This document shows, piece after piece, positions 1-64,000 of a DNA stretch of 64,000 nucleotides; within the stretch, counting starts at the first letter, position 1; each line of letters starts with the position of its first letter. The position numbers and the translations under genes are program-made. The stretch is from Pseudolabrys sp. (GTDB lineage Bacteria > Pseudomonadota > Alphaproteobacteria > Rhizobiales > Xanthobacteraceae): the NCBI GenBank assembly GCA_026125895.1, contig JAHCKG010000004.1, forward strand, positions 1 through 64,000, written 5' to 3'. The notes beneath the pieces are model-generated. The model saw only the letters and a list, made by a program, of their open reading frames with translations. It did not search any database and was not told the DNA's origin.

Positions 1-1
1 T

Positions 2-145
2 CCCCAGCGCGTCGTGCTGGTCGAGTTCGACAGTCTCGACAAAGCCATCGCCTGCCACGATACGCCGGGATACGCGGCCGCCCTCGAACTGCTCGGCACC
101 GGCAATGTGGAGCGCGACCTGCGTATCGTCGAAGGATCGGCGTAA
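2..145 (+). CDS. DUF1330-family protein, C-terminal fragment
   Basis: Only the last 47 codons are present; the gene begins before the window. The visible part has the DUF1330 pattern: a hydrophobic strand (VVLVEF), a helix with a conserved P-G-Y ending in AALELL, and the terminal ERDLRIVEG strand. DUF1330 proteins are small dimeric alpha-beta barrel proteins of about 95 residues with no agreed function. The family call rests on this tail alone. The next gene on the same strand starts about 90 bases downstream. Confidence 0.6.
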   Translation, partial: PQRVVLVEFDSLDKAIACHDTPGYAAALELLGTGNVERDLRIVEGSA

Positions 146-233
146 CGACCGCCTACCGACTGGATTGCAGGCGGGGCGGTCCTGGGTTATGTGCGCCGCA
201 GCAAATCGCACGAATTCGGACTTTCCTGCCCGC

Positions 234-1856
234 ATGATCCGCCTCGACAACGTCAGCAAGCAAAACGGCCACCAACTGGTCTTTATCGAAGCCTCCGCCG
301 CCCTGCACCGGGGTGAAAAGGTCGGCCTCGTCGGTCCGAACGGGGCCGGCAAGACCACCTTGTTCCGCCTGATCACTGGTCAGGAGGAACCCGATGAGGG
401 TCAGGTCGCCGTCGATCGCGGTATTTCCATCGGCTATTTCAGCCAGGATGTCGGCGAGATGGCCGGCCGAAGCGCCGTGGCCGAGGTCATGGACGGCGTC
501 GGCCCCGTCTCGGAAGTCGCGGCGGAACTCAAGGATCTCGAGGCCGCGATGGCCGACCCCGAGCGCGCCGACGAGATGGAAGCCATCATCGAGCGCTACG
601 GCGAAGTACAGCAGCGCTTCACCGAGCTCGATGGCTACGCGCTGGAAAGCCGCGCCCGCGAGGTGCTCGCCGGCCTTTCCTTTACGCAGGAGATGATGGA
701 CGGCGACGTCGGCAAACTGTCCGGCGGCTGGAAGATGCGCGTCGCCCTCGCCCGCATCCTGCTGATGAAGCCGGACGCCATGCTGCTCGACGAGCCGTCG
801 AACCATCTCGACATCGAGAGCCTGATCTGGCTCGAGCAGTTTCTCAAAGGCTACGACGGCATGCTGATGATGACCTCGCATGATCGCGAGTTCATGAACC
901 GCATCGTTGACAAGATCGTCGAGATCGACGGCGGTTCATTGACGTCATATTCCGGCAATTACGAGTTCTACGCGCAGCAGCGCGCGTTGAACGAGCAGCA
1001 GCAGCAGGCGCAGTTCGAGCGGCAGCAGGCGATGCTGGCGAAGGAGCTGAAGTTCATCGAGCGCTTCAAGGCGCGCGCCTCGCATGCGGCGCAGGTGCAG
1101 AGCCGCGTCAAGAAGCTCGACAAGATCGAGCGCGTCGAGCCGCCCAAGCGCCGTCAGACCATCGAATTCGACTTTCCGCAGGCGCCGCGCTCCGGCGAGG
1201 ACGTCGTCAATCTCAAGAACGTCAGCAAGGCTTATGGCAGCCGCACCATCTATGACGATCTCGATTTCTCGATCCGGCGGCTGGAGCGCTGGTGCGTCAT
1301 GGGCATCAACGGCGCCGGCAAATCGACGCTACTGAAGCTCATCGCCGGCGCCACCGAGCCGGATGCCGGTTCGGTCGCGGTCGGCGGCAGCGTCAAGATG
1401 GGCTATTTCGCGCAGCACGCCATGGACCTGCTCGACGGCGAGCACACGGTGTTCGAAGCGCTGCAATACGAATTCCCGCAGGCCAGCATCGGCTCGCTGC
1501 GCTCGCTCGCCGGCTGCTTCGGTTTCTCCGGCGACGACGTCGAGAAAAAGTGCCGCGTGCTGTCGGGCGGCGAAAAGGCGCGTCTGGTCATGGCCAAGAT
1601 GCTGTACGACCCGCCGAACTTCCTGGTGCTCGACGAGCCGACCAACCATCTCGACATGGCGACCAAGGAAATGCTGATCGGCGCGCTGTCGAAGTTCGAG
1701 GGCACCATGCTGTTCGTGTCGCATGACCGGCACTTCCTCGCCGCGCTGTCGAACCGCGTGCTCGAACTCACGCCCGACGGCCTGCACAAATACGGCGGCG
1801 GCTACACCGAATATGTCGCGCGCACCGGCTACGAAGCGCCGGGTTTGCATGGGTGA
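234..1856 (+). CDS. ABC-F family ATPase (YheS/YbiT-like)
   Basis: A soluble protein of 540 residues with two ABC ATPase modules and no membrane segments, the architecture of ABC-F proteins that act on the ribosome rather than in transport. Module 1 has Walker A GPNGAGKTT (34-42), signature LSGGW (162-166) and Walker B MLLDEP (183-188). Module 2 has Walker A GINGAGKST (357-365) and signature LSGGEKAR from 443. Between them lies a Q/E/R-rich charged linker (about 250-310), the usual site of the P-site-tRNA interaction motif. I chose ATG 234 because MIRLDNVSK is the normal N-terminus of the family. An in-frame ATG at 189 would add 15 atypical residues, and neither has a clear Shine-Dalgarno sequence. 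The ABC-F subgroup is uncertain. Confidence 0.9.
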   Translation: MIRLDNVSKQNGHQLVFIEASAALHRGEKVGLVGPNGAGKTTLFRLITGQEEPDEGQVAVDRGISIGYFSQDVGEMAGRSAVAEVMDGVGPVSEVAAELKDLEAAMADPERADEMEAIIERYGEVQQRFTELDGYALESRAREVLAGLSFTQEMMDGDVGKLSGGWKMRVALARILLMKPDAMLLDEPSNHLDIESLIWLEQFLKGYDGMLMMTSHDREFMNRIVDKIVEIDGGSLTSYSGNYEFYAQQRALNEQQQQAQFERQQAMLAKELKFIERFKARASHAAQVQSRVKKLDKIERVEPPKRRQTIEFDFPQAPRSGEDVVNLKNVSKAYGSRTIYDDLDFSIRRLERWCVMGINGAGKSTLLKLIAGATEPDAGSVAVGGSVKMGYFAQHAMDLLDGEHTVFEALQYEFPQASIGSLRSLAGCFGFSGDDVEKKCRVLSGGEKARLVMAKMLYDPPNFLVLDEPTNHLDMATKEMLIGALSKFEGTMLFVSHDRHFLAALSNRVLELTPDGLHKYGGGYTEYVARTGYEAPGLHG

Positions 1857-1916
1857 GCTGCCAACTAGGCTCTGACTGATCCGGCGGCAGCGCCGACGCG
1901 GCATAACCGTTATTTC

Positions 1917-2003
1917 TCCGCTCGTCCCCGCGAAAGCGGGGACCCAGTGAGGCTTGCCCAATCGTTCAAGAACTGGACCCCCGCTTCCGCGGGGGTGAGC
2001 GGA
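1917..2003. repeat. Dispersed palindromic element, copy 1 of 3
   Basis: An 87-base intergenic element bounded by TCCGCTC and GAGCGGA. Inside are two GC-rich hairpins (CCCCGCGAAAGCGGGG and CCCCCGCTTCCGCGGGGG) separated by a less conserved centre flanked by CCCAG and CTGG. The same plan recurs at 30510-30584 and 37210-37295, always between genes. It lies downstream of the ABC-F gene and could help end its transcript. Confidence 0.75.
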
Positions 2004-2040
2004 GCATGAAAGTGCCTGCATGGGTGAGCGTCGGCGGGGG

Positions 2041-2163
2041 CTTGTCCCGGGCGCGGCGCAGGCGAAGCCGTGCGCCGCAGAACCGGGACCTTCGCGACCT
2101 CTGCGCCTGTAAGGTCCCGGCTTAGCGGCGCGGCACTTCGCGCCGCACCGCATCCGGGACAAG
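2041..2163. repeat. Nested palindromic (cruciform-like) intergenic element
   Basis: The outer arms CTTGTCCCGG (2041-2050) and CCGGGACAAG (2154-2163) are perfect inverted repeats. A second pair, CCGGGACCTT (2083-2092) and AAGGTCCCGG (2111-2120), lies inside and shares the CCGGGAC core. GC-rich hairpins fill the two flanks between outer and inner arms. Together with the element at 1917-2003 it fills most of the 330-base gap between two convergent genes. No coding potential is seen. It resembles dispersed REP-type elements of Bradyrhizobiaceae, but no second copy occurs in this window. Confidence 0.65.
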
Positions 2164-2186
2164 TCAGCGTTTGTGGCGGCGCCCAG

Positions 2187-3071
2187 CTACCGCATCCGCT
2201 CGACCAGAAAATCGATGAACAGCCGCACCTTCACCGACAAATGCCGGGTCGGCGGGTAGATGGCGTAAAGCGTGAGTTGCGGCGGCTTGTAGTCATCGAG
2301 CACGGTGGTGAGCGCGCCGCTCTTCAATTCCTTCTCGGCGAGAAACACCGGCAGCACGGCAATGCCCCTGCCCTTGACCGCGGCGTCGCGCAGCACCTCG
2401 GCGTTGTTGGCGCACAGCGACCACTTCGGCGCGATCCAGTGATCCTCGCCGTCGGGGCCGGTGAGCTTCCACTGATTGCCGGTCGATAGAAAACCGTAGG
2501 TCAAGCATTCGTGCTGGCGCAGTTCGGCCGGCTGCTTCGGCTTGCCGTGCTTCCTGAAATAGCCGGGCGACGCGCAGATCACGCGTTCGATGTCGATGAG
2601 CTTGCGCGCGATCAGGCTCGACGGCTCGAGCTCGGCGATGCGCAAGGTGACGTCGAGCCCTTCCTGCACCGGATCGACCTGTTCGTCCGAGAGCACGAGC
2701 TGGATCTGCAGATCCGGATAGCGCTCCATGAAATCGGCGAGCACCGGGCCGAGCTTGATGGTGCCGAACGACATCGGCGCGTTGACGCGCAGCAGCCCGC
2801 GCGGCGTCGATTGCGCCTGCGTCGCCGCCTGGTCGGCGGCATCAAGATCCGCGAGCACGGTGAGCGCGCGCTCGTAGTAGGCCTGCCCGGTTTCCGTCGG
2901 CGAGGCCTGCCGCGTGGTGCGGTTGAGGAGTTGAACGCCGAGATCGCGCTCGAGCTCGCCGACATATTTGCTGACCGCCGAGCGGGACAGGCGCAGCTTG
3001 CGGCCGGCCTCGGCAAAGGACTTGAGTTCGACGACGTTGACGAAGGCACGGAGGCTGGCGAGCTTGTCCAT
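2187..3071 (-). CDS. LysR-family transcriptional regulator
   Basis: A regulator of 294 residues, normal LysR length. The N-terminal winged helix-turn-helix (about 1-60) has the standard pattern LRAFVNVVELKSFAEAGRKL followed by SRSAVSKYVGELERDLG. The rest (about 90-290) is a periplasmic-binding-protein-like effector domain ending in the common 'VRLFIDFLVERM' pattern. It is divergent from the dioxygenase/hydrolase pair at 3225-4795. The shared 153-base region holds two ATTGTC-N11-GACA palindromes, so control of that operon and of itself is likely. The effector is not visible; the neighbouring enzymes suggest a quinone or catechol-like compound. The ATG at 3071 is the natural start. Confidence 0.92.
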   Translation of the reverse strand: MDKLASLRAFVNVVELKSFAEAGRKLRLSRSAVSKYVGELERDLGVQLLNRTTRQASPTETGQAYYERALTVLADLDAADQAATQAQSTPRGLLRVNAPMSFGTIKLGPVLADFMERYPDLQIQLVLSDEQVDPVQEGLDVTLRIAELEPSSLIARKLIDIERVICASPGYFRKHGKPKQPAELRQHECLTYGFLSTGNQWKLTGPDGEDHWIAPKWSLCANNAEVLRDAAVKGRGIAVLPVFLAEKELKSGALTTVLDDYKPPQLTLYAIYPPTRHLSVKVRLFIDFLVERMR

Positions 3072-3086
3072 GGCGGCGGGTCCTCG

Positions 3087-3109
3087 ATTGTCGCCAATTC
3101 ATAGACAAT
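3087..3109. promoter_or_regulatory. LysR-type operator, site 1
   Basis: ATTGTC (3087-3092), 11 bases, then GACAAT (3104-3109): a perfect interrupted palindrome containing the T-N11-A core of LysR sites. It lies 16 bases upstream of the lysR start codon, in the position usual for autoregulation. Confidence 0.6.
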
Positions 3110-3127
3110 GACGCCACAAATGACCAG

Positions 3128-3150
3128 ATTGTCGTTGCAGGGGTGACAGG
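3128..3150. promoter_or_regulatory. LysR-type operator, site 2
   Basis: ATTGTC (3128-3133), 11 bases, then GACAGG (3145-3150). Same left arm and spacing as site 1, with two mismatches in the right arm. The two sites start 41 bases apart, close to four helical turns, so dimers would sit on one face of the DNA as a LysR tetramer. It is the site nearer the dioxygenase gene. Confidence 0.55.
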
Positions 3151-3224
3151 CCATTTTACCGGCATGAAATCACGGTCGGGGCTCGGACGAGCCTCCATCG
3201 GCCCCAAACGGAAAGGAGCCCACC

Positions 3225-4163
3225 ATGTCTGGCATCCACCACGTCACCGCCATCGCCGGTAACGCCCAGCGGAACTTCGACTTTTACACCCGCACGCTCG
3301 GGCTGCGTTTCGTCAAGCGCACGGTCAATTTCGACGATCCGGGCACCTATCACTTCTATTATGGCGACGAGGCGGGCCAGCCCGGCACCATCCTCACCTT
3401 CTTCCCCTGGGAGCATGCAGCGCCCGGCCGCGGCGGCGTCGGCCAGACGCACCAGACCGCGTTCCGGGTGCCGCTGTCGTCGCTCGGCTGGTGGACCCAC
3501 CGTCTGACCGCAAAAGGCGTCGCTTACGAGCCGCTTGAAAAGCGCTTCGGCGAATCCGTGCTTGCCTTCACCGATCCGGACGGCATGAGCCTGTCGCTCG
3601 TCGGCGTCCCCGGCGCGGAGAACGAGGCGGGCTGGAGCAATGGCGACGTGCCGGCCGAACACGCGATCCGCGGCTTCCATGGCGTCACGCTGCTGCTCGA
3701 CAGCGCCGCGAAGACCGGCGCGATCCTCACCGACGTGCTCGGCTACACCGAAGCGGCGCGCGAAGGGTCGATCATCCGCTACCGGGCGACGGCGGCGCTC
3801 GGCGGCTATGTCGATATCTACGAGGCCAAGGGCTTCATGACCGGACGTCAGGGTCGCGGCTCGGTGCATCACATCGCCTTCCGCGCCACCGACGACGCCG
3901 AGCAGGCGGCGATGGCGAAGCGGCTGATCGAGAAGCACGGCGTGCGTCCGACAGAGCAGAAGGATCGCAATTACTTCCGCTCGATCTACTTCCGTGAACC
4001 GGGCGGCGTGTTGTTTGAGATTGCCACCGACATTCCCGGCTTTGCCGTCGATGAGCCGGTCGAGACCCTGGGTCAGCATCTCAAGCTGCCCGCCTTTCTC
4101 GAAGGCCATCGCGCCGAGATCGAGAAGGTGTTGCCGTCGCTGGAACAGGAGACTGTGTCGTGA
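3225..4163 (+). CDS. Ring-cleaving dioxygenase, VOC superfamily (MhqO-like)
   Basis: A protein of 312 residues with two glyoxalase/extradiol dioxygenase (VOC) modules. Module 1 opens with GIHHVTAIAGNAQRNFDFY; module 2 starts near 145 with a second fold copy. Candidate metal ligands are the histidines in HHVTA (5-6), H215/H216 in VHHIAF and E265 in VLFEIATD. The family includes Bacillus MhqO, which acts on hydroquinones or catechols. An AAAGGAG Shine-Dalgarno sequence precedes ATG 3225. The stop overlaps the next start (GTGA), so the pair is translationally coupled. The exact substrate is unknown. Confidence 0.85.
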   Translation: MSGIHHVTAIAGNAQRNFDFYTRTLGLRFVKRTVNFDDPGTYHFYYGDEAGQPGTILTFFPWEHAAPGRGGVGQTHQTAFRVPLSSLGWWTHRLTAKGVAYEPLEKRFGESVLAFTDPDGMSLSLVGVPGAENEAGWSNGDVPAEHAIRGFHGVTLLLDSAAKTGAILTDVLGYTEAAREGSIIRYRATAALGGYVDIYEAKGFMTGRQGRGSVHHIAFRATDDAEQAAMAKRLIEKHGVRPTEQKDRNYFRSIYFREPGGVLFEIATDIPGFAVDEPVETLGQHLKLPAFLEGHRAEIEKVLPSLEQETVS

Positions 4164-4795
4164 CCGACAACCTTGCAGGCTTCACGTATCGCTTCGAGAA
4201 GGGATCGGCGGCGGGTTCGCCGCCGATCCTCCTGCTGCACGGCACCGGCGGCGACGAAAACGATCTGATCGATCTCGGCCGGGTCGTGGCGCCGGGTTCG
4301 GCGTTGTTGTCGCCGCGCGGCCAGGTGCTGGAGCACGGCATGCCGCGCTTCTTCCGCCGCCTCGCCGAAGGCGTGTTCGATGAGGCCGACCTGAAGCAAC
4401 GCACCGATGCGCTGGCGGACTTCGTCATCGCGGCGCGCAAGCGCTACGCCCTGGAAGCGCCGATCGCACTCGGCTTCTCCAATGGCGCCAACATCGCCGC
4501 GGCGATGCTGATGCAGCGCCCGGATATTCTGTCCGGCGCGGTCCTGTTGCGGGCGATGGTGCCCTATGGCGGTCCGCCGGCGGCATCGATCCCCGGCACG
4601 TCGGTGCTGATCGCCTCCGGCGCGCAGGATCCGATCATGCCGGCATCGAACCCGGCACAACTGGCGGCGCAGTTGCGCGAGCGCGGCGCCGCGGTCGACC
4701 ACCGCATCGTCCCGGCCGGTCACGGCCTGACGCAGGCGGACGTCAACCTGGCCGCGGCGTTCGTAAAGAATATCGCCGTGAAAGCGCCGGCCTGA
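4160..4795 (+). CDS. Alpha/beta hydrolase (MhqD-like carboxylesterase)
   Basis: A protein of 211 residues of the phospholipase/carboxylesterase group. The oxyanion-region motif LLLHGTGGDEND is near residue 23. The nucleophile is S107 in GFSNG, the acid D157 in SGAQDPIMP and the base H188 in PAGHGL, giving a complete catalytic triad. The start is GTG overlapping the stop of the dioxygenase. In Bacillus, mhqO and mhqD belong to a quinone-stress regulon, and the same pairing here supports hydrolysis or detoxification of ring-cleavage or quinone products. Substrate specificity cannot be read from the sequence. Confidence 0.85.
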   Translation: MTDNLAGFTYRFEKGSAAGSPPILLLHGTGGDENDLIDLGRVVAPGSALLSPRGQVLEHGMPRFFRRLAEGVFDEADLKQRTDALADFVIAARKRYALEAPIALGFSNGANIAAAMLMQRPDILSGAVLLRAMVPYGGPPAASIPGTSVLIASGAQDPIMPASNPAQLAAQLRERGAAVDHRIVPAGHGLTQADVNLAAAFVKNIAVKAPA

Positions 4796-4814
4796 CCACT
4801 GCAGCCGCGCGTCG

Positions 4815-4855
4815 CTGGATTCCGGACCGCCGCTTTGCGGCGCCCGGAATTCCAG
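4815..4855. terminator. Palindromic element between convergent genes, probable bidirectional terminator
   Basis: CTGGATTCCGG at 4815-4825 pairs with CCGGAATTCCAG at 4844-4855 (one bulged base) around a GC-rich loop containing CCGCTTTGCGG. It fills the 64-base gap between the hydrolase and the convergent TetR gene. Sequences of this style are frequent repeats in Bradyrhizobiaceae genomes. No U-tract follows, so the terminator role is inferred. Confidence 0.5.
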
Positions 4856-4859
4856 TTGC

Positions 4860-5453
4860 TTAATTTACCGGCCAGCCACGCATCGCCAGATCGGCGACCT
4901 TGCGCAACTCTTCCCGGCTGGCGCCGGCAGCGGCGCGCACCGACATGCCGTCGAGCACCGTCATGTAGTAGCGAGCGAGATCCTTGGCCTCGATTTCGTC
5001 GGGCAGTTCGCCGGAGGCCTTGGCCTTGGTGAAACGCTCGACCAGCATCTGCTCGCTCTCGGCGCGCTTGGCGCTCATGTGGTCGGATATCACCTGGCCG
5101 CAATCGCCGCTGGTCAACGTACCCTTCACCAGCATGCAGCAATGCGGATTGCCCTCTTCGGCGTAGAAGCCGATGACGCGCTCGAACAGCAGGGCCATCA
5201 TGTCGCGTGCCGTCGGCGCGCTCATGAGTTCGGACCACACCTGCTTGCGCACTTCCGCATAGCGGTCGAGCGCCGAGCGGAATAACTTCTCCTTGTTGCC
5301 GAACGCGGCGTACAGGCTGGGCGGACTGATCCCCATGGCGGAGGTCAGCTCCGATATGGAGGTGCCCTCGTAGCCATTGCGCCAGAACACGTCCAAAGCC
5401 TTGTCCAGGGCCTGTTCGGTGTCGAACTCCCTGGGTCTTCCCATTGTTCCCAT
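4860..5453 (-). CDS. TetR-family transcriptional repressor
   Basis: A regulator of about 197 residues. After MGRPREFDTEQAL, a typical TetR start, comes the helix-turn-helix (about 10-55) with GYEGTSISELTSAMG and PPSLYAAFGNKEKLF, then a helical ligand-binding domain. ATG 5453 is preferred because GAGGGA lies upstream. A TTG at 5489 would add 12 residues that do not look like the family, and ATG 5444 is also possible. It is divergent from the RND efflux operon at 5631-10100, the standard AcrR-like arrangement, so it probably represses that operon and itself. The inducing ligand is unknown. Confidence 0.9.
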   Translation of the reverse strand: MGTMGRPREFDTEQALDKALDVFWRNGYEGTSISELTSAMGISPPSLYAAFGNKEKLFRSALDRYAEVRKQVWSELMSAPTARDMMALLFERVIGFYAEEGNPHCCMLVKGTLTSGDCGQVISDHMSAKRAESEQMLVERFTKAKASGELPDEIEAKDLARYYMTVLDGMSVRAAAGASREELRKVADLAMRGWPVN

Positions 5454-5540
5454 TACGGAATTTCCCTCGGCCGTTGTCCCCTCAGCCAATTTTCCGCTAG
5501 CGACTTTTTTGCCACGGTACCACGAAAGTCGCCTTTATTT

Positions 5541-5607
5541 TGTAACGTCACTTATATAAGTACCTTGACACCGTGTTCCACTCACCACATGTGTAGCGTC
5601 CGTTACA
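5541..5607. promoter_or_regulatory. TetR/efflux divergent promoter region with palindromes
   Basis: The AT-rich stretch between tetR and the efflux adaptor gene contains a perfect 12-base palindrome ACTTATATAAGT (5550-5561). It also has widely spaced inverted arms TGTAACG (5541-5547) and CGTTACA (5601-5607). A TTGACA hexamer at 5565-5570 overlaps the region as a possible -35 box for the efflux operon, but no convincing -10 sits 17 bases later. The 12-base palindrome is the best candidate for the TetR operator. Confidence 0.45.
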
Positions 5608-5630
5608 TATATGGTTGGTGGAGAACTTCA

Positions 5631-6848
5631 ATGCAATTGCAATCCAAAACGGGGCCCGGTCGCGCCCGTGTCTGGAGCGCAGGCGTCGCCGCCGTCGTCA
5701 TCGTCGCGGCGATCGGCACCTATCTCATCGTCCCGGGAAGCAATGAGCCGTCCAAGGCTGTCGCAGCAGCGGCAGCCCCCGCTGCCGTGCCGGTATCGGT
5801 CGCCATCGTCGAGCCGCGTTCCGTCAAGCTGTGGGATGAGTTTTCCGGCCGGCTCGAAGCCGTCGAACGCGTCGATATCCGTTCGCGCGTCGCCGGCGCC
5901 ATCGAGGCCGTGCACTTCCACGAAGGCGCGCTGGTCGCCAAGGGCGACGTCCTGATCAGCATCGATCCAGCTCCCTACGCCGCCGAAGTGATGCGCGCCA
6001 AGGCGCAGGTCGCCGCCGCGCAGGCCCGTTCGGCGCTGACCCAGACCGATCTCGAACGCGGCAAGCAGCTCATCGACTCGCGCACGCTGTCGCAGCGCGA
6101 TCTCGACCAGCGCGAGAACGCGGCGCGCGAAGCCGATGCCAACGTCAAGGCCGCGCAGGCGAGCCTGGAGTCGGCGCAGCTCAATCTCGACTACACCAAG
6201 ATCCGTGCCCCGGTCGCCGGCCGGGTCGGCCGCCTTAACGTCACCGTCGGCAATCTCGTCGCCGCCGGCGCCGGCGGACCGGTGCTGACGACATTGGTGT
6301 CGGTCAATCCGATGTATGCCAGCTTCGACGCCGACGAAGCCGCGGTGCGCCGTGCGCTCGGCTCGTTGCCGACGCAAGCGGCGCGCGACGAGATCGATCG
6401 CATCCCGGTGCAGATGATCGTCGGCGGCAGCGAACAGCCGCGTCAGGGCAAGCTGCAACTGATCGACAACCAGGTCGCCTCCGCGACCGGTACGCTGCGG
6501 CTGCGCGCGGTGTTCGACAATGCCGACGGCGCGCTGATCCCCGGTCAGTTCGCGCGGCTGTTCCTCGGGCGTGCCGACAACAAGCCGGTCCTCATGGTCA
6601 GCGAGAGGGCGATCGGGACCGACCAGGACAAGCGTTACGTGCTGGTGGTCGACAAGGAGAAGAAGGCCGCCTACCGCGAGATCAGCCTCGGCGCCCCCGC
6701 CGACGGCCTGCGCGTCGTCGATGCCGGCCTCAATCCCGGCGATCAGGTCATCGTCAACGGCCTGATGCACGTCCGGCCCGGCGCCCCGGTCGAGCCCAAG
6801 CTCGTTCCGATGCTCGCCGCCAACGACAGCAAAACCGCGAGCCGCTAA
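5631..6848 (+). CDS. RND efflux periplasmic adaptor subunit (AcrA/MexA-like)
   Basis: A membrane-fusion protein of 405 residues. An N-terminal anchor (about 14-33) is followed by a barrel-sandwich half (RSRVAGAIEAVHFHEGALVAKGD), a coiled-coil hairpin (about 105-165, rich in A/Q/E/R), the second lipoyl half (IRAPVAGRVGRL), and beta-barrel and membrane-proximal domains ending with VNGLMHVRPGAPVEP. There is no lipobox. ATG 5631 follows a GGTGGAG ribosome site. It would bridge the inner-membrane pump encoded 57 bases downstream to an outer-membrane channel. No TolC-type gene is present here, so a channel from elsewhere is needed. Confidence 0.92.
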   Translation: MQLQSKTGPGRARVWSAGVAAVVIVAAIGTYLIVPGSNEPSKAVAAAAAPAAVPVSVAIVEPRSVKLWDEFSGRLEAVERVDIRSRVAGAIEAVHFHEGALVAKGDVLISIDPAPYAAEVMRAKAQVAAAQARSALTQTDLERGKQLIDSRTLSQRDLDQRENAAREADANVKAAQASLESAQLNLDYTKIRAPVAGRVGRLNVTVGNLVAAGAGGPVLTTLVSVNPMYASFDADEAAVRRALGSLPTQAARDEIDRIPVQMIVGGSEQPRQGKLQLIDNQVASATGTLRLRAVFDNADGALIPGQFARLFLGRADNKPVLMVSERAIGTDQDKRYVLVVDKEKKAAYREISLGAPADGLRVVDAGLNPGDQVIVNGLMHVRPGAPVEPKLVPMLAANDSKTASR

Positions 6849-6905
6849 CGGCGGCTCGCTTTCCCATTTTCAACTGACTCAGCGCCTTCCGACGCCGGTA
6901 CTGCC

Positions 6906-9900
6906 ATGAATATTTCGCGCTTTTTCATCGACCGCCCGATCTTTGCCGGCGTCCTGTCGACATTGATCTTCCTCGCCGGCCTTCTGGCGCTGCGTGCGAT
7001 GCCAATTTCCGAATATCCGGAGGTGGTGCCGCCGTCGGTCGTCGTGCGCGCGCAATACCCGGGCGCCAACCCGCGCGTCATCGCCGAAACCGTGGCGACG
7101 CCGATCGAGGAATCCGTCAACGGCGTCGAAGGCATGCTCTATATGAGCAGCCAGGCCACCACCGACGGCCTGATGACGCTGACCGTCACCTTCGCGCTCG
7201 GCACCGATCCCGACAAGGCGACGCAGCTCGTGCAGAACCGCGTGTCGCAGGCCGAAGCGCGCCTGCCGACGGAAGTGCGCACGCTCGGCATCACCACGAC
7301 CAAGAGTTCGCCCGACCTGACCATGGTCGTGCACATCCTGTCGCCGAACGGCCGCTATGACATGACGTATCTGCGCAACTACGCGCTGCTCAACGTCAAG
7401 GACCGCATCGCCCGCATCAAGGGCATTGGCGACGTGCAACTGTTCGGCGCCGGCGACTACGCCATGCGCGTCTGGCTCGATCCGCAGAAGATCGCCGCGC
7501 GCGGCCTCTCCGCCGGCGATATCGTCCGCGAGATCCGGGCGCAGAACGTGCAGGCCGCCGCCGGCATCGTCGGCGGTTCGCCCAGCGAGCCCGGCCTCAA
7601 TCTTCAGCTTTCGCTGAACGCGCAAGGCCGTCTCAACACCGTCGAGGAATTCGGCGACATCATCGTGCGCACCGGCACCGACGGCCAGGTGACGCGGCTG
7701 AAGGATGTCGCGCGCCTCGAGCTCGGTTCGGCCGATTACGCGTTGCGCTCGCTGCTCGACAACAAGGACGCGGTCGCCATCGGCATCATGCAGGCGCCGG
7801 GCTCGAACGCGCTCGACATCTCCGACAACGTGCGCAAGGTGATGGCCGACCTCAAGGTCGCCATGCCGGAAGGCGTCGATTACTCGATCGTCTACGACCC
7901 GACCCAGTTCATCCGCGCCTCGATCGAAGCGGTGGTGCACACCCTTCTCGAAGCCATCGTGCTCGTCGTGCTGGTCGTCATCCTGTTCCTGCAGACCTGG
8001 CGCGCCTCGATCATCCCCCTGCTCGCCGTGCCGGTGTCGATCATCGGCACCTTCGCGGTGATGTACGCGCTCGGCTTCTCGATCAACGCGCTGTCGCTGT
8101 TCGGCCTCGTGCTGGCGATCGGCATCGTGGTCGATGACGCCATCGTCGTGGTCGAGAACGTCGAACGCAATATCGAGAACGGCCTGTCGGCGCGCGACGC
8201 CACCTACAAGGCCATGAGCGAAGTGTCGGGTCCGATCATCGCCATCGCCCTGGTGCTGGTCGCGGTGTTCGTGCCGCTCGCCTTCATCAGCGGCCTGTCC
8301 GGCCAGTTCTACAACCAGTTCGCGCTGACCATCGCCATTTCGACGGTGATCTCGGCGATCAACTCGCTGACTCTGTCGCCCGCGCTCGCGGCGCTGCTAC
8401 TCAAGGGCCACGACGCGCCGAAGGACTGGCTGACCCGCGGCATGGACAAGATCCTCGGCCCGTTCTTCCGCCTGTTCAATCGCGGTTTCGGCGCCGGCAC
8501 CCGGGCCTATGGCGGCGGCCTGTCCCGCCTGCTCGGCCGCAAGACGATCGTGATGGGCGTCTATGTGCTGCTCGTCGGCGTCACCGTCTTCATGTTCCGC
8601 GTCGTGCCGGGCGGCTTCATCCCGAGCCAGGACAAGCAGTACCTCGTCGGCTTCGCGCAACTGCCCGACGGCGCCACGCTCGACCGCACCGAAGACGTGA
8701 TCCGCCAGATGAGCGACATCGCGCTAAAGACGCCGGGCGTCGAAAGCGCGGTCGCCTTCCCCGGCCTGTCGATCGCGGGCTTCACCAACTCGTCGAACGC
8801 CGGCATCGTCTTCGTGACGCTCAAGCCCTTCGACGAGCGCAGGACACCGAACCTGTCGGGCGGCGCCATCGCCATGGCGCTCAACATGAAGTATGCGGCG
8901 ATCGGCGAGGCTTTCATCGCCATGTTCCCGCCGCCCCCGGTGATGGGCCTCGGCACGATCGGCGGTTTCAAGCTGCAGATCGAGGATCGCGCCGGTCTCG
9001 GCTATCGCGTGCTGGATGACGCCACCAAGGCGTTCCTCGGCAAGGCGATGCAGGCGCCCGAGCTCGCCGGCCTGTTCACCAGCTTCCGCGTGAACGTGCC
9101 GCAGCTTTACGCCGATATCGACCGCACCCAGGCGCGGCAACTCGGCGTGCCAGTGCCGGATATCTTCGAGGCGCTGCAGACGTATCTCGGCTCCGTCTAC
9201 GTCAACGACTTCAACAAGTTCGGCCGCACCTATTCGGTGCGCGTGCAGGCCGACGCCAAGTTCCGCGCGCATGCGGAAGACGTGGCGCGCTTGCAGGTGC
9301 GCTCGACCAACGGCCAGATGGTGCCCCTCGGCGCCGTGCTGAACATCAAGTCCACGGCGGGCCCGGAACGCGCCATGCGCTACAATGGCTTCCTCTCCGC
9401 CGACATCAGCGGCGGCCCGGCGCCCGGCTATTCGTCGGGCCAGGCGCAGGCCGCGATCGAGCGCATTGCCGCGGAGACGCTGCCGAAGGGCATCAGCTTC
9501 GAATGGACCGAGCTGACCTACCAGCAGATCCTCGCCGGCGACTCGGCGGCGCTGATCTATCCGCTGGCGATCCTGCTCGTCTTCCTCGTGCTCGCCGCGC
9601 TCTATGAAAGCCTGATCCTGCCGGTGGCGATCCTGATGATCGTGCCGATGGGCCTGATGGCGGCGATGATCGGCGTCTGGCTGACCGGCGGCGACAACAA
9701 CATCTTCACCCAGATCGGCCTGTTCGTGCTGGTCGGTCTGTCGGCGAAGAACGCGATTCTGATCGTCGAGTTCGCGCGCGAGCTGGAGCTCGCCGGCGAG
9801 CCGCCGCTCAAGGCCGCGATCACCGCCAGCCGGCTGCGTCTGCGGCCGATCCTGATGACGTCGATGGCGTTCATCATGGGCGTGGTGCCGCTCGTTACCT

Positions 9901-10100
9901 CGGTCGGCGCCGGCGCCGAGATGCGTCACGCCATGGGCGTCGCCGTGTTTGCCGGCATGATCGGTGTCACCTTGTTCGGCATCTTCCTGACGCCGGTGTT
10001 CTACATGGTGGTGCGCGCCCTCTCCGGCTTCAAACCTTTGCGCATGCACGGCGCGGCGCCGGTACCGGAGGTCGCCGCACCGGCCTCGCACGGCGGCTGA
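6906..10100 (+). CDS. RND multidrug efflux pump, inner-membrane subunit (AcrB/MexB-like, HAE1)
   Basis: A protein of 1,064 residues, the normal AcrB-family length. It begins MNISRFFIDRPIFAGVLSTL, the canonical first transmembrane helix. Two large periplasmic loops follow TM1 and TM7. The TM4 region includes GLVLAIGIVVDDAIVVVENV, with the paired aspartates of proton relay. The C-terminal half has GLSAKNAILIVEFARELE and RLRPILMTSMAFIMGVVPL. All expected HAE1 signatures are visible and the frame is intact. It forms an operon with the adaptor upstream and is probably controlled by the divergent TetR. It lies next to the enediyne-type cassette, so a role in exporting that product is possible but unproven. 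Confidence 0.95.
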   Translation: MNISRFFIDRPIFAGVLSTLIFLAGLLALRAMPISEYPEVVPPSVVVRAQYPGANPRVIAETVATPIEESVNGVEGMLYMSSQATTDGLMTLTVTFALGTDPDKATQLVQNRVSQAEARLPTEVRTLGITTTKSSPDLTMVVHILSPNGRYDMTYLRNYALLNVKDRIARIKGIGDVQLFGAGDYAMRVWLDPQKIAARGLSAGDIVREIRAQNVQAAAGIVGGSPSEPGLNLQLSLNAQGRLNTVEEFGDIIVRTGTDGQVTRLKDVARLELGSADYALRSLLDNKDAVAIGIMQAPGSNALDISDNVRKVMADLKVAMPEGVDYSIVYDPTQFIRASIEAVVHTLLEAIVLVVLVVILFLQTWRASIIPLLAVPVSIIGTFAVMYALGFSINALSLFGLVLAIGIVVDDAIVVVENVERNIENGLSARDATYKAMSEVSGPIIAIALVLVAVFVPLAFISGLSGQFYNQFALTIAISTVISAINSLTLSPALAALLLKGHDAPKDWLTRGMDKILGPFFRLFNRGFGAGTRAYGGGLSRLLGRKTIVMGVYVLLVGVTVFMFRVVPGGFIPSQDKQYLVGFAQLPDGATLDRTEDVIRQMSDIALKTPGVESAVAFPGLSIAGFTNSSNAGIVFVTLKPFDERRTPNLSGGAIAMALNMKYAAIGEAFIAMFPPPPVMGLGTIGGFKLQIEDRAGLGYRVLDDATKAFLGKAMQAPELAGLFTSFRVNVPQLYADIDRTQARQLGVPVPDIFEALQTYLGSVYVNDFNKFGRTYSVRVQADAKFRAHAEDVARLQVRSTNGQMVPLGAVLNIKSTAGPERAMRYNGFLSADISGGPAPGYSSGQAQAAIERIAAETLPKGISFEWTELTYQQILAGDSAALIYPLAILLVFLVLAALYESLILPVAILMIVPMGLMAAMIGVWLTGGDNNIFTQIGLFVLVGLSAKNAILIVEFARELELAGEPPLKAAITASRLRLRPILMTSMAFIMGVVPLVTSVGAGAEMRHAMGVAVFAGMIGVTLFGIFLTPVFYMVVRALSGFKPLRMHGAAPVPEVAAPASHGG

Positions 10101-10125
10101 TCGCCGGCTCGCAGCACAACCGAAA

Positions 10126-10151
10126 GCCATGCCGCCGCCTGGCGGCATGGC
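10126..10151 (+). terminator. Hairpin downstream of the efflux operon
   Basis: GCCATGCCGCC (10126-10136) and GGCGGCATGGC (10141-10151) form a perfect 11-bp stem with a GCCT loop, 25 bases after the pump stop codon. A U-rich run (TTTCTTTCGGTTTCTT) begins about 24 bases further on. It is probably a terminator separating the efflux operon from the regulator of the PKS cassette. Confidence 0.55.
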
Positions 10152-10318
10152 CGGACCGACAGCGCCGGGCCGCGATTTCTTTCGGTTTCTTAGCGTCACG
10201 ACTCGCGCCGCGTCCGGTTGCACAACCTGCGACGATTATGTGAGCGAGCCGACATCGGCGCGATGATATCCTGAGCGACGTTGGAGATGTTTTGGCATGG
10301 GTTGTATGGAGTATCGCC

Positions 10319-11134
10319 ATGCTCAATGTCAGTCTTCTCGGGGCGGCATCCTTCGCCGTCGATAACGCCGTCGTCAAATCCGACCTGGGCCCGGCCGGCC
10401 GCCTTCTGGCCTGTTATCTCTTTGAGTTCGCCGGCAAAGTTCATCGCCGTGAACGTCTCGTCGATCTGTTCTGGCAGGACACCGACCCCGAGCGCGCGCG
10501 CTCGGCCCTCAACACTGCCATCTGGCGCATCCGCAAGGTGCTCGACCACGGCGGCGACGGCGCTTCCCGGCATTTGTTGACCATTGGCAACGAGGTGGTG
10601 CTGGAGCCTTCGGGCGACTTTCACGTCGATACCCATGAACTCGAAAGCGCCTGCAAACGCGCGCTGGCGCGGCGGGACAGCGCTCTCACCGCCGACGAAC
10701 TGAGCGGCATCAGCCGCGCCGTCGAGAATTACGGCGGCCCCTTCCTCGACGGCTACGACGACGACTGGGTGTTGCAGGAGCGTGAGCGGCTGCATTGTCT
10801 ATTCATTCGCAGCACATTCGAGTTGATGCGGTCCGCCGCCAACCAGGGCTACTACGAGCGGGCGCTGGACTTTGGGCGCCGCGTGCTGGCGGTCGACCCG
10901 CTGCGCGAGAGCGTTCAACAGGATGTCATGCTCCTGCTGCTGCTCAACGGTCAGCGCGTCGAGGCGATCCGCACCTATCAGCGTCTCGTGCAGAAACTGC
11001 GCAGCGAACTCGACATCGGCCCGATGCCGGAGACGGCCCGGCTGCACGATGACATCCTGTCCGGCGCCATTTTCAATCATCTCCAGGACTACGTGGTCGG
11101 CCACTTCGGCGCGCAGAAGGCACTGAGCTTCTAG
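10319..11134 (+). CDS. SARP-like transcriptional regulator with BTAD domain
   Basis: A protein of 271 residues. The N-terminus (about 1-95) is an OmpR-type winged-helix DNA-binding region: MLNVSLLGAASF, RLLACYLFEFAG, RERLVDLFWQDTDPERARSA, LNTAIWRIRKVL. It is followed by a bacterial transcriptional activation domain (about 100-255) of TPR-like helices, including GYYERALDFGRRVLAVDPLRE and IRTYQRLVQKLRSELDIGP. No ATPase or sensor domain follows, so it is a short SARP-type activator. ATG 10319 has GGAG 7 bases upstream. SARP regulators often control polyketide clusters, including enediyne clusters in actinomycetes. Its position just upstream of the unbL-pksE operon suggests a pathway-specific activator; that role is inferred. 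Confidence 0.85.
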   Translation: MLNVSLLGAASFAVDNAVVKSDLGPAGRLLACYLFEFAGKVHRRERLVDLFWQDTDPERARSALNTAIWRIRKVLDHGGDGASRHLLTIGNEVVLEPSGDFHVDTHELESACKRALARRDSALTADELSGISRAVENYGGPFLDGYDDDWVLQERERLHCLFIRSTFELMRSAANQGYYERALDFGRRVLAVDPLRESVQQDVMLLLLLNGQRVEAIRTYQRLVQKLRSELDIGPMPETARLHDDILSGAIFNHLQDYVVGHFGAQKALSF

Positions 11135-11294
11135 GCTCCAGCGGGCGACCGCACCGTGATTTCCCCGTGAGCCGCGCGCTCGGCGCGCCAACACTTCAGC
11201 CATAGGTCGCGGCTACTGGCTTGGCACGAAGGCCTGCCACGCTTTGCCCGCGGCCGTCCGACAACGGACGCGCGAAAAATCGTGCGGCGTCCCG

Positions 11295-11615
11295 ATGCAG
11301 CATCGTACCGACATCGTCCAGTCCTTCTGGCTCCGTTTCTGGCGCGAGCCGCATCGCGGCGCTCATCGGGAATGGCGCGGCTCGATCTGGCACGAGCAGC
11401 AGGCCGCCCACGACAAGCCGACCATCGTCGCCAACCCCGAAGAAGCTTTCGAGTTCGTGCGCCGCGTCCTGCATGGCCAGGTGCAGGACAGCGACGACGG
11501 CTCCGCCGTGCCGCGCGCATCGCTGCCGTCCAACGAACGCCATGACGACGGCATCCCCGGTTTGCTGCGGCGGCTGACGGCCTTCTGGCGCCGGCAAAGA
11601 GGAGAAAAGCCGTGA
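11295..11615 (+). CDS. Small conserved-looking protein of unknown function, first gene of the PKS operon
   Basis: A 106-residue protein I do not recognise. It is rich in Trp, Arg and His near its start (SFWLRFWREPHRG, GSIWHEQQ), has a central helix (PEEAFEFVRRVLHG) and ends with a basic segment (LLRRLTAFWRRQRGE). There is no signal peptide or membrane span. High third-position GC and a GTGA overlap with the unbL start argue that it is real and translationally coupled. ATG 11295 lacks a strong ribosome site; an in-frame TTG at 11244 is possible. It may be an accessory factor for the cassette. Confidence 0.65.
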   Translation: MQHRTDIVQSFWLRFWREPHRGAHREWRGSIWHEQQAAHDKPTIVANPEEAFEFVRRVLHGQVQDSDDGSAVPRASLPSNERHDDGIPGLLRRLTAFWRRQRGEKP

Positions 11616-12604
11616 CGCTCGTTCGCGCCTTCACGCCAACGGCAAAGCTCGGGCAATTTTCGGCGTCGCTGCGGCGTTTGTTCCACCTGTCGCCGCGCCA
11701 GGCCGAATTCTCCACCCGCGGCTTCACCGCAAAGAATTCGAACAAGCGCCAAGCACTTGAGGCAGCCGGCCAGGCCTTCATCGGCGGCTACAACAGCGCC
11801 CTCGCTGCGACTGACCTCTCCGACATTCTCGAGCATATCGCCGGCGCGGCGCCCACGCTGCGCGGGTTTCACTCGGAAGGGGCTGCCATGGGCGTCGCCA
11901 TCGCCGACGCGATGTCGCTCCGTCACCCGCAACTGCCGGCTTATATCGCCGCCACCGAGCGCGACTTTACCTATCTCGCCCATGTCGGCGCCGGCTGGGC
12001 GCTGGCGCGCACGCCGTGGCGCCGCGCCGCGATCCTGGCGCCGCTCGACCCGGTGCATCGCTGGCTGGCCTATGACGGCCTCGGCTTTCACGACGCCTAT
12101 TTCAGCCAGCCACGCATCGCCACCGGCTGGCGGCGCATCACCGACGGTTATGCCGCCCGCGCCTACGACCAGGGCATCGGCCGCGCCATCTGGTTCGTCG
12201 CCGGCGGCGACGTCGAACCGGCCGCCCGCATCATCGCCGCCTTGCCGCCACCCCGCCACAGCGACCTCTGGTCGGGGGTCGGCCTCGCCATGGCCTATGC
12301 CGGACCGGCAAGCGACGGCGACCTTCGCGCGGCGCTGACGGCCGCCGGCGCGCATGCGGCCGCGTTCGCGCAAGGCGTCGCCTTCGCCTGCGAGGCCCGC
12401 GCCCGCGCCCAGTTCATTCCCGCGAACACCGATAACGCGGCGCATGCGGTCTGGCACAGCGACGCCGGCGTCGTCGCGCGACTGGTGCGCGACCGGCGCG
12501 GCCGCCTGCCTGAGACCGACGGCGCCGTGCCGCGCTACGAGATGTGGCGGCGGGACGTCGCCAATGCCTCCCAGCAACCGGCACCGGGGATGCGCACCGC
12601 ATGA
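11612..12604 (+). CDS. unbL: DUF1702 protein, enediyne cassette component UnbL
   Basis: A protein of 330 residues matching DUF1702. Landmarks are the FSTRGF start of the domain near 33, FIGGYNSAL, LRGFHSEGAAMGVAIADAM (about 84-102), YDGLGFHDAYF and YDQGIGRAIWFVAGGD, then a late AFAQGVAFACEARARA segment. The family is known almost only from enediyne and related iterative-PKS clusters, where the unbL product is conserved but of unknown biochemical role. The start is GTG with AAAGAGGAG just upstream, overlapping the previous stop. The stop overlaps the unbV start (ATGA). The protein appears full length. Confidence 0.9.
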   Translation: MTLVRAFTPTAKLGQFSASLRRLFHLSPRQAEFSTRGFTAKNSNKRQALEAAGQAFIGGYNSALAATDLSDILEHIAGAAPTLRGFHSEGAAMGVAIADAMSLRHPQLPAYIAATERDFTYLAHVGAGWALARTPWRRAAILAPLDPVHRWLAYDGLGFHDAYFSQPRIATGWRRITDGYAARAYDQGIGRAIWFVAGGDVEPAARIIAALPPPRHSDLWSGVGLAMAYAGPASDGDLRAALTAAGAHAAAFAQGVAFACEARARAQFIPANTDNAAHAVWHSDAGVVARLVRDRRGRLPETDGAVPRYEMWRRDVANASQQPAPGMRTA

Positions 12605-14487
12605 CCCGCTTCTTGCGCCGTCACGCCGCCAAGCTCGCGACCGTGTCGATCGCCGCCGCGTTCTATGCGCTGGCGCTGCCGCATGACCTGTCGGCTGCCG
12701 GACGCGCCGCGCTGGCCGCGAAGCTGCGTTTCGCGCCGACCTATCTCGAGCCCGCCGACAACGGTCAACCGATGCGCAAAGTGCGCACCGTCAACCCGGC
12801 GCTCCAGCATTACGACGCGTGGATTTCATCGGTCGGCGCCGGCGCGGCGCTCGCCGACATCGCCGGCAGCGGCAAGCCGGCCGACATCTGCCTCGTCGAT
12901 CCGCGCAACGACAGCGTCTCGGTGATGCCGGCGCCGGACACCGGCGCGCGCTTTGCGCCATTCGCGCTGCCGACGCCGGCCGATGGCTACGAGGCTCGCA
13001 CGATCGCGCCGATGGGTTGTCTGCCCGCCGACGTCAATGAAGACGGCCGCATGGACCTCGTCGTCTATTACTGGGGCCGCACGCCGGTCGTCTTCCTGCG
13101 CAATGACGCGGCCGAGCTCACGGCTGATGCCTTCACGCCGGTCGAGGTCGTGCCGCAGCGCGAAGTGTGGAACACCAATGCCGCGATCGTCGCCGATATC
13201 GACGGCGACGGCCATCCGGACCTGATGTTCGGCAACTATTTCCGCGACGGCGACCGCATCCTCGATCCCGCCGCAACCGCCGGCGTCAAGATGCAGCACT
13301 CGATGTCGCGCGCCGAGAACGGCGGCCGCAACCGGCTGCTGCTGTGGCAGAGCGCAACCCGCACGGCCATCGCCTATCGCGACGCCAGCGAGGCGCTGAC
13401 GCCGGCGATGGCCGACGGCTGGACGCTCGCGCTCGGCGCCCGCGATCTCACCGGCGACCTGCTGCCGGAAATCTATGTCGCCAACGATTTCGGCTCGGAC
13501 CGGCTGCTGCTCAACGAGTCGACGCCGGGCCAGCCGAAGTTCAGGATCGTCGAGCGCAAACGCGATGTCACCACACCGCGCTCGAAAGTGCTGGGCCGCG
13601 ACTCGTTCAAGGGCATGGGCGTCGATTTCGGCGACGTCTCCGGCGACGGCCGTCCGGCGATCGCGGTGAGCAACATCGCCTCGCCCTACGCGCTGCTCGA
13701 GAGCCACTTCCTGTTCGTCAATACCGGCGACGCCGCAGCCTGGGCGCGCGGGCAAGCGCCGTATCGCGACGAGAGCTTTGCGCGCGGCACCTGGATCAGC
13801 AACTGGGGCTGGGACATCAAGTTCGCCGACGTGCTCAACAGCGGCCGGCCGGCGCTGGTGCAGACCATCGGTTTCATCAAGGGCGAGCACGACGCCTGGC
13901 CGCGTTTGCAGGAGCTCGCCATGGGCAATGACGAGCTGCTGCCGCATCCGGCGGCGTGGCCGCGCTTCCGCGGCGGCGAGGATCTGTCGGGCCACGATCA
14001 CGACCGGCTGTTCCTGCCGGACGCCGACGGCCGTTATCACGACGTCTGGCCGCTGCTCGGCCTCGACCGCGACACCATCTCGCGTGGCGTCGCCACCGCC
14101 GACGTTTATGGCGACGGCCGGTTGGCGGTGCTGATCGCGCGGCAATGGCAGCCGTCCCTGTACCTGCGCAACGTGTCGGAGGGCGGCGGCCGCGCCATCG
14201 TCATCGACCTGCGCGTCGCCGGCCTGGGAGGGGCGACGCGCGCCGCCTACGGCGCCGAGGCGCGCGTCACGCTCGACGACGGCCGCATCGTCACCTCCAC
14301 CGTCGATGGCGGCTCCGGTCACGGCGGGCGGCGCGCGCCGGAAATTCATCTCGGCCTCGGCGATGTCGCGGCCGGACGCGTGTTCGACGTCGAGATCGAC
14401 TGGCGCGACGCGCAGGGACCGCACCGCACGACCTTCAAGCTGAAGCCGGGCCGCCACCGCATCGTGCTCAGCGCACAGGGAGCCTGA
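12601..14487 (+). CDS. unbV: FG-GAP/ASPIC (CRTAC1-like) protein, enediyne cassette component UnbV
   Basis: A protein of 628 residues. An N-terminal hydrophobic segment (about 13-35, FYALALPHDLSA) looks like a signal or anchor. It is followed by several FG-GAP/VCBS-type repeats with Asp-rich calcium-binding loops: DVNEDGRMDLVVYYWG, DIDGDGHPDLMFGNYF, DLTGDLLPEIYVANDF, DVSGDGRPAIAVSN. The C-terminal ASPIC/UnbV domain (about 545-605) includes GAEARVTLDDGRIV and HLGLGD. The ASPIC/UnbV family is named after this cassette member. Probable location is periplasmic, or exposed and membrane-anchored. ATG 12601 overlaps the unbL stop. The true function in enediyne biosynthesis is unknown. Confidence 0.9.
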   Translation: MTRFLRRHAAKLATVSIAAAFYALALPHDLSAAGRAALAAKLRFAPTYLEPADNGQPMRKVRTVNPALQHYDAWISSVGAGAALADIAGSGKPADICLVDPRNDSVSVMPAPDTGARFAPFALPTPADGYEARTIAPMGCLPADVNEDGRMDLVVYYWGRTPVVFLRNDAAELTADAFTPVEVVPQREVWNTNAAIVADIDGDGHPDLMFGNYFRDGDRILDPAATAGVKMQHSMSRAENGGRNRLLLWQSATRTAIAYRDASEALTPAMADGWTLALGARDLTGDLLPEIYVANDFGSDRLLLNESTPGQPKFRIVERKRDVTTPRSKVLGRDSFKGMGVDFGDVSGDGRPAIAVSNIASPYALLESHFLFVNTGDAAAWARGQAPYRDESFARGTWISNWGWDIKFADVLNSGRPALVQTIGFIKGEHDAWPRLQELAMGNDELLPHPAAWPRFRGGEDLSGHDHDRLFLPDADGRYHDVWPLLGLDRDTISRGVATADVYGDGRLAVLIARQWQPSLYLRNVSEGGGRAIVIDLRVAGLGGATRAAYGAEARVTLDDGRIVTSTVDGGSGHGGRRAPEIHLGLGDVAAGRVFDVEIDWRDAQGPHRTTFKLKPGRHRIVLSAQGA

Positions 14488-14492
14488 CCGTC

Positions 14493-15491
14493 ATGACCAT
14501 GGCCCTCGGCAACCGCATCGCCAGACCGCACACCAAGCCGCAAACAGCAAAGCCGCAAGTCGCCGAACGCTGGTACTCGGAAAAGCGGCTCGGCGGCCTG
14601 TCGCGCTTTGCCTTCGCCATCACCGTGCTGAACATCTTCGGCCACCTGTTCCTCGGCTTCGAGCAAAGCTGGGCGACGCCCTTCGTCGCGCTGGCGGCCG
14701 GCTATGGCACCGACCTGATCGGCGAAACAATCGACGCGCGCGCCAGCGGCCGGCGGCCGCGTTACGCCGGTTCCTTCGTCGACCTCGTTCGCTTCCTGTT
14801 GCCGGCGCATATCAGCGCGCTGGCCGTCGGCATGCTGCTCTATGCCGCCGAGAACATCGCCGCCGTCGCCTTTGCCGTGTCGGTCGCCATGGCGTCGAAA
14901 TACGTCTTTCGCGTTGCCGTCGCCACCGACCAACAGGGACGGCCCGTGACGCGGCATTTCCTCAACCCGTCGAACTTCGGCATCACCGTCACGCTGATCC
15001 TGTTCCCGACCGTCGGCATCGCGCCGCCCTATCAGTTCGCCGAGAACACCTACGGCTTTGTCGACTGGCTGTTGCCGCTGATCGTGATCGGCACCGGCAG
15101 CCTGCTCAACCTCAAGGCGACGGGACGCATTCCGCTGATCCTCGCCTGGGTCGCGGCCTTCGCCACGCAGGCGGCGATCCGCGCCGCCATCGACGGCACG
15201 CCGCTCGCCGCCGGTCTGATGCCGATGACCGGCTTCGCCTTCGTGCTGTTCACCTTCTACATGATCACCGATCCGGCGACGACGCCGGCGCGGCGGCCGG
15301 GCCAGATCGCCTTCGCCGTTGCGGTCGCCGCGGCCTACGCGCTGTTCATGGAGCTGCACATCGTCTTCGGCCTGTTCTATGCGCTGACGCTGGTGACGGC
15401 GGGCCGCGGCCTGTGGCTCTTCGTGACCCAGCCGCGCGCGGCGGCGGTCGAGAAGCAGGCCGTCGCCCCCAGCATGACGCCGGCGGAATGA
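14493..15491 (+). CDS. unbU: Polytopic membrane protein, enediyne cassette component UnbU
   Basis: An integral membrane protein of 332 residues with about 8-9 predicted helices and a Lys/Arg-rich cytosolic N-terminus (residues 1-35). Recognisable stretches are EKRLGGLSRFAFAITVLNIF, HFLNPSNFGITVTLILFP and MPMTGFAFVLFTFYMITDPA, with the S/T-D-P-x-T-T-P motif that UnbU shares with NqrB/RnfD-type proteins. In enediyne clusters UnbU is conserved and membrane-bound, with unknown activity. ATG 14493 has CAGGGAG about 10 bases upstream and lies 5 bases after the unbV stop. The protein looks complete. Confidence 0.85.
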   Translation: MTMALGNRIARPHTKPQTAKPQVAERWYSEKRLGGLSRFAFAITVLNIFGHLFLGFEQSWATPFVALAAGYGTDLIGETIDARASGRRPRYAGSFVDLVRFLLPAHISALAVGMLLYAAENIAAVAFAVSVAMASKYVFRVAVATDQQGRPVTRHFLNPSNFGITVTLILFPTVGIAPPYQFAENTYGFVDWLLPLIVIGTGSLLNLKATGRIPLILAWVAAFATQAAIRAAIDGTPLAAGLMPMTGFAFVLFTFYMITDPATTPARRPGQIAFAVAVAAAYALFMELHIVFGLFYALTLVTAGRGLWLFVTQPRAAAVEKQAVAPSMTPAE

Positions 15492-15507
15492 GGAGCGGTG
15501 CGGCGTC

Positions 15508-18500
15508 ATGTCCCTGCCCGTGAACCTGGCCATCGTCGCAACAGCCTGCCGCTTTCCGGACGCGAACTCGCCCGCCGAACTCTGGAATAATGTGATCGAG
15601 GGCCGCCGCTCGTTCCGCGCCATTCCGCGGCAACGCCTCGACCTCGCGCGCTATGCCGCCGCGGCAATCGGCGACGCCGACTCCATCACGCCGGTGCGCG
15701 CCGGCCTGCTCACCGGCTGGCGGCCCGACCCAGGCGCCTTGCGCATTCCGCGCAACACATTCGACGCGACGGACCTGACGCACTGGCTGGCGCTCGATAT
15801 CGCGCGCGACGCCTTCGCCGCGATCGGCGGCGCCGACCGGCTCGACCGCGCGCGCACCGCGGTCGTCGTCGCCAACACGCTGACCGGCGAATTCAGCCGC
15901 GCCGCGCTGCTGCGCCTGCGGCTGCCGTTTCTCGACGATCTGCTCGCTGAAGCGATAGCCGCCGAGAAGATTGCAGACGTAGCGGCGGCGCGCCTGCGCG
16001 CGCAATTCGCGGCGACGCTGCGCCAGGCCTTCGCCGATCCCAACGAAGACAGCCTTGCCGGCGGGCTCGCCAACACCATCGCGGGGCGCATCGCCAACCA
16101 CTTCGACCTTCACGGCGGCGGCTATTCGGTGGACGGCGCCTGTGCCTCGTCACTGGTCGCCGTCGCCGATGCGGGCAACCTGCTGATCACCGGACAGGCC
16201 GACGCCGTGCTGGTCGCGGCGGTCGATCTCAGCCTCGACCCGTTCGAACTCGTCGGTTTCTCGCGCAACGGCGCACTCGCTGCGGGCGAGATGCGCGTGT
16301 TCGACGCGCGCGCCAACGGCTTCTGGCCCGGCGAAGGCGGCGGCGCCGTACTGTTGATGCGCGAAGACAATGCCAATGCGCTCGATCTGCCGGTGCTGGC
16401 GCGGCTGCGCGGCTGGGGCCTGTCCAGCGACGGCGCCGGCGGCCTGACGCGGCCGTCGAGCGAGGGCCAGAGCGCCGCCTATCGCCGCGCCTATGCGACG
16501 GCCGGTGTTGATCCGGCCGATGTCGATTACGTCGAGGCGCACGGCACCGGCACCGCCATCGGCGATCCGACCGAAGTGCGCGCGCTCGCCGCGCTGCGCG
16601 ATGACGCGCGCGCGGCGCTGCCGATCGGTTCGATCAAGGCCAATATCGGTCACACCAAGGCGGCGGCCGGATTGGCCGGGCTGATCAAGACGGTCGAAGC
16701 GCTGCGCAACGGCGTCGTGCCGCCGCACGTCGGCTGCGACACGCCGCACGGCGTATTCGCCGAAGTCGGTCATCGGATCACGCCGGCGCTGACGCCGTTC
16801 GCGTTTGATGCCGGCCGCGCCGCGATTGCCGGCGTTTCCAGCTTCGGCTTCGGCGGCATCAACGCGCATGTCGTGCTGGAAGGCGTAACGAGACAAACGG
16901 CGCATCGCGCCGCGCCCGTTCGCCCGCGGACGCAGGACGCCGAACTGTTCGTCTTCGCCGGCGACACCGCGGCCGACGTCATCGCCACCATCGCGCGGCT
17001 CGAAACGCGCGCGCCGCATTTGTCGATGGCGGAACTGGCGGACGCCGCGGCCAATACGGCCGGGCAAGTGCGGACGGCGCCGATGCGCGCCGCCGTCATC
17101 GCACGTCATGGCGCTGAACTGGCCGCACGGCTTCGTGAAGCACGGACACTCATTGCTGCCGGTACGCCGTCACGAAACACCGCTTCCGGTGTCTTCGTCG
17201 GCATCGCCGGCACAGCTCCGCGCATCGCCCTCCTGTTTCCCGGCCAGGCGGCGCCGTCGCGGCCCGACGGCGGCGCATGGCGACGACGCTTCGCCAGCAG
17301 CGACCGCTGGCTGGGGCAACTGCCGGCTGAGGTCTCCGATCCGGTAGCGACGGAAATCGCACAGCCGGCGATCATGGCAGCATCGCTCGCCGCGCTCGAT
17401 GTTCTGGGAAAACTCGGCATCGAAGCGACCATCGCCGCCGGTCACAGCCTTGGTGAGATCGCGACACTCGCCTGGGCCGGCGCGCTCGAACCAGACGAAG
17501 CCCTCCTGCTTGCGCACAAGCGCGGCGCCCTCATCGGGCAGCATGGCATCGGCGGCGGCGCCATGCTGCGTGTCGCCATGCCGGCTGCGGGCGCCACAGA
17601 GTTCGCCGCGGCTCACGGCGTCGCCGTCGCCTGCATCAATGGCGAACGGGAGACCGTGCTGTCCGGGCCCCGCGCGGCCATCGAGGCTATCGCAGCACAG
17701 GCGCGCAGCCGTGGCATCGAAACGACGTCGCTCAAGGTGTCGCATGCCTTCCACAGTCAGCATATGACGCCGGCGCTCGAACCATGGCGCGCCGCGCTCG
17801 AGGCCGTGACGTTTAGGCCGCTCAGCTGCCGCGCCGTCTCGACGGTGACCGGCGATGTGCTCGGCGATGGCGCCGCATTGCGTCCGCTGCTCGTGAGCCA
17901 GTTCACTGTTCCGGTGCGGTTCACCGACGCACTCGACCGTGTTGCCGAGGAAGCCGACATCGTCATCGAAGCCGGGCCCGGCGAAGGCCTCACCCGGCTG
18001 GCGAAGCTGCACGGCCTCGAGACCGTCTCGGTGGATGCGTTTGGGCCATCACTGGTGCCCCTGCTCTCCGCCATCGCGACCCTGTTCGTCGCCGGCGCGG
18101 CGCCGCGGTTCGCGGCGCTCTATGCGGACCGCCAATTGCGTGGCTTCGACCCGGCGGCGCTACCCTACTTTCTGGCAAGCCCTTGCGCACCGCGCGAGGC
18201 TGCGCAGCCGGCGCCGGCCTTCGTGCCGCAAGCGCCGGCTGAGGAAACCGTCGTCGCGCCGGACACTGATGAGGCCGATCCCCTCGCCTTAGTGCGCCGC
18301 GCCGTCGCCGACGAAACGCAATTTGCCGACGGCGCCTTCGGCGACGACGATCGCTTCCTCGATACTCTGCATCTCAATTCGCTGTCGGTGGCCCGTATCG
18401 TCACCCGTGCCGCCCGGCTGATCGGCATCGAACCGCCGCAGGCGCCGACTGACTTTGCCAACGCCACGGTGCGCGACCTCGCCGACGCGCTCTCCGAGAT

Positions 18501-21222
18501 GGCGACGCTTGGCGCGCGGCACACGGTCCAGCGCGATCACATTGCGGGCGTGCGGCCCTGGGTGCGGCGTTACGGAATGCGGTGGCGGGAAGAGCCGGCG
18601 CCAGACACGCCGCGGAACGCAGATGAATGGTGCGTGATCGGCCTCAACGGACGGGTCGACGCGTCCGAGGGCGATCACGGTCGAATTCTCATCTGGTTGC
18701 CGGATGGTGCTGGCGAAGATCACGCCGTGGCTCTCCTTGACTGCTGTCAGGACCTGGCGCGCAATGGCCGCGCCAAACATGTCGCCTTCTGCCACGCCGG
18801 CCTGCCCGTTTCGGCCTTTGCGCGTTCGATCGCGCAGGAAAACCGCTTTGCCTCTGTGCAAGTGATCGAACGCGCCACGGGGCATGACGAAAGCGATGTG
18901 CTGCCGCATCTCGGCGCCACGACCGGTGGCTTCAGCGAATGGCGTCTCGATGCTGACGGCAAGCGATACGCACCGCACTTCGTGCCGCTCGCCGACAAGC
19001 CTCGCCCGGCGCGGTCGATCGGCGAGCGCGACGTCGTCGTGGTCACCGGCGGCTCATCCGGCATCGGCGCGGAATGCGCGCTGCGCCTCATGGACGTCAC
19101 CGGCGCCTCGGTCGCCCTGATCGGGCGGCGCGCGGCGAGCGACGGCGGGGTACGCCAGACGCTCGAACGCGCGGCGGCGATGGGCCGGCGCTGCATCTAT
19201 CGCCAGGCCGATGTCGGCGACGCCGGGGTGCTGCAATCGGCCTTCGACGACATCGCGCGCGAACTCGGGCCGGTCACCGCACTGCTGCACGCGGCCGGCC
19301 GCAACCAGCCCAGCGCCTTCGACAATCTTACGAATGATGAATTGCGCGCCACGCTGGCGCCGAAGACCCAAGGGCTGCGCCATGCGCTGGCCGCGGCGCC
19401 CGACCTGCGGCGCGTCATCGTGTTCGGCTCGATTATCGGCCGGCTCGGCCTCGAGGGCGAAGCCCATTATGCGCTGGCCAATGCGATGGCCGCGGATATC
19501 GCGCAGGTATGGGCGCGGTCGCGGGAGGATGCGCGCAGCCTCGCCGTCGAATGGTCGGCCTGGGCCGGGCTCGGCATGGGCGAACGGCTTGGCACCATCG
19601 AGCGCCTCGCCGACCGCGGGGTGTCGGCGCTGAGCGTCGATGACGCGCTCGACGCCTTCGAGCGCCTGATCCGCGACGACGCCGAGGGCACGATCGCGGT
19701 CTGCGGCCGTTTCGGCGCCTCGTCACATGCGACGGCCGAAGCGGCGGCGCTGCCGGCCCTGCGCTTCGTCGGTCAGCCCCTCGTCTACTATCCCGGCACC
19801 GAACTGGTGGTCGAAACCGCACTGGCGACCGGCCGCGATCCCTATCTCGCCGATCACCATGTTTCGGGACATGCGGTGCTGCCCGGCGTCATCGGGCTCG
19901 AGGCGATGGCGCAGGTCGCAGGTGCCTTATCCGGCCACGCCGCGCCCGGCACGATCGACAATATCGCCTTTGAAAGCGCGGTGGCCTTGCCGCTTGATGA
20001 GGATCTCACCATCCGCATCGCGGCCCTCACAATTGCCGAGGGCCGCGTCGAAGCCGCCATTCGCGCCGCCGACGATGACTTTTCGGCCATCCGCATGCGC
20101 GCGGTCTTCACTTATGGCCGCGACACGACGGCACCGCCGGCCAAGGCGCCCGCCGCGGAAGACTTGATCTGTGGCGAGGCCTTTTACGGATCGCTGCTGT
20201 TCCAGCAGCGCCGCTTCCAAGGCATCGCCGCCTATCGGCACATCGCCGCCCGGCGCATCGTGGCGCGGCTCGGCGCCGGGCAACATGACTGGTTCTCTGC
20301 CTACGAGCCGCAACAGCTGGTGCTCGGCAATCCCGCGGCGCATGACGCGATGCTGCATGCGTTACAGGCCGCGGTACCGCATCTTCGCGTGCTGCCGGTA
20401 GCAATCGGCAGCATGACGCGGTTCAGCGACGCCGACATTGCGAGCATCGAGGGAACCGAGCGTGGCGCCACCGACCGCGAGTTCACCTTCGACATCGACG
20501 GCTACGACCGCGATGGCACGCTGGCGCAGCGCTGGCGCGATGTAACCTTCCGCGCCATCGGCCCGCTCGATGTGGCGCCGCTGCTGTCGGCGAACGCGCA
20601 TCTCCTCGCGCCGTATGTCGAACGCGTGGCGCGGGCGGCCTTCAAGGATGCCGGCATAAAGGTCGCTATCGCCGCCGGCACCGAGCGCCATGAGCGCAGG
20701 CGTGCCGCGCTCGCCGCGCTCGGGCTGGCGCGCGTGACGACGCGCCGCGACGGCAAGCCGCTGGCCGACGACGGTGACGTGTCGCTCGCGCATGGCCAGG
20801 GCCTGACGTTGGCGGTCAAGGCCAAGTTCGACATCGCCTGCGATATCGCCGCGGTCGCAGCGTTCAATGGCGACGAAAGCCCGGCAATGGCCCCTACGGC
20901 GCGCGCCGTCGTCGATACGGTGGCGCGGATCGGGAATGAACCTGCCGATGTCGCGGCCGCGCGCCTGTGGGGCATGAACGAGACGCTCCGCAAGCTCGGC
21001 GCACGGTTCGAGCCGAAGCCGAAGGCAAGTTGCGACACCAATCCTGGCTGCATGACCTTCGAGACGCCGACGGCGCGGGTCCTCACCATTAACGTTCGCG
21101 GTAGCGGTAGCCATAACGGCCTCGTCATCGCGATTGGCAGGACGTCGGCACGGCCCGCGCGGCCCCCGCGCCTTGCGGCGGCCGACAATATGGCCGGCCA
21201 TCCGGCGGGAGCGATGTCATGA
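15508..21222 (+). CDS. pksE: Iterative type I enediyne-type polyketide synthase PksE (KS-AT-ACP-KR-DH-PPTase)
   Basis: A protein of 1,904 residues, the usual PksE size. KS (about 1-465): C212 in VDGACASS, H345 in EAHGTGT, H382 in NIGHTKAA, plus the PksE hallmarks NTLTGEFSR and GGLANTIAGRI. AT (about 560-890): S647 in GHSLGE. ACP (about 925-1000): phosphopantetheine Ser958 in LHLNSLS, the enediyne-type variant. KR (about 1170-1400): TGGSSGIG and Y1321. DH (about 1420-1720): H1450 in HxxxGxxxxP. C-terminal phosphopantetheinyl transferase-like domain (about 1730-1860): D1779 and E1825. This domain order distinguishes PksE from PUFA synthases and modular PKS. Such enzymes build linear conjugated polyene precursors from malonyl-CoA. 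AGGAG lies about 13 bases before ATG 15508, and the stop overlaps the thioesterase start (ATGA). Confidence 0.95.
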   Translation: MSLPVNLAIVATACRFPDANSPAELWNNVIEGRRSFRAIPRQRLDLARYAAAAIGDADSITPVRAGLLTGWRPDPGALRIPRNTFDATDLTHWLALDIARDAFAAIGGADRLDRARTAVVVANTLTGEFSRAALLRLRLPFLDDLLAEAIAAEKIADVAAARLRAQFAATLRQAFADPNEDSLAGGLANTIAGRIANHFDLHGGGYSVDGACASSLVAVADAGNLLITGQADAVLVAAVDLSLDPFELVGFSRNGALAAGEMRVFDARANGFWPGEGGGAVLLMREDNANALDLPVLARLRGWGLSSDGAGGLTRPSSEGQSAAYRRAYATAGVDPADVDYVEAHGTGTAIGDPTEVRALAALRDDARAALPIGSIKANIGHTKAAAGLAGLIKTVEALRNGVVPPHVGCDTPHGVFAEVGHRITPALTPFAFDAGRAAIAGVSSFGFGGINAHVVLEGVTRQTAHRAAPVRPRTQDAELFVFAGDTAADVIATIARLETRAPHLSMAELADAAANTAGQVRTAPMRAAVIARHGAELAARLREARTLIAAGTPSRNTASGVFVGIAGTAPRIALLFPGQAAPSRPDGGAWRRRFASSDRWLGQLPAEVSDPVATEIAQPAIMAASLAALDVLGKLGIEATIAAGHSLGEIATLAWAGALEPDEALLLAHKRGALIGQHGIGGGAMLRVAMPAAGATEFAAAHGVAVACINGERETVLSGPRAAIEAIAAQARSRGIETTSLKVSHAFHSQHMTPALEPWRAALEAVTFRPLSCRAVSTVTGDVLGDGAALRPLLVSQFTVPVRFTDALDRVAEEADIVIEAGPGEGLTRLAKLHGLETVSVDAFGPSLVPLLSAIATLFVAGAAPRFAALYADRQLRGFDPAALPYFLASPCAPREAAQPAPAFVPQAPAEETVVAPDTDEADPLALVRRAVADETQFADGAFGDDDRFLDTLHLNSLSVARIVTRAARLIGIEPPQAPTDFANATVRDLADALSEMATLGARHTVQRDHIAGVRPWVRRYGMRWREEPAPDTPRNADEWCVIGLNGRVDASEGDHGRILIWLPDGAGEDHAVALLDCCQDLARNGRAKHVAFCHAGLPVSAFARSIAQENRFASVQVIERATGHDESDVLPHLGATTGGFSEWRLDADGKRYAPHFVPLADKPRPARSIGERDVVVVTGGSSGIGAECALRLMDVTGASVALIGRRAASDGGVRQTLERAAAMGRRCIYRQADVGDAGVLQSAFDDIARELGPVTALLHAAGRNQPSAFDNLTNDELRATLAPKTQGLRHALAAAPDLRRVIVFGSIIGRLGLEGEAHYALANAMAADIAQVWARSREDARSLAVEWSAWAGLGMGERLGTIERLADRGVSALSVDDALDAFERLIRDDAEGTIAVCGRFGASSHATAEAAALPALRFVGQPLVYYPGTELVVETALATGRDPYLADHHVSGHAVLPGVIGLEAMAQVAGALSGHAAPGTIDNIAFESAVALPLDEDLTIRIAALTIAEGRVEAAIRAADDDFSAIRMRAVFTYGRDTTAPPAKAPAAEDLICGEAFYGSLLFQQRRFQGIAAYRHIAARRIVARLGAGQHDWFSAYEPQQLVLGNPAAHDAMLHALQAAVPHLRVLPVAIGSMTRFSDADIASIEGTERGATDREFTFDIDGYDRDGTLAQRWRDVTFRAIGPLDVAPLLSANAHLLAPYVERVARAAFKDAGIKVAIAAGTERHERRRAALAALGLARVTTRRDGKPLADDGDVSLAHGQGLTLAVKAKFDIACDIAAVAAFNGDESPAMAPTARAVVDTVARIGNEPADVAAARLWGMNETLRKLGARFEPKPKASCDTNPGCMTFETPTARVLTINVRGSGSHNGLVIAIGRTSARPARPPRLAAADNMAGHPAGAMS

Positions 21223-21731
21223 ACGTCCATCAGATATTGAATGGGCCCGCGAGCACGGCCGCCGCGCCACGGCAAAATCGGCCACAGGCCGCGGCGCCCG
21301 CCTTCGTCTGGCCGCACACCGTCGCCTTCGGCGAGACCAATGTGATGGGCAATGTCTATTTTGCCCGGCACTTCGATTGGCACGGCACGTGCCGCGAGAT
21401 GTTTCTGAAGGCGCACTGCCCGGACATTCTCGACGAAATCGCACGCGACCTGCGGCTGGTCACCCTTAACGCCCGCGCCGAGTTTCTCGCCGAGCTCTTC
21501 GCCTTCGACGAGATCGAGCTGCGCATGCGCCTCGGCTTCCTGCAGCAGCATCGCATCGGTCTGCGCTTCGACGTCATGAAGAAAGGCGACGGTGGCTGGT
21601 CGCCGGCCGCGAGCGGCGCGCAGGACATCGCGTGCATGCGTCTGCGCGGCGGGGCGCTCGAACCGACGGCGATCCCGGATGGGCTGGTCAAGGCCCTGAT
21701 CCCGTTCGGCGCCGCCGCCGCACAGCGTTGA
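21219..21731 (+). CDS. tebC: Hot-dog thioesterase of the enediyne cassette (TebC, SgcE10/DynE7-like)
   Basis: A protein of 170 residues with a single 4HBT hot-dog domain after a roughly 28-residue Ala/Pro/Gln-rich extension. The motif VAFGETNVMGNVYFARHFDW (36-55) matches the F-x-E-T-N-x-x-G-N-V-Y pattern of enediyne PKS thioesterases, followed by GTCREMFLKAH. In characterised systems this enzyme releases the polyene or beta-keto product from PksE. ATG 21219 overlaps the pksE stop, so the two are translationally coupled, as expected for obligate partners. The N-terminal extension is longer than I expect for the family. Confidence 0.9.
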   Translation: MNVHQILNGPASTAAAPRQNRPQAAAPAFVWPHTVAFGETNVMGNVYFARHFDWHGTCREMFLKAHCPDILDEIARDLRLVTLNARAEFLAELFAFDEIELRMRLGFLQQHRIGLRFDVMKKGDGGWSPAASGAQDIACMRLRGGALEPTAIPDGLVKALIPFGAAAAQR

Positions 21732-21744
21732 GAGGAAAGCCCCA

Positions 21745-22617
21745 ATGGCGCATCTCGATCTCACCTACGAGACCCGGCCTCTCCGCTTCGAACGGCGCGC
21801 CGCGATCGAACCTCCGTCCGATGTCGGGCAGCGGCATGCCGTCGCGGTCGAGCGCGCCATCGCTTTCATGCGCGGAAATCTCGCCGACCCCCTGAACCTC
21901 GCCGACCTCGCCGATGTCGCCCATTGCAGTCCGTGGCACTTCGACCGCGTGTTCGCCGAGGTGACCGGGATGTCGCCGCTACGCTATCTGTCGCATCTGC
22001 GCATCGAGGCGGCAAAGCTCGCGGTGATGCACAGCGACCGCCGCATCATCGATATCGCCTTCGGCGTCGGCTACAACAGCCTCGGCAGCTTCGGCAAACG
22101 CTTCACGGAACTGGTTGGCCTCGCGCCCAGCCAGTGGCGCAAGGCGGCCGATGAGTTCGATGCCGCGCGCTGGCGCAGCCGGCTCGATCAGGCCTGCGCC
22201 ATGCCGCCGGCCGTCGCGCCAAGCGCCCGGCAAGGCGCCGCGCTCAGCGGCGACATCGGCTTCGAGGGCGAGCCGGGCCGCAGCGGCTGGGCCATGATCG
22301 CGGCCGTCGCCGCCGGCGGCAGCATCCTGAGGCCCAGTGCATGCACCCTCGCGGCGGTTCCCGGTCCCTTTGCGATGCAAGGCTTGGTTCCCGGTGTCTA
22401 CTCGGTGGCGGCCATCGGCTTCGACCGGACGATGAAGCCGATCGACATTCTCTCGCAACAAGACGCACCGCGCAGCCGACACGACCGTGTTGTCTTCGAT
22501 GGCCGCGGCGCCGCCGGCTTGCGCCTCACCTTGCGCGGCCCCGAGTTCAGCGATGCGCCGATCGTGCCGCCCTTTGCCATCCTCGCCGCTCGCGCGATGC
22601 CTCACTGCGTTGCCTGA
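21745..22617 (+). CDS. AraC-family transcriptional regulator, last gene of the PKS operon
   Basis: A protein of 290 residues with the two AraC helix-turn-helix motifs at the N-terminal side (about 35-140): LNLADLADVAHCSPWHFDRV, then DRRIIDIAFGVGYNSLGSFG and the FTELVGLAPSQWRK signature. The second half (about 165-290) is a separate domain with strands such as GVYSVAAIGF, which might bind a small molecule. GAGAGGAAAG precedes ATG 21745, 13 bases after the thioesterase stop, so it appears co-transcribed with the cassette. A feedback or product-sensing role is inferred from position only. Confidence 0.85.
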   Translation: MAHLDLTYETRPLRFERRAAIEPPSDVGQRHAVAVERAIAFMRGNLADPLNLADLADVAHCSPWHFDRVFAEVTGMSPLRYLSHLRIEAAKLAVMHSDRRIIDIAFGVGYNSLGSFGKRFTELVGLAPSQWRKAADEFDAARWRSRLDQACAMPPAVAPSARQGAALSGDIGFEGEPGRSGWAMIAAVAAGGSILRPSACTLAAVPGPFAMQGLVPGVYSVAAIGFDRTMKPIDILSQQDAPRSRHDRVVFDGRGAAGLRLTLRGPEFSDAPIVPPFAILAARAMPHCVA

Positions 22618-22686
22618 TGCGCCGCGCTGGCGTCCGCCGATGGCTTGATGCTAAACCGGCCGTCTTTCCATCAAGGAGCGGCGGCG

Positions 22687-23634
22687 ATGGCTCAGCATCA
22701 TGTTCTGCGCGGCGATGTCGGCACGGTGCATCGCGGCGTGTTCGACGCCGCGATCAAGCCGGTGTTGCACATCGCCCCTGGCGACACCGTCGAGGTGACG
22801 ACACTCTCCGGCAACGACGAGAATTCGCCACCGCCCGGCTCCGGCTTCGAGCTGATGCCCGAGCACGCCCGCGTTCTGGCGCAGGTGCCGCGCGGCATCG
22901 GCGCACATCTGATGACCGGACCGATCGCGGTGGCCGGCGCCGTGCCGGGCGACGAACTCGTCGTCGAGGTCCTGGAGCTCGGTTTCCCGCAGCCGTGGGG
23001 CTGGAACATGATCAAGCCCGGCGTCGGCGCGTTGCCGGCGGATTTCCCGAACCTGCGGCACATCTTCACGCCGATCGACGAGAAGCGCGGCGTCGTCACC
23101 ATGCCGTGGGGGCTCGAGCTCAAGGTGTCGCCCTTCTTCGGCGTCATGGGCGTCGCGCCCCGTCCCGCCGACGGCGCCTGCATCTCCAACATCCCGCGCG
23201 CCTTCGGCGGCAACATGGACCTCAAGCACCTCGGCGTCGGCGCGACCCTGCATCTGCCGGTGTTCAATGACGGCGGGCTGCTCTCGGTCGGCGACGGCCA
23301 CGCGCTGCAAGGCGACGGCGAGGTCTGCGTCACCGCCATCGAGACGGCCTTGCGCGGCACGCTGCGCGTCACGCTGGTGAAGCAGACCGGCATCGACCAC
23401 CCCTTCGCCGAGACGCCGACGCACCTCATCACCATGGGCTTCGACGAGGACCTCGACCGCGCGGCGGAAGCCGCCCTGCGCGCGATGATCCGCAAGATCG
23501 GCGCGGTCGGCGGCCTCTCGGCGGAGGACGCCTACTCGCTGTGCAGCGTCGCCGCCGACGTGCACGTGACGCAGCTCGTCAATGTGGCGAAAGGCGTCCA
23601 CGTCATGATCGCGAAGGAACTACTCGCGCGCTAG
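22687..23634 (+). CDS. Acetamidase/formamidase family protein
   Basis: A protein of 315 residues of the FmdA/AmdA family of soluble amide hydrolases. Typical segments are APGDTVEVTTLSGNDEN near 30, DGACISNIPRAFGGNMDLKH near 165-185, LPVFNDGGLLSVGDGHALQG near 195-215 (the hallmark conserved region), and a late SLCSVAADVHVTQLVN. AAGGAGCGGCG lies just before ATG 22687. It sits upstream of, and on the same strand as, the uracil-catabolism operon but is separated by 288 bases with its own promoter signals. It may release ammonia from small amides. A link to the uracil pathway is only possible, and the substrate is unknown. Confidence 0.85.
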   Translation: MAQHHVLRGDVGTVHRGVFDAAIKPVLHIAPGDTVEVTTLSGNDENSPPPGSGFELMPEHARVLAQVPRGIGAHLMTGPIAVAGAVPGDELVVEVLELGFPQPWGWNMIKPGVGALPADFPNLRHIFTPIDEKRGVVTMPWGLELKVSPFFGVMGVAPRPADGACISNIPRAFGGNMDLKHLGVGATLHLPVFNDGGLLSVGDGHALQGDGEVCVTAIETALRGTLRVTLVKQTGIDHPFAETPTHLITMGFDEDLDRAAEAALRAMIRKIGAVGGLSAEDAYSLCSVAADVHVTQLVNVAKGVHVMIAKELLAR

Positions 23635-23697
23635 CGCCGGCCGTCCGTGATGGACTTTATTTAATCTCGAGGCCGCTATCGCCCCGACCGGCGGCAG

Positions 23698-23725
23698 TTG
23701 CGCACCGGAAAAAAAGCGCTATATT
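23698..23725 (+). promoter_or_regulatory. Candidate sigma70 promoter for the URC operon
   Basis: TTGCGC (23698-23703), a 16-base spacer containing an A7 run, then TATATT (23720-23725), followed by an AT-rich stretch. It is the best promoter-like match in the 288-base gap between the amidase and urc1 genes and implies a leader of roughly 190 bases. Confidence 0.4.
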
Positions 23726-23817
23726 TTTCCTTTAAGGGACGATCTCGACGACCGGATAAATCGATCCGGCGGCGGACATGAGACGGCCTTTAAAACCGAG
23801 TAACAAAGTCGTGCGCT

Positions 23818-23838
23818 GGCCCGTCTTCAAGGCGGGCC
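23818..23838 (+). other. Hairpin in the urc1 leader
   Basis: GGCCCGTC and GGCGGGCC form an 8-bp stem (one T-G wobble) with a TTCAA loop, about 85 bases upstream of the urc1 start. It could be a leader regulatory structure or a terminator for read-through. No known riboswitch pattern was recognised. Confidence 0.3.
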
Positions 23839-23922
23839 TTGTCCATTTGGATTCAGATTCGTGATTTGAGTTCGGTGAACGCAGCAGGAGCCAACTTCGG
23901 TTTTCCCAATCCGGTTAAATCC

Positions 23923-25179
23923 ATGACGCGATCGAACAGACCCGACCACATCCGCCTGACCTCACATCCGACGCCCGGCGGCAAGCCGCGCTTCCCCCTG
24001 CACTGGGGCGCGGCCACGGCACGCGAGCGCGGGCCGATCATCGGCACTGTGTCGCGCCCTGCCGATCGCAACGTCGTGGGCACGCACGGGGGCTCCTATT
24101 CGGTCTATCGCGCGCTCGCGGTATCCGCCGGCGCGCTCGATCCGATCCGCCGCCCTGATCTCACCAACACCTATCCGGCGGAAGACATCGGTCCGTTCGG
24201 ACAGTGGAGCGAGCCGAGGCGCATCGTCTCGCTCGACCCGTGGGGCCATCGCGTCTCTGCCGACTTCAAGGACGAGATCGCCGAAGGCGTCGATATCCGC
24301 CCGAGCATCGCCATCACCAAGGCGCGGCTCGATCTCATCGAATTGCAGGACGCCATCCGCGCCGGCCGCCTCAAGCCGGATGGCGACCTGGTGCACGACA
24401 ACGGCAGCGTCAGCGTCACCAAGATCGCGGTCGATCCGGTGTGGTACCTGCCCGGCGTCGCCGAGCGCTTCGGCACTTCGGAAGGCGCGCTGCGCCGCGT
24501 GCTGTTCGAGCAGACCGCCGGCATGTTCCCCGAACTCGTCACCCGCCCCGATTTGCAGGTGTTCCTGCCGCCGATCGGCGGCATCACCGTCTATCTGTTC
24601 GGCGACGTCGGCAAGCTCAACAAGCCGGCGACGAAGATCACCTGCCGCGTGCACGACGAATGCAACGGCTCCGACGTGTTCGGCTCCGACATCTGCACCT
24701 GCCGGCCCTACCTCATTCACGGCATCGAGGAATGCGTGCGCGGCGGCCAGGAAGGCGGCCTCGGCGTCATCGTCTATAACCGCAAGGAAGGCCGCGCGCT
24801 CGGCGAGGTCACCAAATTCCTCGTCTACAATGCGCGCAAGCGTCAGGAAGGCGGCGACGCCGCCGCCGCCTACTTCGAGCGCACCGAATGCGTCGCCGGC
24901 GTGCAGGACGCCCGCTTCCAGCAACTGATGCCGGACGTCATCCACTGGCTCGGCCTCAAGCGGCTTGATCGTTTCATCTCGATGAGCGACATGAAGCACG
25001 ATGCGCTGGTGTCGCAGGGCATCGACATCGTCGAGCGCGTGCCTATTCCGGACGACATGATCCCGGCCGACGCCCATGTCGAGATCGCCGCGAAGAAGGC
25101 GGCCGGCTATTACACGCCGGACGCCGTCAAGCCCGACGAATTGTCCGGCACCGTCGGCCGCGACCTCAAGAAATACTGA
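23923..25179 (+). CDS. urc1: Urc1: GTP cyclohydrolase II-like protein of uracil catabolism
   Basis: A protein of 418 residues with about 200 N-terminal residues of unknown fold and a C-terminal GTP cyclohydrolase II-like domain. The zinc cysteines are intact: C247, C258 and C260 in the C-x10-C-x-C arrangement (ECNGSDVFGSDICTC). The RibA catalytic motif Y-x-R-x-E-G-R is present as YNRKEGR. There is no RibB domain and no other rib gene nearby. With DUF1688 and uracil phosphoribosyltransferase downstream, this is the URC1 partner of the pathway defined in the yeast Lachancea kluyveri, degrading uracil through a nucleotide intermediate. ATG 23923 is preferred; GTG 23875 is possible. No strong ribosome site is visible for either. 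Confidence 0.85.
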   Translation: MTRSNRPDHIRLTSHPTPGGKPRFPLHWGAATARERGPIIGTVSRPADRNVVGTHGGSYSVYRALAVSAGALDPIRRPDLTNTYPAEDIGPFGQWSEPRRIVSLDPWGHRVSADFKDEIAEGVDIRPSIAITKARLDLIELQDAIRAGRLKPDGDLVHDNGSVSVTKIAVDPVWYLPGVAERFGTSEGALRRVLFEQTAGMFPELVTRPDLQVFLPPIGGITVYLFGDVGKLNKPATKITCRVHDECNGSDVFGSDICTCRPYLIHGIEECVRGGQEGGLGVIVYNRKEGRALGEVTKFLVYNARKRQEGGDAAAAYFERTECVAGVQDARFQQLMPDVIHWLGLKRLDRFISMSDMKHDALVSQGIDIVERVPIPDDMIPADAHVEIAAKKAAGYYTPDAVKPDELSGTVGRDLKKY

Positions 25180-25218
25180 GCGCGCGCCCCTTCCCCTTTG
25201 CAAAGCAAGCCGAGCCCG

Positions 25219-26451
25219 ATGACATCGGACACCGCAGCCGCACTTTCGCTTCTTACCGCCGATGCCGTGCGCTCGCGCGCGCATCGGCTGCTGGCGCTCG
25301 GCCTCGAGGGCCGGCTGCCGCATTTCCAGGTCGAGATCGGCAAGCTCGACAAGGTCGCCGATCGCGTCATCGCCGTGACCCGCGCCGCGTATCCGAATCT
25401 CGACGTGCCGTTTCATTCGCGCTGGCGGCATTTCGTCCATCAGGGCGACGATCGCTTCGCTACGCTGGCGGCGACGGCATCGTGGCCTGATGCTGCGGCC
25501 CGGGCGCGCGCCGAATTCGATCTCGCCATCGTCAGCGTCTTTCTCGATGCCGGCGCCGGCCCGCAGTGGCGCTATACGGATCCAACGGGCGGCGAACGCA
25601 TCGGCCGCTCCGAGGGCCTGGCGCTCGCCAGCCTCGACATGTTCGCCGCCGGAGCCTTCTCCGCCGATCCGGGCGATCCCTTGCGCGTCGATGCCGCGCG
25701 TCTCGCGCAACTGAGCGCCGAGGACCTGGCGCGCGGCTTTCAGGTCACGACCGACAATCCGCTGGTCGGACTCGACGGCCGCGCCGCGCTGCTGCGCCGC
25801 GTCGGCGACCTGATCGCCTGGAAGCCGGACGTATTTGCCCGTCACGACAGCGCGCGTCCGGGCGGACTGTACGACCATCTCGCCGCGGCGCATGGCAACG
25901 CCGTCGCCGCGCCGGACATTCTCGTCGCCCTGCTGCGCGAGCTCGGCCCCATCTGGCCGTCGCGCCTGTCGCTCGGCGGCGTGCCGCTCGGCGATTGCTG
26001 GCGGCATCGCTCGCTCGTCACCGACGATGCCACCTCGGGTCTCGTGCCGCTGCACAAGCTGTCACAATGGCTGTCCTATTCGCTGATCGAGCCCTTACAA
26101 CGCGCCGGCGTCACGGTCAGCAATATCGACGGCCTCACCGGGCTCGCCGAGTATCGCAACGGGGGTCTGTTCGTCGATGCTTCCGTCTTGAACCTGCACG
26201 ACCCGGTGCAGATCCTCAAAGCGCACGACGTCTCGTCCGAACTCGTCGTCGAATGGCGCAGCCTCACCGTGGCGCTGCTTGACCGGCTCGCCGATGTCAT
26301 CCGCGGCCGGCTCGGCCTGAATGCCGAGACGCTGCCGCTCGCCCGCATTCTCGAGGGCGGCACCTGGGCCGCCGGCCGCGCCATCGCGCTGGAGAAGCGT
26401 GAAGGCGGCACGCCGCCCATCACGGTGATCAGCGACGGAACGGTTTTCTAA
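25219..26451 (+). CDS. urc4: Urc4: DUF1688 protein of uracil catabolism
   Basis: A protein of 410 residues matching DUF1688 (URC4/Urg3). Landmarks are [20 protein letters not shown] at the start, [10 protein letters not shown] near 70, [20 protein letters not shown] near 120-140, a central GGLYDHLA region, and [15 protein letters not shown] with the late [15 protein letters not shown] segment. The family is required for growth on uracil in the yeast URC pathway, but its chemistry is not assigned. The gene lies between urc1 and upp on the same strand, 39 and 10 bases away, consistent with one operon. ATG 25219 gives the normal family start. Confidence 0.9.
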
Positions 26452-26461
26452 GGAGACTCTC

Positions 26462-27091
26462 ATGGAAGGCGTGACCATCGTCGACCATCCGCTGGTGCAG
26501 CACAAGCTGACGCTGTTGCGCGACAAGAACCGCTCGACCAAGTCGTTCCGCGAGCTGCTCGGCGAGATCGGCATGCTGCTCTGCTACGAGGTCACCCGCG
26601 ACCTGCCGCTGGAAATGACCGAGATCGAAACGCCGATCGCGCGCATGAAGTCGCCGCTGCTGGCCGGCAAGAAGCTGGTGTTCGCGCCGATCCTGCGCGC
26701 CGGCCTCACCTTCGTCGAAGGCATGCTCGATCTCGTGCCGGCGGCGCGCGTCGCCCATATCGGCATGTACCGCGATCCGGACTCGCATTCGGCGGTCGAA
26801 TACTTCTTCAAGGCGCCGACCGATCTCGAGGAGCGGCTCGTAATCGTCGTGGCGCCGATTCTGGCGACCGCCAACACGGTGGTCGCCGCCATCGACCGGC
26901 TCAAGGAGCGCGGCGCGAAAGAGATTCGGCTGGTGTGCATGGTGAGCGCGCCGGAAGGCATGGAGCGCGTGCGCGGCATTCATCCCGACGTGCGCGTCTG
27001 GACCGCCGCGATCGACGAAGGCCTCAATGACGAGGCCTTCATCGTGCCGGGACTGGGCGATGCCGGCGACCGCGCCTACGGCACGCGGTAA
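26462..27091 (+). CDS. upp: Uracil phosphoribosyltransferase (URC6-type)
   Basis: A protein of 209 residues, full length. It opens [20 protein letters not shown], a very conserved Upp start. PRPP-binding features follow: [20 protein letters not shown], the IGMYRDP strand, [20 protein letters not shown] in place of the usual D-P-M-L-A-T-G-x-S loop, and a C-terminal [22 protein letters not shown]. It makes UMP from uracil and PRPP. AAGGAG overlaps the urc4 stop, so the gene is the third of the operon, where the first step of the URC pathway needs exactly this activity. The altered PRPP loop (APILATANT) is worth noting. Confidence 0.95.
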
Positions 27092-27097
27092 AGAGAC

Positions 27098-28615
27098 CTA
27101 CATCGTCGCGCCGATCTGCCAAGGCACAAATTCGAGATCGCCATAGCCGAGGCCTTCCGACTTGGTGCGCTCGCCGGAGGCGACCTTGAGCACCTTGGCG
27201 AAGATCTCGTCGCCTTTCGTCTCGAGCGAGACGCCTTCAAGAACATCGCCGCAGTTGATGTCCATGTCCTCGGTCATCGTCTCGTAGACGTAGTTGTTGG
27301 TGGCGAGCTTGATCGACGGCGTCGGCTTGCAGCCGAAGGCCGAGCCACGCCCCGTCGTGAAGCACATCACGTTGCAGCCGCCGGCCACCTGCCCCGTGGC
27401 GCCGACCGGATCGTAGCCCGGCGTGTCCATGAAGACGAAGCCACGCTCGCGGATCGGCTGGGCGTATTCATAGACGGCACGCAAGGTCGTCGAGCCGCCT
27501 TTCGCTGCCGCGCCGAGCGACTTCTCAAGGATGGTGGTCAGGCCGCCCGCCTTGTTGCCCGGTGACGGGTTGTTGTTCATCTCGCCGCGATTGCGCGTCG
27601 TGTAGTCTTCCCACCAGCGGATGCGCTCGACCAGTTTCTCGCCGACGCTGCGATTCATGGCCCGGCGGGTCAGCAGATGCTCGGCGCCGTAGATCTCCGG
27701 CGTCTCGGCCAGCACGCCGGTGCCGCCGTGCTTAACCAGCTTGTCCACGGCCGCGCCGAGCGCCGGATTGGCGGTGATGCCGGAATAGCCGTCCGAGCCG
27801 CCGCATTGCAGCGCCAGCACGATCTCGGAGGCCGGCCGCGTCTCGCGTTTGGCCTTCGCCGCCACCGGCAGCATGGCTTTGACGCGTTCGACGCCTTCGG
27901 CGACCGTCTTGCGCGTGCCGCCGACCGCCTGGATCGTCATGCTCTGGAAATGCTCGCCTTCGACGAGGCCGCTTTCGTCCTTCAGGCGGTCGATCTGAAA
28001 CATCTCGCAGCCAAGCCCGACCATCAGCGCCGCTCCGAGATTGGGATGCGTGGCATAGCCCCATTGCGTCCGCGCCAGCACGTCCCAGCCCTCGCCGCGG
28101 TTCGCCATGCCGCAGCCGGTGCCATGGACGAATGGGACGATGCCGTCGATTTCCGGATAGTCGTCGAGAATGCCGGAGCGGCTGACCTCTTCGGCGATGA
28201 ACTTGGCGACGGTGGCCGAACAGTTCACCGAAGTGAGCACGCCGATGTAATTGCGCGTCCCGGTCCGGCCGCTCGGCCGCACATAGCCTTCGAACGTCGC
28301 GCGCAGCTCCGGCGGCAGCACCTCGTCGTTGCGGGCGCCTTCGGCGTGACGATAGTCACGGGCGAAGTCGTGCATCGACACATTATGCTCGTGCACCCAG
28401 TCGCCCGGCGCGATCGGCTTTGAAGCGAAGCCGATGATCTGGCCGTATTTGCGCACCGGCTCGTCCACGGCAATCGGCACCACCGCCATCTTGTGACCGC
28501 GCGGGATGCGCGCTTGCGCCGTCACGCCGGCGGCGGAAGTGCCCTGCGCAACCTGATCGACGGCGACGATGACGTTGTCGCCGGCGGAAAGTCGGATGAT
28601 GCGCGGTTCGGCCAT
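27098..28615 (-). CDS. Altronate/galactarate dehydratase family protein (UxaA-like)
   Basis: A protein of 505 residues containing the N-terminal SAF region (about 1-95, with IPRGHKMAVVPIAVDEPVRK) and the C-terminal UxaA/GarD catalytic region. Characteristic stretches are GYVRPSGRTGTRNYIGVLTS, PFVHGTGCGM, LALQCGGSDGYSGITANPAL, GEMNNNPSPGNKAGGLTTIL and FMDTPGYDPVGATGQVAGG. The family dehydrates sugar acids such as altronate or galactarate. ATG 28615 has AGGAGG 7 bases upstream. It follows a TRAP transporter closely on the same strand, implying uptake and dehydration of an acidic sugar under the divergent GntR regulator. The exact sugar acid is not determinable. Confidence 0.9.
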   Translation of the reverse strand: MAEPRIIRLSAGDNVIVAVDQVAQGTSAAGVTAQARIPRGHKMAVVPIAVDEPVRKYGQIIGFASKPIAPGDWVHEHNVSMHDFARDYRHAEGARNDEVLPPELRATFEGYVRPSGRTGTRNYIGVLTSVNCSATVAKFIAEEVSRSGILDDYPEIDGIVPFVHGTGCGMANRGEGWDVLARTQWGYATHPNLGAALMVGLGCEMFQIDRLKDESGLVEGEHFQSMTIQAVGGTRKTVAEGVERVKAMLPVAAKAKRETRPASEIVLALQCGGSDGYSGITANPALGAAVDKLVKHGGTGVLAETPEIYGAEHLLTRRAMNRSVGEKLVERIRWWEDYTTRNRGEMNNNPSPGNKAGGLTTILEKSLGAAAKGGSTTLRAVYEYAQPIRERGFVFMDTPGYDPVGATGQVAGGCNVMCFTTGRGSAFGCKPTPSIKLATNNYVYETMTEDMDINCGDVLEGVSLETKGDEIFAKVLKVASGERTKSEGLGYGDLEFVPWQIGATM

Positions 28616-28625
28616 CGCCAACCTC

Positions 28626-29906
28626 CTATTTGAGGAATCCGAGCATGCGCGGCAGCCACAAGGTCAATTCGGGGATGAAGGTCACGGCGATCAGCGACCC
28701 GATCAGCGGAATGAGCCACGGGATGATGGCCATGGTCGTGCGTTCAATCGACAGGTTGGCGATCCGCGACAGCACGAACAGCACCATGCCGAGCGGCGGA
28801 TGCAGCAGGCCGATCATGAGATTGAGCGTCATCATCACGCCGAAATGCACCGGGTCGATGCCGACCTTGAGGATGACGGGCATCAGGACCGGCACCAGAA
28901 TGCTGATCGAGGCGATGGGCTCGAGAAAGCAGCCGACCACGAGCAGCAGAATGTTCGACAGGACGAGGATGACGTGCCGGTTGTCGGTCATCGCCAGCAG
29001 CGACTGCGTCATCGCCTCGGTGAGCTGCGTGGTCGTGAGCACCCAGCCGAACAGCGAAGCGGCGCCGACGATGAGCAGGACGCCGGCCGTGGTTTCGACG
29101 GTGTCCATCGTCACCTTGTAGAACATCTTCCAAGACAGCGACTTGTAGACGAACAGGCCGAGCATGATCGCCCAGCTGCAGGCGGCGATTGCCGCTTCCG
29201 TCGGCGTGAACCAGCCGAAGGTCATGCCGCCGACGATGATCGCCGGCGTCAGCAACGCCGGGAACGCAGCGATGAAGGTGATGCCCAGGGTGCGCCAGCG
29301 GAACGCCTGGTCGCGGCCCATGCCGTAGCGCCGCGCGCAGTAATATACGTAGCCCATCATGAAGGCGGTCATCACCAGCCCAGGAATGATGCCGCCGAGA
29401 AACAGCGCGCCGATCGAGACGTTGCCCATCATGCCGTAGATGACGAAGGGCAGCGACGGCGGGATGATCGGGCCGAGGGTCGAAGACGCCGCGGTGACGC
29501 CGACCGCGAACTCGGTCGAGTAGCCGTGGTCCTTCATCGCCTTGATCTCGATGGTACCGAGGCCCGCCGCATCGGCGATGGCGGTGCCCGACATGCCGGC
29601 GAAGATGACCGAACCGATGATGTTGACATGCGCCAGGCCGCCGCGCGTCCAGCCGGCGAGCGCCACCGCGAAATCGTAGATGCGGTTGGTGATACCGGCC
29701 GAATTCATCAGGTTGCCGGCGAGGATGAAGAACGGCACCGCCAGCAGCGGAAAGCTGTCGATGCCGCCCGCCATGCGGTGCAGGATGACGAAATCCGGCA
29801 GGCCGGCGATGAAGTGCGTGTAGACGAATGACGACGCGGCAAGCGCGATGAATACCGGCACGCCGGCCACGAGCACCGCGATGAACAGGAGAGCGACGAG
29901 GACCAT
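28626..29906 (-). CDS. dctM: TRAP transporter large permease (DctM)
   Basis: A membrane protein of 426 residues with about 12 hydrophobic helices, the DctM/SiaM architecture. Family stretches include HRMAGGIDSFPLLAVPFFIL, GNLMNSAGIT, GSVIFAGMSGTAIADAAGLG, TAASSTLGPIIPPSLPFVIY and LMIGLLHPPLGMVLF. It is the sodium-coupled transport subunit working with DctQ (18 bases upstream on this strand) and DctP. The stop codon lies next to the ribosome site of the dehydratase gene, so these genes form one transcription unit. Confidence 0.93.
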   Translation of the reverse strand: MVLVALLFIAVLVAGVPVFIALAASSFVYTHFIAGLPDFVILHRMAGGIDSFPLLAVPFFILAGNLMNSAGITNRIYDFAVALAGWTRGGLAHVNIIGSVIFAGMSGTAIADAAGLGTIEIKAMKDHGYSTEFAVGVTAASSTLGPIIPPSLPFVIYGMMGNVSIGALFLGGIIPGLVMTAFMMGYVYYCARRYGMGRDQAFRWRTLGITFIAAFPALLTPAIIVGGMTFGWFTPTEAAIAACSWAIMLGLFVYKSLSWKMFYKVTMDTVETTAGVLLIVGAASLFGWVLTTTQLTEAMTQSLLAMTDNRHVILVLSNILLLVVGCFLEPIASISILVPVLMPVILKVGIDPVHFGVMMTLNLMIGLLHPPLGMVLFVLSRIANLSIERTTMAIIPWLIPLIGSLIAVTFIPELTLWLPRMLGFLK

Positions 29907-29924
29907 AACGATATTCCCTGCCGC

Positions 29925-30488
29925 TCAGTCCGCGGCGATCGTGTCGGTGACGGCGTGCGGCTTCTTCCAATGCATGCGTGCGTTGCGCCAGACATTGATC
30001 GCCTGACGAATGAGCATCAGGAAGCAGCCGAACGACACGCCGGCGTAGACCCAGCTCATCGACAGGTCGAACACGGTCATCCGCTGGATGCCCATGCGCT
30101 CGATGATGGTCACCGAGATGTAGGCGAGGAAGGCCATGAAAACCAATTTCACGATATCGACCGCGGCGAGCAGCACTTGGCGCGCCAAGCCCGGCTTCAT
30201 CACGTTCGACAAAAGCTCGACGGCGATGTGGGTATTGCGCCGCGTCACCATGGCACCGCCGATGAACACGACCCACATCAAGCCGTAACGCGCGATTTCC
30301 TCGGTCCACGACAGGCTGTCGTTGAGGATGTAGCGCGTGAAGAACTGCAGGAATACGATAAACGCCAGCCCCCAGAAGATGGCGAAGGCAAGCCAGTCTT
30401 CCGGATGACGTTCGATGACGATCTCGGCGTCCTCGGCGACGATGAGGTGGACGGTGTCTTCGGGGGGGTGTTTGTGTTCGTTGCTCAT
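29925..30488 (-). CDS. dctQ: TRAP transporter small permease (DctQ)
   Basis: A protein of 187 residues with four transmembrane helices, the DctQ fold. Helix 1 starts near 30 (DWLAFAIFWGLAFIVFLQFF), followed by the conserved SLSWTEEIARYGLMWVVFIG segment and a GAMVTRRNTHIAVELL loop. A charged N-terminus of about 28 residues (with KHPPEDTVHL) is longer than usual. ATG 30488 is chosen because the upstream in-frame codons overlap the repeat at 30510-30584. It is partnered with DctM downstream and DctP upstream. Confidence 0.9.
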   Translation of the reverse strand: MSNEHKHPPEDTVHLIVAEDAEIVIERHPEDWLAFAIFWGLAFIVFLQFFTRYILNDSLSWTEEIARYGLMWVVFIGGAMVTRRNTHIAVELLSNVMKPGLARQVLLAAVDIVKLVFMAFLAYISVTIIERMGIQRMTVFDLSMSWVYAGVSFGCFLMLIRQAINVWRNARMHWKKPHAVTDTIAAD

Positions 30489-30509
30489 GCACTGCCTTGC
30501 AAGAAATGA

Positions 30510-30584
30510 CCGCTCGCCCCCGCAAAAGCGGGGGCCCAGTTCTTTGGCCAAGATCTGGGTTCCCGCTTCCGCGGGAACGAGCGG
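30510..30584. repeat. Dispersed palindromic element, copy 2 of 3
   Basis: A 75-base element with outer arms CCGCTC and GAGCGG, inner hairpins CCCCCGCAAAAGCGGGGG and TTCCCGCTTCCGCGGGAA, and the CCCAG spacer seen in copies 1 and 3. It lies between dctP and dctQ inside the TRAP operon, so it may stabilise the dctP message end or reduce expression of the permeases. Confidence 0.75.
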
Positions 30585-30613
30585 AGTTTAAGGTCGGCCT
30601 GATACGCCCGACG

Positions 30614-31603
30614 TTACTTCAGCGCCTGCAGCGCGTCGTATTCGGCCTTGGTCCAGCCGGCGCCGGCGGAAGTGTCGTTGTGGAGCGGGATCGCGGCGGC
30701 CCGGAACGCGGCGCGGTCCGGCTCGATCACGGTCTTGCCCATCTTGCGGAACTCGTCGGCCAGCTTCAGTTCCGACTCGCGAATCTGATCGGTGACCTTG
30801 GTCGCCGCCTGCTTGAGCACGCTCTCGAACACCTTCTTGTCGGCATCCGACATCTTCGCCCAGACGTGGCCGCCGACGATCGTGACCAGCGACTCGGTGA
30901 TGTGGCCGGACAGCATGATGTGCGACTGCACTTCGTAGAACTTCTTCGCCATGATGGTCGGCAGCGGGTTTTCCTGCCCATCCACGGTGCCCTGCTGAAG
31001 CGCGAGATAGACTTCGGCAAAGGCGATCGGCGTGGCATTGGCGCCCACCGACTTGGTGAACATAAGGAACAGCGGCGCCGGCGGCACGCGAAGCTTCATG
31101 CCCTTCATGTCTTCCGGCTTGTTGATCGCCTTGTTGGCGGTCAAATGGCGCTGGCCGTAGTAGTTCAGCGCCATGATCTTGTGCTTGGTCTTGTCCTCGT
31201 AGCCCTTGGCGATGTCGCGGAAGAGCTGGCTGTCGCGATAGGCGATGAAGTGATTGAAGTCGCGCAGGATGTAGGGCGCGTTGGTGATGGAGAGCGGCTT
31301 GTGGATCGAACCGGCAAAGGCGACGCCGGTATAGATGATGTCCACGGTGCCGAGGCCGAGGCCTTCGTTGATCTGGTTTTCGTTGCCGAGCTGCGAGGCC
31401 GGGAACACGCCGATCTCGTAGCGGCCGCCGGTCTGCTTCTTGATCTCCTCGGCCGCCCACAGCGCCTGGGTGTGATACGGCTCGGAGGTCTCGTAGACGT
31501 GCGCCCATTTCAGCTTGGTCTGCGCCGCGGCTGGGCCGGCAAGCCCGGCGAGCGCAAGGGCAATCGCCGCGCCCATGACAAGGCGCGCTTGGAATTTAGA
31601 CAT
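30614..31603 (-). CDS. dctP: TRAP transporter substrate-binding protein (DctP)
   Basis: A periplasmic protein of 329 residues with a cleavable signal peptide (about 1-27, ALALAGLAGPAAAQ). The DctP fold shows KLKWAHVYETSEPYHTQALW, GRYEIGVFPASQLGNENQI and GMKLRVPPAPLFLMFTKSVG, which includes the conserved Arg that binds the carboxylate of TRAP substrates, then ALQQGTVDGQENPLPTI. GGGAGGGAG lies just before ATG 31603. It is the first gene of the dctP-dctQ-dctM-dehydratase unit, and the carboxylate-binding arginine fits a sugar-acid ligand. Confidence 0.93.
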   Translation of the reverse strand: MSKFQARLVMGAAIALALAGLAGPAAAQTKLKWAHVYETSEPYHTQALWAAEEIKKQTGGRYEIGVFPASQLGNENQINEGLGLGTVDIIYTGVAFAGSIHKPLSITNAPYILRDFNHFIAYRDSQLFRDIAKGYEDKTKHKIMALNYYGQRHLTANKAINKPEDMKGMKLRVPPAPLFLMFTKSVGANATPIAFAEVYLALQQGTVDGQENPLPTIMAKKFYEVQSHIMLSGHITESLVTIVGGHVWAKMSDADKKVFESVLKQAATKVTDQIRESELKLADEFRKMGKTVIEPDRAAFRAAAIPLHNDTSAGAGWTKAEYDALQALK

Positions 31604-31719
31604 GTCGCTCCCTCCCCTAGGGGTGTTGGATGCGGGACTTGCGGGCCCGCTTATTGTTCGACGCGCGGGGCGCAACTCTGCCGCACCTGGGTCCGGTTGA
31701 GTTCGTCCCGCTCGCTGAC

Positions 31720-31729
31720 TAACATGTTA
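31720..31729. promoter_or_regulatory. Palindrome TAACATGTTA, candidate GntR operator
   Basis: A perfect 10-base palindrome two bases before the annotated gntR start and in the divergent region with dctP. Its core AACATGTT recurs in the 14-base palindrome at 32559-32572 upstream of the sugar ABC operon. Palindromes of this size are typical of FCD-type GntR regulators. No binding data exist here. Confidence 0.45.
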
Positions 31730-31731
31730 CT

Positions 31732-32460
31732 ATGGCCGAGCGCAGGCGCAAGCACCCATATGCCTTTCTTCCCGTCCTCAATCGCGAGGAGCGCGGCGGC
31801 ACGGTGCAGCGCATCCAGGACGCGATCCGGGACGCCATCGTCCGGCTGGACTTCCAGCCCGGCGAAAGCATTGACAAGTCTGCACTTTGCGCGCGCCTCA
31901 AGGTATCGCGCTTTCCGGTGTCGGAGGCGCTCGGCAAGCTCGCCGAGGAGGGCTTCATCAACGTCCTGCCGCAGCGCGGCACACTGGTGTCGCGTATCGA
32001 CCTCGCCGATTGCCGGCAGGCCATGTTCATCCGCCGCGCGCTGGAATGCGAGGCGATGCGCTCCATCGCACCCGCCATATCCGACGATCTTCTCAAGCAG
32101 CTCCGCACCAACCTCACCGCCCAGCGCCGCGTGATGGCCACCGACGACCGCGATACCTTTCATGCGCTCGATCTTCAGTTCCACGACCTGTTGCTCGGCG
32201 CCCTCGGCTATGAGCGCGTGGCCTCGGCGGTGGATGCGGCACGCGCCAATCTCGACCGCATGCGGCTCTTCATGTGCACGCCGACACGTCAAAGCGCGAC
32301 CTATGCCGAGCACGAGACAATTCTGGCCGCGTTGAGCGCCCGCCGCCCGGCGGAGGCGGCGCGCGCGATGCAATTGCATCTCAACGCCGTGATGACCGAG
32401 CTTGAGGATGTGGCAAAGATCAATCCGAACTCCGTCACGGCGGACAAGGGCGCCGACTGA
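31732..32460 (+). CDS. GntR-family regulator (FadR/FCD type)
   Basis: A protein of 242 residues. The N-terminal winged helix (about 25-90) shows RIQDAIRDAIVRLDFQPGES, LCARLKVSRFPVSEALGKLA and GFINVLPQRGTLVSRI. The helical FCD ligand domain (about 100-225) has FIRRALECEAMRSI and the metal-site-type H-D-L-L and H-E-T-I motifs (LQFHDLLLGAL, EHETILAALSA). It is divergent from the TRAP-dehydratase unit, so control of sugar-acid uptake is likely. The ATG at 31732 has no ribosome site and abuts a palindrome; a GTG at 31804 preceded by GAGGAG is an alternative start but would trim the sequence close to the HTH. Confidence 0.9.
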   Translation: MAERRRKHPYAFLPVLNREERGGTVQRIQDAIRDAIVRLDFQPGESIDKSALCARLKVSRFPVSEALGKLAEEGFINVLPQRGTLVSRIDLADCRQAMFIRRALECEAMRSIAPAISDDLLKQLRTNLTAQRRVMATDDRDTFHALDLQFHDLLLGALGYERVASAVDAARANLDRMRLFMCTPTRQSATYAEHETILAALSARRPAEAARAMQLHLNAVMTELEDVAKINPNSVTADKGAD

Positions 32461-32480
32461 GCCCGCGCAACGCATGCGGC

Positions 32481-32500
32481 GCTGCATCAATTAGTGCAGC
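32481..32500 (+). terminator. Small hairpin after gntR
   Basis: GCTGCA and TGCAGC pair around an 8-base AT-rich loop about 20 bases after the gntR stop. The stem is short and no long U-tract follows, so termination here would be weak. Confidence 0.3.
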
Positions 32501-32558
32501 ATTACTGACCTATCGCTTGGATCGCCGCTTATTAATCAGACATCGTACGAATTCAGCC

Positions 32559-32572
32559 ACAAACATGTTTGT
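32559..32572. promoter_or_regulatory. Palindrome ACAAACATGTTTGT upstream of the sugar ABC operon
   Basis: A perfect 14-base palindrome about 145 bases upstream of the binding-protein start, in a 255-base AT-rich gap that must hold the operon promoter. It shares AACATGTT with the palindrome beside the gntR start 840 bases away. It is probably an operator for the same or a related regulator. Confidence 0.5.
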
Positions 32573-32715
32573 TTGCTGCGTTGCGGAACTGGTCTCACAT
32601 TAAATTTCGGACATTTAGCGCATTGCCTTTTTAATTCGCTTTGCCTCCCAAAATTACCGCGTTATCTTTTTTGCAAGGCAGAAAACAAAAACGCGCCTTA
32701 TGGGAGGGATACCAG

Positions 32716-34062
32716 ATGAGTTCTCTGTCACGTCGTTCGGTATTGAAAACTGCCGCCATGGGTTCGGCCGCGGCGGTCGCTTCGCCTTATGTCAGCGGTG
32801 CTTACGCGGCCGGTACGCTGGCACTCGGCTGCTGGGATCACTGGGTGCCCGGCGCCAACAAAGCCCTCGACAAGCTCGCCAAGGACTGGGGCGACAAGAA
32901 CAAGGTCGATGTGAAGATCGACTACATCACCTCGCAAGGTGAAAAGGACAAACTCACCGCGGCCGCCGAAGCGCAGGCCGGCACCGGTCACGACATCATG
33001 TCTCATCGTGACTGGAACATCCGTATCCATCAGGACAAGCTCGAGCCGCTCGACGATCTCGTCAACGGCCTCATCAAGCAGTACGGCGCCATCAGCCCGG
33101 TCGCCGAGTATCTCGCCAAGATCAAGGGCACGTGGCGCGGCGTGCCGACGACCGTCGGCAGCCAGGTCAAACCCTGCTGCTCACGCTTCGATCTCTACAA
33201 AGAGCACGCCGGTCTCGACCTGCGTGAGATGTTCCCGGCCGATGAAAGCAAGTGGGACAAGGCCAAGGTCGATAGCTGGAATTGGGAGAAATACGTCGAA
33301 ACAGCCCAGAAGCTGCACAAGGCCGGCTTCCCCATCGGCAATCCCTTGGGCCAGACATCGGACGCGGTCGACTGGGTCGGCGGCCTGTTCAACGCCTATG
33401 GCGTGGTGATGGTCGACGCCAAGGACAACATCAAGATCAACTCCGACGAAACGCGGCAGGCGATGGAAATCGCCAAGAAGATCGCGGAAGTCATGCCGCC
33501 GGATGTGTTCGCCTGGGATGACGCCGGCAATAATCGCTGGCTGATCTCCGGCAAGGGCGCCGGCATCATGAATCCGCCGAGCGCCTGGGCGGTCGCCAAA
33601 CGCGATAACCCGAAGGTGGCGGAAAACTGCTGGACCCATCCGGTCCCGCGCGGCCCGAAGGGACGCTTCGTCGGCCAGTTGCCGCAATTCTATGGCGTGT
33701 GGAGCTTCTCCAAGAACAAGACCGCCGCCAAGGAATTCCTCACCTACATCTCGCAGAAGGAATCCGTTGCCAGCCTCGTCGAAGCGTCGGTTGGCTACGA
33801 CCTGCCGTCCTTCAAGTCGATGTACGACTTCAAGACCTGGAACGAGGTCGAACCGCCGAAGGGCACCGTCTACGGCTACCCGCCGCGCGGCGACGAGCAG
33901 ACCTCGATCACCGGCGCCCCTGCCCGCTCGGAAGTCGGCGCGCAGATCTACAACCAGGCGATCAACACCGTCATGGTCTCCAAGTTCACGCAGGGCAAGG
34001 AAAAGCTCGAAGACGTGATCAGGTGGGCCGAGAAGGAGCTCGAAGGCACCTTGCGCGCCTGA
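32716..34062 (+). CDS. ABC transporter sugar-type substrate-binding protein (family 1), Tat signal
   Basis: A protein of 448 residues. The N-terminus SLSRRSVLKTAAMGSAAA is a twin-arginine signal followed by A-x-A (SGAYA) cleavage near 31. The mature part is an extracellular solute-binding protein of the family 1/MalE type: KDWGDKNKVDVKIDYITSQG, GTGHDIMSHRDWNI and ISGKGAGIMNPPSAWAVAKR. GGGAGGGAT lies upstream of ATG 32716. It heads an operon with two permeases and an UgpC-type ATPase. The ligand is likely a carbohydrate or polyol, but which one is not visible. Tat export implies folding or cofactor binding before secretion. Confidence 0.92.
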   Translation: MSSLSRRSVLKTAAMGSAAAVASPYVSGAYAAGTLALGCWDHWVPGANKALDKLAKDWGDKNKVDVKIDYITSQGEKDKLTAAAEAQAGTGHDIMSHRDWNIRIHQDKLEPLDDLVNGLIKQYGAISPVAEYLAKIKGTWRGVPTTVGSQVKPCCSRFDLYKEHAGLDLREMFPADESKWDKAKVDSWNWEKYVETAQKLHKAGFPIGNPLGQTSDAVDWVGGLFNAYGVVMVDAKDNIKINSDETRQAMEIAKKIAEVMPPDVFAWDDAGNNRWLISGKGAGIMNPPSAWAVAKRDNPKVAENCWTHPVPRGPKGRFVGQLPQFYGVWSFSKNKTAAKEFLTYISQKESVASLVEASVGYDLPSFKSMYDFKTWNEVEPPKGTVYGYPPRGDEQTSITGAPARSEVGAQIYNQAINTVMVSKFTQGKEKLEDVIRWAEKELEGTLRA

Positions 34063-34084
34063 TCCGGCTCGCGACGGACAAGTA

Positions 34085-34112
34085 CGCATGCCGGCCTTTC
34101 GGCCGGCATGCG
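34085..34112 (+). other. Strong intra-operon hairpin after the binding-protein gene
   Basis: CGCATGCCGGCC (34085-34096) and GGCCGGCATGCG (34101-34112) make a perfect 12-bp stem with a TTTC loop, between the binding-protein gene and the first permease gene. No U-tract follows. Such structures often protect the upstream message, giving more binding protein than permease. Confidence 0.6.
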
Positions 34113-34164
34113 CCGCTCATAACAAAGCCGAAACAAGACAAGCCAATACACAGGACCGCAGCCT

Positions 34165-35106
34165 ATGGCCGATACCGTTCAGACGTGGGGGTCTACGGTT
34201 CCGGATAAAGCGGCGGCAAAACCAAATCGGGTGCAGAAGTTCCTGCGGCAACGCTCGACAATTGCATTCCTGATGTGTTTGCCGCTGATTCTGATCATCG
34301 TCTGTCTGGTGATCTATCCGGCGTTCTATTCGATCTACCTGTCGATGCTGAACAAGGCGCAGACGCGCTTCGTCGGCCTGGCGAATTTCTCCTTCCTGAT
34401 GTCGCGCGACACGTTCTGGATGGTCGCCTATCAATCGACCATTTTCGCGCTCAGCGCCGTGTTCTTTAAAGCGCTGATCGGCCTCGTCACCGCGCATCTC
34501 GTCAACAACCTGCCGGCCAAGGGCCAGCGCAAATGGCGCGGCATGCTGCTGGTGCCGTGGGTCATCCCGCTGGCGCTGTCGACGCTCGGCTGGTGGTGGA
34601 TGTTCGACCCGACCAATTCGGCCTTCAACTACACCCTGCGCAGCCTCGGCTTCGAGGGCATTCCGTGGCTAAGCGATCCCTATTGGGCGCGCTTCTCGGT
34701 GATCCTCGTCAATGTCTGGTACGGCGCGCCGTTCTTCCTGATCATGTATCTCGCCGCGCTCAAATCGGTGCCGGAGCAGCTTTATGAAGCGGCGGCCATC
34801 GACGGCGCCAATGCCTGGCAGAAGTTCATCCACATCACGCTGCCGATGATGCAGAACATCATCGCCATCACGGTGCTGTTCTCGCTGATCGTGACCTTCG
34901 CCAATTTCGACATCGTCCAGATCATGACGTCGGGCGGACCGCGCAACATGACGCACATGTTCGCGACCTACGCCTTCCTGCTCGGCATCCGCTCCGGCGA
35001 TCTGCCGCTCGGGGCGGCGACATCGCTGTTCATGTTCCCGATCCTGGCGATCGCGGCGATCTTCATTCTGCGGGGCGTCCGCAAGCGCGGGAGGGAAATC
35101 GGATGA
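34165..35106 (+). CDS. Sugar ABC transporter permease (MalF-like)
   Basis: A membrane protein of 313 residues with six predicted helices, the first at about 32-54 (AFLMCLPLILIIVCLVIYPA). The permease EAA loop is present: LYEAAAIDGANAWQKFIHIT then LPMM (about 208-232). The N-terminal 25 residues are charged and cytosolic. It pairs with the second permease, whose ATG overlaps its stop (ATGA). The ribosome site is weak. Confidence 0.93.
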   Translation: MADTVQTWGSTVPDKAAAKPNRVQKFLRQRSTIAFLMCLPLILIIVCLVIYPAFYSIYLSMLNKAQTRFVGLANFSFLMSRDTFWMVAYQSTIFALSAVFFKALIGLVTAHLVNNLPAKGQRKWRGMLLVPWVIPLALSTLGWWWMFDPTNSAFNYTLRSLGFEGIPWLSDPYWARFSVILVNVWYGAPFFLIMYLAALKSVPEQLYEAAAIDGANAWQKFIHITLPMMQNIIAITVLFSLIVTFANFDIVQIMTSGGPRNMTHMFATYAFLLGIRSGDLPLGAATSLFMFPILAIAAIFILRGVRKRGREIG

Positions 35107-36002
35107 GCACCATGACGGCATCCGTGCCCGCGGGAAAACTCGTGCCGAGCGGCGCCAGCCTGCGCCGCAACCGGCGCTGGGCGCTCTGGGCGTCCTATTT
35201 CTTCCTGATCCTGTTCGCCATCTTCTTCCTGGCCCCGCCCTACTACATGGTGGTGACAGCGCTGAAGACCGACGGCGAGATGGCCAAGCTCGCCACCAAT
35301 CCGTGGTTCATCTATGACGGCGTGACGCTCGACCAGTTCCGCATCCTCCTGAACAACACCGACTTCCTGATCTTCTTCAAGAACACGATCATCGTTACCG
35401 TCTGCGTGGTGATCATCACGATGGTCGTCAGCGTGCTGGCGGCCTTCGCGCTCGGCCGCATGCGGTTCTGGGGCTCCTCGATCCTCGCCACCGGCATCTT
35501 CCTCACTTATCTGGTGCCCGACACGCTGCTGTTCATCCCGATGTTCCAGATCGTCAAGTCGATCGGCCTCCTCAACTCCTACTGGGGCATGGTGCTGGTC
35601 TATCCGACGCTGACGGTGCCGTTCTGCACCTGGATCATGATCGGCTACTTCCAGTCGATCCCGAAGGAGCTCGACGAGGCGGCGCTGATCGACGGGGCCG
35701 GCCACATGCAGATGCTGCTCAAGATCTTCATCCCGGTCGCCCTGCCCGGCATCATCGCCGCGATGATCTTCGCCTTCACCGTCTCCTGGGCAGCCTTCGT
35801 CTATCCGATGGCCTTCCTCTACTCGTCCGACCAGCAGGTGCTGACGGTCGGCACGGTGACCAGCCTGATCCGCGGCGACGTCTACAAGTGGGGCATGTTG
35901 ATGGCCGGCGCGCTGCTGGCGGCGGCGCCGCCGCTCGTCATCTACGCCTTCCTGATGGACTACTACATCGCCGGCCTGACGTCGGGTGCGACCAAGGGCT
36001 GA
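35103..36002 (+). CDS. Sugar ABC transporter permease (MalG-like)
   Basis: A membrane protein of 299 residues with six predicted helices. The EAA loop is IPKELDEAALIDGAGHMQML followed by LKIFIPVALPG (about 185-220). It has the MalG-type N-terminal motif AIFFLAPPYYMVVTALKTDG and ends with the IAGLTSGATKG tail typical of family members. Translationally coupled to the upstream permease, and 61 bases before the ATPase gene. Confidence 0.93.
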   Translation: MSTMTASVPAGKLVPSGASLRRNRRWALWASYFFLILFAIFFLAPPYYMVVTALKTDGEMAKLATNPWFIYDGVTLDQFRILLNNTDFLIFFKNTIIVTVCVVIITMVVSVLAAFALGRMRFWGSSILATGIFLTYLVPDTLLFIPMFQIVKSIGLLNSYWGMVLVYPTLTVPFCTWIMIGYFQSIPKELDEAALIDGAGHMQMLLKIFIPVALPGIIAAMIFAFTVSWAAFVYPMAFLYSSDQQVLTVGTVTSLIRGDVYKWGMLMAGALLAAAPPLVIYAFLMDYYIAGLTSGATKG

Positions 36003-36063
36003 CGGCAAAACCGATCAACGACAACAACAACGCTAACGACAGAGAAATCGTGGGGACTTTCGT

Positions 36064-37161
36064 ATGGCCGACGTGTCATTGCGCAATGTGGTGAAGAAGT
36101 ACGACGACGTCGTCGCTGTCGCCAGCATCAATCTCGAGATCCCGAACCACGAATTCGTGGTGCTGGTCGGCCCGTCCGGCTGCGGCAAGTCGACGACCTT
36201 GCGCATGATCGCGGGTCTCGAGGAGATCACCGACGGTGAAATCGAAATCGGCGGCGCGGTCGTCAACGATCTACCGCCGAAGGACCGGGACATCGCCATG
36301 GTGTTCCAGAACTACGCGCTCTACCCGCACATGACGGTCGCCGAGAACATGTCGTTCGGCCTCAAGCTGCGCAAGTTTCCCAAGGCCGAGATCAAGGCCC
36401 GGGTGGATAACGCCGCGCGCATTCTCGACATCACCGAACTTCTGGAACGGCGGCCCAAGCAGCTCTCCGGCGGCCAGCGCCAGCGCGTCGCCATGGGCCG
36501 CGCCATCGTGCGTAACCCCAAGGTGTTCCTGTTCGACGAGCCGCTGTCGAACCTTGATGCCAAGCTGCGCGTGCAGATGCGCACCGAGATCAAGCGCGTG
36601 CACCAGAAGGTGCAGACCACCACCGTTTACGTCACCCACGACCAGGTCGAAGCCATGACGCTCGCCGACCGCGTCGTCGTCATGAACGCCGGCAAGATCG
36701 AGCAGATCGGCACGCCGAACGACCTCTACCATCATCCGGCGACGCGCTTCGTTGCCGGCTTCATCGGCTCGCCGGCGATGAACTTCGTGCCGGCGACGGT
36801 GGAGAGCGTCGGCGACGGCCTGCGCGTGCGCCTGTCCGACACGTTGTCCTTCAACATTCCGGAGAGCCGCACGGCGCGCTACAAGCCCCATGCCGGCAAG
36901 CAGGTGACGTTCGGCCTGCGCCCCGAGCACATCACCGAGACGCGCGGCCATCACAACGGCACCGGTCAGGAATTCACCGCCCTGCTCGACGTCGTCGAGC
37001 CGATGGGCATGGAGACCATGGTCTATTTCCGCATTGCCGGCACCGAACTGTGCGGCCGGGTCGAGCCGACCGCCGCCGGCGCCGCCGGTGAACAGATGCC
37101 GCTGCGCGCCAATCTCGACCACATGCATCTGATCGATCCGGCCACCGGACAGGTGCTGTAG
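36064..37161 (+). CDS. Sugar ABC transporter ATP-binding protein (UgpC/MsmK-like)
   Basis: A protein of 365 residues. Walker A GPSGCGKST is at about 37-45, Q-loop VFQNYALYPHMTV near 80, signature LSGGQRQRVAMGRAIV near 135-150, Walker B VFLFDEPLSNLDAKL near 156-170 and H-loop VTHDQ near 195. The C-terminal TOBE-like regulatory region (about 240-365) contains GLRPEHI. It energises the two permeases upstream and is the last gene of the operon. UgpC-type ATPases can serve several sugar importers. Confidence 0.93.
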   Translation: MADVSLRNVVKKYDDVVAVASINLEIPNHEFVVLVGPSGCGKSTTLRMIAGLEEITDGEIEIGGAVVNDLPPKDRDIAMVFQNYALYPHMTVAENMSFGLKLRKFPKAEIKARVDNAARILDITELLERRPKQLSGGQRQRVAMGRAIVRNPKVFLFDEPLSNLDAKLRVQMRTEIKRVHQKVQTTTVYVTHDQVEAMTLADRVVVMNAGKIEQIGTPNDLYHHPATRFVAGFIGSPAMNFVPATVESVGDGLRVRLSDTLSFNIPESRTARYKPHAGKQVTFGLRPEHITETRGHHNGTGQEFTALLDVVEPMGMETMVYFRIAGTELCGRVEPTAAGAAGEQMPLRANLDHMHLIDPATGQVL

Positions 37162-37209
37162 GGCCGCCGCCTCGGCGTGGCGGATCAGGACAAGAGCAAG
37201 GCCAATAAA

Positions 37210-37295
37210 TCGCTCATTCCCGCGAAAACGGGAATCCAGCTTTCGGCTTTCCTTGTCCGGCAAGTCTCGGTCCCCGCTTCCACGGGGACGAGCGG
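37210..37295. repeat. Dispersed palindromic element, copy 3 of 3
   Basis: An 86-base intergenic element with arms TCGCTC and GAGCGA-like ends (GAGCGGA on the right), inner hairpins ATTCCCGCGAAAACGGGAAT and TCCCCGCTTCCACGGGGA, and the same CCAG spacer. Some arm positions have diverged from copies 1 and 2. It sits after the sugar ABC operon. Confidence 0.72.
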
Positions 37296-37324
37296 ATGAT
37301 GATTGAATCCAGGCATTCCGTCAC

Positions 37325-37349
37325 GCTCCTGCGACTTAGTCGCAGGAGC
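37325..37349 (+). terminator. Hairpin after the ABC operon
   Basis: GCTCCTGCGA (37325-37334) and TCGCAGGAGC (37340-37349) form a 10-bp perfect stem around CTTAG. It lies about 165 bases after the ATPase stop and 77 bases before the CDF start, with no U-run. It is a possible terminator for the ABC operon or a structure in the CDF leader. Confidence 0.45.
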
Positions 37350-37425
37350 AATCATCGCGGTCGAAATGCCGCCGCGATTGCGATACATCTCGCGCGCCAC
37401 ACAGCGCGCGGACCTGTCACCATCC

Positions 37426-38796
37426 ATGCAAAGCGAAAAAGAAGCCGTCGCCCTCTCCTCCATCTTCGCCTCGGCGGGGCTGACCGTGGCCAAGGCCGCC
37501 GTCGGCCTGTCCACCGGCTCGCTCGCCATCCTGTCGGAGGCCGGTCACTCGCTGATCGACTGCGGCGCCGCCATCATGACCTATGTCGCGGTGCGCGTGT
37601 CGGGCAAGCCGGCCGACGAGGAGCACCATTACGGCCACGGCAAGGTCGAGAGCGTGTCGGCGCTCGGCGAGACCGCCCTGCTCTTCCTCCTGTCAGGCAT
37701 CGTCATCTGGGAGGCGGTGACGCGCCTCGTCAATCACGAGCCGCACAATGTCGCCGTGAACATCTGGGCCTTCGGCGTCATCATCGTCTCGATCGTCGTC
37801 GATTTCTTCCGCGCCCGCGCGCTCAAGCGCACCGCCGAGGCGACGCAGAGCCAGGCGCTGGAAGCCGACGCGCTGCACTTTTCCTCGGATCTGTGGGCCT
37901 CGCTCGCGGTGCTGATCGGCCTGATCGGCGTCTATTTCGGCTATGGCTGGGCCGACTCGGCCGCCGCGCTCGTCGTCGCCCTGCTGGTCTGCGTCGCCGG
38001 CTGGCGGCTCGGTCGCCGCACCGTCGAGACCCTCACCGACACCGCGCCAGCGGGGGCCGCCGAGACCATCACGTCGATCGCCGAAGCCGTAGCCGGCGTT
38101 GTTGCCGTTGAAAAAGTGCGTGCCCGCGGCGTCGGCGACAGAACCTTCATCGACGTCACCGTCGCGGTCAGCCGCGCGCTACCGCTCGACCGCGTTGCTC
38201 AAATCAAGGCGGACGTAGTCGCGGCGCTTGTCCGCGACATGCCCGGCGCCGACGCTCATGTCACCACCGATCCGGTGGCCCTCGACGACGAGACGGTGGT
38301 CGACCGCGTCATGGTCATCGCCCGCAACCGCGCGCTGGCGGTGCATCATGTCACGGTGCACCACATCCAGGACAAGCTCGCGGTTTCGCTCGATCTCGAA
38401 GTCGATGGCCGGCTGTCGCTCGGCACGGCTCATGAAATCGCCGACAGCCTTGAGGATGCCATCGCCGCCGAGCTCGGCGACGGCGTCGAAGTCGAGACCC
38501 ACATCGAGCCGCTGCAGGCCGGCGACGCCTACGGCCGCGAGGCGCCGCCCGAACGCGTCGCCGTCGTCGCCGCCGCGCTCCGCGAATTGGCGGCGCCCGA
38601 CAAGGCGTTGCGCAACATCCACGACGTGCGCGTGCGCGAAACGGATGCCGGCGAGATCGTCAATTTCCACTGCCACGTCGATCCGGAACTGACGGTGCAG
38701 GCCGTGCACGAGAAAGTGGATGCGCTGGAGCGGGCGCTGAAGGAGCATTCGTCGCTGATCAAGCGCGTCATCGGCCACGCCGAGCCGATGCGCTGA
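37426..38796 (+). CDS. Cation diffusion facilitator metal transporter with extended C-terminal region
   Basis: A protein of 456 residues, clearly longer than the usual roughly 300. The membrane part (about 10-210) has six helices and the CDF metal-site pairs: SEAGHSLIDCG (His and Asp in TM2), the YGHGKVESVSALGE loop, and ADALHFSSDLWASLAVLIGL in TM5. The remaining 240 residues look like three successive ferredoxin-like dimerisation domains, with His-rich ALAVHHVTVHHIQDK in the middle one and NFHCHVDPELT in the last. It exports divalent metals such as Zn, Mn or Fe by proton exchange. ATG 37426 is chosen for a normal CDF start; ATG 37366 is also in frame. It converges with the acyltransferase gene. 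Confidence 0.9.
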   Translation: MQSEKEAVALSSIFASAGLTVAKAAVGLSTGSLAILSEAGHSLIDCGAAIMTYVAVRVSGKPADEEHHYGHGKVESVSALGETALLFLLSGIVIWEAVTRLVNHEPHNVAVNIWAFGVIIVSIVVDFFRARALKRTAEATQSQALEADALHFSSDLWASLAVLIGLIGVYFGYGWADSAAALVVALLVCVAGWRLGRRTVETLTDTAPAGAAETITSIAEAVAGVVAVEKVRARGVGDRTFIDVTVAVSRALPLDRVAQIKADVVAALVRDMPGADAHVTTDPVALDDETVVDRVMVIARNRALAVHHVTVHHIQDKLAVSLDLEVDGRLSLGTAHEIADSLEDAIAAELGDGVEVETHIEPLQAGDAYGREAPPERVAVVAAALRELAAPDKALRNIHDVRVRETDAGEIVNFHCHVDPELTVQAVHEKVDALERALKEHSSLIKRVIGHAEPMR

Positions 38797-38802
38797 CCGC
38801 GC

Positions 38803-39966
38803 TCAGTCGTAGGCGAGACGGCCGCGCACGCTGCGGCGCGGCGCGGCGCCGCCTTCGGCGAGCCGGTTGAACATCTGCCGCGCCGGCACCTCGATGAAGC
38901 GATGGCTGGCCGCGGCGATGACGATCACCGCCAGCACGAAGTCCACGAGGATGAGATCGACCGATCCCATCCACGGCTGCGCGGCGGACGGGCCGAAGGC
39001 CTTCGTCGCATAGCCTTCGGACCACAAGCCATAGCAGAGCATGACCAGCAGCGGCATGTGGATCATGTAGATCGAGAAAGAGTAGCGGCCGAGCGCTTTG
39101 AAGGGCCGCGCCTTCAGGAGCAGCGACAAGAGCCCCTGCTCGCCGGCGAAGGTGACGACCGCCGCGCCGAAGACGAGCGGCGCGGCCAGGCTGAGCACCG
39201 AGACATCGTCCGCGCCGTCACTGGCATAAATGACGAAAGCGACGACGAGCGCCGCCGCTCCCGCCTCCCACAATGTCGCCCGCGTCAGGCTGCGCTCCCC
39301 GATCAGTTCATAGACATGGTAGGCGACGACACCGCCGAAGAAGCCGGCGATGCAGCGGATGAAGCCGTAATCCCAGGTCGCGTTCATCAGCGCCGGGGCC
39401 GACCAGTAGCCAACGATCAGCGCCGAGAGCGATAGAGCGAGAGCGCCGAGCATCAGGCGGCGGCTGGCGAGAACCAGCAGGACCGCGAACAGGAGGTAGA
39501 CGTAGAATTCCGCGCCGATGCTCCAGGCCGGCCCGTTCCAGACCGTGCCTTGCGGCGTCAGGCCCATGGCGTTGAGCAGCAGGAAGCTGGGGATCAGGGC
39601 GTCGAGCGAATAGGCGCCGCCCGACGGCGTCAGCGACAGCACTGCCGGGTGCGGCAGCCGGTCGACGACGGCGACGGCGGCCACGAAGACGCCGAGCACC
39701 ACGGCATGCAGCGGCCACACCCGTCCGAAGCGCCGGATGGCGAAGCGGCGCAGGTCGCCGCTGCTGCTGATGCTGCTGCGGTAGCTGTGGCAGAGCACGA
39801 AGCCGCTGAGCACGAAGAAAAAATCGACGAACAGATACCCATTGCGCAGGAACAGCGAGTGCTCGAGCGAACTCGGCAGCATCGCTACGAAATGAAAGAC
39901 CACGACGATGACAGCACAAATCCCGCGCCACGCATCGAGCGCTTCGAACCGCGAGCCTCGCATCAT
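38803..39966 (-). CDS. Acyltransferase-3 family membrane protein (OafA-like)
   Basis: A protein of 387 residues with about ten transmembrane helices. The N-terminus shows the family signature: RFEALDAWRGICAVIVVVFH, FLRNGYLFVDFFFVLSGFVL and the FAIRRFGRVWPLHAV arginine motif. Later segments include WSIGAEFYVYLLFAVLLVLA and the terminal HRFIEVPARQMFN motif. Such proteins O-acylate surface polysaccharides or lipids. No polysaccharide genes are adjacent, so the acceptor is unknown. Two adjacent ATG codons begin the frame, and I annotate the first. Confidence 0.92.
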   Translation of the reverse strand: MMRGSRFEALDAWRGICAVIVVVFHFVAMLPSSLEHSLFLRNGYLFVDFFFVLSGFVLCHSYRSSISSSGDLRRFAIRRFGRVWPLHAVVLGVFVAAVAVVDRLPHPAVLSLTPSGGAYSLDALIPSFLLLNAMGLTPQGTVWNGPAWSIGAEFYVYLLFAVLLVLASRRLMLGALALSLSALIVGYWSAPALMNATWDYGFIRCIAGFFGGVVAYHVYELIGERSLTRATLWEAGAAALVVAFVIYASDGADDVSVLSLAAPLVFGAAVVTFAGEQGLLSLLLKARPFKALGRYSFSIYMIHMPLLVMLCYGLWSEGYATKAFGPSAAQPWMGSVDLILVDFVLAVIVIAAASHRFIEVPARQMFNRLAEGGAAPRRSVRGRLAYD

Positions 39967-40160
39967 TATCGACTGTCCTCACCACTGGCAGGCCTGAGCC
40001 GAACCGCTGCGGGGCGCGATCGTTCCGAAATCAACTGGGGAATCTTTGTGACGGCGGAGAGCCTACCGGCGCGGCTCCCATCCTGTCGCCTGGGGCGGCG
40101 ATGACACCCGTCAAGGTAGCGGTTAGACTGGCGTGGCAACCAACAAGCTGAGGAAATGCC

Positions 40161-40949
40161 GTGCTTCGTACCCTGAGAATCGTCGCTTATGCCGCCGTCA
40201 TTGCCGGTGTTGCCTGCGTTCCCGCCTTCGCGCAGAGCGCGCCGTCGCGCCTCGATACAATTGTCAGCAAGGGCACATTGCGCGTCGGCATGACCGGCGA
40301 CTACCGGCCTTTCACGTTCCTCAACAAGGAGAGTTCCAGGTTCGAGGGCTTCGACGTCGACATGGCGGAAGCGCTCGGCAAGGCACTCGGCGTCAAGGTC
40401 GAATTCGTGCATACGAGCTGGCCGACCTTGATGAAGGATTTCGAGGCCGACAAGTTCGATATCGCCACCGGCGGCGTTTCGATCACGCTGGACCGACAGA
40501 AGAAGGGCTACTTCTCGACGCCGATCATGCGCGAGGGCAAGACGCCGATCGCGCGCTGCGGCGACGTCGAGAAATTCCAGACCATCGCCGACATCGACAA
40601 GCCGGACGTCCACGTCATCGTCAATCCCGGTGGCACCAACGAGCGCTTCGCCCGCGCGCACCTCAAGAGTGCGCAGATCGCGGTGCACCCGGACAACGTC
40701 ACGATCTTCGACCAGATCGCCGCGGGCAAGGCCGACCTGATGATGACCGACTCCTCGGAAACGCGCTTCCAGCAGAAGCTGCATCCCGGCGTGCTCTGCG
40801 CCGTGCACCCGGACAAGCCGTTCGACTTCGCCGAGAAAGCAATCTGGATGCAGCGCGATTACCCGTTGAAGGAATTCGTCGATCAGTGGCTGCACATCAG
40901 CCGCGAGAACGGCAGCTATCAGGCGATCTACGCCAAATACTTCAACTGA
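40161..40949 (+). CDS. Periplasmic cyclohexadienyl/arogenate dehydratase-like protein (PheC-like, SBP family 3 fold)
   Basis: A protein of 262 residues with a signal peptide (about 1-25, ending FAQSA). The rest has the family-3 binding-protein fold: TLRVGMTGDYRPFTF, FEGFDVDMAEALGKALGVKV and IATGGVSITLDRQKKGYFS. Segments resembling PheC are NPGGTNERFARAHLKS, ADLMMTDSSETRFQQKLHPG and WLHISRENGSYQAIYAKYF. PheC enzymes convert prephenate or arogenate in the periplasm. No permease or ATPase gene adjoins it, which favours an enzyme over a transport component, though an orphan binding protein remains possible. GTG start with GAGGAAA upstream. Confidence 0.75.
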   Translation: MLRTLRIVAYAAVIAGVACVPAFAQSAPSRLDTIVSKGTLRVGMTGDYRPFTFLNKESSRFEGFDVDMAEALGKALGVKVEFVHTSWPTLMKDFEADKFDIATGGVSITLDRQKKGYFSTPIMREGKTPIARCGDVEKFQTIADIDKPDVHVIVNPGGTNERFARAHLKSAQIAVHPDNVTIFDQIAAGKADLMMTDSSETRFQQKLHPGVLCAVHPDKPFDFAEKAIWMQRDYPLKEFVDQWLHISRENGSYQAIYAKYFN

Positions 40950-40953
40950 TCGA

Positions 40954-40967
40954 GGCGGCGCGCCGCC
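40954..40967. terminator. GC-rich palindrome between convergent genes
   Basis: GGCGGCGCGCCGCC is a perfect palindrome in the 22-base gap between the PheC-like gene and the convergent alcohol dehydrogenase gene. It could form a 6-bp hairpin in both transcripts and act as a weak bidirectional terminator. Confidence 0.4.
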
Positions 40968-40971
40968 ACCA

Positions 40972-41979
40972 TCACGGAATGAGCACGGCCGCCCCTTGCA
41001 GGCGGCCGTCGCGCAAGTCCGCCAGCGCTTCGTTGGCCGCGGCCAGCGGATAGCGCGCCACCGTGCAATGCACGCTCGCCTGCGGCGCGATGGCGAGAAA
41101 GTCGCGCGCGTCCTCGCGCGTCAGATTGGCGACCGACATCACCTGCCGCTCCTCCCACAACAGGGCGTAGGGAAAGCTCGGGATGTTGGACATGTGGATG
41201 CCGCCGCAGACAACGCGGCCACCCTTCTTCACCGCCTTGAGCGCCAGCGGCACAAGCGCGCCGACCGGCGCGAAGATGATGGCGGCGTCGAGCGGCTCCG
41301 GCGGCGTCTCCTCCGACGCGCCCGCCCAGATCGCGCCGAGCGAACGGGCGAATTCCTGCGCGGCGGCGTCGCCGGCGCGCGTCAACGCATGGACGCGGCA
41401 GCCCTGCCAGGCCGCCACCTGCGCCAGAATGTGCGCGGCGGCGCCGAAGCCGTAAAGCCCGAGGGCGAAGCCTTGCGTCGCCGCCCCGGCCGTGGCCATA
41501 CGATAACTGCGCCAGCCGATCAGCCCGGCGCACAGCCACGGCGCGATCTCGGCGTCGTCGCCGGTCTCACCGAGCGGAAAGCAGTAGCGCGCATCGGCGA
41601 TCGTATGGCTGGCGAAGCCGCCATCGCGCGTGTAGCCGGTGAACAGCGGCGCGTCGCACAGATTCTCCCTGCCCTCCCGGCAATAGGAGCAGACGCCGCA
41701 GGTCGCGCCCAGCCACGGCACTCCGACCCGCTTGCCAATCGAGAAACCGGTGACGTCTGGGCCAATGGCCGCGACCCGGCCGACAATCTCATGTCCGGGC
41801 ACGATCGGCAGCTTCGGATGCGGCAAGTCGCCATCCACGACATGCAGATCGGTGCGGCAAACGCCGCAGGCCGTGACGGCGATCATCAATTCGCCGGTTC
41901 CCGGCACAGGCACGGCGCCCTCACGCGGCCGCAGCGGCGTTCCCGGACGTTCCAGGACCATCGCCCGCAGCATCGTCAT
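40972..41979 (-). CDS. Zinc-dependent alcohol dehydrogenase family protein (MDR)
   Basis: A protein of 335 residues of the medium-chain dehydrogenase family. Catalytic zinc ligands are in VTACGVCRTDLHVVDGD and LPIVPGHEIVGRV; the structural zinc site is CGVCSYCREGRENLCD. The Rossmann motif is degenerate (GLYGFGAAAHILAQVAAW) where GxGxxG is usual. GWRSYRMATAG and a C-terminal GAAVLIP complete it. ATG 41979 is chosen; a GTG at 42009 would add ten residues. The family oxidises or reduces alcohols and aldehydes; the substrate is unknown. It is divergent from pepN with 52 bases between them. Confidence 0.9.
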   Translation of the reverse strand: MTMLRAMVLERPGTPLRPREGAVPVPGTGELMIAVTACGVCRTDLHVVDGDLPHPKLPIVPGHEIVGRVAAIGPDVTGFSIGKRVGVPWLGATCGVCSYCREGRENLCDAPLFTGYTRDGGFASHTIADARYCFPLGETGDDAEIAPWLCAGLIGWRSYRMATAGAATQGFALGLYGFGAAAHILAQVAAWQGCRVHALTRAGDAAAQEFARSLGAIWAGASEETPPEPLDAAIIFAPVGALVPLALKAVKKGGRVVCGGIHMSNIPSFPYALLWEERQVMSVANLTREDARDFLAIAPQASVHCTVARYPLAAANEALADLRDGRLQGAAVLIP

Positions 41980-42031
41980 GGCGCGCCCTCGCCTGCTTCC
42001 CATCGGCACCGGAACATCCTAGATCACTCTC

Positions 42032-44671
42032 ATGCGCACAGACACCGCCCCGCTCATCCGCCTCACCGACTACCGGCCGCCAGACTGGCTGGTGGAAACC
42101 GTCCACCTCGACGTCACCTTGCACCCGACGGAGACGCGCGTGCGGGCGAGCCTGGCGCTCAAACCCAATCCCGCCGTTGCGCCGGCGCCCCTGGTGCTCG
42201 ATGGCGACGGCTTGAACCTGGTGTCGCTGCGCCGCGATGGCGTCGCCCTGCCCGCCGAAAGCTATATCGCGACGCCGGACAAGTTGACGATCCCGCAGCC
42301 GCCGAACCGGCCGTTCCGCCTCGACATTGAAACCGTGGTCGATCCGACCTCCAATACGCAATTGTCCGGATTGTATCGCTCGAGCGGTACGTGGTGCACG
42401 CAGTGCGAGGCCGAAGGCTTCCGCCGCATCACCTATTTCCCGGATCGCCCGGACGTGATGGCGGTCTATTCGACCCGCATCGAAGCCGACAAGAGTGAAG
42501 CTCCGGTGCTGCTCGCCAACGGCAACCTCATCGACAGCGGCGACCTGCCCGATAATCGGCATTTCGCCACCTGGCACGATCCGCACAAAAAGCCGTCTTA
42601 CCTGTTCGCGCTGGTCGGCGGCGACCTCGCCTCGATCGAGGACAAGTTCACGACCTCATCGGGTCGCGAGGTGACTTTGCGCATCTATGTCGAGCACGGC
42701 AAGCAGGACCGCGCCGATTACGCCATGGACGCGCTGAAGCGCTCGATGCGCTGGGACGAGGAAGCCTTCGGCCGCGAATACGACCTCGACATCTTCATGA
42801 TCGTCGCCGTGTCCGACTTCAACATGGGCGCGATGGAAAACAAGGGCCTCAACGTCTTCAACGACAAGTACGTGCTGGCCTCCGCCGATACCGGCACCGA
42901 CGCCGACTTCGCCGGCATCGAAACCGTGATCGCGCACGAATACTTCCACAACTGGACCGGCAACCGCATCACCTGCCGCGACTGGTTCCAGCTCTGCCTC
43001 AAGGAAGGCCTGACCGTGTTTCGCGATCAGGAATTCACCAGCGACATGCGTTCGCGCCCGGTCAAGCGCATCGCCGACGTGCGGACCTTGCGCGCCGCGC
43101 AGTTCGTCGAGGATTCAGGACCGCTGGCACATCCCGTGCGGCCGGCGGCCTACAAGGAGATCAACAACTTCTATACGGCGACGGTCTACGAAAAAGGCGC
43201 CGAGGTCGTGCGCATGATGCAGACCCTGATCGGCCGCGAACAATTCCGCGCCGGCATGGACCTCTACTTCGCGCGCCACGACGGTGAGGCCGCCACCGTC
43301 GAACAGTTCATCCAGTGCTTTGCCGATGCGAGCGGGCGCGACATGTCGCAGTTCATGCGCTGGTATTCGCAAGCCGGCACGCCCGAGGTCACCGTCAAAA
43401 GCCGTTTCGACGCTGAGAGCGGCACTTACAGCATCACGCTTAAACAATCGGTGCCGCCGACGCCCGGCCAGACCGAAAAAGCGCCGATGGTCATTCCGTT
43501 GCGCATGGGTCTCCTCGACAAGAACGGGCGTGAACTGCCCATCGTGCCGGCCCAAGGCGGCGCCATCGCGCGCGACGTGCTGGTGCTCGACAAAGCCGAG
43601 CAGACCATCAGCTTCGCCGGCATGGCGGAGCGTCCGGTGCTGTCGATCAACCGCGGTTTCTCCGCACCCATCAAGCTCACCACCGATCTCAGCAATGCCG
43701 ACTTGGCATTGCTGGCGCGGCACGACAGCGACCCGTTCAATCGCTGGCAGGCGCTGCAGAGCACGGCCATCCGCCTTCTGACCGACAATGTGTCGCGGCT
43801 GCGCGCCGGCGGTATGCCGCGCGCCAACGACAACCTGATCGCCGCGCTCGGCGCCATTCTCAATGACGAAAGCCTCGAGCCCGCCTTCGTCGCGCTGGCG
43901 CTGACGCCGCCGGGCGAAGGCGATATCGCACGCGAGATCGGCCGCGACATCGATCCGGACAGGATCCACCTCGCCCGGCAGGCGCTGCGCGAGGATATCG
44001 GCATTCGCCTTGGCGCCGACCTGTCGTTCACCTATGAGCGGCTCGCGTCGGACGAGCCCTATTCGCCGGACGCCGCCTCCGCCGGCCGGCGGGCGCTGCG
44101 CAACGTGGCGCTCGACCTGATGGCGGCGACCGGCTCGTCGCCGGCAATCACTCGCGCCGCCGACCAATATGCGGCCGCCGACAACATGACCGACCGCATG
44201 GCGGCGCTGGGAACCTTGGCGCAGCACGAGGTGCCGGAGCGCGCCGAGGCGCTGGCCGACTTCTACAAGCGCTATGCCGACAATGCGTTGGTGATCGACA
44301 AGTGGTTCTCGTTGCAGGCCGCGAGCCCGAGCAAGTCGGCGCTCGACAAGGTCAAGGGGCTGACCGGCCATCCGGCGTTTTCGTTTGGCAACCCGAACCG
44401 CGTGCGCGCGCTGATCGGCGCCTTTGCGCAGGGAAATCCGACGCAGTTCAACCGCGCCGACGGCACCGGTTACACCTTCGTCGCCGACAGCATCCTCGCC
44501 ATCGACCCGAAAAACCCGCAGCTCGCGGCGCGGCTCGCCACCGCATTCCGCACCTGGCGCACGCTGGAAAACGGGCGCCGCGCGCTGGCTGAAGCGCAAT
44601 TGCGCCGCATCAAGGCGAGCCCCAACCTGTCGCGCGACCTCGCCGACATCGTCGAGCGCGCGCTCGGCTGA
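42032..44671 (+). CDS. pepN: Aminopeptidase N (M1 family)
   Basis: A protein of 879 residues, the E. coli PepN length. The substrate-anchoring motif GAMEN is at 266-270, zinc-binding HEYFH at 302-306 (ligands H302 and H306, catalytic E303) and the third ligand E325 in LKEG. N-terminal beta domain, catalytic domain and long helical C-terminal region are all present. It removes N-terminal residues from peptides in the cytoplasm. Its position next to the pleC-like kinase gene is conserved in rhizobia as I recall it. Confidence 0.97.
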   Translation: MRTDTAPLIRLTDYRPPDWLVETVHLDVTLHPTETRVRASLALKPNPAVAPAPLVLDGDGLNLVSLRRDGVALPAESYIATPDKLTIPQPPNRPFRLDIETVVDPTSNTQLSGLYRSSGTWCTQCEAEGFRRITYFPDRPDVMAVYSTRIEADKSEAPVLLANGNLIDSGDLPDNRHFATWHDPHKKPSYLFALVGGDLASIEDKFTTSSGREVTLRIYVEHGKQDRADYAMDALKRSMRWDEEAFGREYDLDIFMIVAVSDFNMGAMENKGLNVFNDKYVLASADTGTDADFAGIETVIAHEYFHNWTGNRITCRDWFQLCLKEGLTVFRDQEFTSDMRSRPVKRIADVRTLRAAQFVEDSGPLAHPVRPAAYKEINNFYTATVYEKGAEVVRMMQTLIGREQFRAGMDLYFARHDGEAATVEQFIQCFADASGRDMSQFMRWYSQAGTPEVTVKSRFDAESGTYSITLKQSVPPTPGQTEKAPMVIPLRMGLLDKNGRELPIVPAQGGAIARDVLVLDKAEQTISFAGMAERPVLSINRGFSAPIKLTTDLSNADLALLARHDSDPFNRWQALQSTAIRLLTDNVSRLRAGGMPRANDNLIAALGAILNDESLEPAFVALALTPPGEGDIAREIGRDIDPDRIHLARQALREDIGIRLGADLSFTYERLASDEPYSPDAASAGRRALRNVALDLMAATGSSPAITRAADQYAAADNMTDRMAALGTLAQHEVPERAEALADFYKRYADNALVIDKWFSLQAASPSKSALDKVKGLTGHPAFSFGNPNRVRALIGAFAQGNPTQFNRADGTGYTFVADSILAIDPKNPQLAARLATAFRTWRTLENGRRALAEAQLRRIKASPNLSRDLADIVERALG

Positions 44672-44849
44672 GCGCGCGTCCGGCAGGCCCTTGATCGGAC
44701 TCACATTTCGGTGGGTAACGATTTTTAAATAATTGACTCCGGCGGACTCTCGACAAATCAGCCGCCATCGATTCCAATCGCTCAACTGATTCGGTGCGGT
44801 TTGCGGCGTCCGAATTCGGGGTCGGGGAAATCGAAAACGGAGGCCTGCT

Positions 44850-47144
44850 ATGGCGCGCGCCCAAGTGGCGAGTGCGTCCGCATCGAGCGATTCCATCAAG
44901 GGCCTCGCGCAATCGATCGCCAAGCCGGCGTATCGACGCCTCCTCACAGCCGAGCCCTTGTTGCGCCGAGCGGTACCGGTGCTCATCATCGCGTTTCTCG
45001 TGACGATCTGCGTCGGCGCCGTGGTCCAGGTGCTCGATCAGCGCCGCCAGACCGTCGATATCGCCGCACTGTCGATCGACGCCGCCGGCGACGTGGTTGC
45101 GGCAAAGCTGCAGCGCCCACTCAAGAACGCCCGCGACGCCGTCGAGCGGCCGCAGCAACTGCTCGCCGCCGCGCTGCCGAACTGGGCCGCCAGCAACGGC
45201 CGCACCTTTCTCCTCACCGACGCGCACGGCGCCGTGACTGCCGCCGTCCCGTCCACCGATCTCACGGTCGGCCGCCGCCTGATCGATCTCATCGGAACGA
45301 CGCAGCCGCTGACGACTTTCGGCGCCGACGCCGGCGTCCTCGAGATCACCACCCCCGCCGGCGACCGCGCGCTCGCCACAGTCCGCACCCTGAATGCGCC
45401 GTTCGGCCAGCTCGCGGTGGTGCAGTCACGCAACGCCGCCGTCCACGCCACACGCTCGCTCACCACCCTCACGGTGACCCTGTCGACGACCACCGGCTTC
45501 GTCGTCCTTATTCTCGGCTTCGCCTTCCACTGGCAGGCAACGCGCGCCCGCGAAGCCGACATGATCTATGAGACGGTGCGCTCGCGCATCGACACGGCGC
45601 TGAACCGCGGCCGCTGCGGCCTGTGGGATTGGGATCTCGCCCGCGGCCGCATCTTCTGGTCGCAGTCGATGTTCGACATGCTCGGCCTCGAAGCCAAGGA
45701 AGAGCTGCTGTCGTTCGGCGACGTCAGCAAACTGGTTCACCCCGACGACGTGCAGCTCTACGACCTTGCCCGAGATCTCGCCGAGGAGCGTACCGCAACG
45801 ATCGATCAGGCCTTCCGCATGCGCCACGCCGGCGGTCACTGGATCTGGCTCAGGGCGCGGTGCGAACTGGTGCGTCAGCCTGGCGACCAGGGCCTGCACC
45901 TGATCGGCATCGCCGTCGACATGACCGAGCAGAAGAGTCTCGTCGAAAAGACCGCCGCCGCCGATTTACGCCTGCGCGACGCCATCGAGACCATTCCTGA
46001 AGCCTTCGTGCTGTGGGACGCCGACAACCGCTTGGTTCTGTGCAATTCGAACTTCCAGGAGCTGCACACCCTGCCCGACGAAGCGATCGTTGCCGGTGCC
46101 ACTTATGAGTCGGTGGTGTCGCAAGGCCGCGAACCGGTCGTACGCCGCACTGTCAGCGGCAACGGTCCGACCCAGCCGGGCGCCCGCACCTTCGAAGCCC
46201 AACTCGACGACGGCCGCTGGCTGCACATCAGCGAACGGCGCACCAAGGACGGCGGCTACGTCTCGGTCGGCACCGACATCACCACCATCAAGGCCCACGA
46301 GGAGAAGCTGGTCGACAGCGAGAAGCGCCTGATGGCGACCATCGCCGACCTGCGCACCTCGCAGCAGCGTGCCGAAGAGCTCGCCGGCAAATACGCCGCG
46401 GAGAAGACCCGCGCCGAGGAAGCCAACCAGGCCAAATCGAAATTCCTCGCCAATATGAGCCATGAGCTGCGCACGCCGCTCAACGCCATCATCGGCTTCT
46501 CCGAGATCATGCAGTCGGGCATGTTCGGCCCGCTCGGCGCCGCGAAGTACGAGGAATACTGCTCCGACATTCACACCAGCGGCCAGTACCTGCTCGACGT
46601 CATCAACGACATCCTCGACATGTCGAAGATCGAAGCGGGCCGCATGCGCCTCGACTTCGAAGACCTCGCCGTCGATGGCCTGCTCGCCGAGTCGATCCGC
46701 GTCGTCTCGGCGCGCGCCAGCGAAAAGAACCTGACGCTGACTTCGCGAATCGCGCCCGACCTGCAACTGCGCGCCGACCGCCGCGCCTTGAAGCAGATCG
46801 CGCTCAACCTCCTGTCCAACGCCGTCAAGTTCACGCCCGCCGGCGGCCACGTCGCCGTGCGCGGCCGCACCACCGATCACTGCTTCGTGCTGAGCATCGC
46901 CGACAGCGGCATCGGCATCACGGCCGACGCTCTGGCGCGTCTCGGCCGGCCTTTCGAACAGGTCGAGAGTCATATCAGCAAGTCGCACCAGGGCTCAGGT
47001 CTCGGCCTCGCCATCGCCAAGTCGCTTGCCGAACTGCATGGTGGCCGCATGCGCATCCGCTCGACGCCCGGCCGCGGCACGGTGGTCACCGTGCGCCTGC
47101 CGCTGCTGCCGCAATGCGCCCTGCCGAAGGACGAAGCGGCCTGA
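44850..47144 (+). CDS. pleC: PAS-domain hybrid-free sensor histidine kinase, PleC/DivJ/PdhS-like
   Basis: A protein of 764 residues. Two membrane helices (about 40-60 and 210-232) flank a periplasmic sensor. Two PAS domains follow (about 250-360, [12 protein letters not shown]; about 370-480, [14 protein letters not shown]), then a HisKA domain with H538 in [20 protein letters not shown]. The adjoining [20 protein letters not shown] stretch is characteristic of kinases acting on DivK. The HATPase domain has N-box [10 protein letters not shown] and [20 protein letters not shown]. It ends without a receiver domain. AACGGAGG precedes ATG 44850. Placement between pepN and glnE matches the rhizobial pleC locus, so a cell-cycle or polarity role is likely. 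Confidence 0.8.
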
Positions 47145-47148
47145 GCGC

Positions 47149-50100
47149 TTAAGGCTCCGCGCCCAGAATCCGCACGAAACTCGAGCGCACCTTGGCCTGC
47201 GTCTCGATCAACGTCGCGTTGAGCGTAGCGAAATCCGGCACGTCGGCGGCGCGGATCAACAGCCGCAACAGACCAGGGCCGGCGGTCTTGGCATCAAACG
47301 GTCCCCCAAGGCACAGCCGCAGGATCTGCGTCAGGTCCTGGTAGAGCTGCACCGCCGGACGCAGCACCTCGGCGTCCTCCACCGAGATCAGGCGCAGTTG
47401 CCGCGCCGCCTCGAGCACCCGCGCCGTCGACGGTTCGAGGATGGCAGGATGTTCGCAGGCGTGCACGAGTTGCAAATACTGTGCGATGAATTCGAGATCG
47501 ACCAGGCCGCCCTTGGCGTATTTGAAGTCCCAGGGGTTGGCGTCGCCCTTCTCTTGGGCGATGGCGCCGCGCATCTCCACGACATCGCCGGCGATCAGGC
47601 CGGCGTCGCGGGGCTTGCAGAGGATGTCGCGGATCACGGCGTTGATGCGCTCGCCGAAGGCTTCAGGCGCGGCGACGACACGGGCGCGCGTCAGCGCCAT
47701 GTGCTCCCAGGTCCAGGCCTCGTTCTCCTGGTAGTGGAGGAAACTGCCGAGTTGCGTCGCCAGCGGTCCGGCCTGGCCGGACGGCCGCAGCCGCATGTCC
47801 ACCTGATACAGCGCGCCGTAGTTCGTCTGCGCGGTCAACGTGTTGATCAGGCGCTGGGTCAGCCGCGCGAAATACTGCGCGCCATAGAGCGAGCGCCGGC
47901 CGTCGGATTCCGGCTTCTCGTTGTCGAAGTCGTAAATCAGGATGAGATCGAGATCGGACGTCGCGGTCATTTCGCGGCCGCCGAGCTTGCCCATGGCGAT
48001 GACCGCGGCCTGCTCGTCCTTCACATGGCCGTAGGTCTGCGCGAAATTCTCGGCGACGGCGCGATTGACAGCGCGCAACACGGCGTCCGCCAGCCGCGCA
48101 TAGGCCTCGCCCGCCGCCCGCGCCGTCAGCGTGCCCGACAGGATGCGCACCCCGATCAGGAACATGTATTCGAGGCCGAAGACGCGGATGCGCTCGAGCA
48201 GATCCTCGTCGTAGCGCGCCTGCGCTAGCGCCGCATCGAAGCGCCGCTGAAGTTCGGCGTCGTCCGGCAGCGCCCCGAAGAAACTCGGATCGACCAGCGC
48301 GTCCATGACATGCGGATAGCGTGCCAGCGTGTCGCCGAGGCGCGGCGCGGTGCCGAGCACCAGCGCGATCAGCGCGATCAAGTCCGGCCTTTGCCGCAGC
48401 AGCGACAGCAGGCGGGCCGCGCCATGCAGGTTGCCGAGGAAATGATCGAACAGCACCAGGGTGGCGTTCGGGTTATCGGTGCGGCCGATCTGCTCGAGGA
48501 GCACCGGCAGCAGCGCGACGAGCTGGCTGCGCACGGTGTCGCCCATCAGGGAGCGATGCTCACCCTTGAGCCACTGCCGCACGATGTGCGAAGCCTCCAG
48601 CGGGGCGCGGAAACCCATGCCGCCGAGCATCGCCACTGTCTTTTGATCGTCAGCCTCGTCGGGAAAGTTCAGCGCCGGCGCGTCGGCCTCGGTTTCCTGC
48701 TTCTCGAACAGCCGCTCATAGTGGCGCTGCACCGTCTGCAAATGGCCGACCAGCACCTTGGCGAAGGTGTCGCGTTCGGCGAAGCCGAAGAAATGCGCGA
48801 AGCGCTCCATCTCGGCGCGGGTCTCGGGCAGCTTCTGCGTCTGCTCGTCGTTCACCATCTGCAGGCGATGCTCGACGGCGCGCAGGAAGACGTAGGCCGC
48901 CTTCATGTCGTCGCGCGCGGCGGCGTCGATCCAGCGGTCCTCGCACAGCTTGTCGAGCGTTGTCAGGGTGTCGCGGTCGCGCAAATGCGGGTTGCGGCCG
49001 CCGGCGATCAATTGCTGGGTCTGCGCGAAGAATTCGATCTCGCGGATGCCGCCGCGGCCGAGCTTGATGTTGTGGCCCTCGACCGCGATCTCGCCGTGGC
49101 CGCGGAAGGCGTTGATCTGCCGCTTCATCGCATGCACGTCGGCGACGGCGACGAAATCGAGATATTTGCGCCAGACGAACGGCTCCAACTCCCGGAGGAT
49201 CGCCTCCCCCGCCGCGATATCGCCGGCGCAGGGGCGGCCCTTAATCAGCATGGCCCGTTCCCAGTTCTGCCCAATGCTCTCGTAGTAGGATAAAGCCGCC
49301 GGGGTCGAGATCGCGATGCCGGTCGATCCCGGATCGGGTCGCAGCCGCAGATCGGTGCGGAACACGTAACCGTCGCCGGTGTGCTCCTGCAAAATCTTCA
49401 CCACGCGTTGCGTGATGCGCACGAAGGTCGGCGCCGCTTCGACGTCGTCGGCGAGCGGCGCCTTGTCGGGATCGAAAAAGACGATGAGATCGATGTCGCT
49501 CGAGTAATTCAGTTCGAAGGCGCCCATCTTGCCCATGGCGAGCACGATGTACCCGCTGCCGGCATCCGGCCGCGCGGCGTCGGCAGGCCGCAACTTTCCG
49601 GCCCGCGCCGCCTCGGCCAGCGCGAAGCGCACCGCGGCCTGGACCGCGGTATCCGCGAGATCCGTCAGCGCATGGGTCGCGCGCATCACCGGCCAGGCGC
49701 CGCCGATGTCGGCGAGCGCGATCAGCAGCGCCGCTTCCGCCTTCATGCGGCGCAACGCGCGCATCGCGCTCTCGATGTCCTCGGCTTCACCGGCGCTGCG
49801 GCCCCGCGCGGCCAGCAGATCGGCGAGATGGCGGTCCGGATCGGCCGTCATCAGCCCCAGAAAGCGCGCGGGATCGGCGGTCACCAAGTCCCAGAGGAAC
49901 GGCGAACTCTCGGCGAGGCTGGCGATCAGAGTGGCAACCACCGGACGCGCGGCCAGCATCTCGCGCAGAGCCGCCGCCTCGGCCGTCGCGGTCAGCCATT
50001 CTTCCACGCGCGCATGCGCCGCCGTCCCGTCGCTGAGCGACGGCGCGGAGACGATACGTTCGGCCAGCGTCAGCCCGGCATGCTGATTCGGCGCATTCAT
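47149..50100 (-). CDS. glnE: Bifunctional glutamine synthetase adenylyltransferase/deadenylase
   Basis: A protein of 983 residues, complete. Two nucleotidyltransferase domains are visible: the N-terminal deadenylylase with NYSSDIDLIVFFDPDK near 205 and the C-terminal adenylylase with TSDLDLILIYDF near 720. Other conserved parts are GRGGIREIEFFAQTQQLI and KGGLVDLEFIAQYLQLVH. It controls glutamine synthetase in response to PII. Its ATG overlaps the stop of the sensor kinase gene (ATGA), so it is translated together with that two-component system, as in other rhizobia. It converges with pleC with a 4-base gap. Confidence 0.97.
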   Translation of the reverse strand: MNAPNQHAGLTLAERIVSAPSLSDGTAAHARVEEWLTATAEAAALREMLAARPVVATLIASLAESSPFLWDLVTADPARFLGLMTADPDRHLADLLAARGRSAGEAEDIESAMRALRRMKAEAALLIALADIGGAWPVMRATHALTDLADTAVQAAVRFALAEAARAGKLRPADAARPDAGSGYIVLAMGKMGAFELNYSSDIDLIVFFDPDKAPLADDVEAAPTFVRITQRVVKILQEHTGDGYVFRTDLRLRPDPGSTGIAISTPAALSYYESIGQNWERAMLIKGRPCAGDIAAGEAILRELEPFVWRKYLDFVAVADVHAMKRQINAFRGHGEIAVEGHNIKLGRGGIREIEFFAQTQQLIAGGRNPHLRDRDTLTTLDKLCEDRWIDAAARDDMKAAYVFLRAVEHRLQMVNDEQTQKLPETRAEMERFAHFFGFAERDTFAKVLVGHLQTVQRHYERLFEKQETEADAPALNFPDEADDQKTVAMLGGMGFRAPLEASHIVRQWLKGEHRSLMGDTVRSQLVALLPVLLEQIGRTDNPNATLVLFDHFLGNLHGAARLLSLLRQRPDLIALIALVLGTAPRLGDTLARYPHVMDALVDPSFFGALPDDAELQRRFDAALAQARYDEDLLERIRVFGLEYMFLIGVRILSGTLTARAAGEAYARLADAVLRAVNRAVAENFAQTYGHVKDEQAAVIAMGKLGGREMTATSDLDLILIYDFDNEKPESDGRRSLYGAQYFARLTQRLINTLTAQTNYGALYQVDMRLRPSGQAGPLATQLGSFLHYQENEAWTWEHMALTRARVVAAPEAFGERINAVIRDILCKPRDAGLIAGDVVEMRGAIAQEKGDANPWDFKYAKGGLVDLEFIAQYLQLVHACEHPAILEPSTARVLEAARQLRLISVEDAEVLRPAVQLYQDLTQILRLCLGGPFDAKTAGPGLLRLLIRAADVPDFATLNATLIETQAKVRSSFVRILGAEP

Positions 50101-51563
50101 CCCGCCATCTGTAGCGGGCCGGCGCGCGGCAAGGCAATGATGCTTTTCAGGCCCGGGGCGTTGTCGGCGAGCGTCAGTTCGCCGCCGTGCAGCCGCGCAA
50201 CCGCGGCGGCGAGGCTCAGGCCCAGGCCCGAGCCCGGCAGTGAGCGGCTCTGCTCCAGCCGGACGAAGCGCTCGAGCGCTCTCGCCCGATCGGCCTCGGG
50301 AATACCGGGGCCGTTGTCGGCCACGGTCAGCAGCACCTGGTCGCCGTCATTGGCGGCGCGGACGATGATCTCGAGCGGCGGGGCGTCGGCGGCCCGGTCC
50401 GGCGACACGCAATACTTGATGGAATTGTCGACGAGATTGGCCACCGCCTGGCTGACCAGATCGCGATTGCCTTTCAGGATCGCCGCTCCTTCTGCATCGA
50501 CCCTGAGCGCGATGCCCTTCTCCTCGGCGAGCGGCTCGTACAATTCGCCGATGTCACGCGCCACCTCGGCGGCGTCGAAGTCTTCCATGTCGTCGCGCGA
50601 CTGGCCGGATTCGGCGCGGGCGATCATCAACAGCGCGTTGAAGGTGCGGATCAGTCCGTCGGATTCCTCGATCGTGCCCTCGAGCGCGGCGCGGTACTCG
50701 CTCTCGCTCGCGGCCGTGCGCAGCGCCTCCTCAGTCCGGTTGCGCAGCCGCGTCAGCGGGGTCTTCAGGTCGTGCGCGATGTTGTCGGAGACCTCCTTGA
50801 GGCCATGCATCAGCGCCTCGATGCGCTCCAGCATGATGTTGAGGTTTTCCGCCAGACGGTCGAGTTCGTCGCCAGTGCCGTCGACCGGCAATCGCTCGCC
50901 GAGATCGCCGGCCATGATGCTGCGGCTGGTCTCTGTCATGGCATCGACGCGGCGCAGCACACGGCGGGTCACGAACAGGCCGCCGCCGAAGCCGAGCACG
51001 ATGACAAGCGCCACCGACCATCGGCCGGCGGACAGCACGATGTCATAAAGCCGTTCACGCTCCTCGAGGTCGCGGCCGACCAGAATGCGGAAGCCGCCGG
51101 GCAATTGAAAGACGCGTACCAGCGCATGGTGAGTCGGCTGGGTGCCCGCTTCCGTTTCGTCGAGCCGGCGATAGGGCGTTTCGATCCAGCCGCTGCTTTC
51201 CAGGATGCCCGGCGGCAGTGCCGTGACGTTGCCGGAAAGCGTGTCGCCGTTGAACGTCGTCACCAGGTAAAGGCTGGAGCCCGGGCGCCGCGCCCGCGCA
51301 TCGACCGTCAGCACCAGGCGGCGGATGCCGCCGAGCCGGTATTGCTCCGACAGGCCAGTGATCTCGGCGTTGACGGTGTCGGTGATCTGCTCGGTGATCA
51401 GCCGGCGCGTGTTGAGCGCGAAATAGCCGAGCAGCGCCACCGCGAACAGCGCGAACACGGTCAGATAGACCAGCGTCAGCTTGAAGGTCGTGGTGCGGAA
51501 CAGCTTGCCGAGCGCGCTGAAGGAGCGCGAGGCCTTGTCGTTCGCGGGGGAATCCTGAGCCAT
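50097..51563 (-). CDS. Two-component sensor histidine kinase
   Basis: A protein of 488 residues. TM1 is near 28-50 (LVYLTVFALFAVALLGYFAL) and TM2 near 178-198; between them is a periplasmic domain of about 125 residues. HAMP is about 200-250, and HisKA has H264 in DNIAHDLKTPLTRL. The HATPase has NLVDNSIKY, GPGIPEADRARALERFVRLE and GSGLGLSLAAAVARLHGG. It is the cognate partner of the response regulator encoded just upstream on the same strand. The signal is not known. Coupled to glnE by a 4-base overlap. Confidence 0.92.
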   Translation of the reverse strand: MAQDSPANDKASRSFSALGKLFRTTTFKLTLVYLTVFALFAVALLGYFALNTRRLITEQITDTVNAEITGLSEQYRLGGIRRLVLTVDARARRPGSSLYLVTTFNGDTLSGNVTALPPGILESSGWIETPYRRLDETEAGTQPTHHALVRVFQLPGGFRILVGRDLEERERLYDIVLSAGRWSVALVIVLGFGGGLFVTRRVLRRVDAMTETSRSIMAGDLGERLPVDGTGDELDRLAENLNIMLERIEALMHGLKEVSDNIAHDLKTPLTRLRNRTEEALRTAASESEYRAALEGTIEESDGLIRTFNALLMIARAESGQSRDDMEDFDAAEVARDIGELYEPLAEEKGIALRVDAEGAAILKGNRDLVSQAVANLVDNSIKYCVSPDRAADAPPLEIIVRAANDGDQVLLTVADNGPGIPEADRARALERFVRLEQSRSLPGSGLGLSLAAAVARLHGGELTLADNAPGLKSIIALPRAGPLQMAG

Positions 51564-51609
51564 GGACCTATTGTAGACGAGGCCGTTTCGGCGCCCTAGC
51601 CCCTCGCCT

Positions 51610-52293
51610 CTATCGCGCTGCGCCGTCGCGGATCATATAGCCGGCGCCGCGCACGGTATGCAGCAGCGGCTGGGCAAAGCCCTTGTCGATCTTGGAGCGC
51701 AGGCGTGAGATATGCACGTCGATGACGTTGGTCTGGGGGTCGAAGTGATAGTCCCAGACATTCTCCAGCAGCATAGTGCGGGTCACCACCTGGCCCGCGT
51801 GCTTCATCAGATATTCGAGCAGGCGGAATTCGCGCGGCTGCAAGGTGATCTCTTCGTCGCCGCGCCGCACCATGTGCGACAGGCGGTCGAGGTGCAGGTC
51901 GCCAACCGTGAGCTCGGTCTCCTCGTTGCGGCCGCCACGGCGGCGCGACAACACCTCGACGCGAGCAAGCAGTTCGGAGAATGAATAGGGTTTGGGCAGG
52001 TAGTCGTCGCCGCCGGCGCGCAAGCCCTTGACGCGGTCATCGACCTGGCCGAGCGCCGACAAGATCAGCGCCGGGGTTTCGATGCGCTTCTTGCGCAGTT
52101 CGCCGATCACGGCGAGGCCGTCGCGCTTGGGCAGCATGCGGTCAACGATGAGGACGTCGTACTGGCCGTCGAGCGCCATGGCAAGACCGTCCTCGCCATC
52201 GGTGGCGGCATCGGCGACATGGCCGACCTCGCGGAAGGCCTTGACCAGATAGTCGGCGGCATCACGATCGTCTTCGATGATCAGAAGGCGCAT
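51610..52293 (-). CDS. OmpR/PhoB-family response regulator
   Basis: A protein of 227 residues with receiver and winged-helix domains. Phosphoacceptor D51 (DVLIVDRMLPKRDG), acidic pocket EDD near 7-9 and LILSALGQVDDRVKGLRAGG, with K near 104 in YLPKPYSF. The DNA-binding domain ends RTMLLENVWDYHFDPQTNVI then DVHISRLRSKID and VRGAGYMI. ATG 52293 gives the usual MRLLIIEDD start; in-frame ATGs further upstream (for example 52368) are possible. Operon with the sensor kinase and glnE. It lies next to degP, so envelope stress is a plausible input, but no evidence is seen. Confidence 0.92.
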   Translation of the reverse strand: MRLLIIEDDRDAADYLVKAFREVGHVADAATDGEDGLAMALDGQYDVLIVDRMLPKRDGLAVIGELRKKRIETPALILSALGQVDDRVKGLRAGGDDYLPKPYSFSELLARVEVLSRRRGGRNEETELTVGDLHLDRLSHMVRRGDEEITLQPREFRLLEYLMKHAGQVVTRTMLLENVWDYHFDPQTNVIDVHISRLRSKIDKGFAQPLLHTVRGAGYMIRDGAAR

Positions 52294-52490
52294 GGTCACC
52301 CGGTCCGGCTGCGCCTCGGCACTGCGGCCGAGTCCGCGCTGAGTATAGCTGATGTCATAGCTCGGCATCGTTATCACCATTTCCGGGCGATTCGGCGGCC
52401 ACCCCTCGGTCGGACCGCTTGCAGGCCTCCTCGTTTCGGCGCCTTGGGAATGTGATTTGGCGGCGCGGCAAGCCCCGAATGTCGTACGCG

Positions 52491-52669
52491 AGGGGGTGGC
52501 GGGCGTACCCGCCACCCCCTCAACGACCCCACCCCAGCGGGGGCGACGGTTGCCAGGGTGAAGTTCGGACGCCGCGAGACCGTAGACCGGCCTTTTGGCG
52601 GAGAGAGGCGGGACGGGCTCTCGCCCGTCCCGTTGAGGGTGTGCCGCCAGTGGGGGCGACGGTTACCAG
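52491..52669. repeat. Duplicated hairpin plus 22-base direct repeat between degP and the response regulator gene
   Basis: Unit 1: a perfect 13-bp hairpin (52491-52503 with 52508-52520, loop CGTA) followed by a 22-base stretch at 52535-52556 built around GGGGGCGACGGTTGCCAG. Unit 2: a 10-bp hairpin (52609-52618 with 52623-52632) followed by the same 22-base stretch at 52648-52669 with two changes. Period about 113 bases. These occupy most of the 400-base gap after degP; the hairpins may end its transcript. The rest of the gap (52294-52490) shows nothing recognisable. Confidence 0.6.
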
Positions 52670-52693
52670 TGACACATCCCCAAACTTGTCCGA

Positions 52694-54253
52694 TCAGCCG
52701 TTGCCGACCGGGAGCGCGACGAAGCGGCTGTTGTCGCCCTTCTTCACGCGCATCAGAACGGTGCGCTTGCCCTCGGACTTGACCGAGGCGATCGCCTTGC
52801 GAACATCGCTTGGCGTCTCGACCTTCTTGCCGGCCACCTCGAGGATCACGTCGCCGGTGGCGAAGCCGTGTTCGGCAGCCGCGCCAGAGCCATCGACGCC
52901 GGTGACGACGACACCGTCCGAGCCCGCACCGGCGACCCGCGCCGCCGGGGCCAGCGTCAGACCGAGCTTGCTCATGTCGACGCCGTTGCCGTTGTTGTCG
53001 CTATCGTCGGCGTTCGCCTGCTTGTCGGTGTTCGGCATCTGGCCGAGCGTCAGCGAGACGGTCTTTTCCGCGCCATTCTGCAGGACGGAGAGCTTGACCT
53101 CCTGCTTCGGCTGCATCGAGCCGATCTTCTTGGCGAGATCGCGGGCGTCCTTGACCTCTTCGCCGTTCACCGCGGTGATGACGTCGCCGGCCTTGATGCC
53201 GGCCTTCTTCGCCGGGCTGCCGTCCTGCGGTTCGGCGACGAGCGCGCCTTGCGCCTTCTTGAGCCCGAGCGAGTCGGCGATGTCCTTGGTCACCGGCTGG
53301 ATCTGCACGCCGATCCATCCGCGCGTCACCGAGCCATGCTCCTTGAGCTGGGTGATGACGGTCTTGACCGTGTCGGCGGGGATATCGAACGCGATGCCAA
53401 CCGAGCCACCCGACGGCGAGTAGATCGCGGTGTTGACGCCTATCACATTGCCTTCGGTGTCGAAGCTCGGGCCACCCGAGTTGCCCTTGTTGACCGGCGC
53501 ATCGATCTGGATGAAGTCGTCATACGCGCTGGCGCCGATGTCGCGGCCGCGAGCCGAGACGATGCCGGCGGTGACCGTGCCACCAAGACCGAAGGGGTTC
53601 CCGACCGCGAGCACCCAGTCGCCGATACGCGGCGCTTTATCGGCGAGCTTCACGAACGGGAACGAGGCGCCATCGACCTTGATCAGCGCCAGATCGGTCC
53701 GCGGATCGGTACCGATCACCTTGGCCTTGTAGGTCTTGCCATCATCGGTCTTGACCTCGACGCTCTCCGCCTTCTCGACAACGTGATTGTTGGTCACGGC
53801 ATAACCGTCGGCCGAAATGAAGAAGCCGGAGCCCTGGCCGGTGATGATGTTATGGCCGCCGCGGCCGCGGGGGCCGCCCTGCATGCCGTTCGGCATCCCG
53901 TCAGGCATGCCGAAGCGGCGGAAGAACTCCTGCAGGCCCGGCGGCACGTTTTCCATGTCGGCGCCGAGACCGGTGGTCGCCGGACCGCCGTCAACCTTGA
54001 CGCGGACCGAGATGACCGCCGGCTTCACCTTCTCGACGATATCGGCAAAGCCGACCGGCGCCGGCAGCTTGCGCGCCTGCTCGGTCAGGTTCTGCGCCAG
54101 AGCGGCGGGATAGTGCAGCGGGAGGTTGAATTCGGGAGCGGCGACAAAGGCGGCGGCGCCGAGACCGGCAATGGTGGTGGCGAGAAGCGCAATGCGACGG
54201 ACGGATAAACCGCCCGGCTTCTTGGGGGACTGGGGAGCGGGGTTAGCGCTCAT
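52694..54253 (-). CDS. degP: Periplasmic serine protease Do/HtrA (DegP)
   Basis: A protein of 519 residues. N-terminal signal/anchor (about 18-40). Trypsin-like domain with the complete triad H157 (TNNHVV), D187 (TDLALIKVD) and S259 (GNSGGPSF). Two PDZ domains follow (about 305-395 and 420-510). A Gly/Met/Arg-rich loop (about 100-135, PDGMPNGMQGG) precedes the protease core. It degrades or refolds damaged envelope proteins. It follows the ccm genes on the same strand, the rhizobial cycHJKL-degP order, but its 160-base leader suggests an own promoter. Confidence 0.96.
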   Translation of the reverse strand: MSANPAPQSPKKPGGLSVRRIALLATTIAGLGAAAFVAAPEFNLPLHYPAALAQNLTEQARKLPAPVGFADIVEKVKPAVISVRVKVDGGPATTGLGADMENVPPGLQEFFRRFGMPDGMPNGMQGGPRGRGGHNIITGQGSGFFISADGYAVTNNHVVEKAESVEVKTDDGKTYKAKVIGTDPRTDLALIKVDGASFPFVKLADKAPRIGDWVLAVGNPFGLGGTVTAGIVSARGRDIGASAYDDFIQIDAPVNKGNSGGPSFDTEGNVIGVNTAIYSPSGGSVGIAFDIPADTVKTVITQLKEHGSVTRGWIGVQIQPVTKDIADSLGLKKAQGALVAEPQDGSPAKKAGIKAGDVITAVNGEEVKDARDLAKKIGSMQPKQEVKLSVLQNGAEKTVSLTLGQMPNTDKQANADDSDNNGNGVDMSKLGLTLAPAARVAGAGSDGVVVTGVDGSGAAAEHGFATGDVILEVAGKKVETPSDVRKAIASVKSEGKRTVLMRVKKGDNSRFVALPVGNG

Positions 54254-54413
54254 GGGATGATCTCCATCAGCTCATCGGTGGGGCGCATCTCGCGCCGTTT
54301 GTTGAGCTGAAGATGGAGGTCCGCGCCTTACAGCGTCCTGACGGCGGGATTAATAATCGGTAATGGGGAAAAGAATTTGTGTATGAATTTCAGTGCGTTG
54401 CAAAACGCGCCGT

Positions 54414-54887
54414 TCAACCCGCCGAATCTTTCTGCACCAGGTCGTCGAGCCGGCGCCGCTCGTCGGCGCTGAGCCCCTCGGATTCCAGCGCGATGGCGCG
54501 GCGGCGGCGCGCCATGACGACGAGCGCGCCGATGCCGATGATCAAAACCAGCGGCGACAGGCCCCACAACAGCAGCGTCGCCGGTTCGACCGGCGGCTTG
54601 AGCAGAACGAAATTGCCGTAGCGCGCGACCAGGAAATCGAGCACCTGCTTGTCGCTGTCGCCCTTCTGCAAACGCTCGCGCACCAGCAGCCGCAAATCGC
54701 GCGCCAGCGGCGCATCGGAATCGTCGATCGACTGGTTCTGGCAGACCATGCAGCGCAATTCCTGCGACAGCACGCGCGCGCGCGCCTCGAGCGCCGGGTC
54801 CTTGAGGATCTCGTCGGGCTGCACGGCGAATGCAACGCCGGGCAGCAGCAGGGAGAACAGCAACGCGACGATGACGAGGCGCCGCAT
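54414..54887 (-). CDS. ccmH: Cytochrome c maturation protein CcmH (CycL)
   Basis: A protein of 157 residues with a signal peptide (about 1-21), the redox motif LRCMVCQNQSI with C46 and C49, then DLRLLVRERLQKGDSDKQVL and DFLVARYGNFVLLKPP, and one C-terminal transmembrane helix (about 102-125). It reduces apocytochrome c cysteines for haem attachment in the periplasm. The ATG lies 4 bases after the ccmF stop, in one operon ccmI-ccmE-ccmF-ccmH. Confidence 0.96.
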   Translation of the reverse strand: MRRLVIVALLFSLLLPGVAFAVQPDEILKDPALEARARVLSQELRCMVCQNQSIDDSDAPLARDLRLLVRERLQKGDSDKQVLDFLVARYGNFVLLKPPVEPATLLLWGLSPLVLIIGIGALVVMARRRRAIALESEGLSADERRRLDDLVQKDSAG

Positions 54888-54891
54888 TGCC

Positions 54892-56895
54892 CTACTCCGC
54901 CGGCTGCAAGTCTGGAGTTGGATTGGCAGGCTTGGCCGTCTTGCCAGCCGGCTTGGGCGCGCCGACGCGCAGGCGGCGATCCGACAGCGACAGCGCGCCG
55001 CCGAGCGCCATGATCACCGCACCGATCCAGATCAGCAGCACCAGCGGCTTGTAATAAAAACGGATGGCGACCGAGCCGTCGTCATTGGTGTCGCCGAGCG
55101 ACAGATAAAGCTGGCTGGCGCCCTGCGATTTGAGCGCGGCTTCGGTCGTCGTCATGCCGCGCGCGCCGAAGGTGCGCTTCGACGGCTCGAGGATGCCGAC
55201 AACCTGTCCGCCTTGGCGTAGCGTGAACTTGCCGGCCAGCACGCGGAAGTTCGGGCCGGCGCGCTGCACCATGCCGTCGAAGGTCAGCGCATAGCCGGAC
55301 AATGTCGTCGTCTGTCCCTCTTTCAGCGCAACGATGCGTTCGGTGCCCCAGGTCGAGGCGGCGGCGATGCCGATCAAAGTCACGGCGACGCCGGCATGCG
55401 CAATCGCCGTGCCCCAGGCGGAACGCGGCAGGCCGCGCGCGCGCGACCATGACGTCGCGGGCGGCGCGCGGAACAGCGCGATGCGCTCGGCGAGATCCAC
55501 CAGCGCGCCGACGATGACGAAGAAGGCCAGCCCGATGGCGAATGGCGCCAGCATGTGCTCGACGCCGGCGGCCGCGAAGGTCACGGCAATGGCGACGATG
55601 CCGGCCGCGAAAGCCGTCATCAGCCGCTGCGCTACGCCCAGAATGTCGCCGCGCTTCCACGCCAGCAAGGTGCCGAACGGCATGGCGAACATCAGCGGAA
55701 TGAACAAAGGCGCGAAAGTGAGATTGAAGAACGGCGCGCCGACAGAGATCTTCTCGCCGTTCAGCGCTTCGAGCGCCAGCGGATACAAGGTGCCGACGAA
55801 CACGGTCAGGCACGCCGTCGTGAGAAACAAGTTGTTGAAGACCAGCGCGCCCTCACGCGACACCGGCGCGAACAGTCCGCCCTGCCGCAGCAGCGGCGCA
55901 CGCCAGGCGAACAGCGACAGGCCGCCGCCGATGAACAGCACCAGAATGCCGAGAATGAAGACGCCGCGGCGCGGATCCTCGGCGAAGGAATGCACCGAGG
56001 TGAGCACGCCCGAGCGCACCAGGAAGGTGCCGATCAGCGACAGCGAGAAAGCGAGGATGGCGAGCAGGATGGTCCAGATCTTCAGCGCGTTGCGCTTTTC
56101 CATCACCACCGCGGAATGCAGCAGCGCGGTGCCGGCGAGCCACGGCATCAGCGAGGCATTCTCCACCGGATCCCAGAACCAGAAGCCGCCCCAGCCCAGT
56201 TCGTAATAGGCCCAGTAAGAGCCCATGGCGATGCCGACGGTGAGGAACATCCACGCAGCCAAGGTCCACGGCCGCACCCAGCGCGCCCAGGCGGCGTCGA
56301 TGCGGCCTTCGATCAGCGCGGCGATGGCGAAAGAGAACGCGATCGAGAAGCCGACATAGCCGAGATAGAGCAGCGGCGGATGGATGGCGAGGCCGGGGTC
56401 CTGCAGGATCGGATTGAGATCGCGGCCCTCGAGCGGCGGGCGCGCCATGCGCAGGAACGGGTTCGAGGTCAGCAGGATGAAGACGTAGAACGAGCACGCG
56501 ATCCAGCCCTGCACCGCCAGCACATTGGCCTTCAGCGTCACCGGCAGGTTGGTGCCGAAAATAGCCACCGCGGCGCCGAACACCGCCAGGATCAGCACCC
56601 ACAGCAGCATCGAGCCTTCGTGATTGCCCCAGACGCTGGTGAACTTGTAGACCAGCGGCATCATCGAGTGCGAATTCTCGAAGACGTTGACGACCGAGAA
56701 ATCCGACATCACGTAGCTGGCCGTCAGCGCCGCGAAAGAGCCGGCGACGAACACGAACTGCATCACCGCCGTCGAAGTTCCGAGTTGCATCAGCGCGCCG
56801 TCGCGCTTGATCGCGCCATAGAGCGGCACCGTCGCCTGGATGATGGCGAGGGCGAGCGCGAGAACGAGAGCGTAATGGCCGATTTCAGGGATCAT
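54892..56895 (-). CDS. ccmF: Cytochrome c haem lyase subunit CcmF (CycK)
   Basis: A membrane protein of 667 residues with about 15 helices. The haem-handling WWD motif is [18 protein letters not shown] at about 235-252. Conserved histidine-bearing segments include [20 protein letters not shown] near 85-100 and the [14 protein letters not shown] region near 170. The C-terminal periplasmic part ends in a lysine/proline tail. It performs the ligation of haem to apocytochrome c. Its ATG overlaps the ccmE stop (4 bases). Confidence 0.97.
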
Positions 56896-57365
56896 GGCTT
56901 CTTCCCGACGACGTGGGCATCGGCGTTCATCTCACCTTCCTGCCAGCGCCCGCTTTTCTTCAGCGCGTCAACCACCTCGCGCGGCATGTAACGCTCGTCG
57001 TGCTTGGCAAGCACCGTGTCGGCGGCGAGCAGCCCGCCGGGCTCGAGCCTGCCCTCGGCGACGACGCCCTGCCCTTCGCGGAAAAGGTCCGGCACGATAC
57101 CCTGATAACGCACGCTGATGTCATGCGCGCCGTCGGTCACCTTGAAGGACACCTGGAGATTGTCGCCCTTCTTCAGACTGCCCGGTTCGACCAGGCCGCC
57201 GATGCGGATGCGCGTGCCGGGAGCGATCTGCTTCTGCACGACATCGCTCGGCGAATTGAAGAAGACGATGGAATCCTTGAGCGCGAACAGCACCAGCGCC
57301 GCCGCGACGCCGAGCACCGCGAGACTGCCGCCGATGAGCGTGAGGCGCCGCTGCTTCCGCGTCAT
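56892..57365 (-). CDS. ccmE: Cytochrome c haem chaperone CcmE (CycJ)
   Basis: A protein of 157 residues: a short basic cytosolic start (MTRKQRR), one transmembrane helix (about 9-29), then an OB-fold domain. The covalent haem-binding histidine is H122 in [10 protein letters not shown], with Y126 as the axial ligand position. It carries haem from CcmC to CcmF. ATG 57365 overlaps the ccmI stop. The protein appears complete. Confidence 0.96.
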
Positions 57366-58516
57366 CCTTCCAGTCCCATGCTTTTGATCATGTCGTCGAT
57401 CTGCCGCCGCTTGTCGGGATCGGCGGCCAGCGCCTTGCGCGCGTCGTCCGCCGCGCTTTTGGCCTTGTCGCGCTCGCCCAGCACCATATAGGCGCGCAAG
57501 AGACGCTGCCAACCGGCCACATCGTCGCCGTTTTCCTTGAGCCGCTCGGCGAGCCGCGCCACCATACCGCGGATCATGTCGCCGCGGTCTTGCTCGTTCA
57601 TCTGACCGGCGGCGGCGACGTCGGCCGCGCTCGGGCCCGGCTGTGCGGCGTCGGGCGCCGAAGGCGCCGCGGCAACGGCCGGCGGCGTGCCGCCGACGCG
57701 CGTCAGCGCTTCGCGCACCAGCGGCGCCCACGGCGCGTCGGCCGGCGCGTCCTTCAGCATCATCGTGAAGATCGCTGCCGCCTTGTGGCGATCGCCGTCC
57801 TGCTCGGCCGCGATGCCGATGAAGAACAGCGCCTTGACGTTCTTGGCGTCGAGTTCGAGCGCCCGCTCGAACGCCGCTTTGGCATCGACGGTCACGACCC
57901 CGTTGCCCTGCGCGGCGAGCGCTTCGCCGAGATCGGATTGCCGCTCGGAATTTTCGCCGGCGAGCGCGATCACCTTGCGCCGCGCGTTCACTGCGTCGGC
58001 AAAGCGCCCCATGCGCAGATAGACCGGCGCGATGACTTCATAGCCGCGCGCGTCGTTCGGATTGCGCTCGAGATGCGCCTCGACCTGCGCCACCATGGTC
58101 TGGATCGAGCGATCCTGCTGCACGGAGGCCATGCGCTCCGCCAGCGGCTGGCCCGGCATTTGCGGCGAGCCGAGCGCCATGTAGAGCGCGGTGGCACCGA
58201 CCGGTAACAGAACCAGCCCGACGAGCGCCGCGATTCGTCGCCGCCATGCCGGGGCTGCCGGCACCGCCGAAGCCTGCTTTTCGGCCTGCGAAGCATCGGC
58301 CGCCGCAATCAGCTGGCGCGATACTTCGATCTTCGCGGCCTCGGCTTCAGCCTCGCCGATCCGGCCCGCGGCGCGATCTCGGGCGATTTCGTCGAGTTGA
58401 TCGCGGTAGACCGCGAGATCGCTGCCGCCCTCGGGCGCCCTGCGCCGGCCGAGCGGCCACAGCACGGCGAAAATCGCCGCCGCGGTCATCAGCGCAAATG
58501 CAAGCCAGAGGCTCAT
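57362..58516 (-). CDS. ccmI: Cytochrome c biogenesis protein CcmI (CycH)
   Basis: A protein of 384 residues. The N-terminal membrane part has two helices (about 3-20 and 92-112) around a cytosolic leucine-zipper-like loop ([34 protein letters not shown]). The periplasmic part holds TPR-like repeats (for example [20 protein letters not shown] and [20 protein letters not shown]) that hold apocytochrome c. It is the first gene of the ccmIEFH operon. Confidence 0.94.
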
Positions 58517-58639
58517 GGGATGATCAGATCCACCTTGGCGGCCTTGAAGGAACCGGGGCCGCCCGGAGGGGATACATCAGCCGCGATCATGGCGGCAATG
58601 AGCAAAATCAAGCCGGGATGCGGCTAAACGGCTGGAATT

Positions 58640-60058
58640 TCAGGCGCTCGCGGCGCGCAGTTCCGAGGCCTCCGAGACGCTGGCAGCCACTTCGGCCGCC
58701 TTGGCGAACTGGGCGGCGTAATCCTTGCCGAACACGATGCCGCTGAGCCGGACCGCGACATCGACCTGCGACTTGCGGAAACCGCGCTCGGCCGGGCCGG
58801 ACTGGCGCAGCGCATCGAGCAGGCTGTTCATGTTGTTGTCGAGGAACTGCTGCATCTCGGAATAGGTCCGCTGCGTCATTTCGTTGATGGCCAGTTCACT
58901 GGCGAAATGCCGGCAGGTGCCGACGAAGGCGACCAGCGCCTCGGTCTCGGCCGCTTCCTGCGGGTCGATCCGCAATTGCGGGCTGATATTGGCGGCGGGA
59001 CGGATGCGCAGCAGGCGTCGGACGCGGCCGGGCATCGACTCGATCTCGGCGCGTAAGGTGTCGCCGATTTGGGAGCGCAGCCCGGCCAGGGCGCGGCCCC
59101 AGGAGCTGTCGATCGGCATGTCGAGTTCGGTGCGCAGGCCGCGCGCGGAATCGTGGATGGTCTTGAGCAGCGCGCCGGTCGCGACCCCTCGCCCGCTGCG
59201 CAGATCGTCGCGCAGTTCGAGCACCTGCCGTTCCAGTTCGGACAGCACGATGTTGACCGACACGCCGTAGGGTGTTTCGGCGACGCGCGCGGCGGTGTCA
59301 CTGCCTGCCGCCTTGACGCCGAAGCGGATCAATTGCCATGGCGCCGCCAGACGGCTGCGCACGGTGAGCAGCGAGTAGAGGAAAAGTTCAGTGCCCGGCG
59401 CGCCGGTCTTCTCGATCAACGCCTTGTATTCGTCGATCTGCTTGCCGTTGAGATTGCCGACTTGCAACGGCAGCCGCGCCGCCATGGCGTTGAGGCCGTC
59501 GCGCGCCTTGAGCACGCAGCGCAAGGTCTCCGCGTCTTCCTGGGCACGCTGGGTGCCGATCTGCGCCAGCATGCGCCGGCGCGTCGATTCATCGGTGGAT
59601 GCCGAGCGCAGGTTGTCGCCGAGCGCCGCCGCGACGCGATCCTGGAAAGTGCGGACCAGATACTTTGCTTTTTCCTCGTCGCCGGCCTGCAGCGCCTTGC
59701 TAATCATCTCCTCCATCTCGGCGGAGTCGCGCGGCAGGAGATCGCGGCCAATCCAGGTCCACAGCGGGTCGAGCGAGGCGCGCGCGATGCGGCCCGGGTG
59801 GCGATGCTGGCCGAGATCGTCGACGAGGAACGGTTCGAGCGGCTTGAAGAACAACCGCGCGCTGTGGCCGATCCGCGGGGCGCCTGCCTGCTGCTCGCGA
59901 GCGATACGCCGCAATTCCTGCAGCACGAGTTCGGCAGCACCGAGGTCTTCGCCGCGCAGCAGGCTGCGCTCGAACTCGCGCAGCAATAGCGCGCGCGCCT
60001 GCGGAGGCAGCTCACGCAGGTACGATTGAAGCCGCTCAATTGTGTCGGCGCCCGCCAT
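58640..60058 (-). CDS. Conserved protein of unknown function, candidate CtrA target
   Basis: A protein of 472 residues that I cannot assign to a named family. It is soluble, with no signal peptide or membrane helix, and appears mostly alpha-helical. It opens with a charged helix (ERLQSYLRELPPQARALLLR), continues with RDLLPRDSAEMEEMISKALQ and has a C-terminal part rich in Glu, Arg and Ala. Codon use matches the neighbours. A consensus CtrA box lies 52-68 bases upstream of its start, so its expression may follow the cell cycle. It is next to the ccm operon but has its own upstream region. Confidence 0.8.
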   Translation of the reverse strand: MAGADTIERLQSYLRELPPQARALLLREFERSLLRGEDLGAAELVLQELRRIAREQQAGAPRIGHSARLFFKPLEPFLVDDLGQHRHPGRIARASLDPLWTWIGRDLLPRDSAEMEEMISKALQAGDEEKAKYLVRTFQDRVAAALGDNLRSASTDESTRRRMLAQIGTQRAQEDAETLRCVLKARDGLNAMAARLPLQVGNLNGKQIDEYKALIEKTGAPGTELFLYSLLTVRSRLAAPWQLIRFGVKAAGSDTAARVAETPYGVSVNIVLSELERQVLELRDDLRSGRGVATGALLKTIHDSARGLRTELDMPIDSSWGRALAGLRSQIGDTLRAEIESMPGRVRRLLRIRPAANISPQLRIDPQEAAETEALVAFVGTCRHFASELAINEMTQRTYSEMQQFLDNNMNSLLDALRQSGPAERGFRKSQVDVAVRLSGIVFGKDYAAQFAKAAEVAASVSEASELRAASA

Positions 60059-60109
60059 CGCCGGCTTTGCCCACCTAAAGAATTAAGTGGGTTTGATAGC
60101 GCGGCGGCC

Positions 60110-60125
60110 GTTAAGAACCCTTTAA
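60110..60125 (-). promoter_or_regulatory. Consensus CtrA-binding site
   Basis: On the minus strand the sequence reads TTAA-N7-TTAAC, the full consensus of the cell-cycle master regulator CtrA, oriented towards the gene starting at 60058. The half sites are at 60122-60125 and 60110-60114 in plus coordinates. The gap holds only this gene's upstream region and the 3' end of the lipoprotein gene. Confidence 0.6.
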
Positions 60126-60127
60126 GC

Positions 60128-60149
60128 ATGTCGCGGTGAACCGCGACAT
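60128..60149 (-). terminator. Hairpin downstream of the lipoprotein gene
   Basis: ATGTCGCGG and CCGCGACAT form a 9-bp perfect stem with a 4-base loop, 11 bases after the lipoprotein stop on the minus strand. It is probably its terminator. It directly precedes the CtrA box of the next gene. Confidence 0.5.
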
Positions 60150-60159
60150 ATGGGGTTCC

Positions 60160-60651
60160 TCAGGTCAGGGGGGTCCAGGTGCCGTCAGGATTGCGGCAGG
60201 CGGTGCCGCGGGCGGTTTGCGGCTGACCGTTGATGTAGATGGTATGGGTATAGGAGCGGCAGTTGTGGCCGCGCTCCACATAGGCCGGGCCCGGCACGAT
60301 GGTACCGTAACGGCCCGAATCCGGGTTGCGCCAGGTCACCGGCGCGCCCGACGGGCCGCGCTCCAGCGCATCCATCTGCGCCGCATAGGCCCGTTCGCGA
60401 TCCTGCTCGTCGAGCGAGGCGCCGATCCGGTTGCCGACCAAGCCGCCAAGCAAGCCGCCAATGGCGGCGCCGGCCAGCCGGTCACCCGTGCCGCCGCCGG
60501 CGACGGCGGCGCCCAGCAGCGCACCGGTGCCGGCACCCAGCAGCGTGCCGGTGTTCTCCCGCGGTCCCGGACCCGATCCATCGGGGCTGCCGGCGCAGGC
60601 GGTGAGCATCAGGCCGAGCGCGGCAATGGCGATCATCTTCGGTGCGGACAT
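60160..60651 (-). CDS. Glycine-zipper outer-membrane lipoprotein (17 kDa surface antigen-like)
   Basis: A protein of 163 residues. Signal with lipobox LTAC (about 16-19), so lipid-anchored. The middle is a Gly/Ala-rich double glycine zipper (GAGTGALLGAAVAGG, AAIGGLLGGLVGNRIG), then ASLDEQDRERAYAAQMDALE. The C-terminal domain has WRNPDSGRYGTIVPGPAY, C-R-S-Y-T and GTACRNPDGTW, like the RT0821/Lpp0805 surface protein family. The function is structural or unknown. Confidence 0.85.
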   Translation of the reverse strand: MSAPKMIAIAALGLMLTACAGSPDGSGPGPRENTGTLLGAGTGALLGAAVAGGGTGDRLAGAAIGGLLGGLVGNRIGASLDEQDRERAYAAQMDALERGPSGAPVTWRNPDSGRYGTIVPGPAYVERGHNCRSYTHTIYINGQPQTARGTACRNPDGTWTPLT

Positions 60652-60765
60652 CAGGACCCCCGGCTGGACGTAGGAATCGCGGCAAAAACCGCGGCGTCAG
60701 GACTGGAACTTACATTCTATCGAGACGCAACAAATGGGGCAAAAGTCCGGCGAATACCGGCGGAC

Positions 60766-62136
60766 TCAGGCGGCCGGAAGGACCAATTCGGCCCGCAGCC
60801 CCCCGCTGGGCGCCGCGCCAAGTTTGAGCTCGCCGCCATAGAGCGCCGCCAGCTCCGTGACGATCGACAGGCCAAGCCCCGAGCCCGGCTTGGTCTCGTC
60901 GAGCCTCTGGCCGCGCCGCGCCACCTGCTCACGCTCGGCCGGCGACAAGCCGCGGCCGTCGTCGTCGACTACCAGCCGCACCACCTGCTCGGCGGCCTCG
61001 CCGCTGCCGCACTCGCGCAGCACCTCGATGGCAACGCGCGATACCGCCCATTTGCAGGCATTGTCGACGAGGTTACCGACCATCTCCTCGAGATCGGCCC
61101 GTTCGCCGCGAAAGCGCACGGCATCCGTCCGCGCGACATCGACCGTGATCCCACGGTCGCGATGGATCTTCTCCATGGTGCGCGCTAGCGCCTCGACCAC
61201 CGGCGCGATGTCGGTGATCGAGCCGACAACCGACGCCCGCGCGGCGATCCGCGCGCGTTCGAGATGCCGCGCGACCTGGTCGCGCATGATCGCCGCCTGC
61301 TCCTGTACCTTGTCGGCAAGCGGATCGCCGGACCGCGCCGCGGCTTCGTTGACGATCACCGACAGCGGCGTCTTCAAGGCGTGCGCCAGATTGCCGACAT
61401 GGGTGCGCGCGCGCTCGACGATCTCCTTGTTGGAGTCGATCAGCGCATTGGTTTCGCGCGCCAGCGGCGCGATCTCGACCGGGAAATTGCCGGAAAGCCG
61501 CTCGGCATTGCCGGAGCGGATGGCGGCGAGGCTGTCGGTGATGCGCTTGAGTGGTGCAAGGCCGAAGCGCACCTGGAACATCGTGGTCAGCAACAGCACC
61601 GCGGCGAGAATGGAGAACGTCGCCAGCAGCGCCTGATCGAAGGCGCGGATCTCGTCGGTGATCTCGGCGGCATCGCCTGCAACGGCGACGAGATAGCGGC
61701 CTTCGTCGCCGAGATCGATGTTGCGCTCCAGAAGGCGGAGCTTCTGGTCTTCGGGGCCGGTCACATAGCCTTGCCGCGAGCCGTCGGGACCCGGCGCCAC
61801 GCCTTGATCCTCCAGATGCGGCAAACCGCCGTCCCACAGCGAACGGGAAGCGCGCAATTCCGGTTTGCCGGGATCGAGCCGCGTGATCTGCCAGTACCAG
61901 CCCGAAAGCGGCAGTTCGAACAGCGGCTCGCCCAGCGCCTGCGGTCCCTTGTCTTCCTCCGGCGCGGCGACGTCGGCAACCAGCGTGCGCAGATAGACGC
62001 CGAGCCGGCGATCGAACGAGCGCTCCACCGCTTGGCGGTACACTGACGACAGAACGATCCCGGTAATGAGCAGGATTACCACCGCCCAGACGGTCGCCGA
62101 GACGAACAGGCGCAGCGCGAGCGAGTTGAAGCGCAT
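60766..62136 (-). CDS. Two-component sensor histidine kinase (FeuQ-like)
   Basis: A protein of 456 residues. TM1 about 10-32, periplasmic domain about 35-165 (with LSGWYWQITRLDPGK), TM2 about 168-190, then HAMP. HisKA: H252 in VGNLAHALKTPLSVIVNEAA. HATPase: NLVDNACKWA, DDDGRGLSPAEREQVARRGQ and GSGLGLSIVTELAALYGGEL. It pairs with the response regulator encoded 5 bases upstream on this strand. The kinase-regulator-PepSY set resembles FeuQ/FeuP/FeuN of Sinorhizobium, which acts on cyclic glucan export; that parallel is from memory. Confidence 0.9.
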   Translation of the reverse strand: MRFNSLALRLFVSATVWAVVILLITGIVLSSVYRQAVERSFDRRLGVYLRTLVADVAAPEEDKGPQALGEPLFELPLSGWYWQITRLDPGKPELRASRSLWDGGLPHLEDQGVAPGPDGSRQGYVTGPEDQKLRLLERNIDLGDEGRYLVAVAGDAAEITDEIRAFDQALLATFSILAAVLLLTTMFQVRFGLAPLKRITDSLAAIRSGNAERLSGNFPVEIAPLARETNALIDSNKEIVERARTHVGNLAHALKTPLSVIVNEAAARSGDPLADKVQEQAAIMRDQVARHLERARIAARASVVGSITDIAPVVEALARTMEKIHRDRGITVDVARTDAVRFRGERADLEEMVGNLVDNACKWAVSRVAIEVLRECGSGEAAEQVVRLVVDDDGRGLSPAEREQVARRGQRLDETKPGSGLGLSIVTELAALYGGELKLGAAPSGGLRAELVLPAA

Positions 62137-62141
62137 CGGGA

Positions 62142-62804
62142 TCAGCTCGGCGCGGCGAGCATGTAGCCGAGCCCGCGCACGGTCTGGATGATATCGACGC
62201 CGAGCTTCCGCCGGATGCGGCCGACGAACACCTCGATGGTGTTGGAGTCGCGATCGAAATCCTGGTCGTAAAGATGTTCGACCAGTTCAGTGCGCGATAC
62301 GACGCGGCCATTGTGGTGCATCAAATAAGCCAGCAGCCGGTATTCGTGGCTCGTCAGCTTGACCGGATTGCCGCTGACCGACACGCGCCCGGTGCGCGAA
62401 TCGAGCCGCACCGGCCCGCACTCGAATTCGCTCTTGGCGTGGCCGACGGCGCGGCGCAGCAGTGCGCGCAAACGCGCCAGCACCTCCTCGAGATGAAACG
62501 GCTTGGCGACGTAATCATCGGCGCCGGCGTCGAAGCCTTGCACCTTGTCGCTCCAGCGGTCGCGCGCGGTCAGCATCAGCACCGGCATGGTGCGGCCGTT
62601 GCGCCGCCAGGACTCGAGCACCGAGATGCCGTCCATCTTCGGCAGTCCAATATCGAGGATCACCGCGTCATAGGGCTCGGTATCGCCGAGGTGGTGGCCT
62701 TCCTCGCCGTCGAAGGCGCGGTCGACCACGTAACCGGCATCCGTGAGCGCGGTGGTGAGCTGGCGATTGAGATCGGGGTCGTCCTCGACGACGAGCAGGC
62801 GCAA
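62142..62804 (-). CDS. OmpR/PhoP-family response regulator (FeuP-like)
   Basis: A protein of 220 residues. Receiver: acidic pocket at positions 8-9, phosphoacceptor D51 in YDAVILDIGLPKMDG, and the conserved Lys in YVAKPF. The winged-helix domain has KLTSHEYRLLAYLMHHNGRV, DSNTIEVFVGRIRRKLG and VRGLGYML. The best start is TTG 62804, giving LRLLVVEDDPDL and having CGGAGA 7-8 bases upstream. A TTG at 62822 has no ribosome site. A TTG start may limit translation. Operon with the sensor kinase. Confidence 0.9.
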   Translation of the reverse strand: MRLLVVEDDPDLNRQLTTALTDAGYVVDRAFDGEEGHHLGDTEPYDAVILDIGLPKMDGISVLESWRRNGRTMPVLMLTARDRWSDKVQGFDAGADDYVAKPFHLEEVLARLRALLRRAVGHAKSEFECGPVRLDSRTGRVSVSGNPVKLTSHEYRLLAYLMHHNGRVVSRTELVEHLYDQDFDRDSNTIEVFVGRIRRKLGVDIIQTVRGLGYMLAAPS

Positions 62805-62900
62805 AGCATTCGTCTCCGGCAAGAATCTGACTGACGCGATCTTACAGGAAATCGCGCAGGCGGCATCTCGCGAAGAAATCGGCCTTTTTCAGGGTCTTTC

Positions 62901-63251
62901 TCAAGGCTTCGGCGTTGCGGAATGGGCGGCCAGCGGCCGGCCGTCCGCGGCATCGATCTTGGCACGGATTACCTTGCCGCTGCGGGCCAGCACCGTCAGC
63001 TCGTAGACCAAACGGCCGTCGCGGCGGCACAGGCTGGCGCGCACCACCTCGCCGTGATGGCCGCGGCCGCGCATTGCCCGAATCGCTTCGGCGAGCGGTA
63101 TCGCCTCGCGCGAGGCGATCGCCTCGCGCTGCTCGGCTTTGTTGAGGCAGGTCCGTGGCGCCCGGTCGGCAGCATGTGACACGGTCGCGGCTGCGGACAA
63201 GGCGCAGAAGGCGAGGACGATTGATGCGCTGGTTATGCGGAGGACCGGCAT
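62901..63251 (-). CDS. Small periplasmic PepSY-type protein
   Basis: A protein of 116 residues with a signal peptide (about 1-27, ALSAAATVSHAAD). The mature part has a PepSY-like pattern: CLNKAEQREAIASREAIPLA, a helix (EAIRAMRG), then strands LVYELTVLARSGKVIRAKID and DAADGRPL. Two cysteines might form a disulfide. It lies 96 bases upstream of the response regulator gene on the same strand. Small PepSY-type periplasmic proteins next to sensor kinases often modulate them, as FeuN does for FeuQ, but this role is inferred. Confidence 0.8.
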   Translation of the reverse strand: MPVLRITSASIVLAFCALSAAATVSHAADRAPRTCLNKAEQREAIASREAIPLAEAIRAMRGRGHHGEVVRASLCRRDGRLVYELTVLARSGKVIRAKIDAADGRPLAAHSATPKP

Positions 63252-63303
63252 GGCGGGACCCTAGCGGCGCGCCGGTGAACGCTGGCTGAACAGGGAACCC
63301 CGT

Positions 63304-63984
63304 TCAGCTTTCGAAGTCGTCGAAGACGGCGAAGTCGTCAAGCGGCGCCCGAGGCGAGCGCCACTGGTTGATCGGCGCGGCCGGATCTTCGTACCCGAGC
63401 GCCATGCCGGAATAGATCATCAGATGATCGGGAAGATCGAGGAACGCTCGCACCGTCTTATGGAACGACACCCAGGCCTGCTGGGGACAAGTGTGTAGGT
63501 CATGGCCGCGGGCCAGCAGGGCCACCGTCTGAAGATAGCCGCCGATGTCGGCCCATTGCGCGGCGCCGTGCTCCTTCTCGCGGGCGAAGAACAGCGCCAC
63601 CGGCGCACCGAAGAATTCATAGTTGCGGGCGTATTGCTTGTAGCGCGCCGGCTTGTCCTCGCGCGGCACGCCGATCGACTGATACAGCAGTTCGCCGACG
63701 GTGAAGCTGCGCGCGCGATAGGGGTCGGCCATCGGCTGCGGATAGATGACGTATTCAACGCCCTCGCCTTTCGGCAGTTCGCTCGCCATGCGCGGCCGCA
63801 ACAACGCCTTGAGATCTTCGACGCGCTTGCCGGCCAAGGCATAAACGCGCCACGGCTGCATATTGCCCGCCGACGGCGCCCGCGCTGCACGCGCGACGAT
63901 GTCGCGAACGACTTGCTCGGGTACGGGCTTATTGAGAAAGGCGCGGCAGGAGTAGCGCGACGAGACGGCGTCGAAGATGTCCAT
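63304..63984 (-). CDS. Nitroreductase family protein
   Basis: A protein of 226 residues with FMN-binding nitroreductase features: SSRYSCRAFLNKPVPEQVVR at the start, RAPSAGNMQPWRVYALAG, a central LLYQSIGVPRED, DIGGYLQTVALLARGHDLHT, and MALGYEDPAAPINQWRSPRA near the end. It probably uses NAD(P)H to reduce quinones or nitro compounds. ATG 63984 is the natural start and the gene is complete within the window. Confidence 0.93.
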   Translation of the reverse strand: MDIFDAVSSRYSCRAFLNKPVPEQVVRDIVARAARAPSAGNMQPWRVYALAGKRVEDLKALLRPRMASELPKGEGVEYVIYPQPMADPYRARSFTVGELLYQSIGVPREDKPARYKQYARNYEFFGAPVALFFAREKEHGAAQWADIGGYLQTVALLARGHDLHTCPQQAWVSFHKTVRAFLDLPDHLMIYSGMALGYEDPAAPINQWRSPRAPLDDFAVFDDFES

Positions 63985-64000
63985 GAGGCAATGCTCCGCG

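Follow-up and report, generated by a model that had tools for sequence, protein, structure and literature searches.

The window, a 64,000-nucleotide stretch of a Pseudolabrys sp. contig, carries the complete five-gene enediyne polyketide synthase cassette within a compact island. The reading we consider probable is that this island is a biosynthetic unit that either moves laterally or has been lost repeatedly, with an alphaproteobacterial branch of the cassette, and that it yields a linear, possibly acetylenic C15 polyene derivative and not a 9- or 10-membered enediyne. In actinomycetes these five core genes start the synthesis of the enediyne antitumour antibiotics. The functional unit is larger than the five genes: a SARP-like regulator, a small conserved protein and an AraC-family regulator lie in the same island (Table 1), and a DUF6008 membrane protein, encoded on a different contig, shows an association with the island.

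Table 1. Features of the island and of its immediate surroundings (positions in the window)
Feature	Positions	Strand	Remarks
RND efflux pair (membrane fusion protein, AcrB-type pump)	5565..10100	+	Pfam; backbone, outside the island
Island	10099..22626		12,528 bases, SARP to AraC; 11 bases at the empty site of genus mate G1124
SARP-like regulator, winged helix + BTAD	10319..11134	+	PF03704 BTAD, E 7e-24
Small conserved protein, 106 aa	11295..11615	+	4-base overlap with UnbL start
UnbL / E3, DUF1702	11612..12604	+	GTG start; PF08012 E 3.6e-79; SgcE3 phmmer 2e-53
UnbV / E4, FG-GAP repeats + ASPIC/UnbV domain	12601..14487	+	4-base overlap with UnbL; SgcE4 phmmer 2e-154
UnbU / E5, membrane protein	14493..15491	+	5-base gap after UnbV; SgcE5 phmmer 4e-77
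PKSE, 1904 aa, KS-AT-ACP-KR-DH-PPTase	15508..21222	+	16-base gap after UnbU
TebC / E10 hot-dog thioesterase (TE)	21219..21731	+	4-base overlap with PKSE
AraC-family regulator, last island gene	21745..22617	+	PF12833 E 4.3e-22
Acetamidase/formamidase family gene	22645..23634	+	PF03069; backbone, outside the island

The cassette reading frames are uninterrupted from 11612 to 21731, all in one orientation, joined by the stop-start overlaps and short gaps that the first-pass annotation had described, and the motifs on which it relied (VDGACASS, NTLTGEFSR, LHLNSLS and ETNVMGNVYF) are all there. Its outer limits have to be shifted: 11295 is the ATG of the separate small gene and not the start of UnbL, and 22617 is the end of the AraC-family gene and not of the thioesterase. 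The proposed homology of UnbL, UnbV and UnbU to SgcE3, SgcE4 and SgcE5 holds, and the thioesterase linked to PKSE is of the SgcE10/CalE7/DynE7 type (E 7.6e-38, 4.1e-37 and 2.6e-34), its best relatives of solved structure being SgcE10 (4i4j), CalE7 (2w3x) and DynE7 (2xem). Searches of PDB sequences with UnbL and with UnbV gave no match. The AlphaFold2 model of UnbL (mean pLDDT 94.4, pTM 0.91) consists of 17 helices with no strand listed. UnbV, with its reading frame taken from 12544, matches PF13517 (E 2.7e-18) and PF07593 (E 1e-8); it has no hydrophobic segment in the hydropathy scan, and its N-terminus leads us to guess that it may be exported. UnbU (pLDDT 89.6, pTM 0.85) does show hydrophobic segments; like SgcE5 it falls below the PF03116 cut-off, and the weak match of its family profile to RnfD chain 8ahx_D (E 3.2e-4) points to a distant relationship to RnfD.

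PKSE is 36.8% identical to SgcE of C-1027 over 96%, and the domain order read from the letters is borne out, from Pfam for the KS (residues 8-410), AT (612-824), ACP (928-995), KR (1177-1353) and DH (1431-1685) domains and from aligned residues for the PPTase, for which the Pfam search of PKSE gave no match. In this C-terminal region Asp1779, Glu1825 and Lys1829 align with SgcE and are kept in 9/9 aligned alphaproteobacterial PKSEs, the tenth (L098) being cut by a contig end; the second acidic residue of the PPTase is Ala in our PKSE and Glu in 68 of the 86 aligned sequences. The catalytic residues of the other domains (KS Cys, His, His; AT Ser, His; ACP Ser; KR Ser, Tyr, Asn; DH His, Asp) occur in all 86. 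The KS resembles PfaA (TIGR02813, 360.3 bits), which would be the starting point for taking the locus as a PUFA synthase or as some other iterative PKS that is not of the enediyne type; this score, however, lies below the 1010.1 that TIGR02813 requires, and SgcE, too, reaches only 456.5. In the KS tree the 87 PKSEs split with support of 100 from eight rows of the PfaA search and five other PKS rows, and they again stand apart from PfaA when only PfaA outgroups are used. The tree, the TIGR02813 score and the gene content together rule out such a synthase, an assignment that is almost certainly wrong, and the placement of PKSE in the enediyne KS clade stands.

The island boundaries are given by an empty site in a genus mate, genome G1124, to which the window aligns on both sides (5984-10098 to positions 1-4119 of its locus L113 at 89%, 22627-23624 to positions 4131-5122 at 84%). 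The G+C content is 0.690 in the island versus 0.655 and 0.657 in its flanks. In G1124 the AcrB-type pump also adjoins the empty site and the acetamidase gene directly follows the pump, so both are ruled out as cluster members; the RND pair, though backbone, could export a product. Within the island, the SARP frame is open from 10292 and the ATG at 10319 was picked by comparison; nine of the ten loci in the alphaproteobacterial clade described below (all but L019) have a SARP relative upstream of PKSE. The small protein belongs to no Pfam family. With a search model that includes the L010 and L018 sequences picked by eye, it was matched directly upstream of UnbL in 8/10 loci of the clade; the remaining loci searched gave a single weak match (E 0.1), at a different place in L016. 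An AraC homologue, 68% identical, occupies the same position at locus L099; in the neighbour comparison, whose gene caller missed UnbU in the window, the AraC cluster comprises 14 loci, the window not being among the 13 listed.

The host of the cassette is an alphaproteobacterium, as first proposed. A contaminating contig is unlikely: backbone genes lie on both sides of the island, on a contig of 227 kb, and two genus mates (99% completeness, at most 1% contamination) also carry it. Carriers are few, 3 of 43 genomes in the genus and 3 of 391 in the family. A DUF1702 search of overlapping sets of genomes from the order (397), class (385) and phylum (398) placed only the window's own genome above the cut-off; one further match in the order set was below it and contained stops. 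The patchy carriage in genus and family would suit a decaying or silent remnant. Against this, every reading frame is open, the active-site residues are conserved, and the changes between the window and L099 hit third codon positions more often than the other two (in PKSE 813 times, against 373 at first and 309 at second positions), so that we hold such a remnant to be very improbable.

Of 517 PKSE relatives, the 80 nearest to the window PKSE were used. We found nine further loci of the window's clade, with Sinorhizobium meliloti T073, Puniceibacterium sediminis DSM 29052, Roseibium litorale 4C16A and Mesorhizobium sp. L-8-3 as named carriers. The ten alphaproteobacterial loci form one clade in the KS (support 97), UnbU (99.8), UnbV (98) and UnbL (99) trees, which implies that these parts travelled together; the clade was not recovered in the TE tree, with its eight alphaproteobacterial rows. 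In the rooted KS tree it is sister to the other sampled PKSEs (support 80-89, with a root that depends on long outgroup branches), and within these limits so deep a clade disfavours a recent import from actinomycetes. Thalassospira L080, alphaproteobacterial by title, has a long branch outside the clade in the KS tree. The 'Rhizobium' metagenome-assembled locus L022 was kept out of the alphaproteobacterial set, as it looks like cyanobacterial contamination: its KS pairs with that of Microseira L023 at 100, on branches of 0.028 and 0.019. The notion of chemistry unrecognised in this lineage is thus only partly new, given the nine other loci and the enediyne KSs of Proteobacteria, Cyanobacteria and other phyla recorded in the available text of a 2023 survey (PMC10308959).

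The DUF6008 (PF19471) membrane protein, with HxxEH motifs, is encoded on contig C25, unlinked to the cassette (94.4 bits against a cut-off of 27). In the genus it is present in 3/3 cassette carriers and in 0/4 non-carriers tested; of the seven alphaproteobacterial carriers from other genera, only L010 and L016 give a match to the profile, making 5 of 10 carriers in all. All 15 plasmid records with a DUF6008 match also hold PKSE, which occurs in 49 of 72,556 records, counts that include clonal strains (six of the 15 are S. zaomyceticus). Relatives with the HxxEH motifs occur in genuine enediyne clusters (C-1027, for example) as well as in cassette-only carriers. Like DUF6008, the accessory genes missing from the window could be encoded at another place in the genome, which calls for caution with our preferred reading.

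A single-sequence phmmer search of the 64-kb window gave no homologue of SgcE6, SgcE7, SgcE8, SgcE9 or SgcE11 and no second DUF1702 gene; since those five homologues are missing there, the odds of a linear product are no lower than those of an enediyne. The same holds for the relatives: with at least 7.5 kb required on each side (62 of 87 loci), the five-gene core is present in 17 of the 18 non-actinomycete loci and E6, E7, E8, E9 and E11 in none of them, whereas the 44 actinomycete loci have E6 in 40, E7 in 33, E8 in 27, E9 in 27 and E11 in 16. E6 is likewise absent from the stretches around the cassette in 10/10 members of the alphaproteobacterial clade. It is unlikely, in our judgement, that the organism has the whole pathway to a 9- or 10-membered enediyne, with the maturation genes scattered through the genome. 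DUF6008 does exemplify an unlinked partner gene, with relatives shared by C-1027-type clusters and cassette-only carriers; yet the absences in 18/18 well-flanked loci speak against scattering, and so does the lack of a second DUF1702 gene in the window's own genome (82.34% complete, 5.24% contamination; genome-wide searches covered the PKSE, DUF1702 and A7/A8 families), while 27/44 actinomycete loci have two. Moreover, no enediyne self-resistance gene was noticed in the general searches of the window. That this is the enediyne PKS cassette, as first proposed, is supported, conserved catalytic residues included, but the cassette alone is no evidence for an enediyne.

We therefore favour the linear C15 polyene derivative, because none of the tested ring- or periphery-specific genes stands beside the cassette. 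The SARP and AraC regulators would turn the operon on, the C-terminal PPTase of PKSE would prime the ACP of the same protein, PKSE would extend the chain through iterative condensation of malonyl units, ketoreduction and dehydration, and TE would free it. UnbL, UnbV and UnbU, together with the unlinked DUF6008 protein, may then work on the hydrophobic chain at the membrane. According to the available text of PMC8725005, an SgcE-type PKSE and TE alone give a linear conjugated heptaene in E. coli, and one could suppose that these two make a plain polyene here (the heptaene, a related hydrocarbon or a pigment), with UnbL, UnbV and UnbU serving transport or membrane placement; UnbU is indeed a membrane protein whose RnfD-like similarity is weak. 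However, all three genes are retained in 17/18 well-flanked non-actinomycete loci, and tiancimycin producers, according to the available text of PMC11069151, cannot do without the cassette in forming the skeleton; together this suggests chemistry beyond a plain polyene and makes the supposition distinctly improbable. A bolder and rather unlikely version of the linear C15 reading is that the cassette without ring genes represents an ancestral pathway to a linear, probably acetylenic C15 product, from which the ring-forming enediynes of actinomycetes later arose, and that DUF6008 and L011-type relatives are an overlooked core membrane metal-dependent oxidase (a candidate for a desaturase/acetylenase or for an enzyme that handles halide) and work on the heptaene together with UnbL, UnbV and UnbU.

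The exact roles of the UnbL, UnbV and UnbU homologues TnmE3, TnmE4 and TnmE5 were still uncertain according to the available text of the 2024 paper (PMC11069151). A full core without the tested ring-specific genes alongside in 17 of 18 well-flanked loci suggests that these proteins act on the linear chain. The island may thus be considered a natural minimal system for the roles of three puzzling core genes, such loci offering a simpler test background, and the DUF6008/HxxEH association points to a concrete extra protein that is relevant to the known enediyne producers too. What is new here is the alphaproteobacterial clade in four trees, the core without E6, E7, E8, E9 and E11 outside actinomycetes, and the DUF6008 association.

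The C-1027 (SgcE) cluster on Streptomyces globisporus plasmid SGLP1 shares with the window the five cassette genes, an AraC-family regulator and the TE family; its HxxEH membrane protein is a relative of the DUF6008 protein of the window's genome. It differs in its second DUF1702 gene, in its E6 flavin reductase, E7 P450, E8, E9 and E11 homologues, and in the separate position of the TE gene, whereas the SARP and the small protein are features of the alphaproteobacterial loci. The five genes of S. clavuligerus pSCL4 have the same order as in the window, likewise without E6-E9 (flanks of 5-6 kb); its PKSE, however, falls inside the actinomycete clade, and the pSCL4 records gave no DUF6008 or L011-type match. 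The enediyne-like KSs outside actinomycetes in PMC10308959 likewise come from Proteobacteria, while the alphaproteobacterial island, the SARP, the small protein and DUF6008 are absent from the available text of that account. A further parallel is psymA of S. meliloti T073 (L010), for which the PLSDB gene table holds no features in the cassette stretch. It belongs to the same clade and has the SARP, DUF6008, the small protein, UnbL, UnbV, UnbU, PKSE and TE, with DUF6008, unlinked in the window's genus, joined to the others in one stretch.

The five-gene cassette is intact and co-oriented, as the first-pass annotation had it: 5/5 ORFs are open on the forward strand, and the overlaps or gaps between them do not exceed 16 bases. 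Homology of UnbL, UnbV and UnbU to SgcE3, SgcE4 and SgcE5 of the C-1027 cluster was recovered by phmmer, and the linked thioesterase (TE) is of the enediyne type, its closest solved relatives being SgcE10, CalE7 and DynE7. UnbU falls below the Pfam RnfD cut-off, as does SgcE5, and an RnfD chain is reached by the UnbU family profile with an E-value of 3.2e-4. The predicted structures are all-helical for UnbL (pLDDT 94.4) and those of a helical membrane protein for UnbU (pLDDT 89.6).

Cassette genes in the window and the unlinked DUF6008 gene of the same genome (G000; L124 is the corresponding numbered stretch)
Feature	Position	Strand	Evidence
UnbL	11612-12604	+	DUF1702 Pfam E 3.6e-79; phmmer with C-1027 E3 2e-53
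UnbV	12601-14487	+	Pfam FG-GAP/UnbV; phmmer with C-1027 E4 2e-154
UnbU	14493-15491	+	phmmer with C-1027 E5 4e-77
PKSE	15508-21222	+	Pfam order KS-AT-ACP-KR-DH; phmmer with C-1027 E: E-value 0
TebC-type thioesterase	21219-21731	+	phmmer with C-1027 E10 5e-38
DUF6008 gene, unlinked	G000:C25:35444-35953 (L124 9924-10661)	-	profile match

The genome scan yielded 517 relatives. The 87 PKSE loci compared are the best 80 of these plus the window itself, two genus mates and four loci from plasmids. The assignment of the PKSE to the enediyne type held in the KS tree, where the 87 PKSEs are split from eight rows of the PfaA search and five other type I PKSs with a support of 100. The 11 tested catalytic residues of KS, AT, ACP, KR and DH are conserved in 86/86 aligned PKSEs. 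Of the PPTase residues, Asp is found in 80/86, Glu in 81/86 and Lys in 79/86, and all three in each of the nine alphaproteobacterial PKSEs aligned; the second acidic position of the PPTase is Ala in the window.

Ten alphaproteobacterial rows form one KS clade (support 97, or 100 without the outgroup): the window, its genus mates L098 and L099, S. meliloti T073 (L010), Roseibium (L014), L015, a Bradyrhizobium MAG (L016), Mesorhizobium (L017), Puniceibacterium (L018) and a Novosphingobium MAG (L019). The clade is also present in the UnbU (99.8), UnbV (98) and UnbL (99) trees and was not recovered in that of the thioesterase, a short protein with eight such rows. Rooting with the PfaA outgroup places it as sister to the remaining 76 PKSEs with a support of 80; midpoint rooting gives the same result. 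A single KS clade (99) holds 55/56 actinomycete loci, the exception being Lentzea L071. The alphaproteobacterial PKSE of Thalassospira profundimaris (L080) nevertheless lies outside the alphaproteobacterial clade, on a contig too short for the other cassette genes to show. Also outside is that of a 'Rhizobium' MAG (JAPZUE010000092.1), near-identical to the PKSE of the cyanobacterium Microseira wollei, and its presence in this MAG is probably a binning error.

The first-pass annotation suggested unrecognised polyene or enediyne-like chemistry in this lineage. The occurrence of the cassette beyond actinomycetes is not new, since enediyne KSs of Proteobacteria, Cyanobacteria and other phyla are already in print (PMC10308959). 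In the open-access literature searched, no account was found of the island in alphaproteobacteria, of the SARP and small protein that it carries, or of the link to DUF6008.

The island is delimited by the empty site of the cassette-free genus mate G1124, where the acetamidase gene directly follows the RND pump gene. It comprises the five cassette genes together with a SARP-like regulator, a small protein and a regulator of the AraC family. Window positions 5984-10098 and 22627-23624 align to G1124, with 11 bases between them there versus 12,528 in the window; another genome, G1240, has 1,872 bases of different DNA at this site. All eight genes are retained in L099, and in L098 the contig end falls within PKSE. 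Carriers account for 3/43 genus genomes and 3/391 genomes of the family sample. The pump gene is 96% identical to that of the window in G1124 and 95% and 95% in the other two carriers, values so close that gain and loss of the island are not distinguished. Inside the pump gene ARAGORN reports a tRNA-Ile (window 9350-9438, minus strand), probably a false positive. Genes for a GTP cyclohydrolase-like protein, a DUF1688 protein and a uracil phosphoribosyltransferase are consecutive at window 23839-27091 and resemble a uracil catabolism cluster.

SARP relatives lie upstream in 9/10 loci of the alphaproteobacterial clade, and the small protein immediately 5' of UnbL in 8/10, two of these rows having been picked by eye. 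The gene for DUF6008 (PF19471; matches with E 9.7e-27 and 9.4e-26), a membrane protein with HxxEH motifs, is flanked by those for SARP and UnbL in S. meliloti; in L016 it is close to the SARP gene. A search profile combining this family with relatives of the L011 type, the HxxEH protein of C-1027, gave matches on unlinked contigs in 3/3 genus carriers versus 0/4 non-carriers searched; these genes are mutually syntenic and stand beside purA. Among alphaproteobacterial carriers outside the genus, it matched in L010 and L016 only, with no match in L014, L015, L017, L018 and L019. A membrane protein of a third family, with a conserved TACN motif, takes the place of DUF6008 between SARP and UnbL in L014 (2017-2904) and L017 (4924-5811). 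Chloroflexota and actinomycete enediyne loci also contain relatives of it, and the seven genus genomes searched gave no match.

Among 72,556 plasmid records, 49 contain PKSE. All 15 records found with the DUF6008 query, 13/14 found with the C-1027 L011-type protein and 48/49 found with UnbU belong to these 49; the DUF6008 and L011-type lists are disjoint, and 21 PKSE records have neither family. An HxxEH protein (38.6%) on Geminocystis plasmid NZ_AP014826.1 (10672-11076) and an UnbU relative (47.3%) on Serratia proteamaculans plasmid NZ_MT039191.1 (43035-43910) occur in records with no PKSE match at 1e-60. Profile comparison links the two HxxEH families (probability 90.3, E 1.5e-6), aligning HxxEH, ExxH, HxxEH and HxxxN. 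In DUF6008 the residues of the HxxEH motifs resemble metal ligands, and we infer a membrane oxidase.

Flanks of at least 7.5 kb on each side of PKSE are available for 62 loci, 44 actinomycete and 18 non-actinomycete, absence meaning no match within the locus stretch examined. The ring-specific or accessory genes E6, E7, E8, E9 and E11 occur in 40, 33, 27, 27 and 16 of the 44 actinomycete loci, respectively, those devoid of E6 being L059, L060, L061 and L071; homologues of each were found in 0/18 non-actinomycete loci. Two DUF1702 genes are present in 27/44 actinomycete versus 0/18 non-actinomycete loci. The core persists in the latter (DUF1702, UnbV and UnbU 17/18 each, TE 18/18), with Thiotrichaceae L035 as the exception. 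The TE of L016 may be broken, as it is split into two weaker matches.

Ten clusters compared in the literature have the five cassette genes in common (PMC5181780). Co-expression of PKSE and thioesterase in E. coli gave a linear conjugated heptaene (PMC8725005), and the early steps in the window would probably follow this actinomycete model. The role of E3, E4 and E5 was termed uncertain in 2024 (PMC11069151); the retention of UnbL, UnbV and UnbU without detectable ring-specific genes suggests that they work on the linear chain. The window island shares an AraC-type regulator with C-1027, whose AraC/XylS regulator is SgcR2 (PMC2657911), and this likeness supports a role of the AraC protein as pathway regulator.
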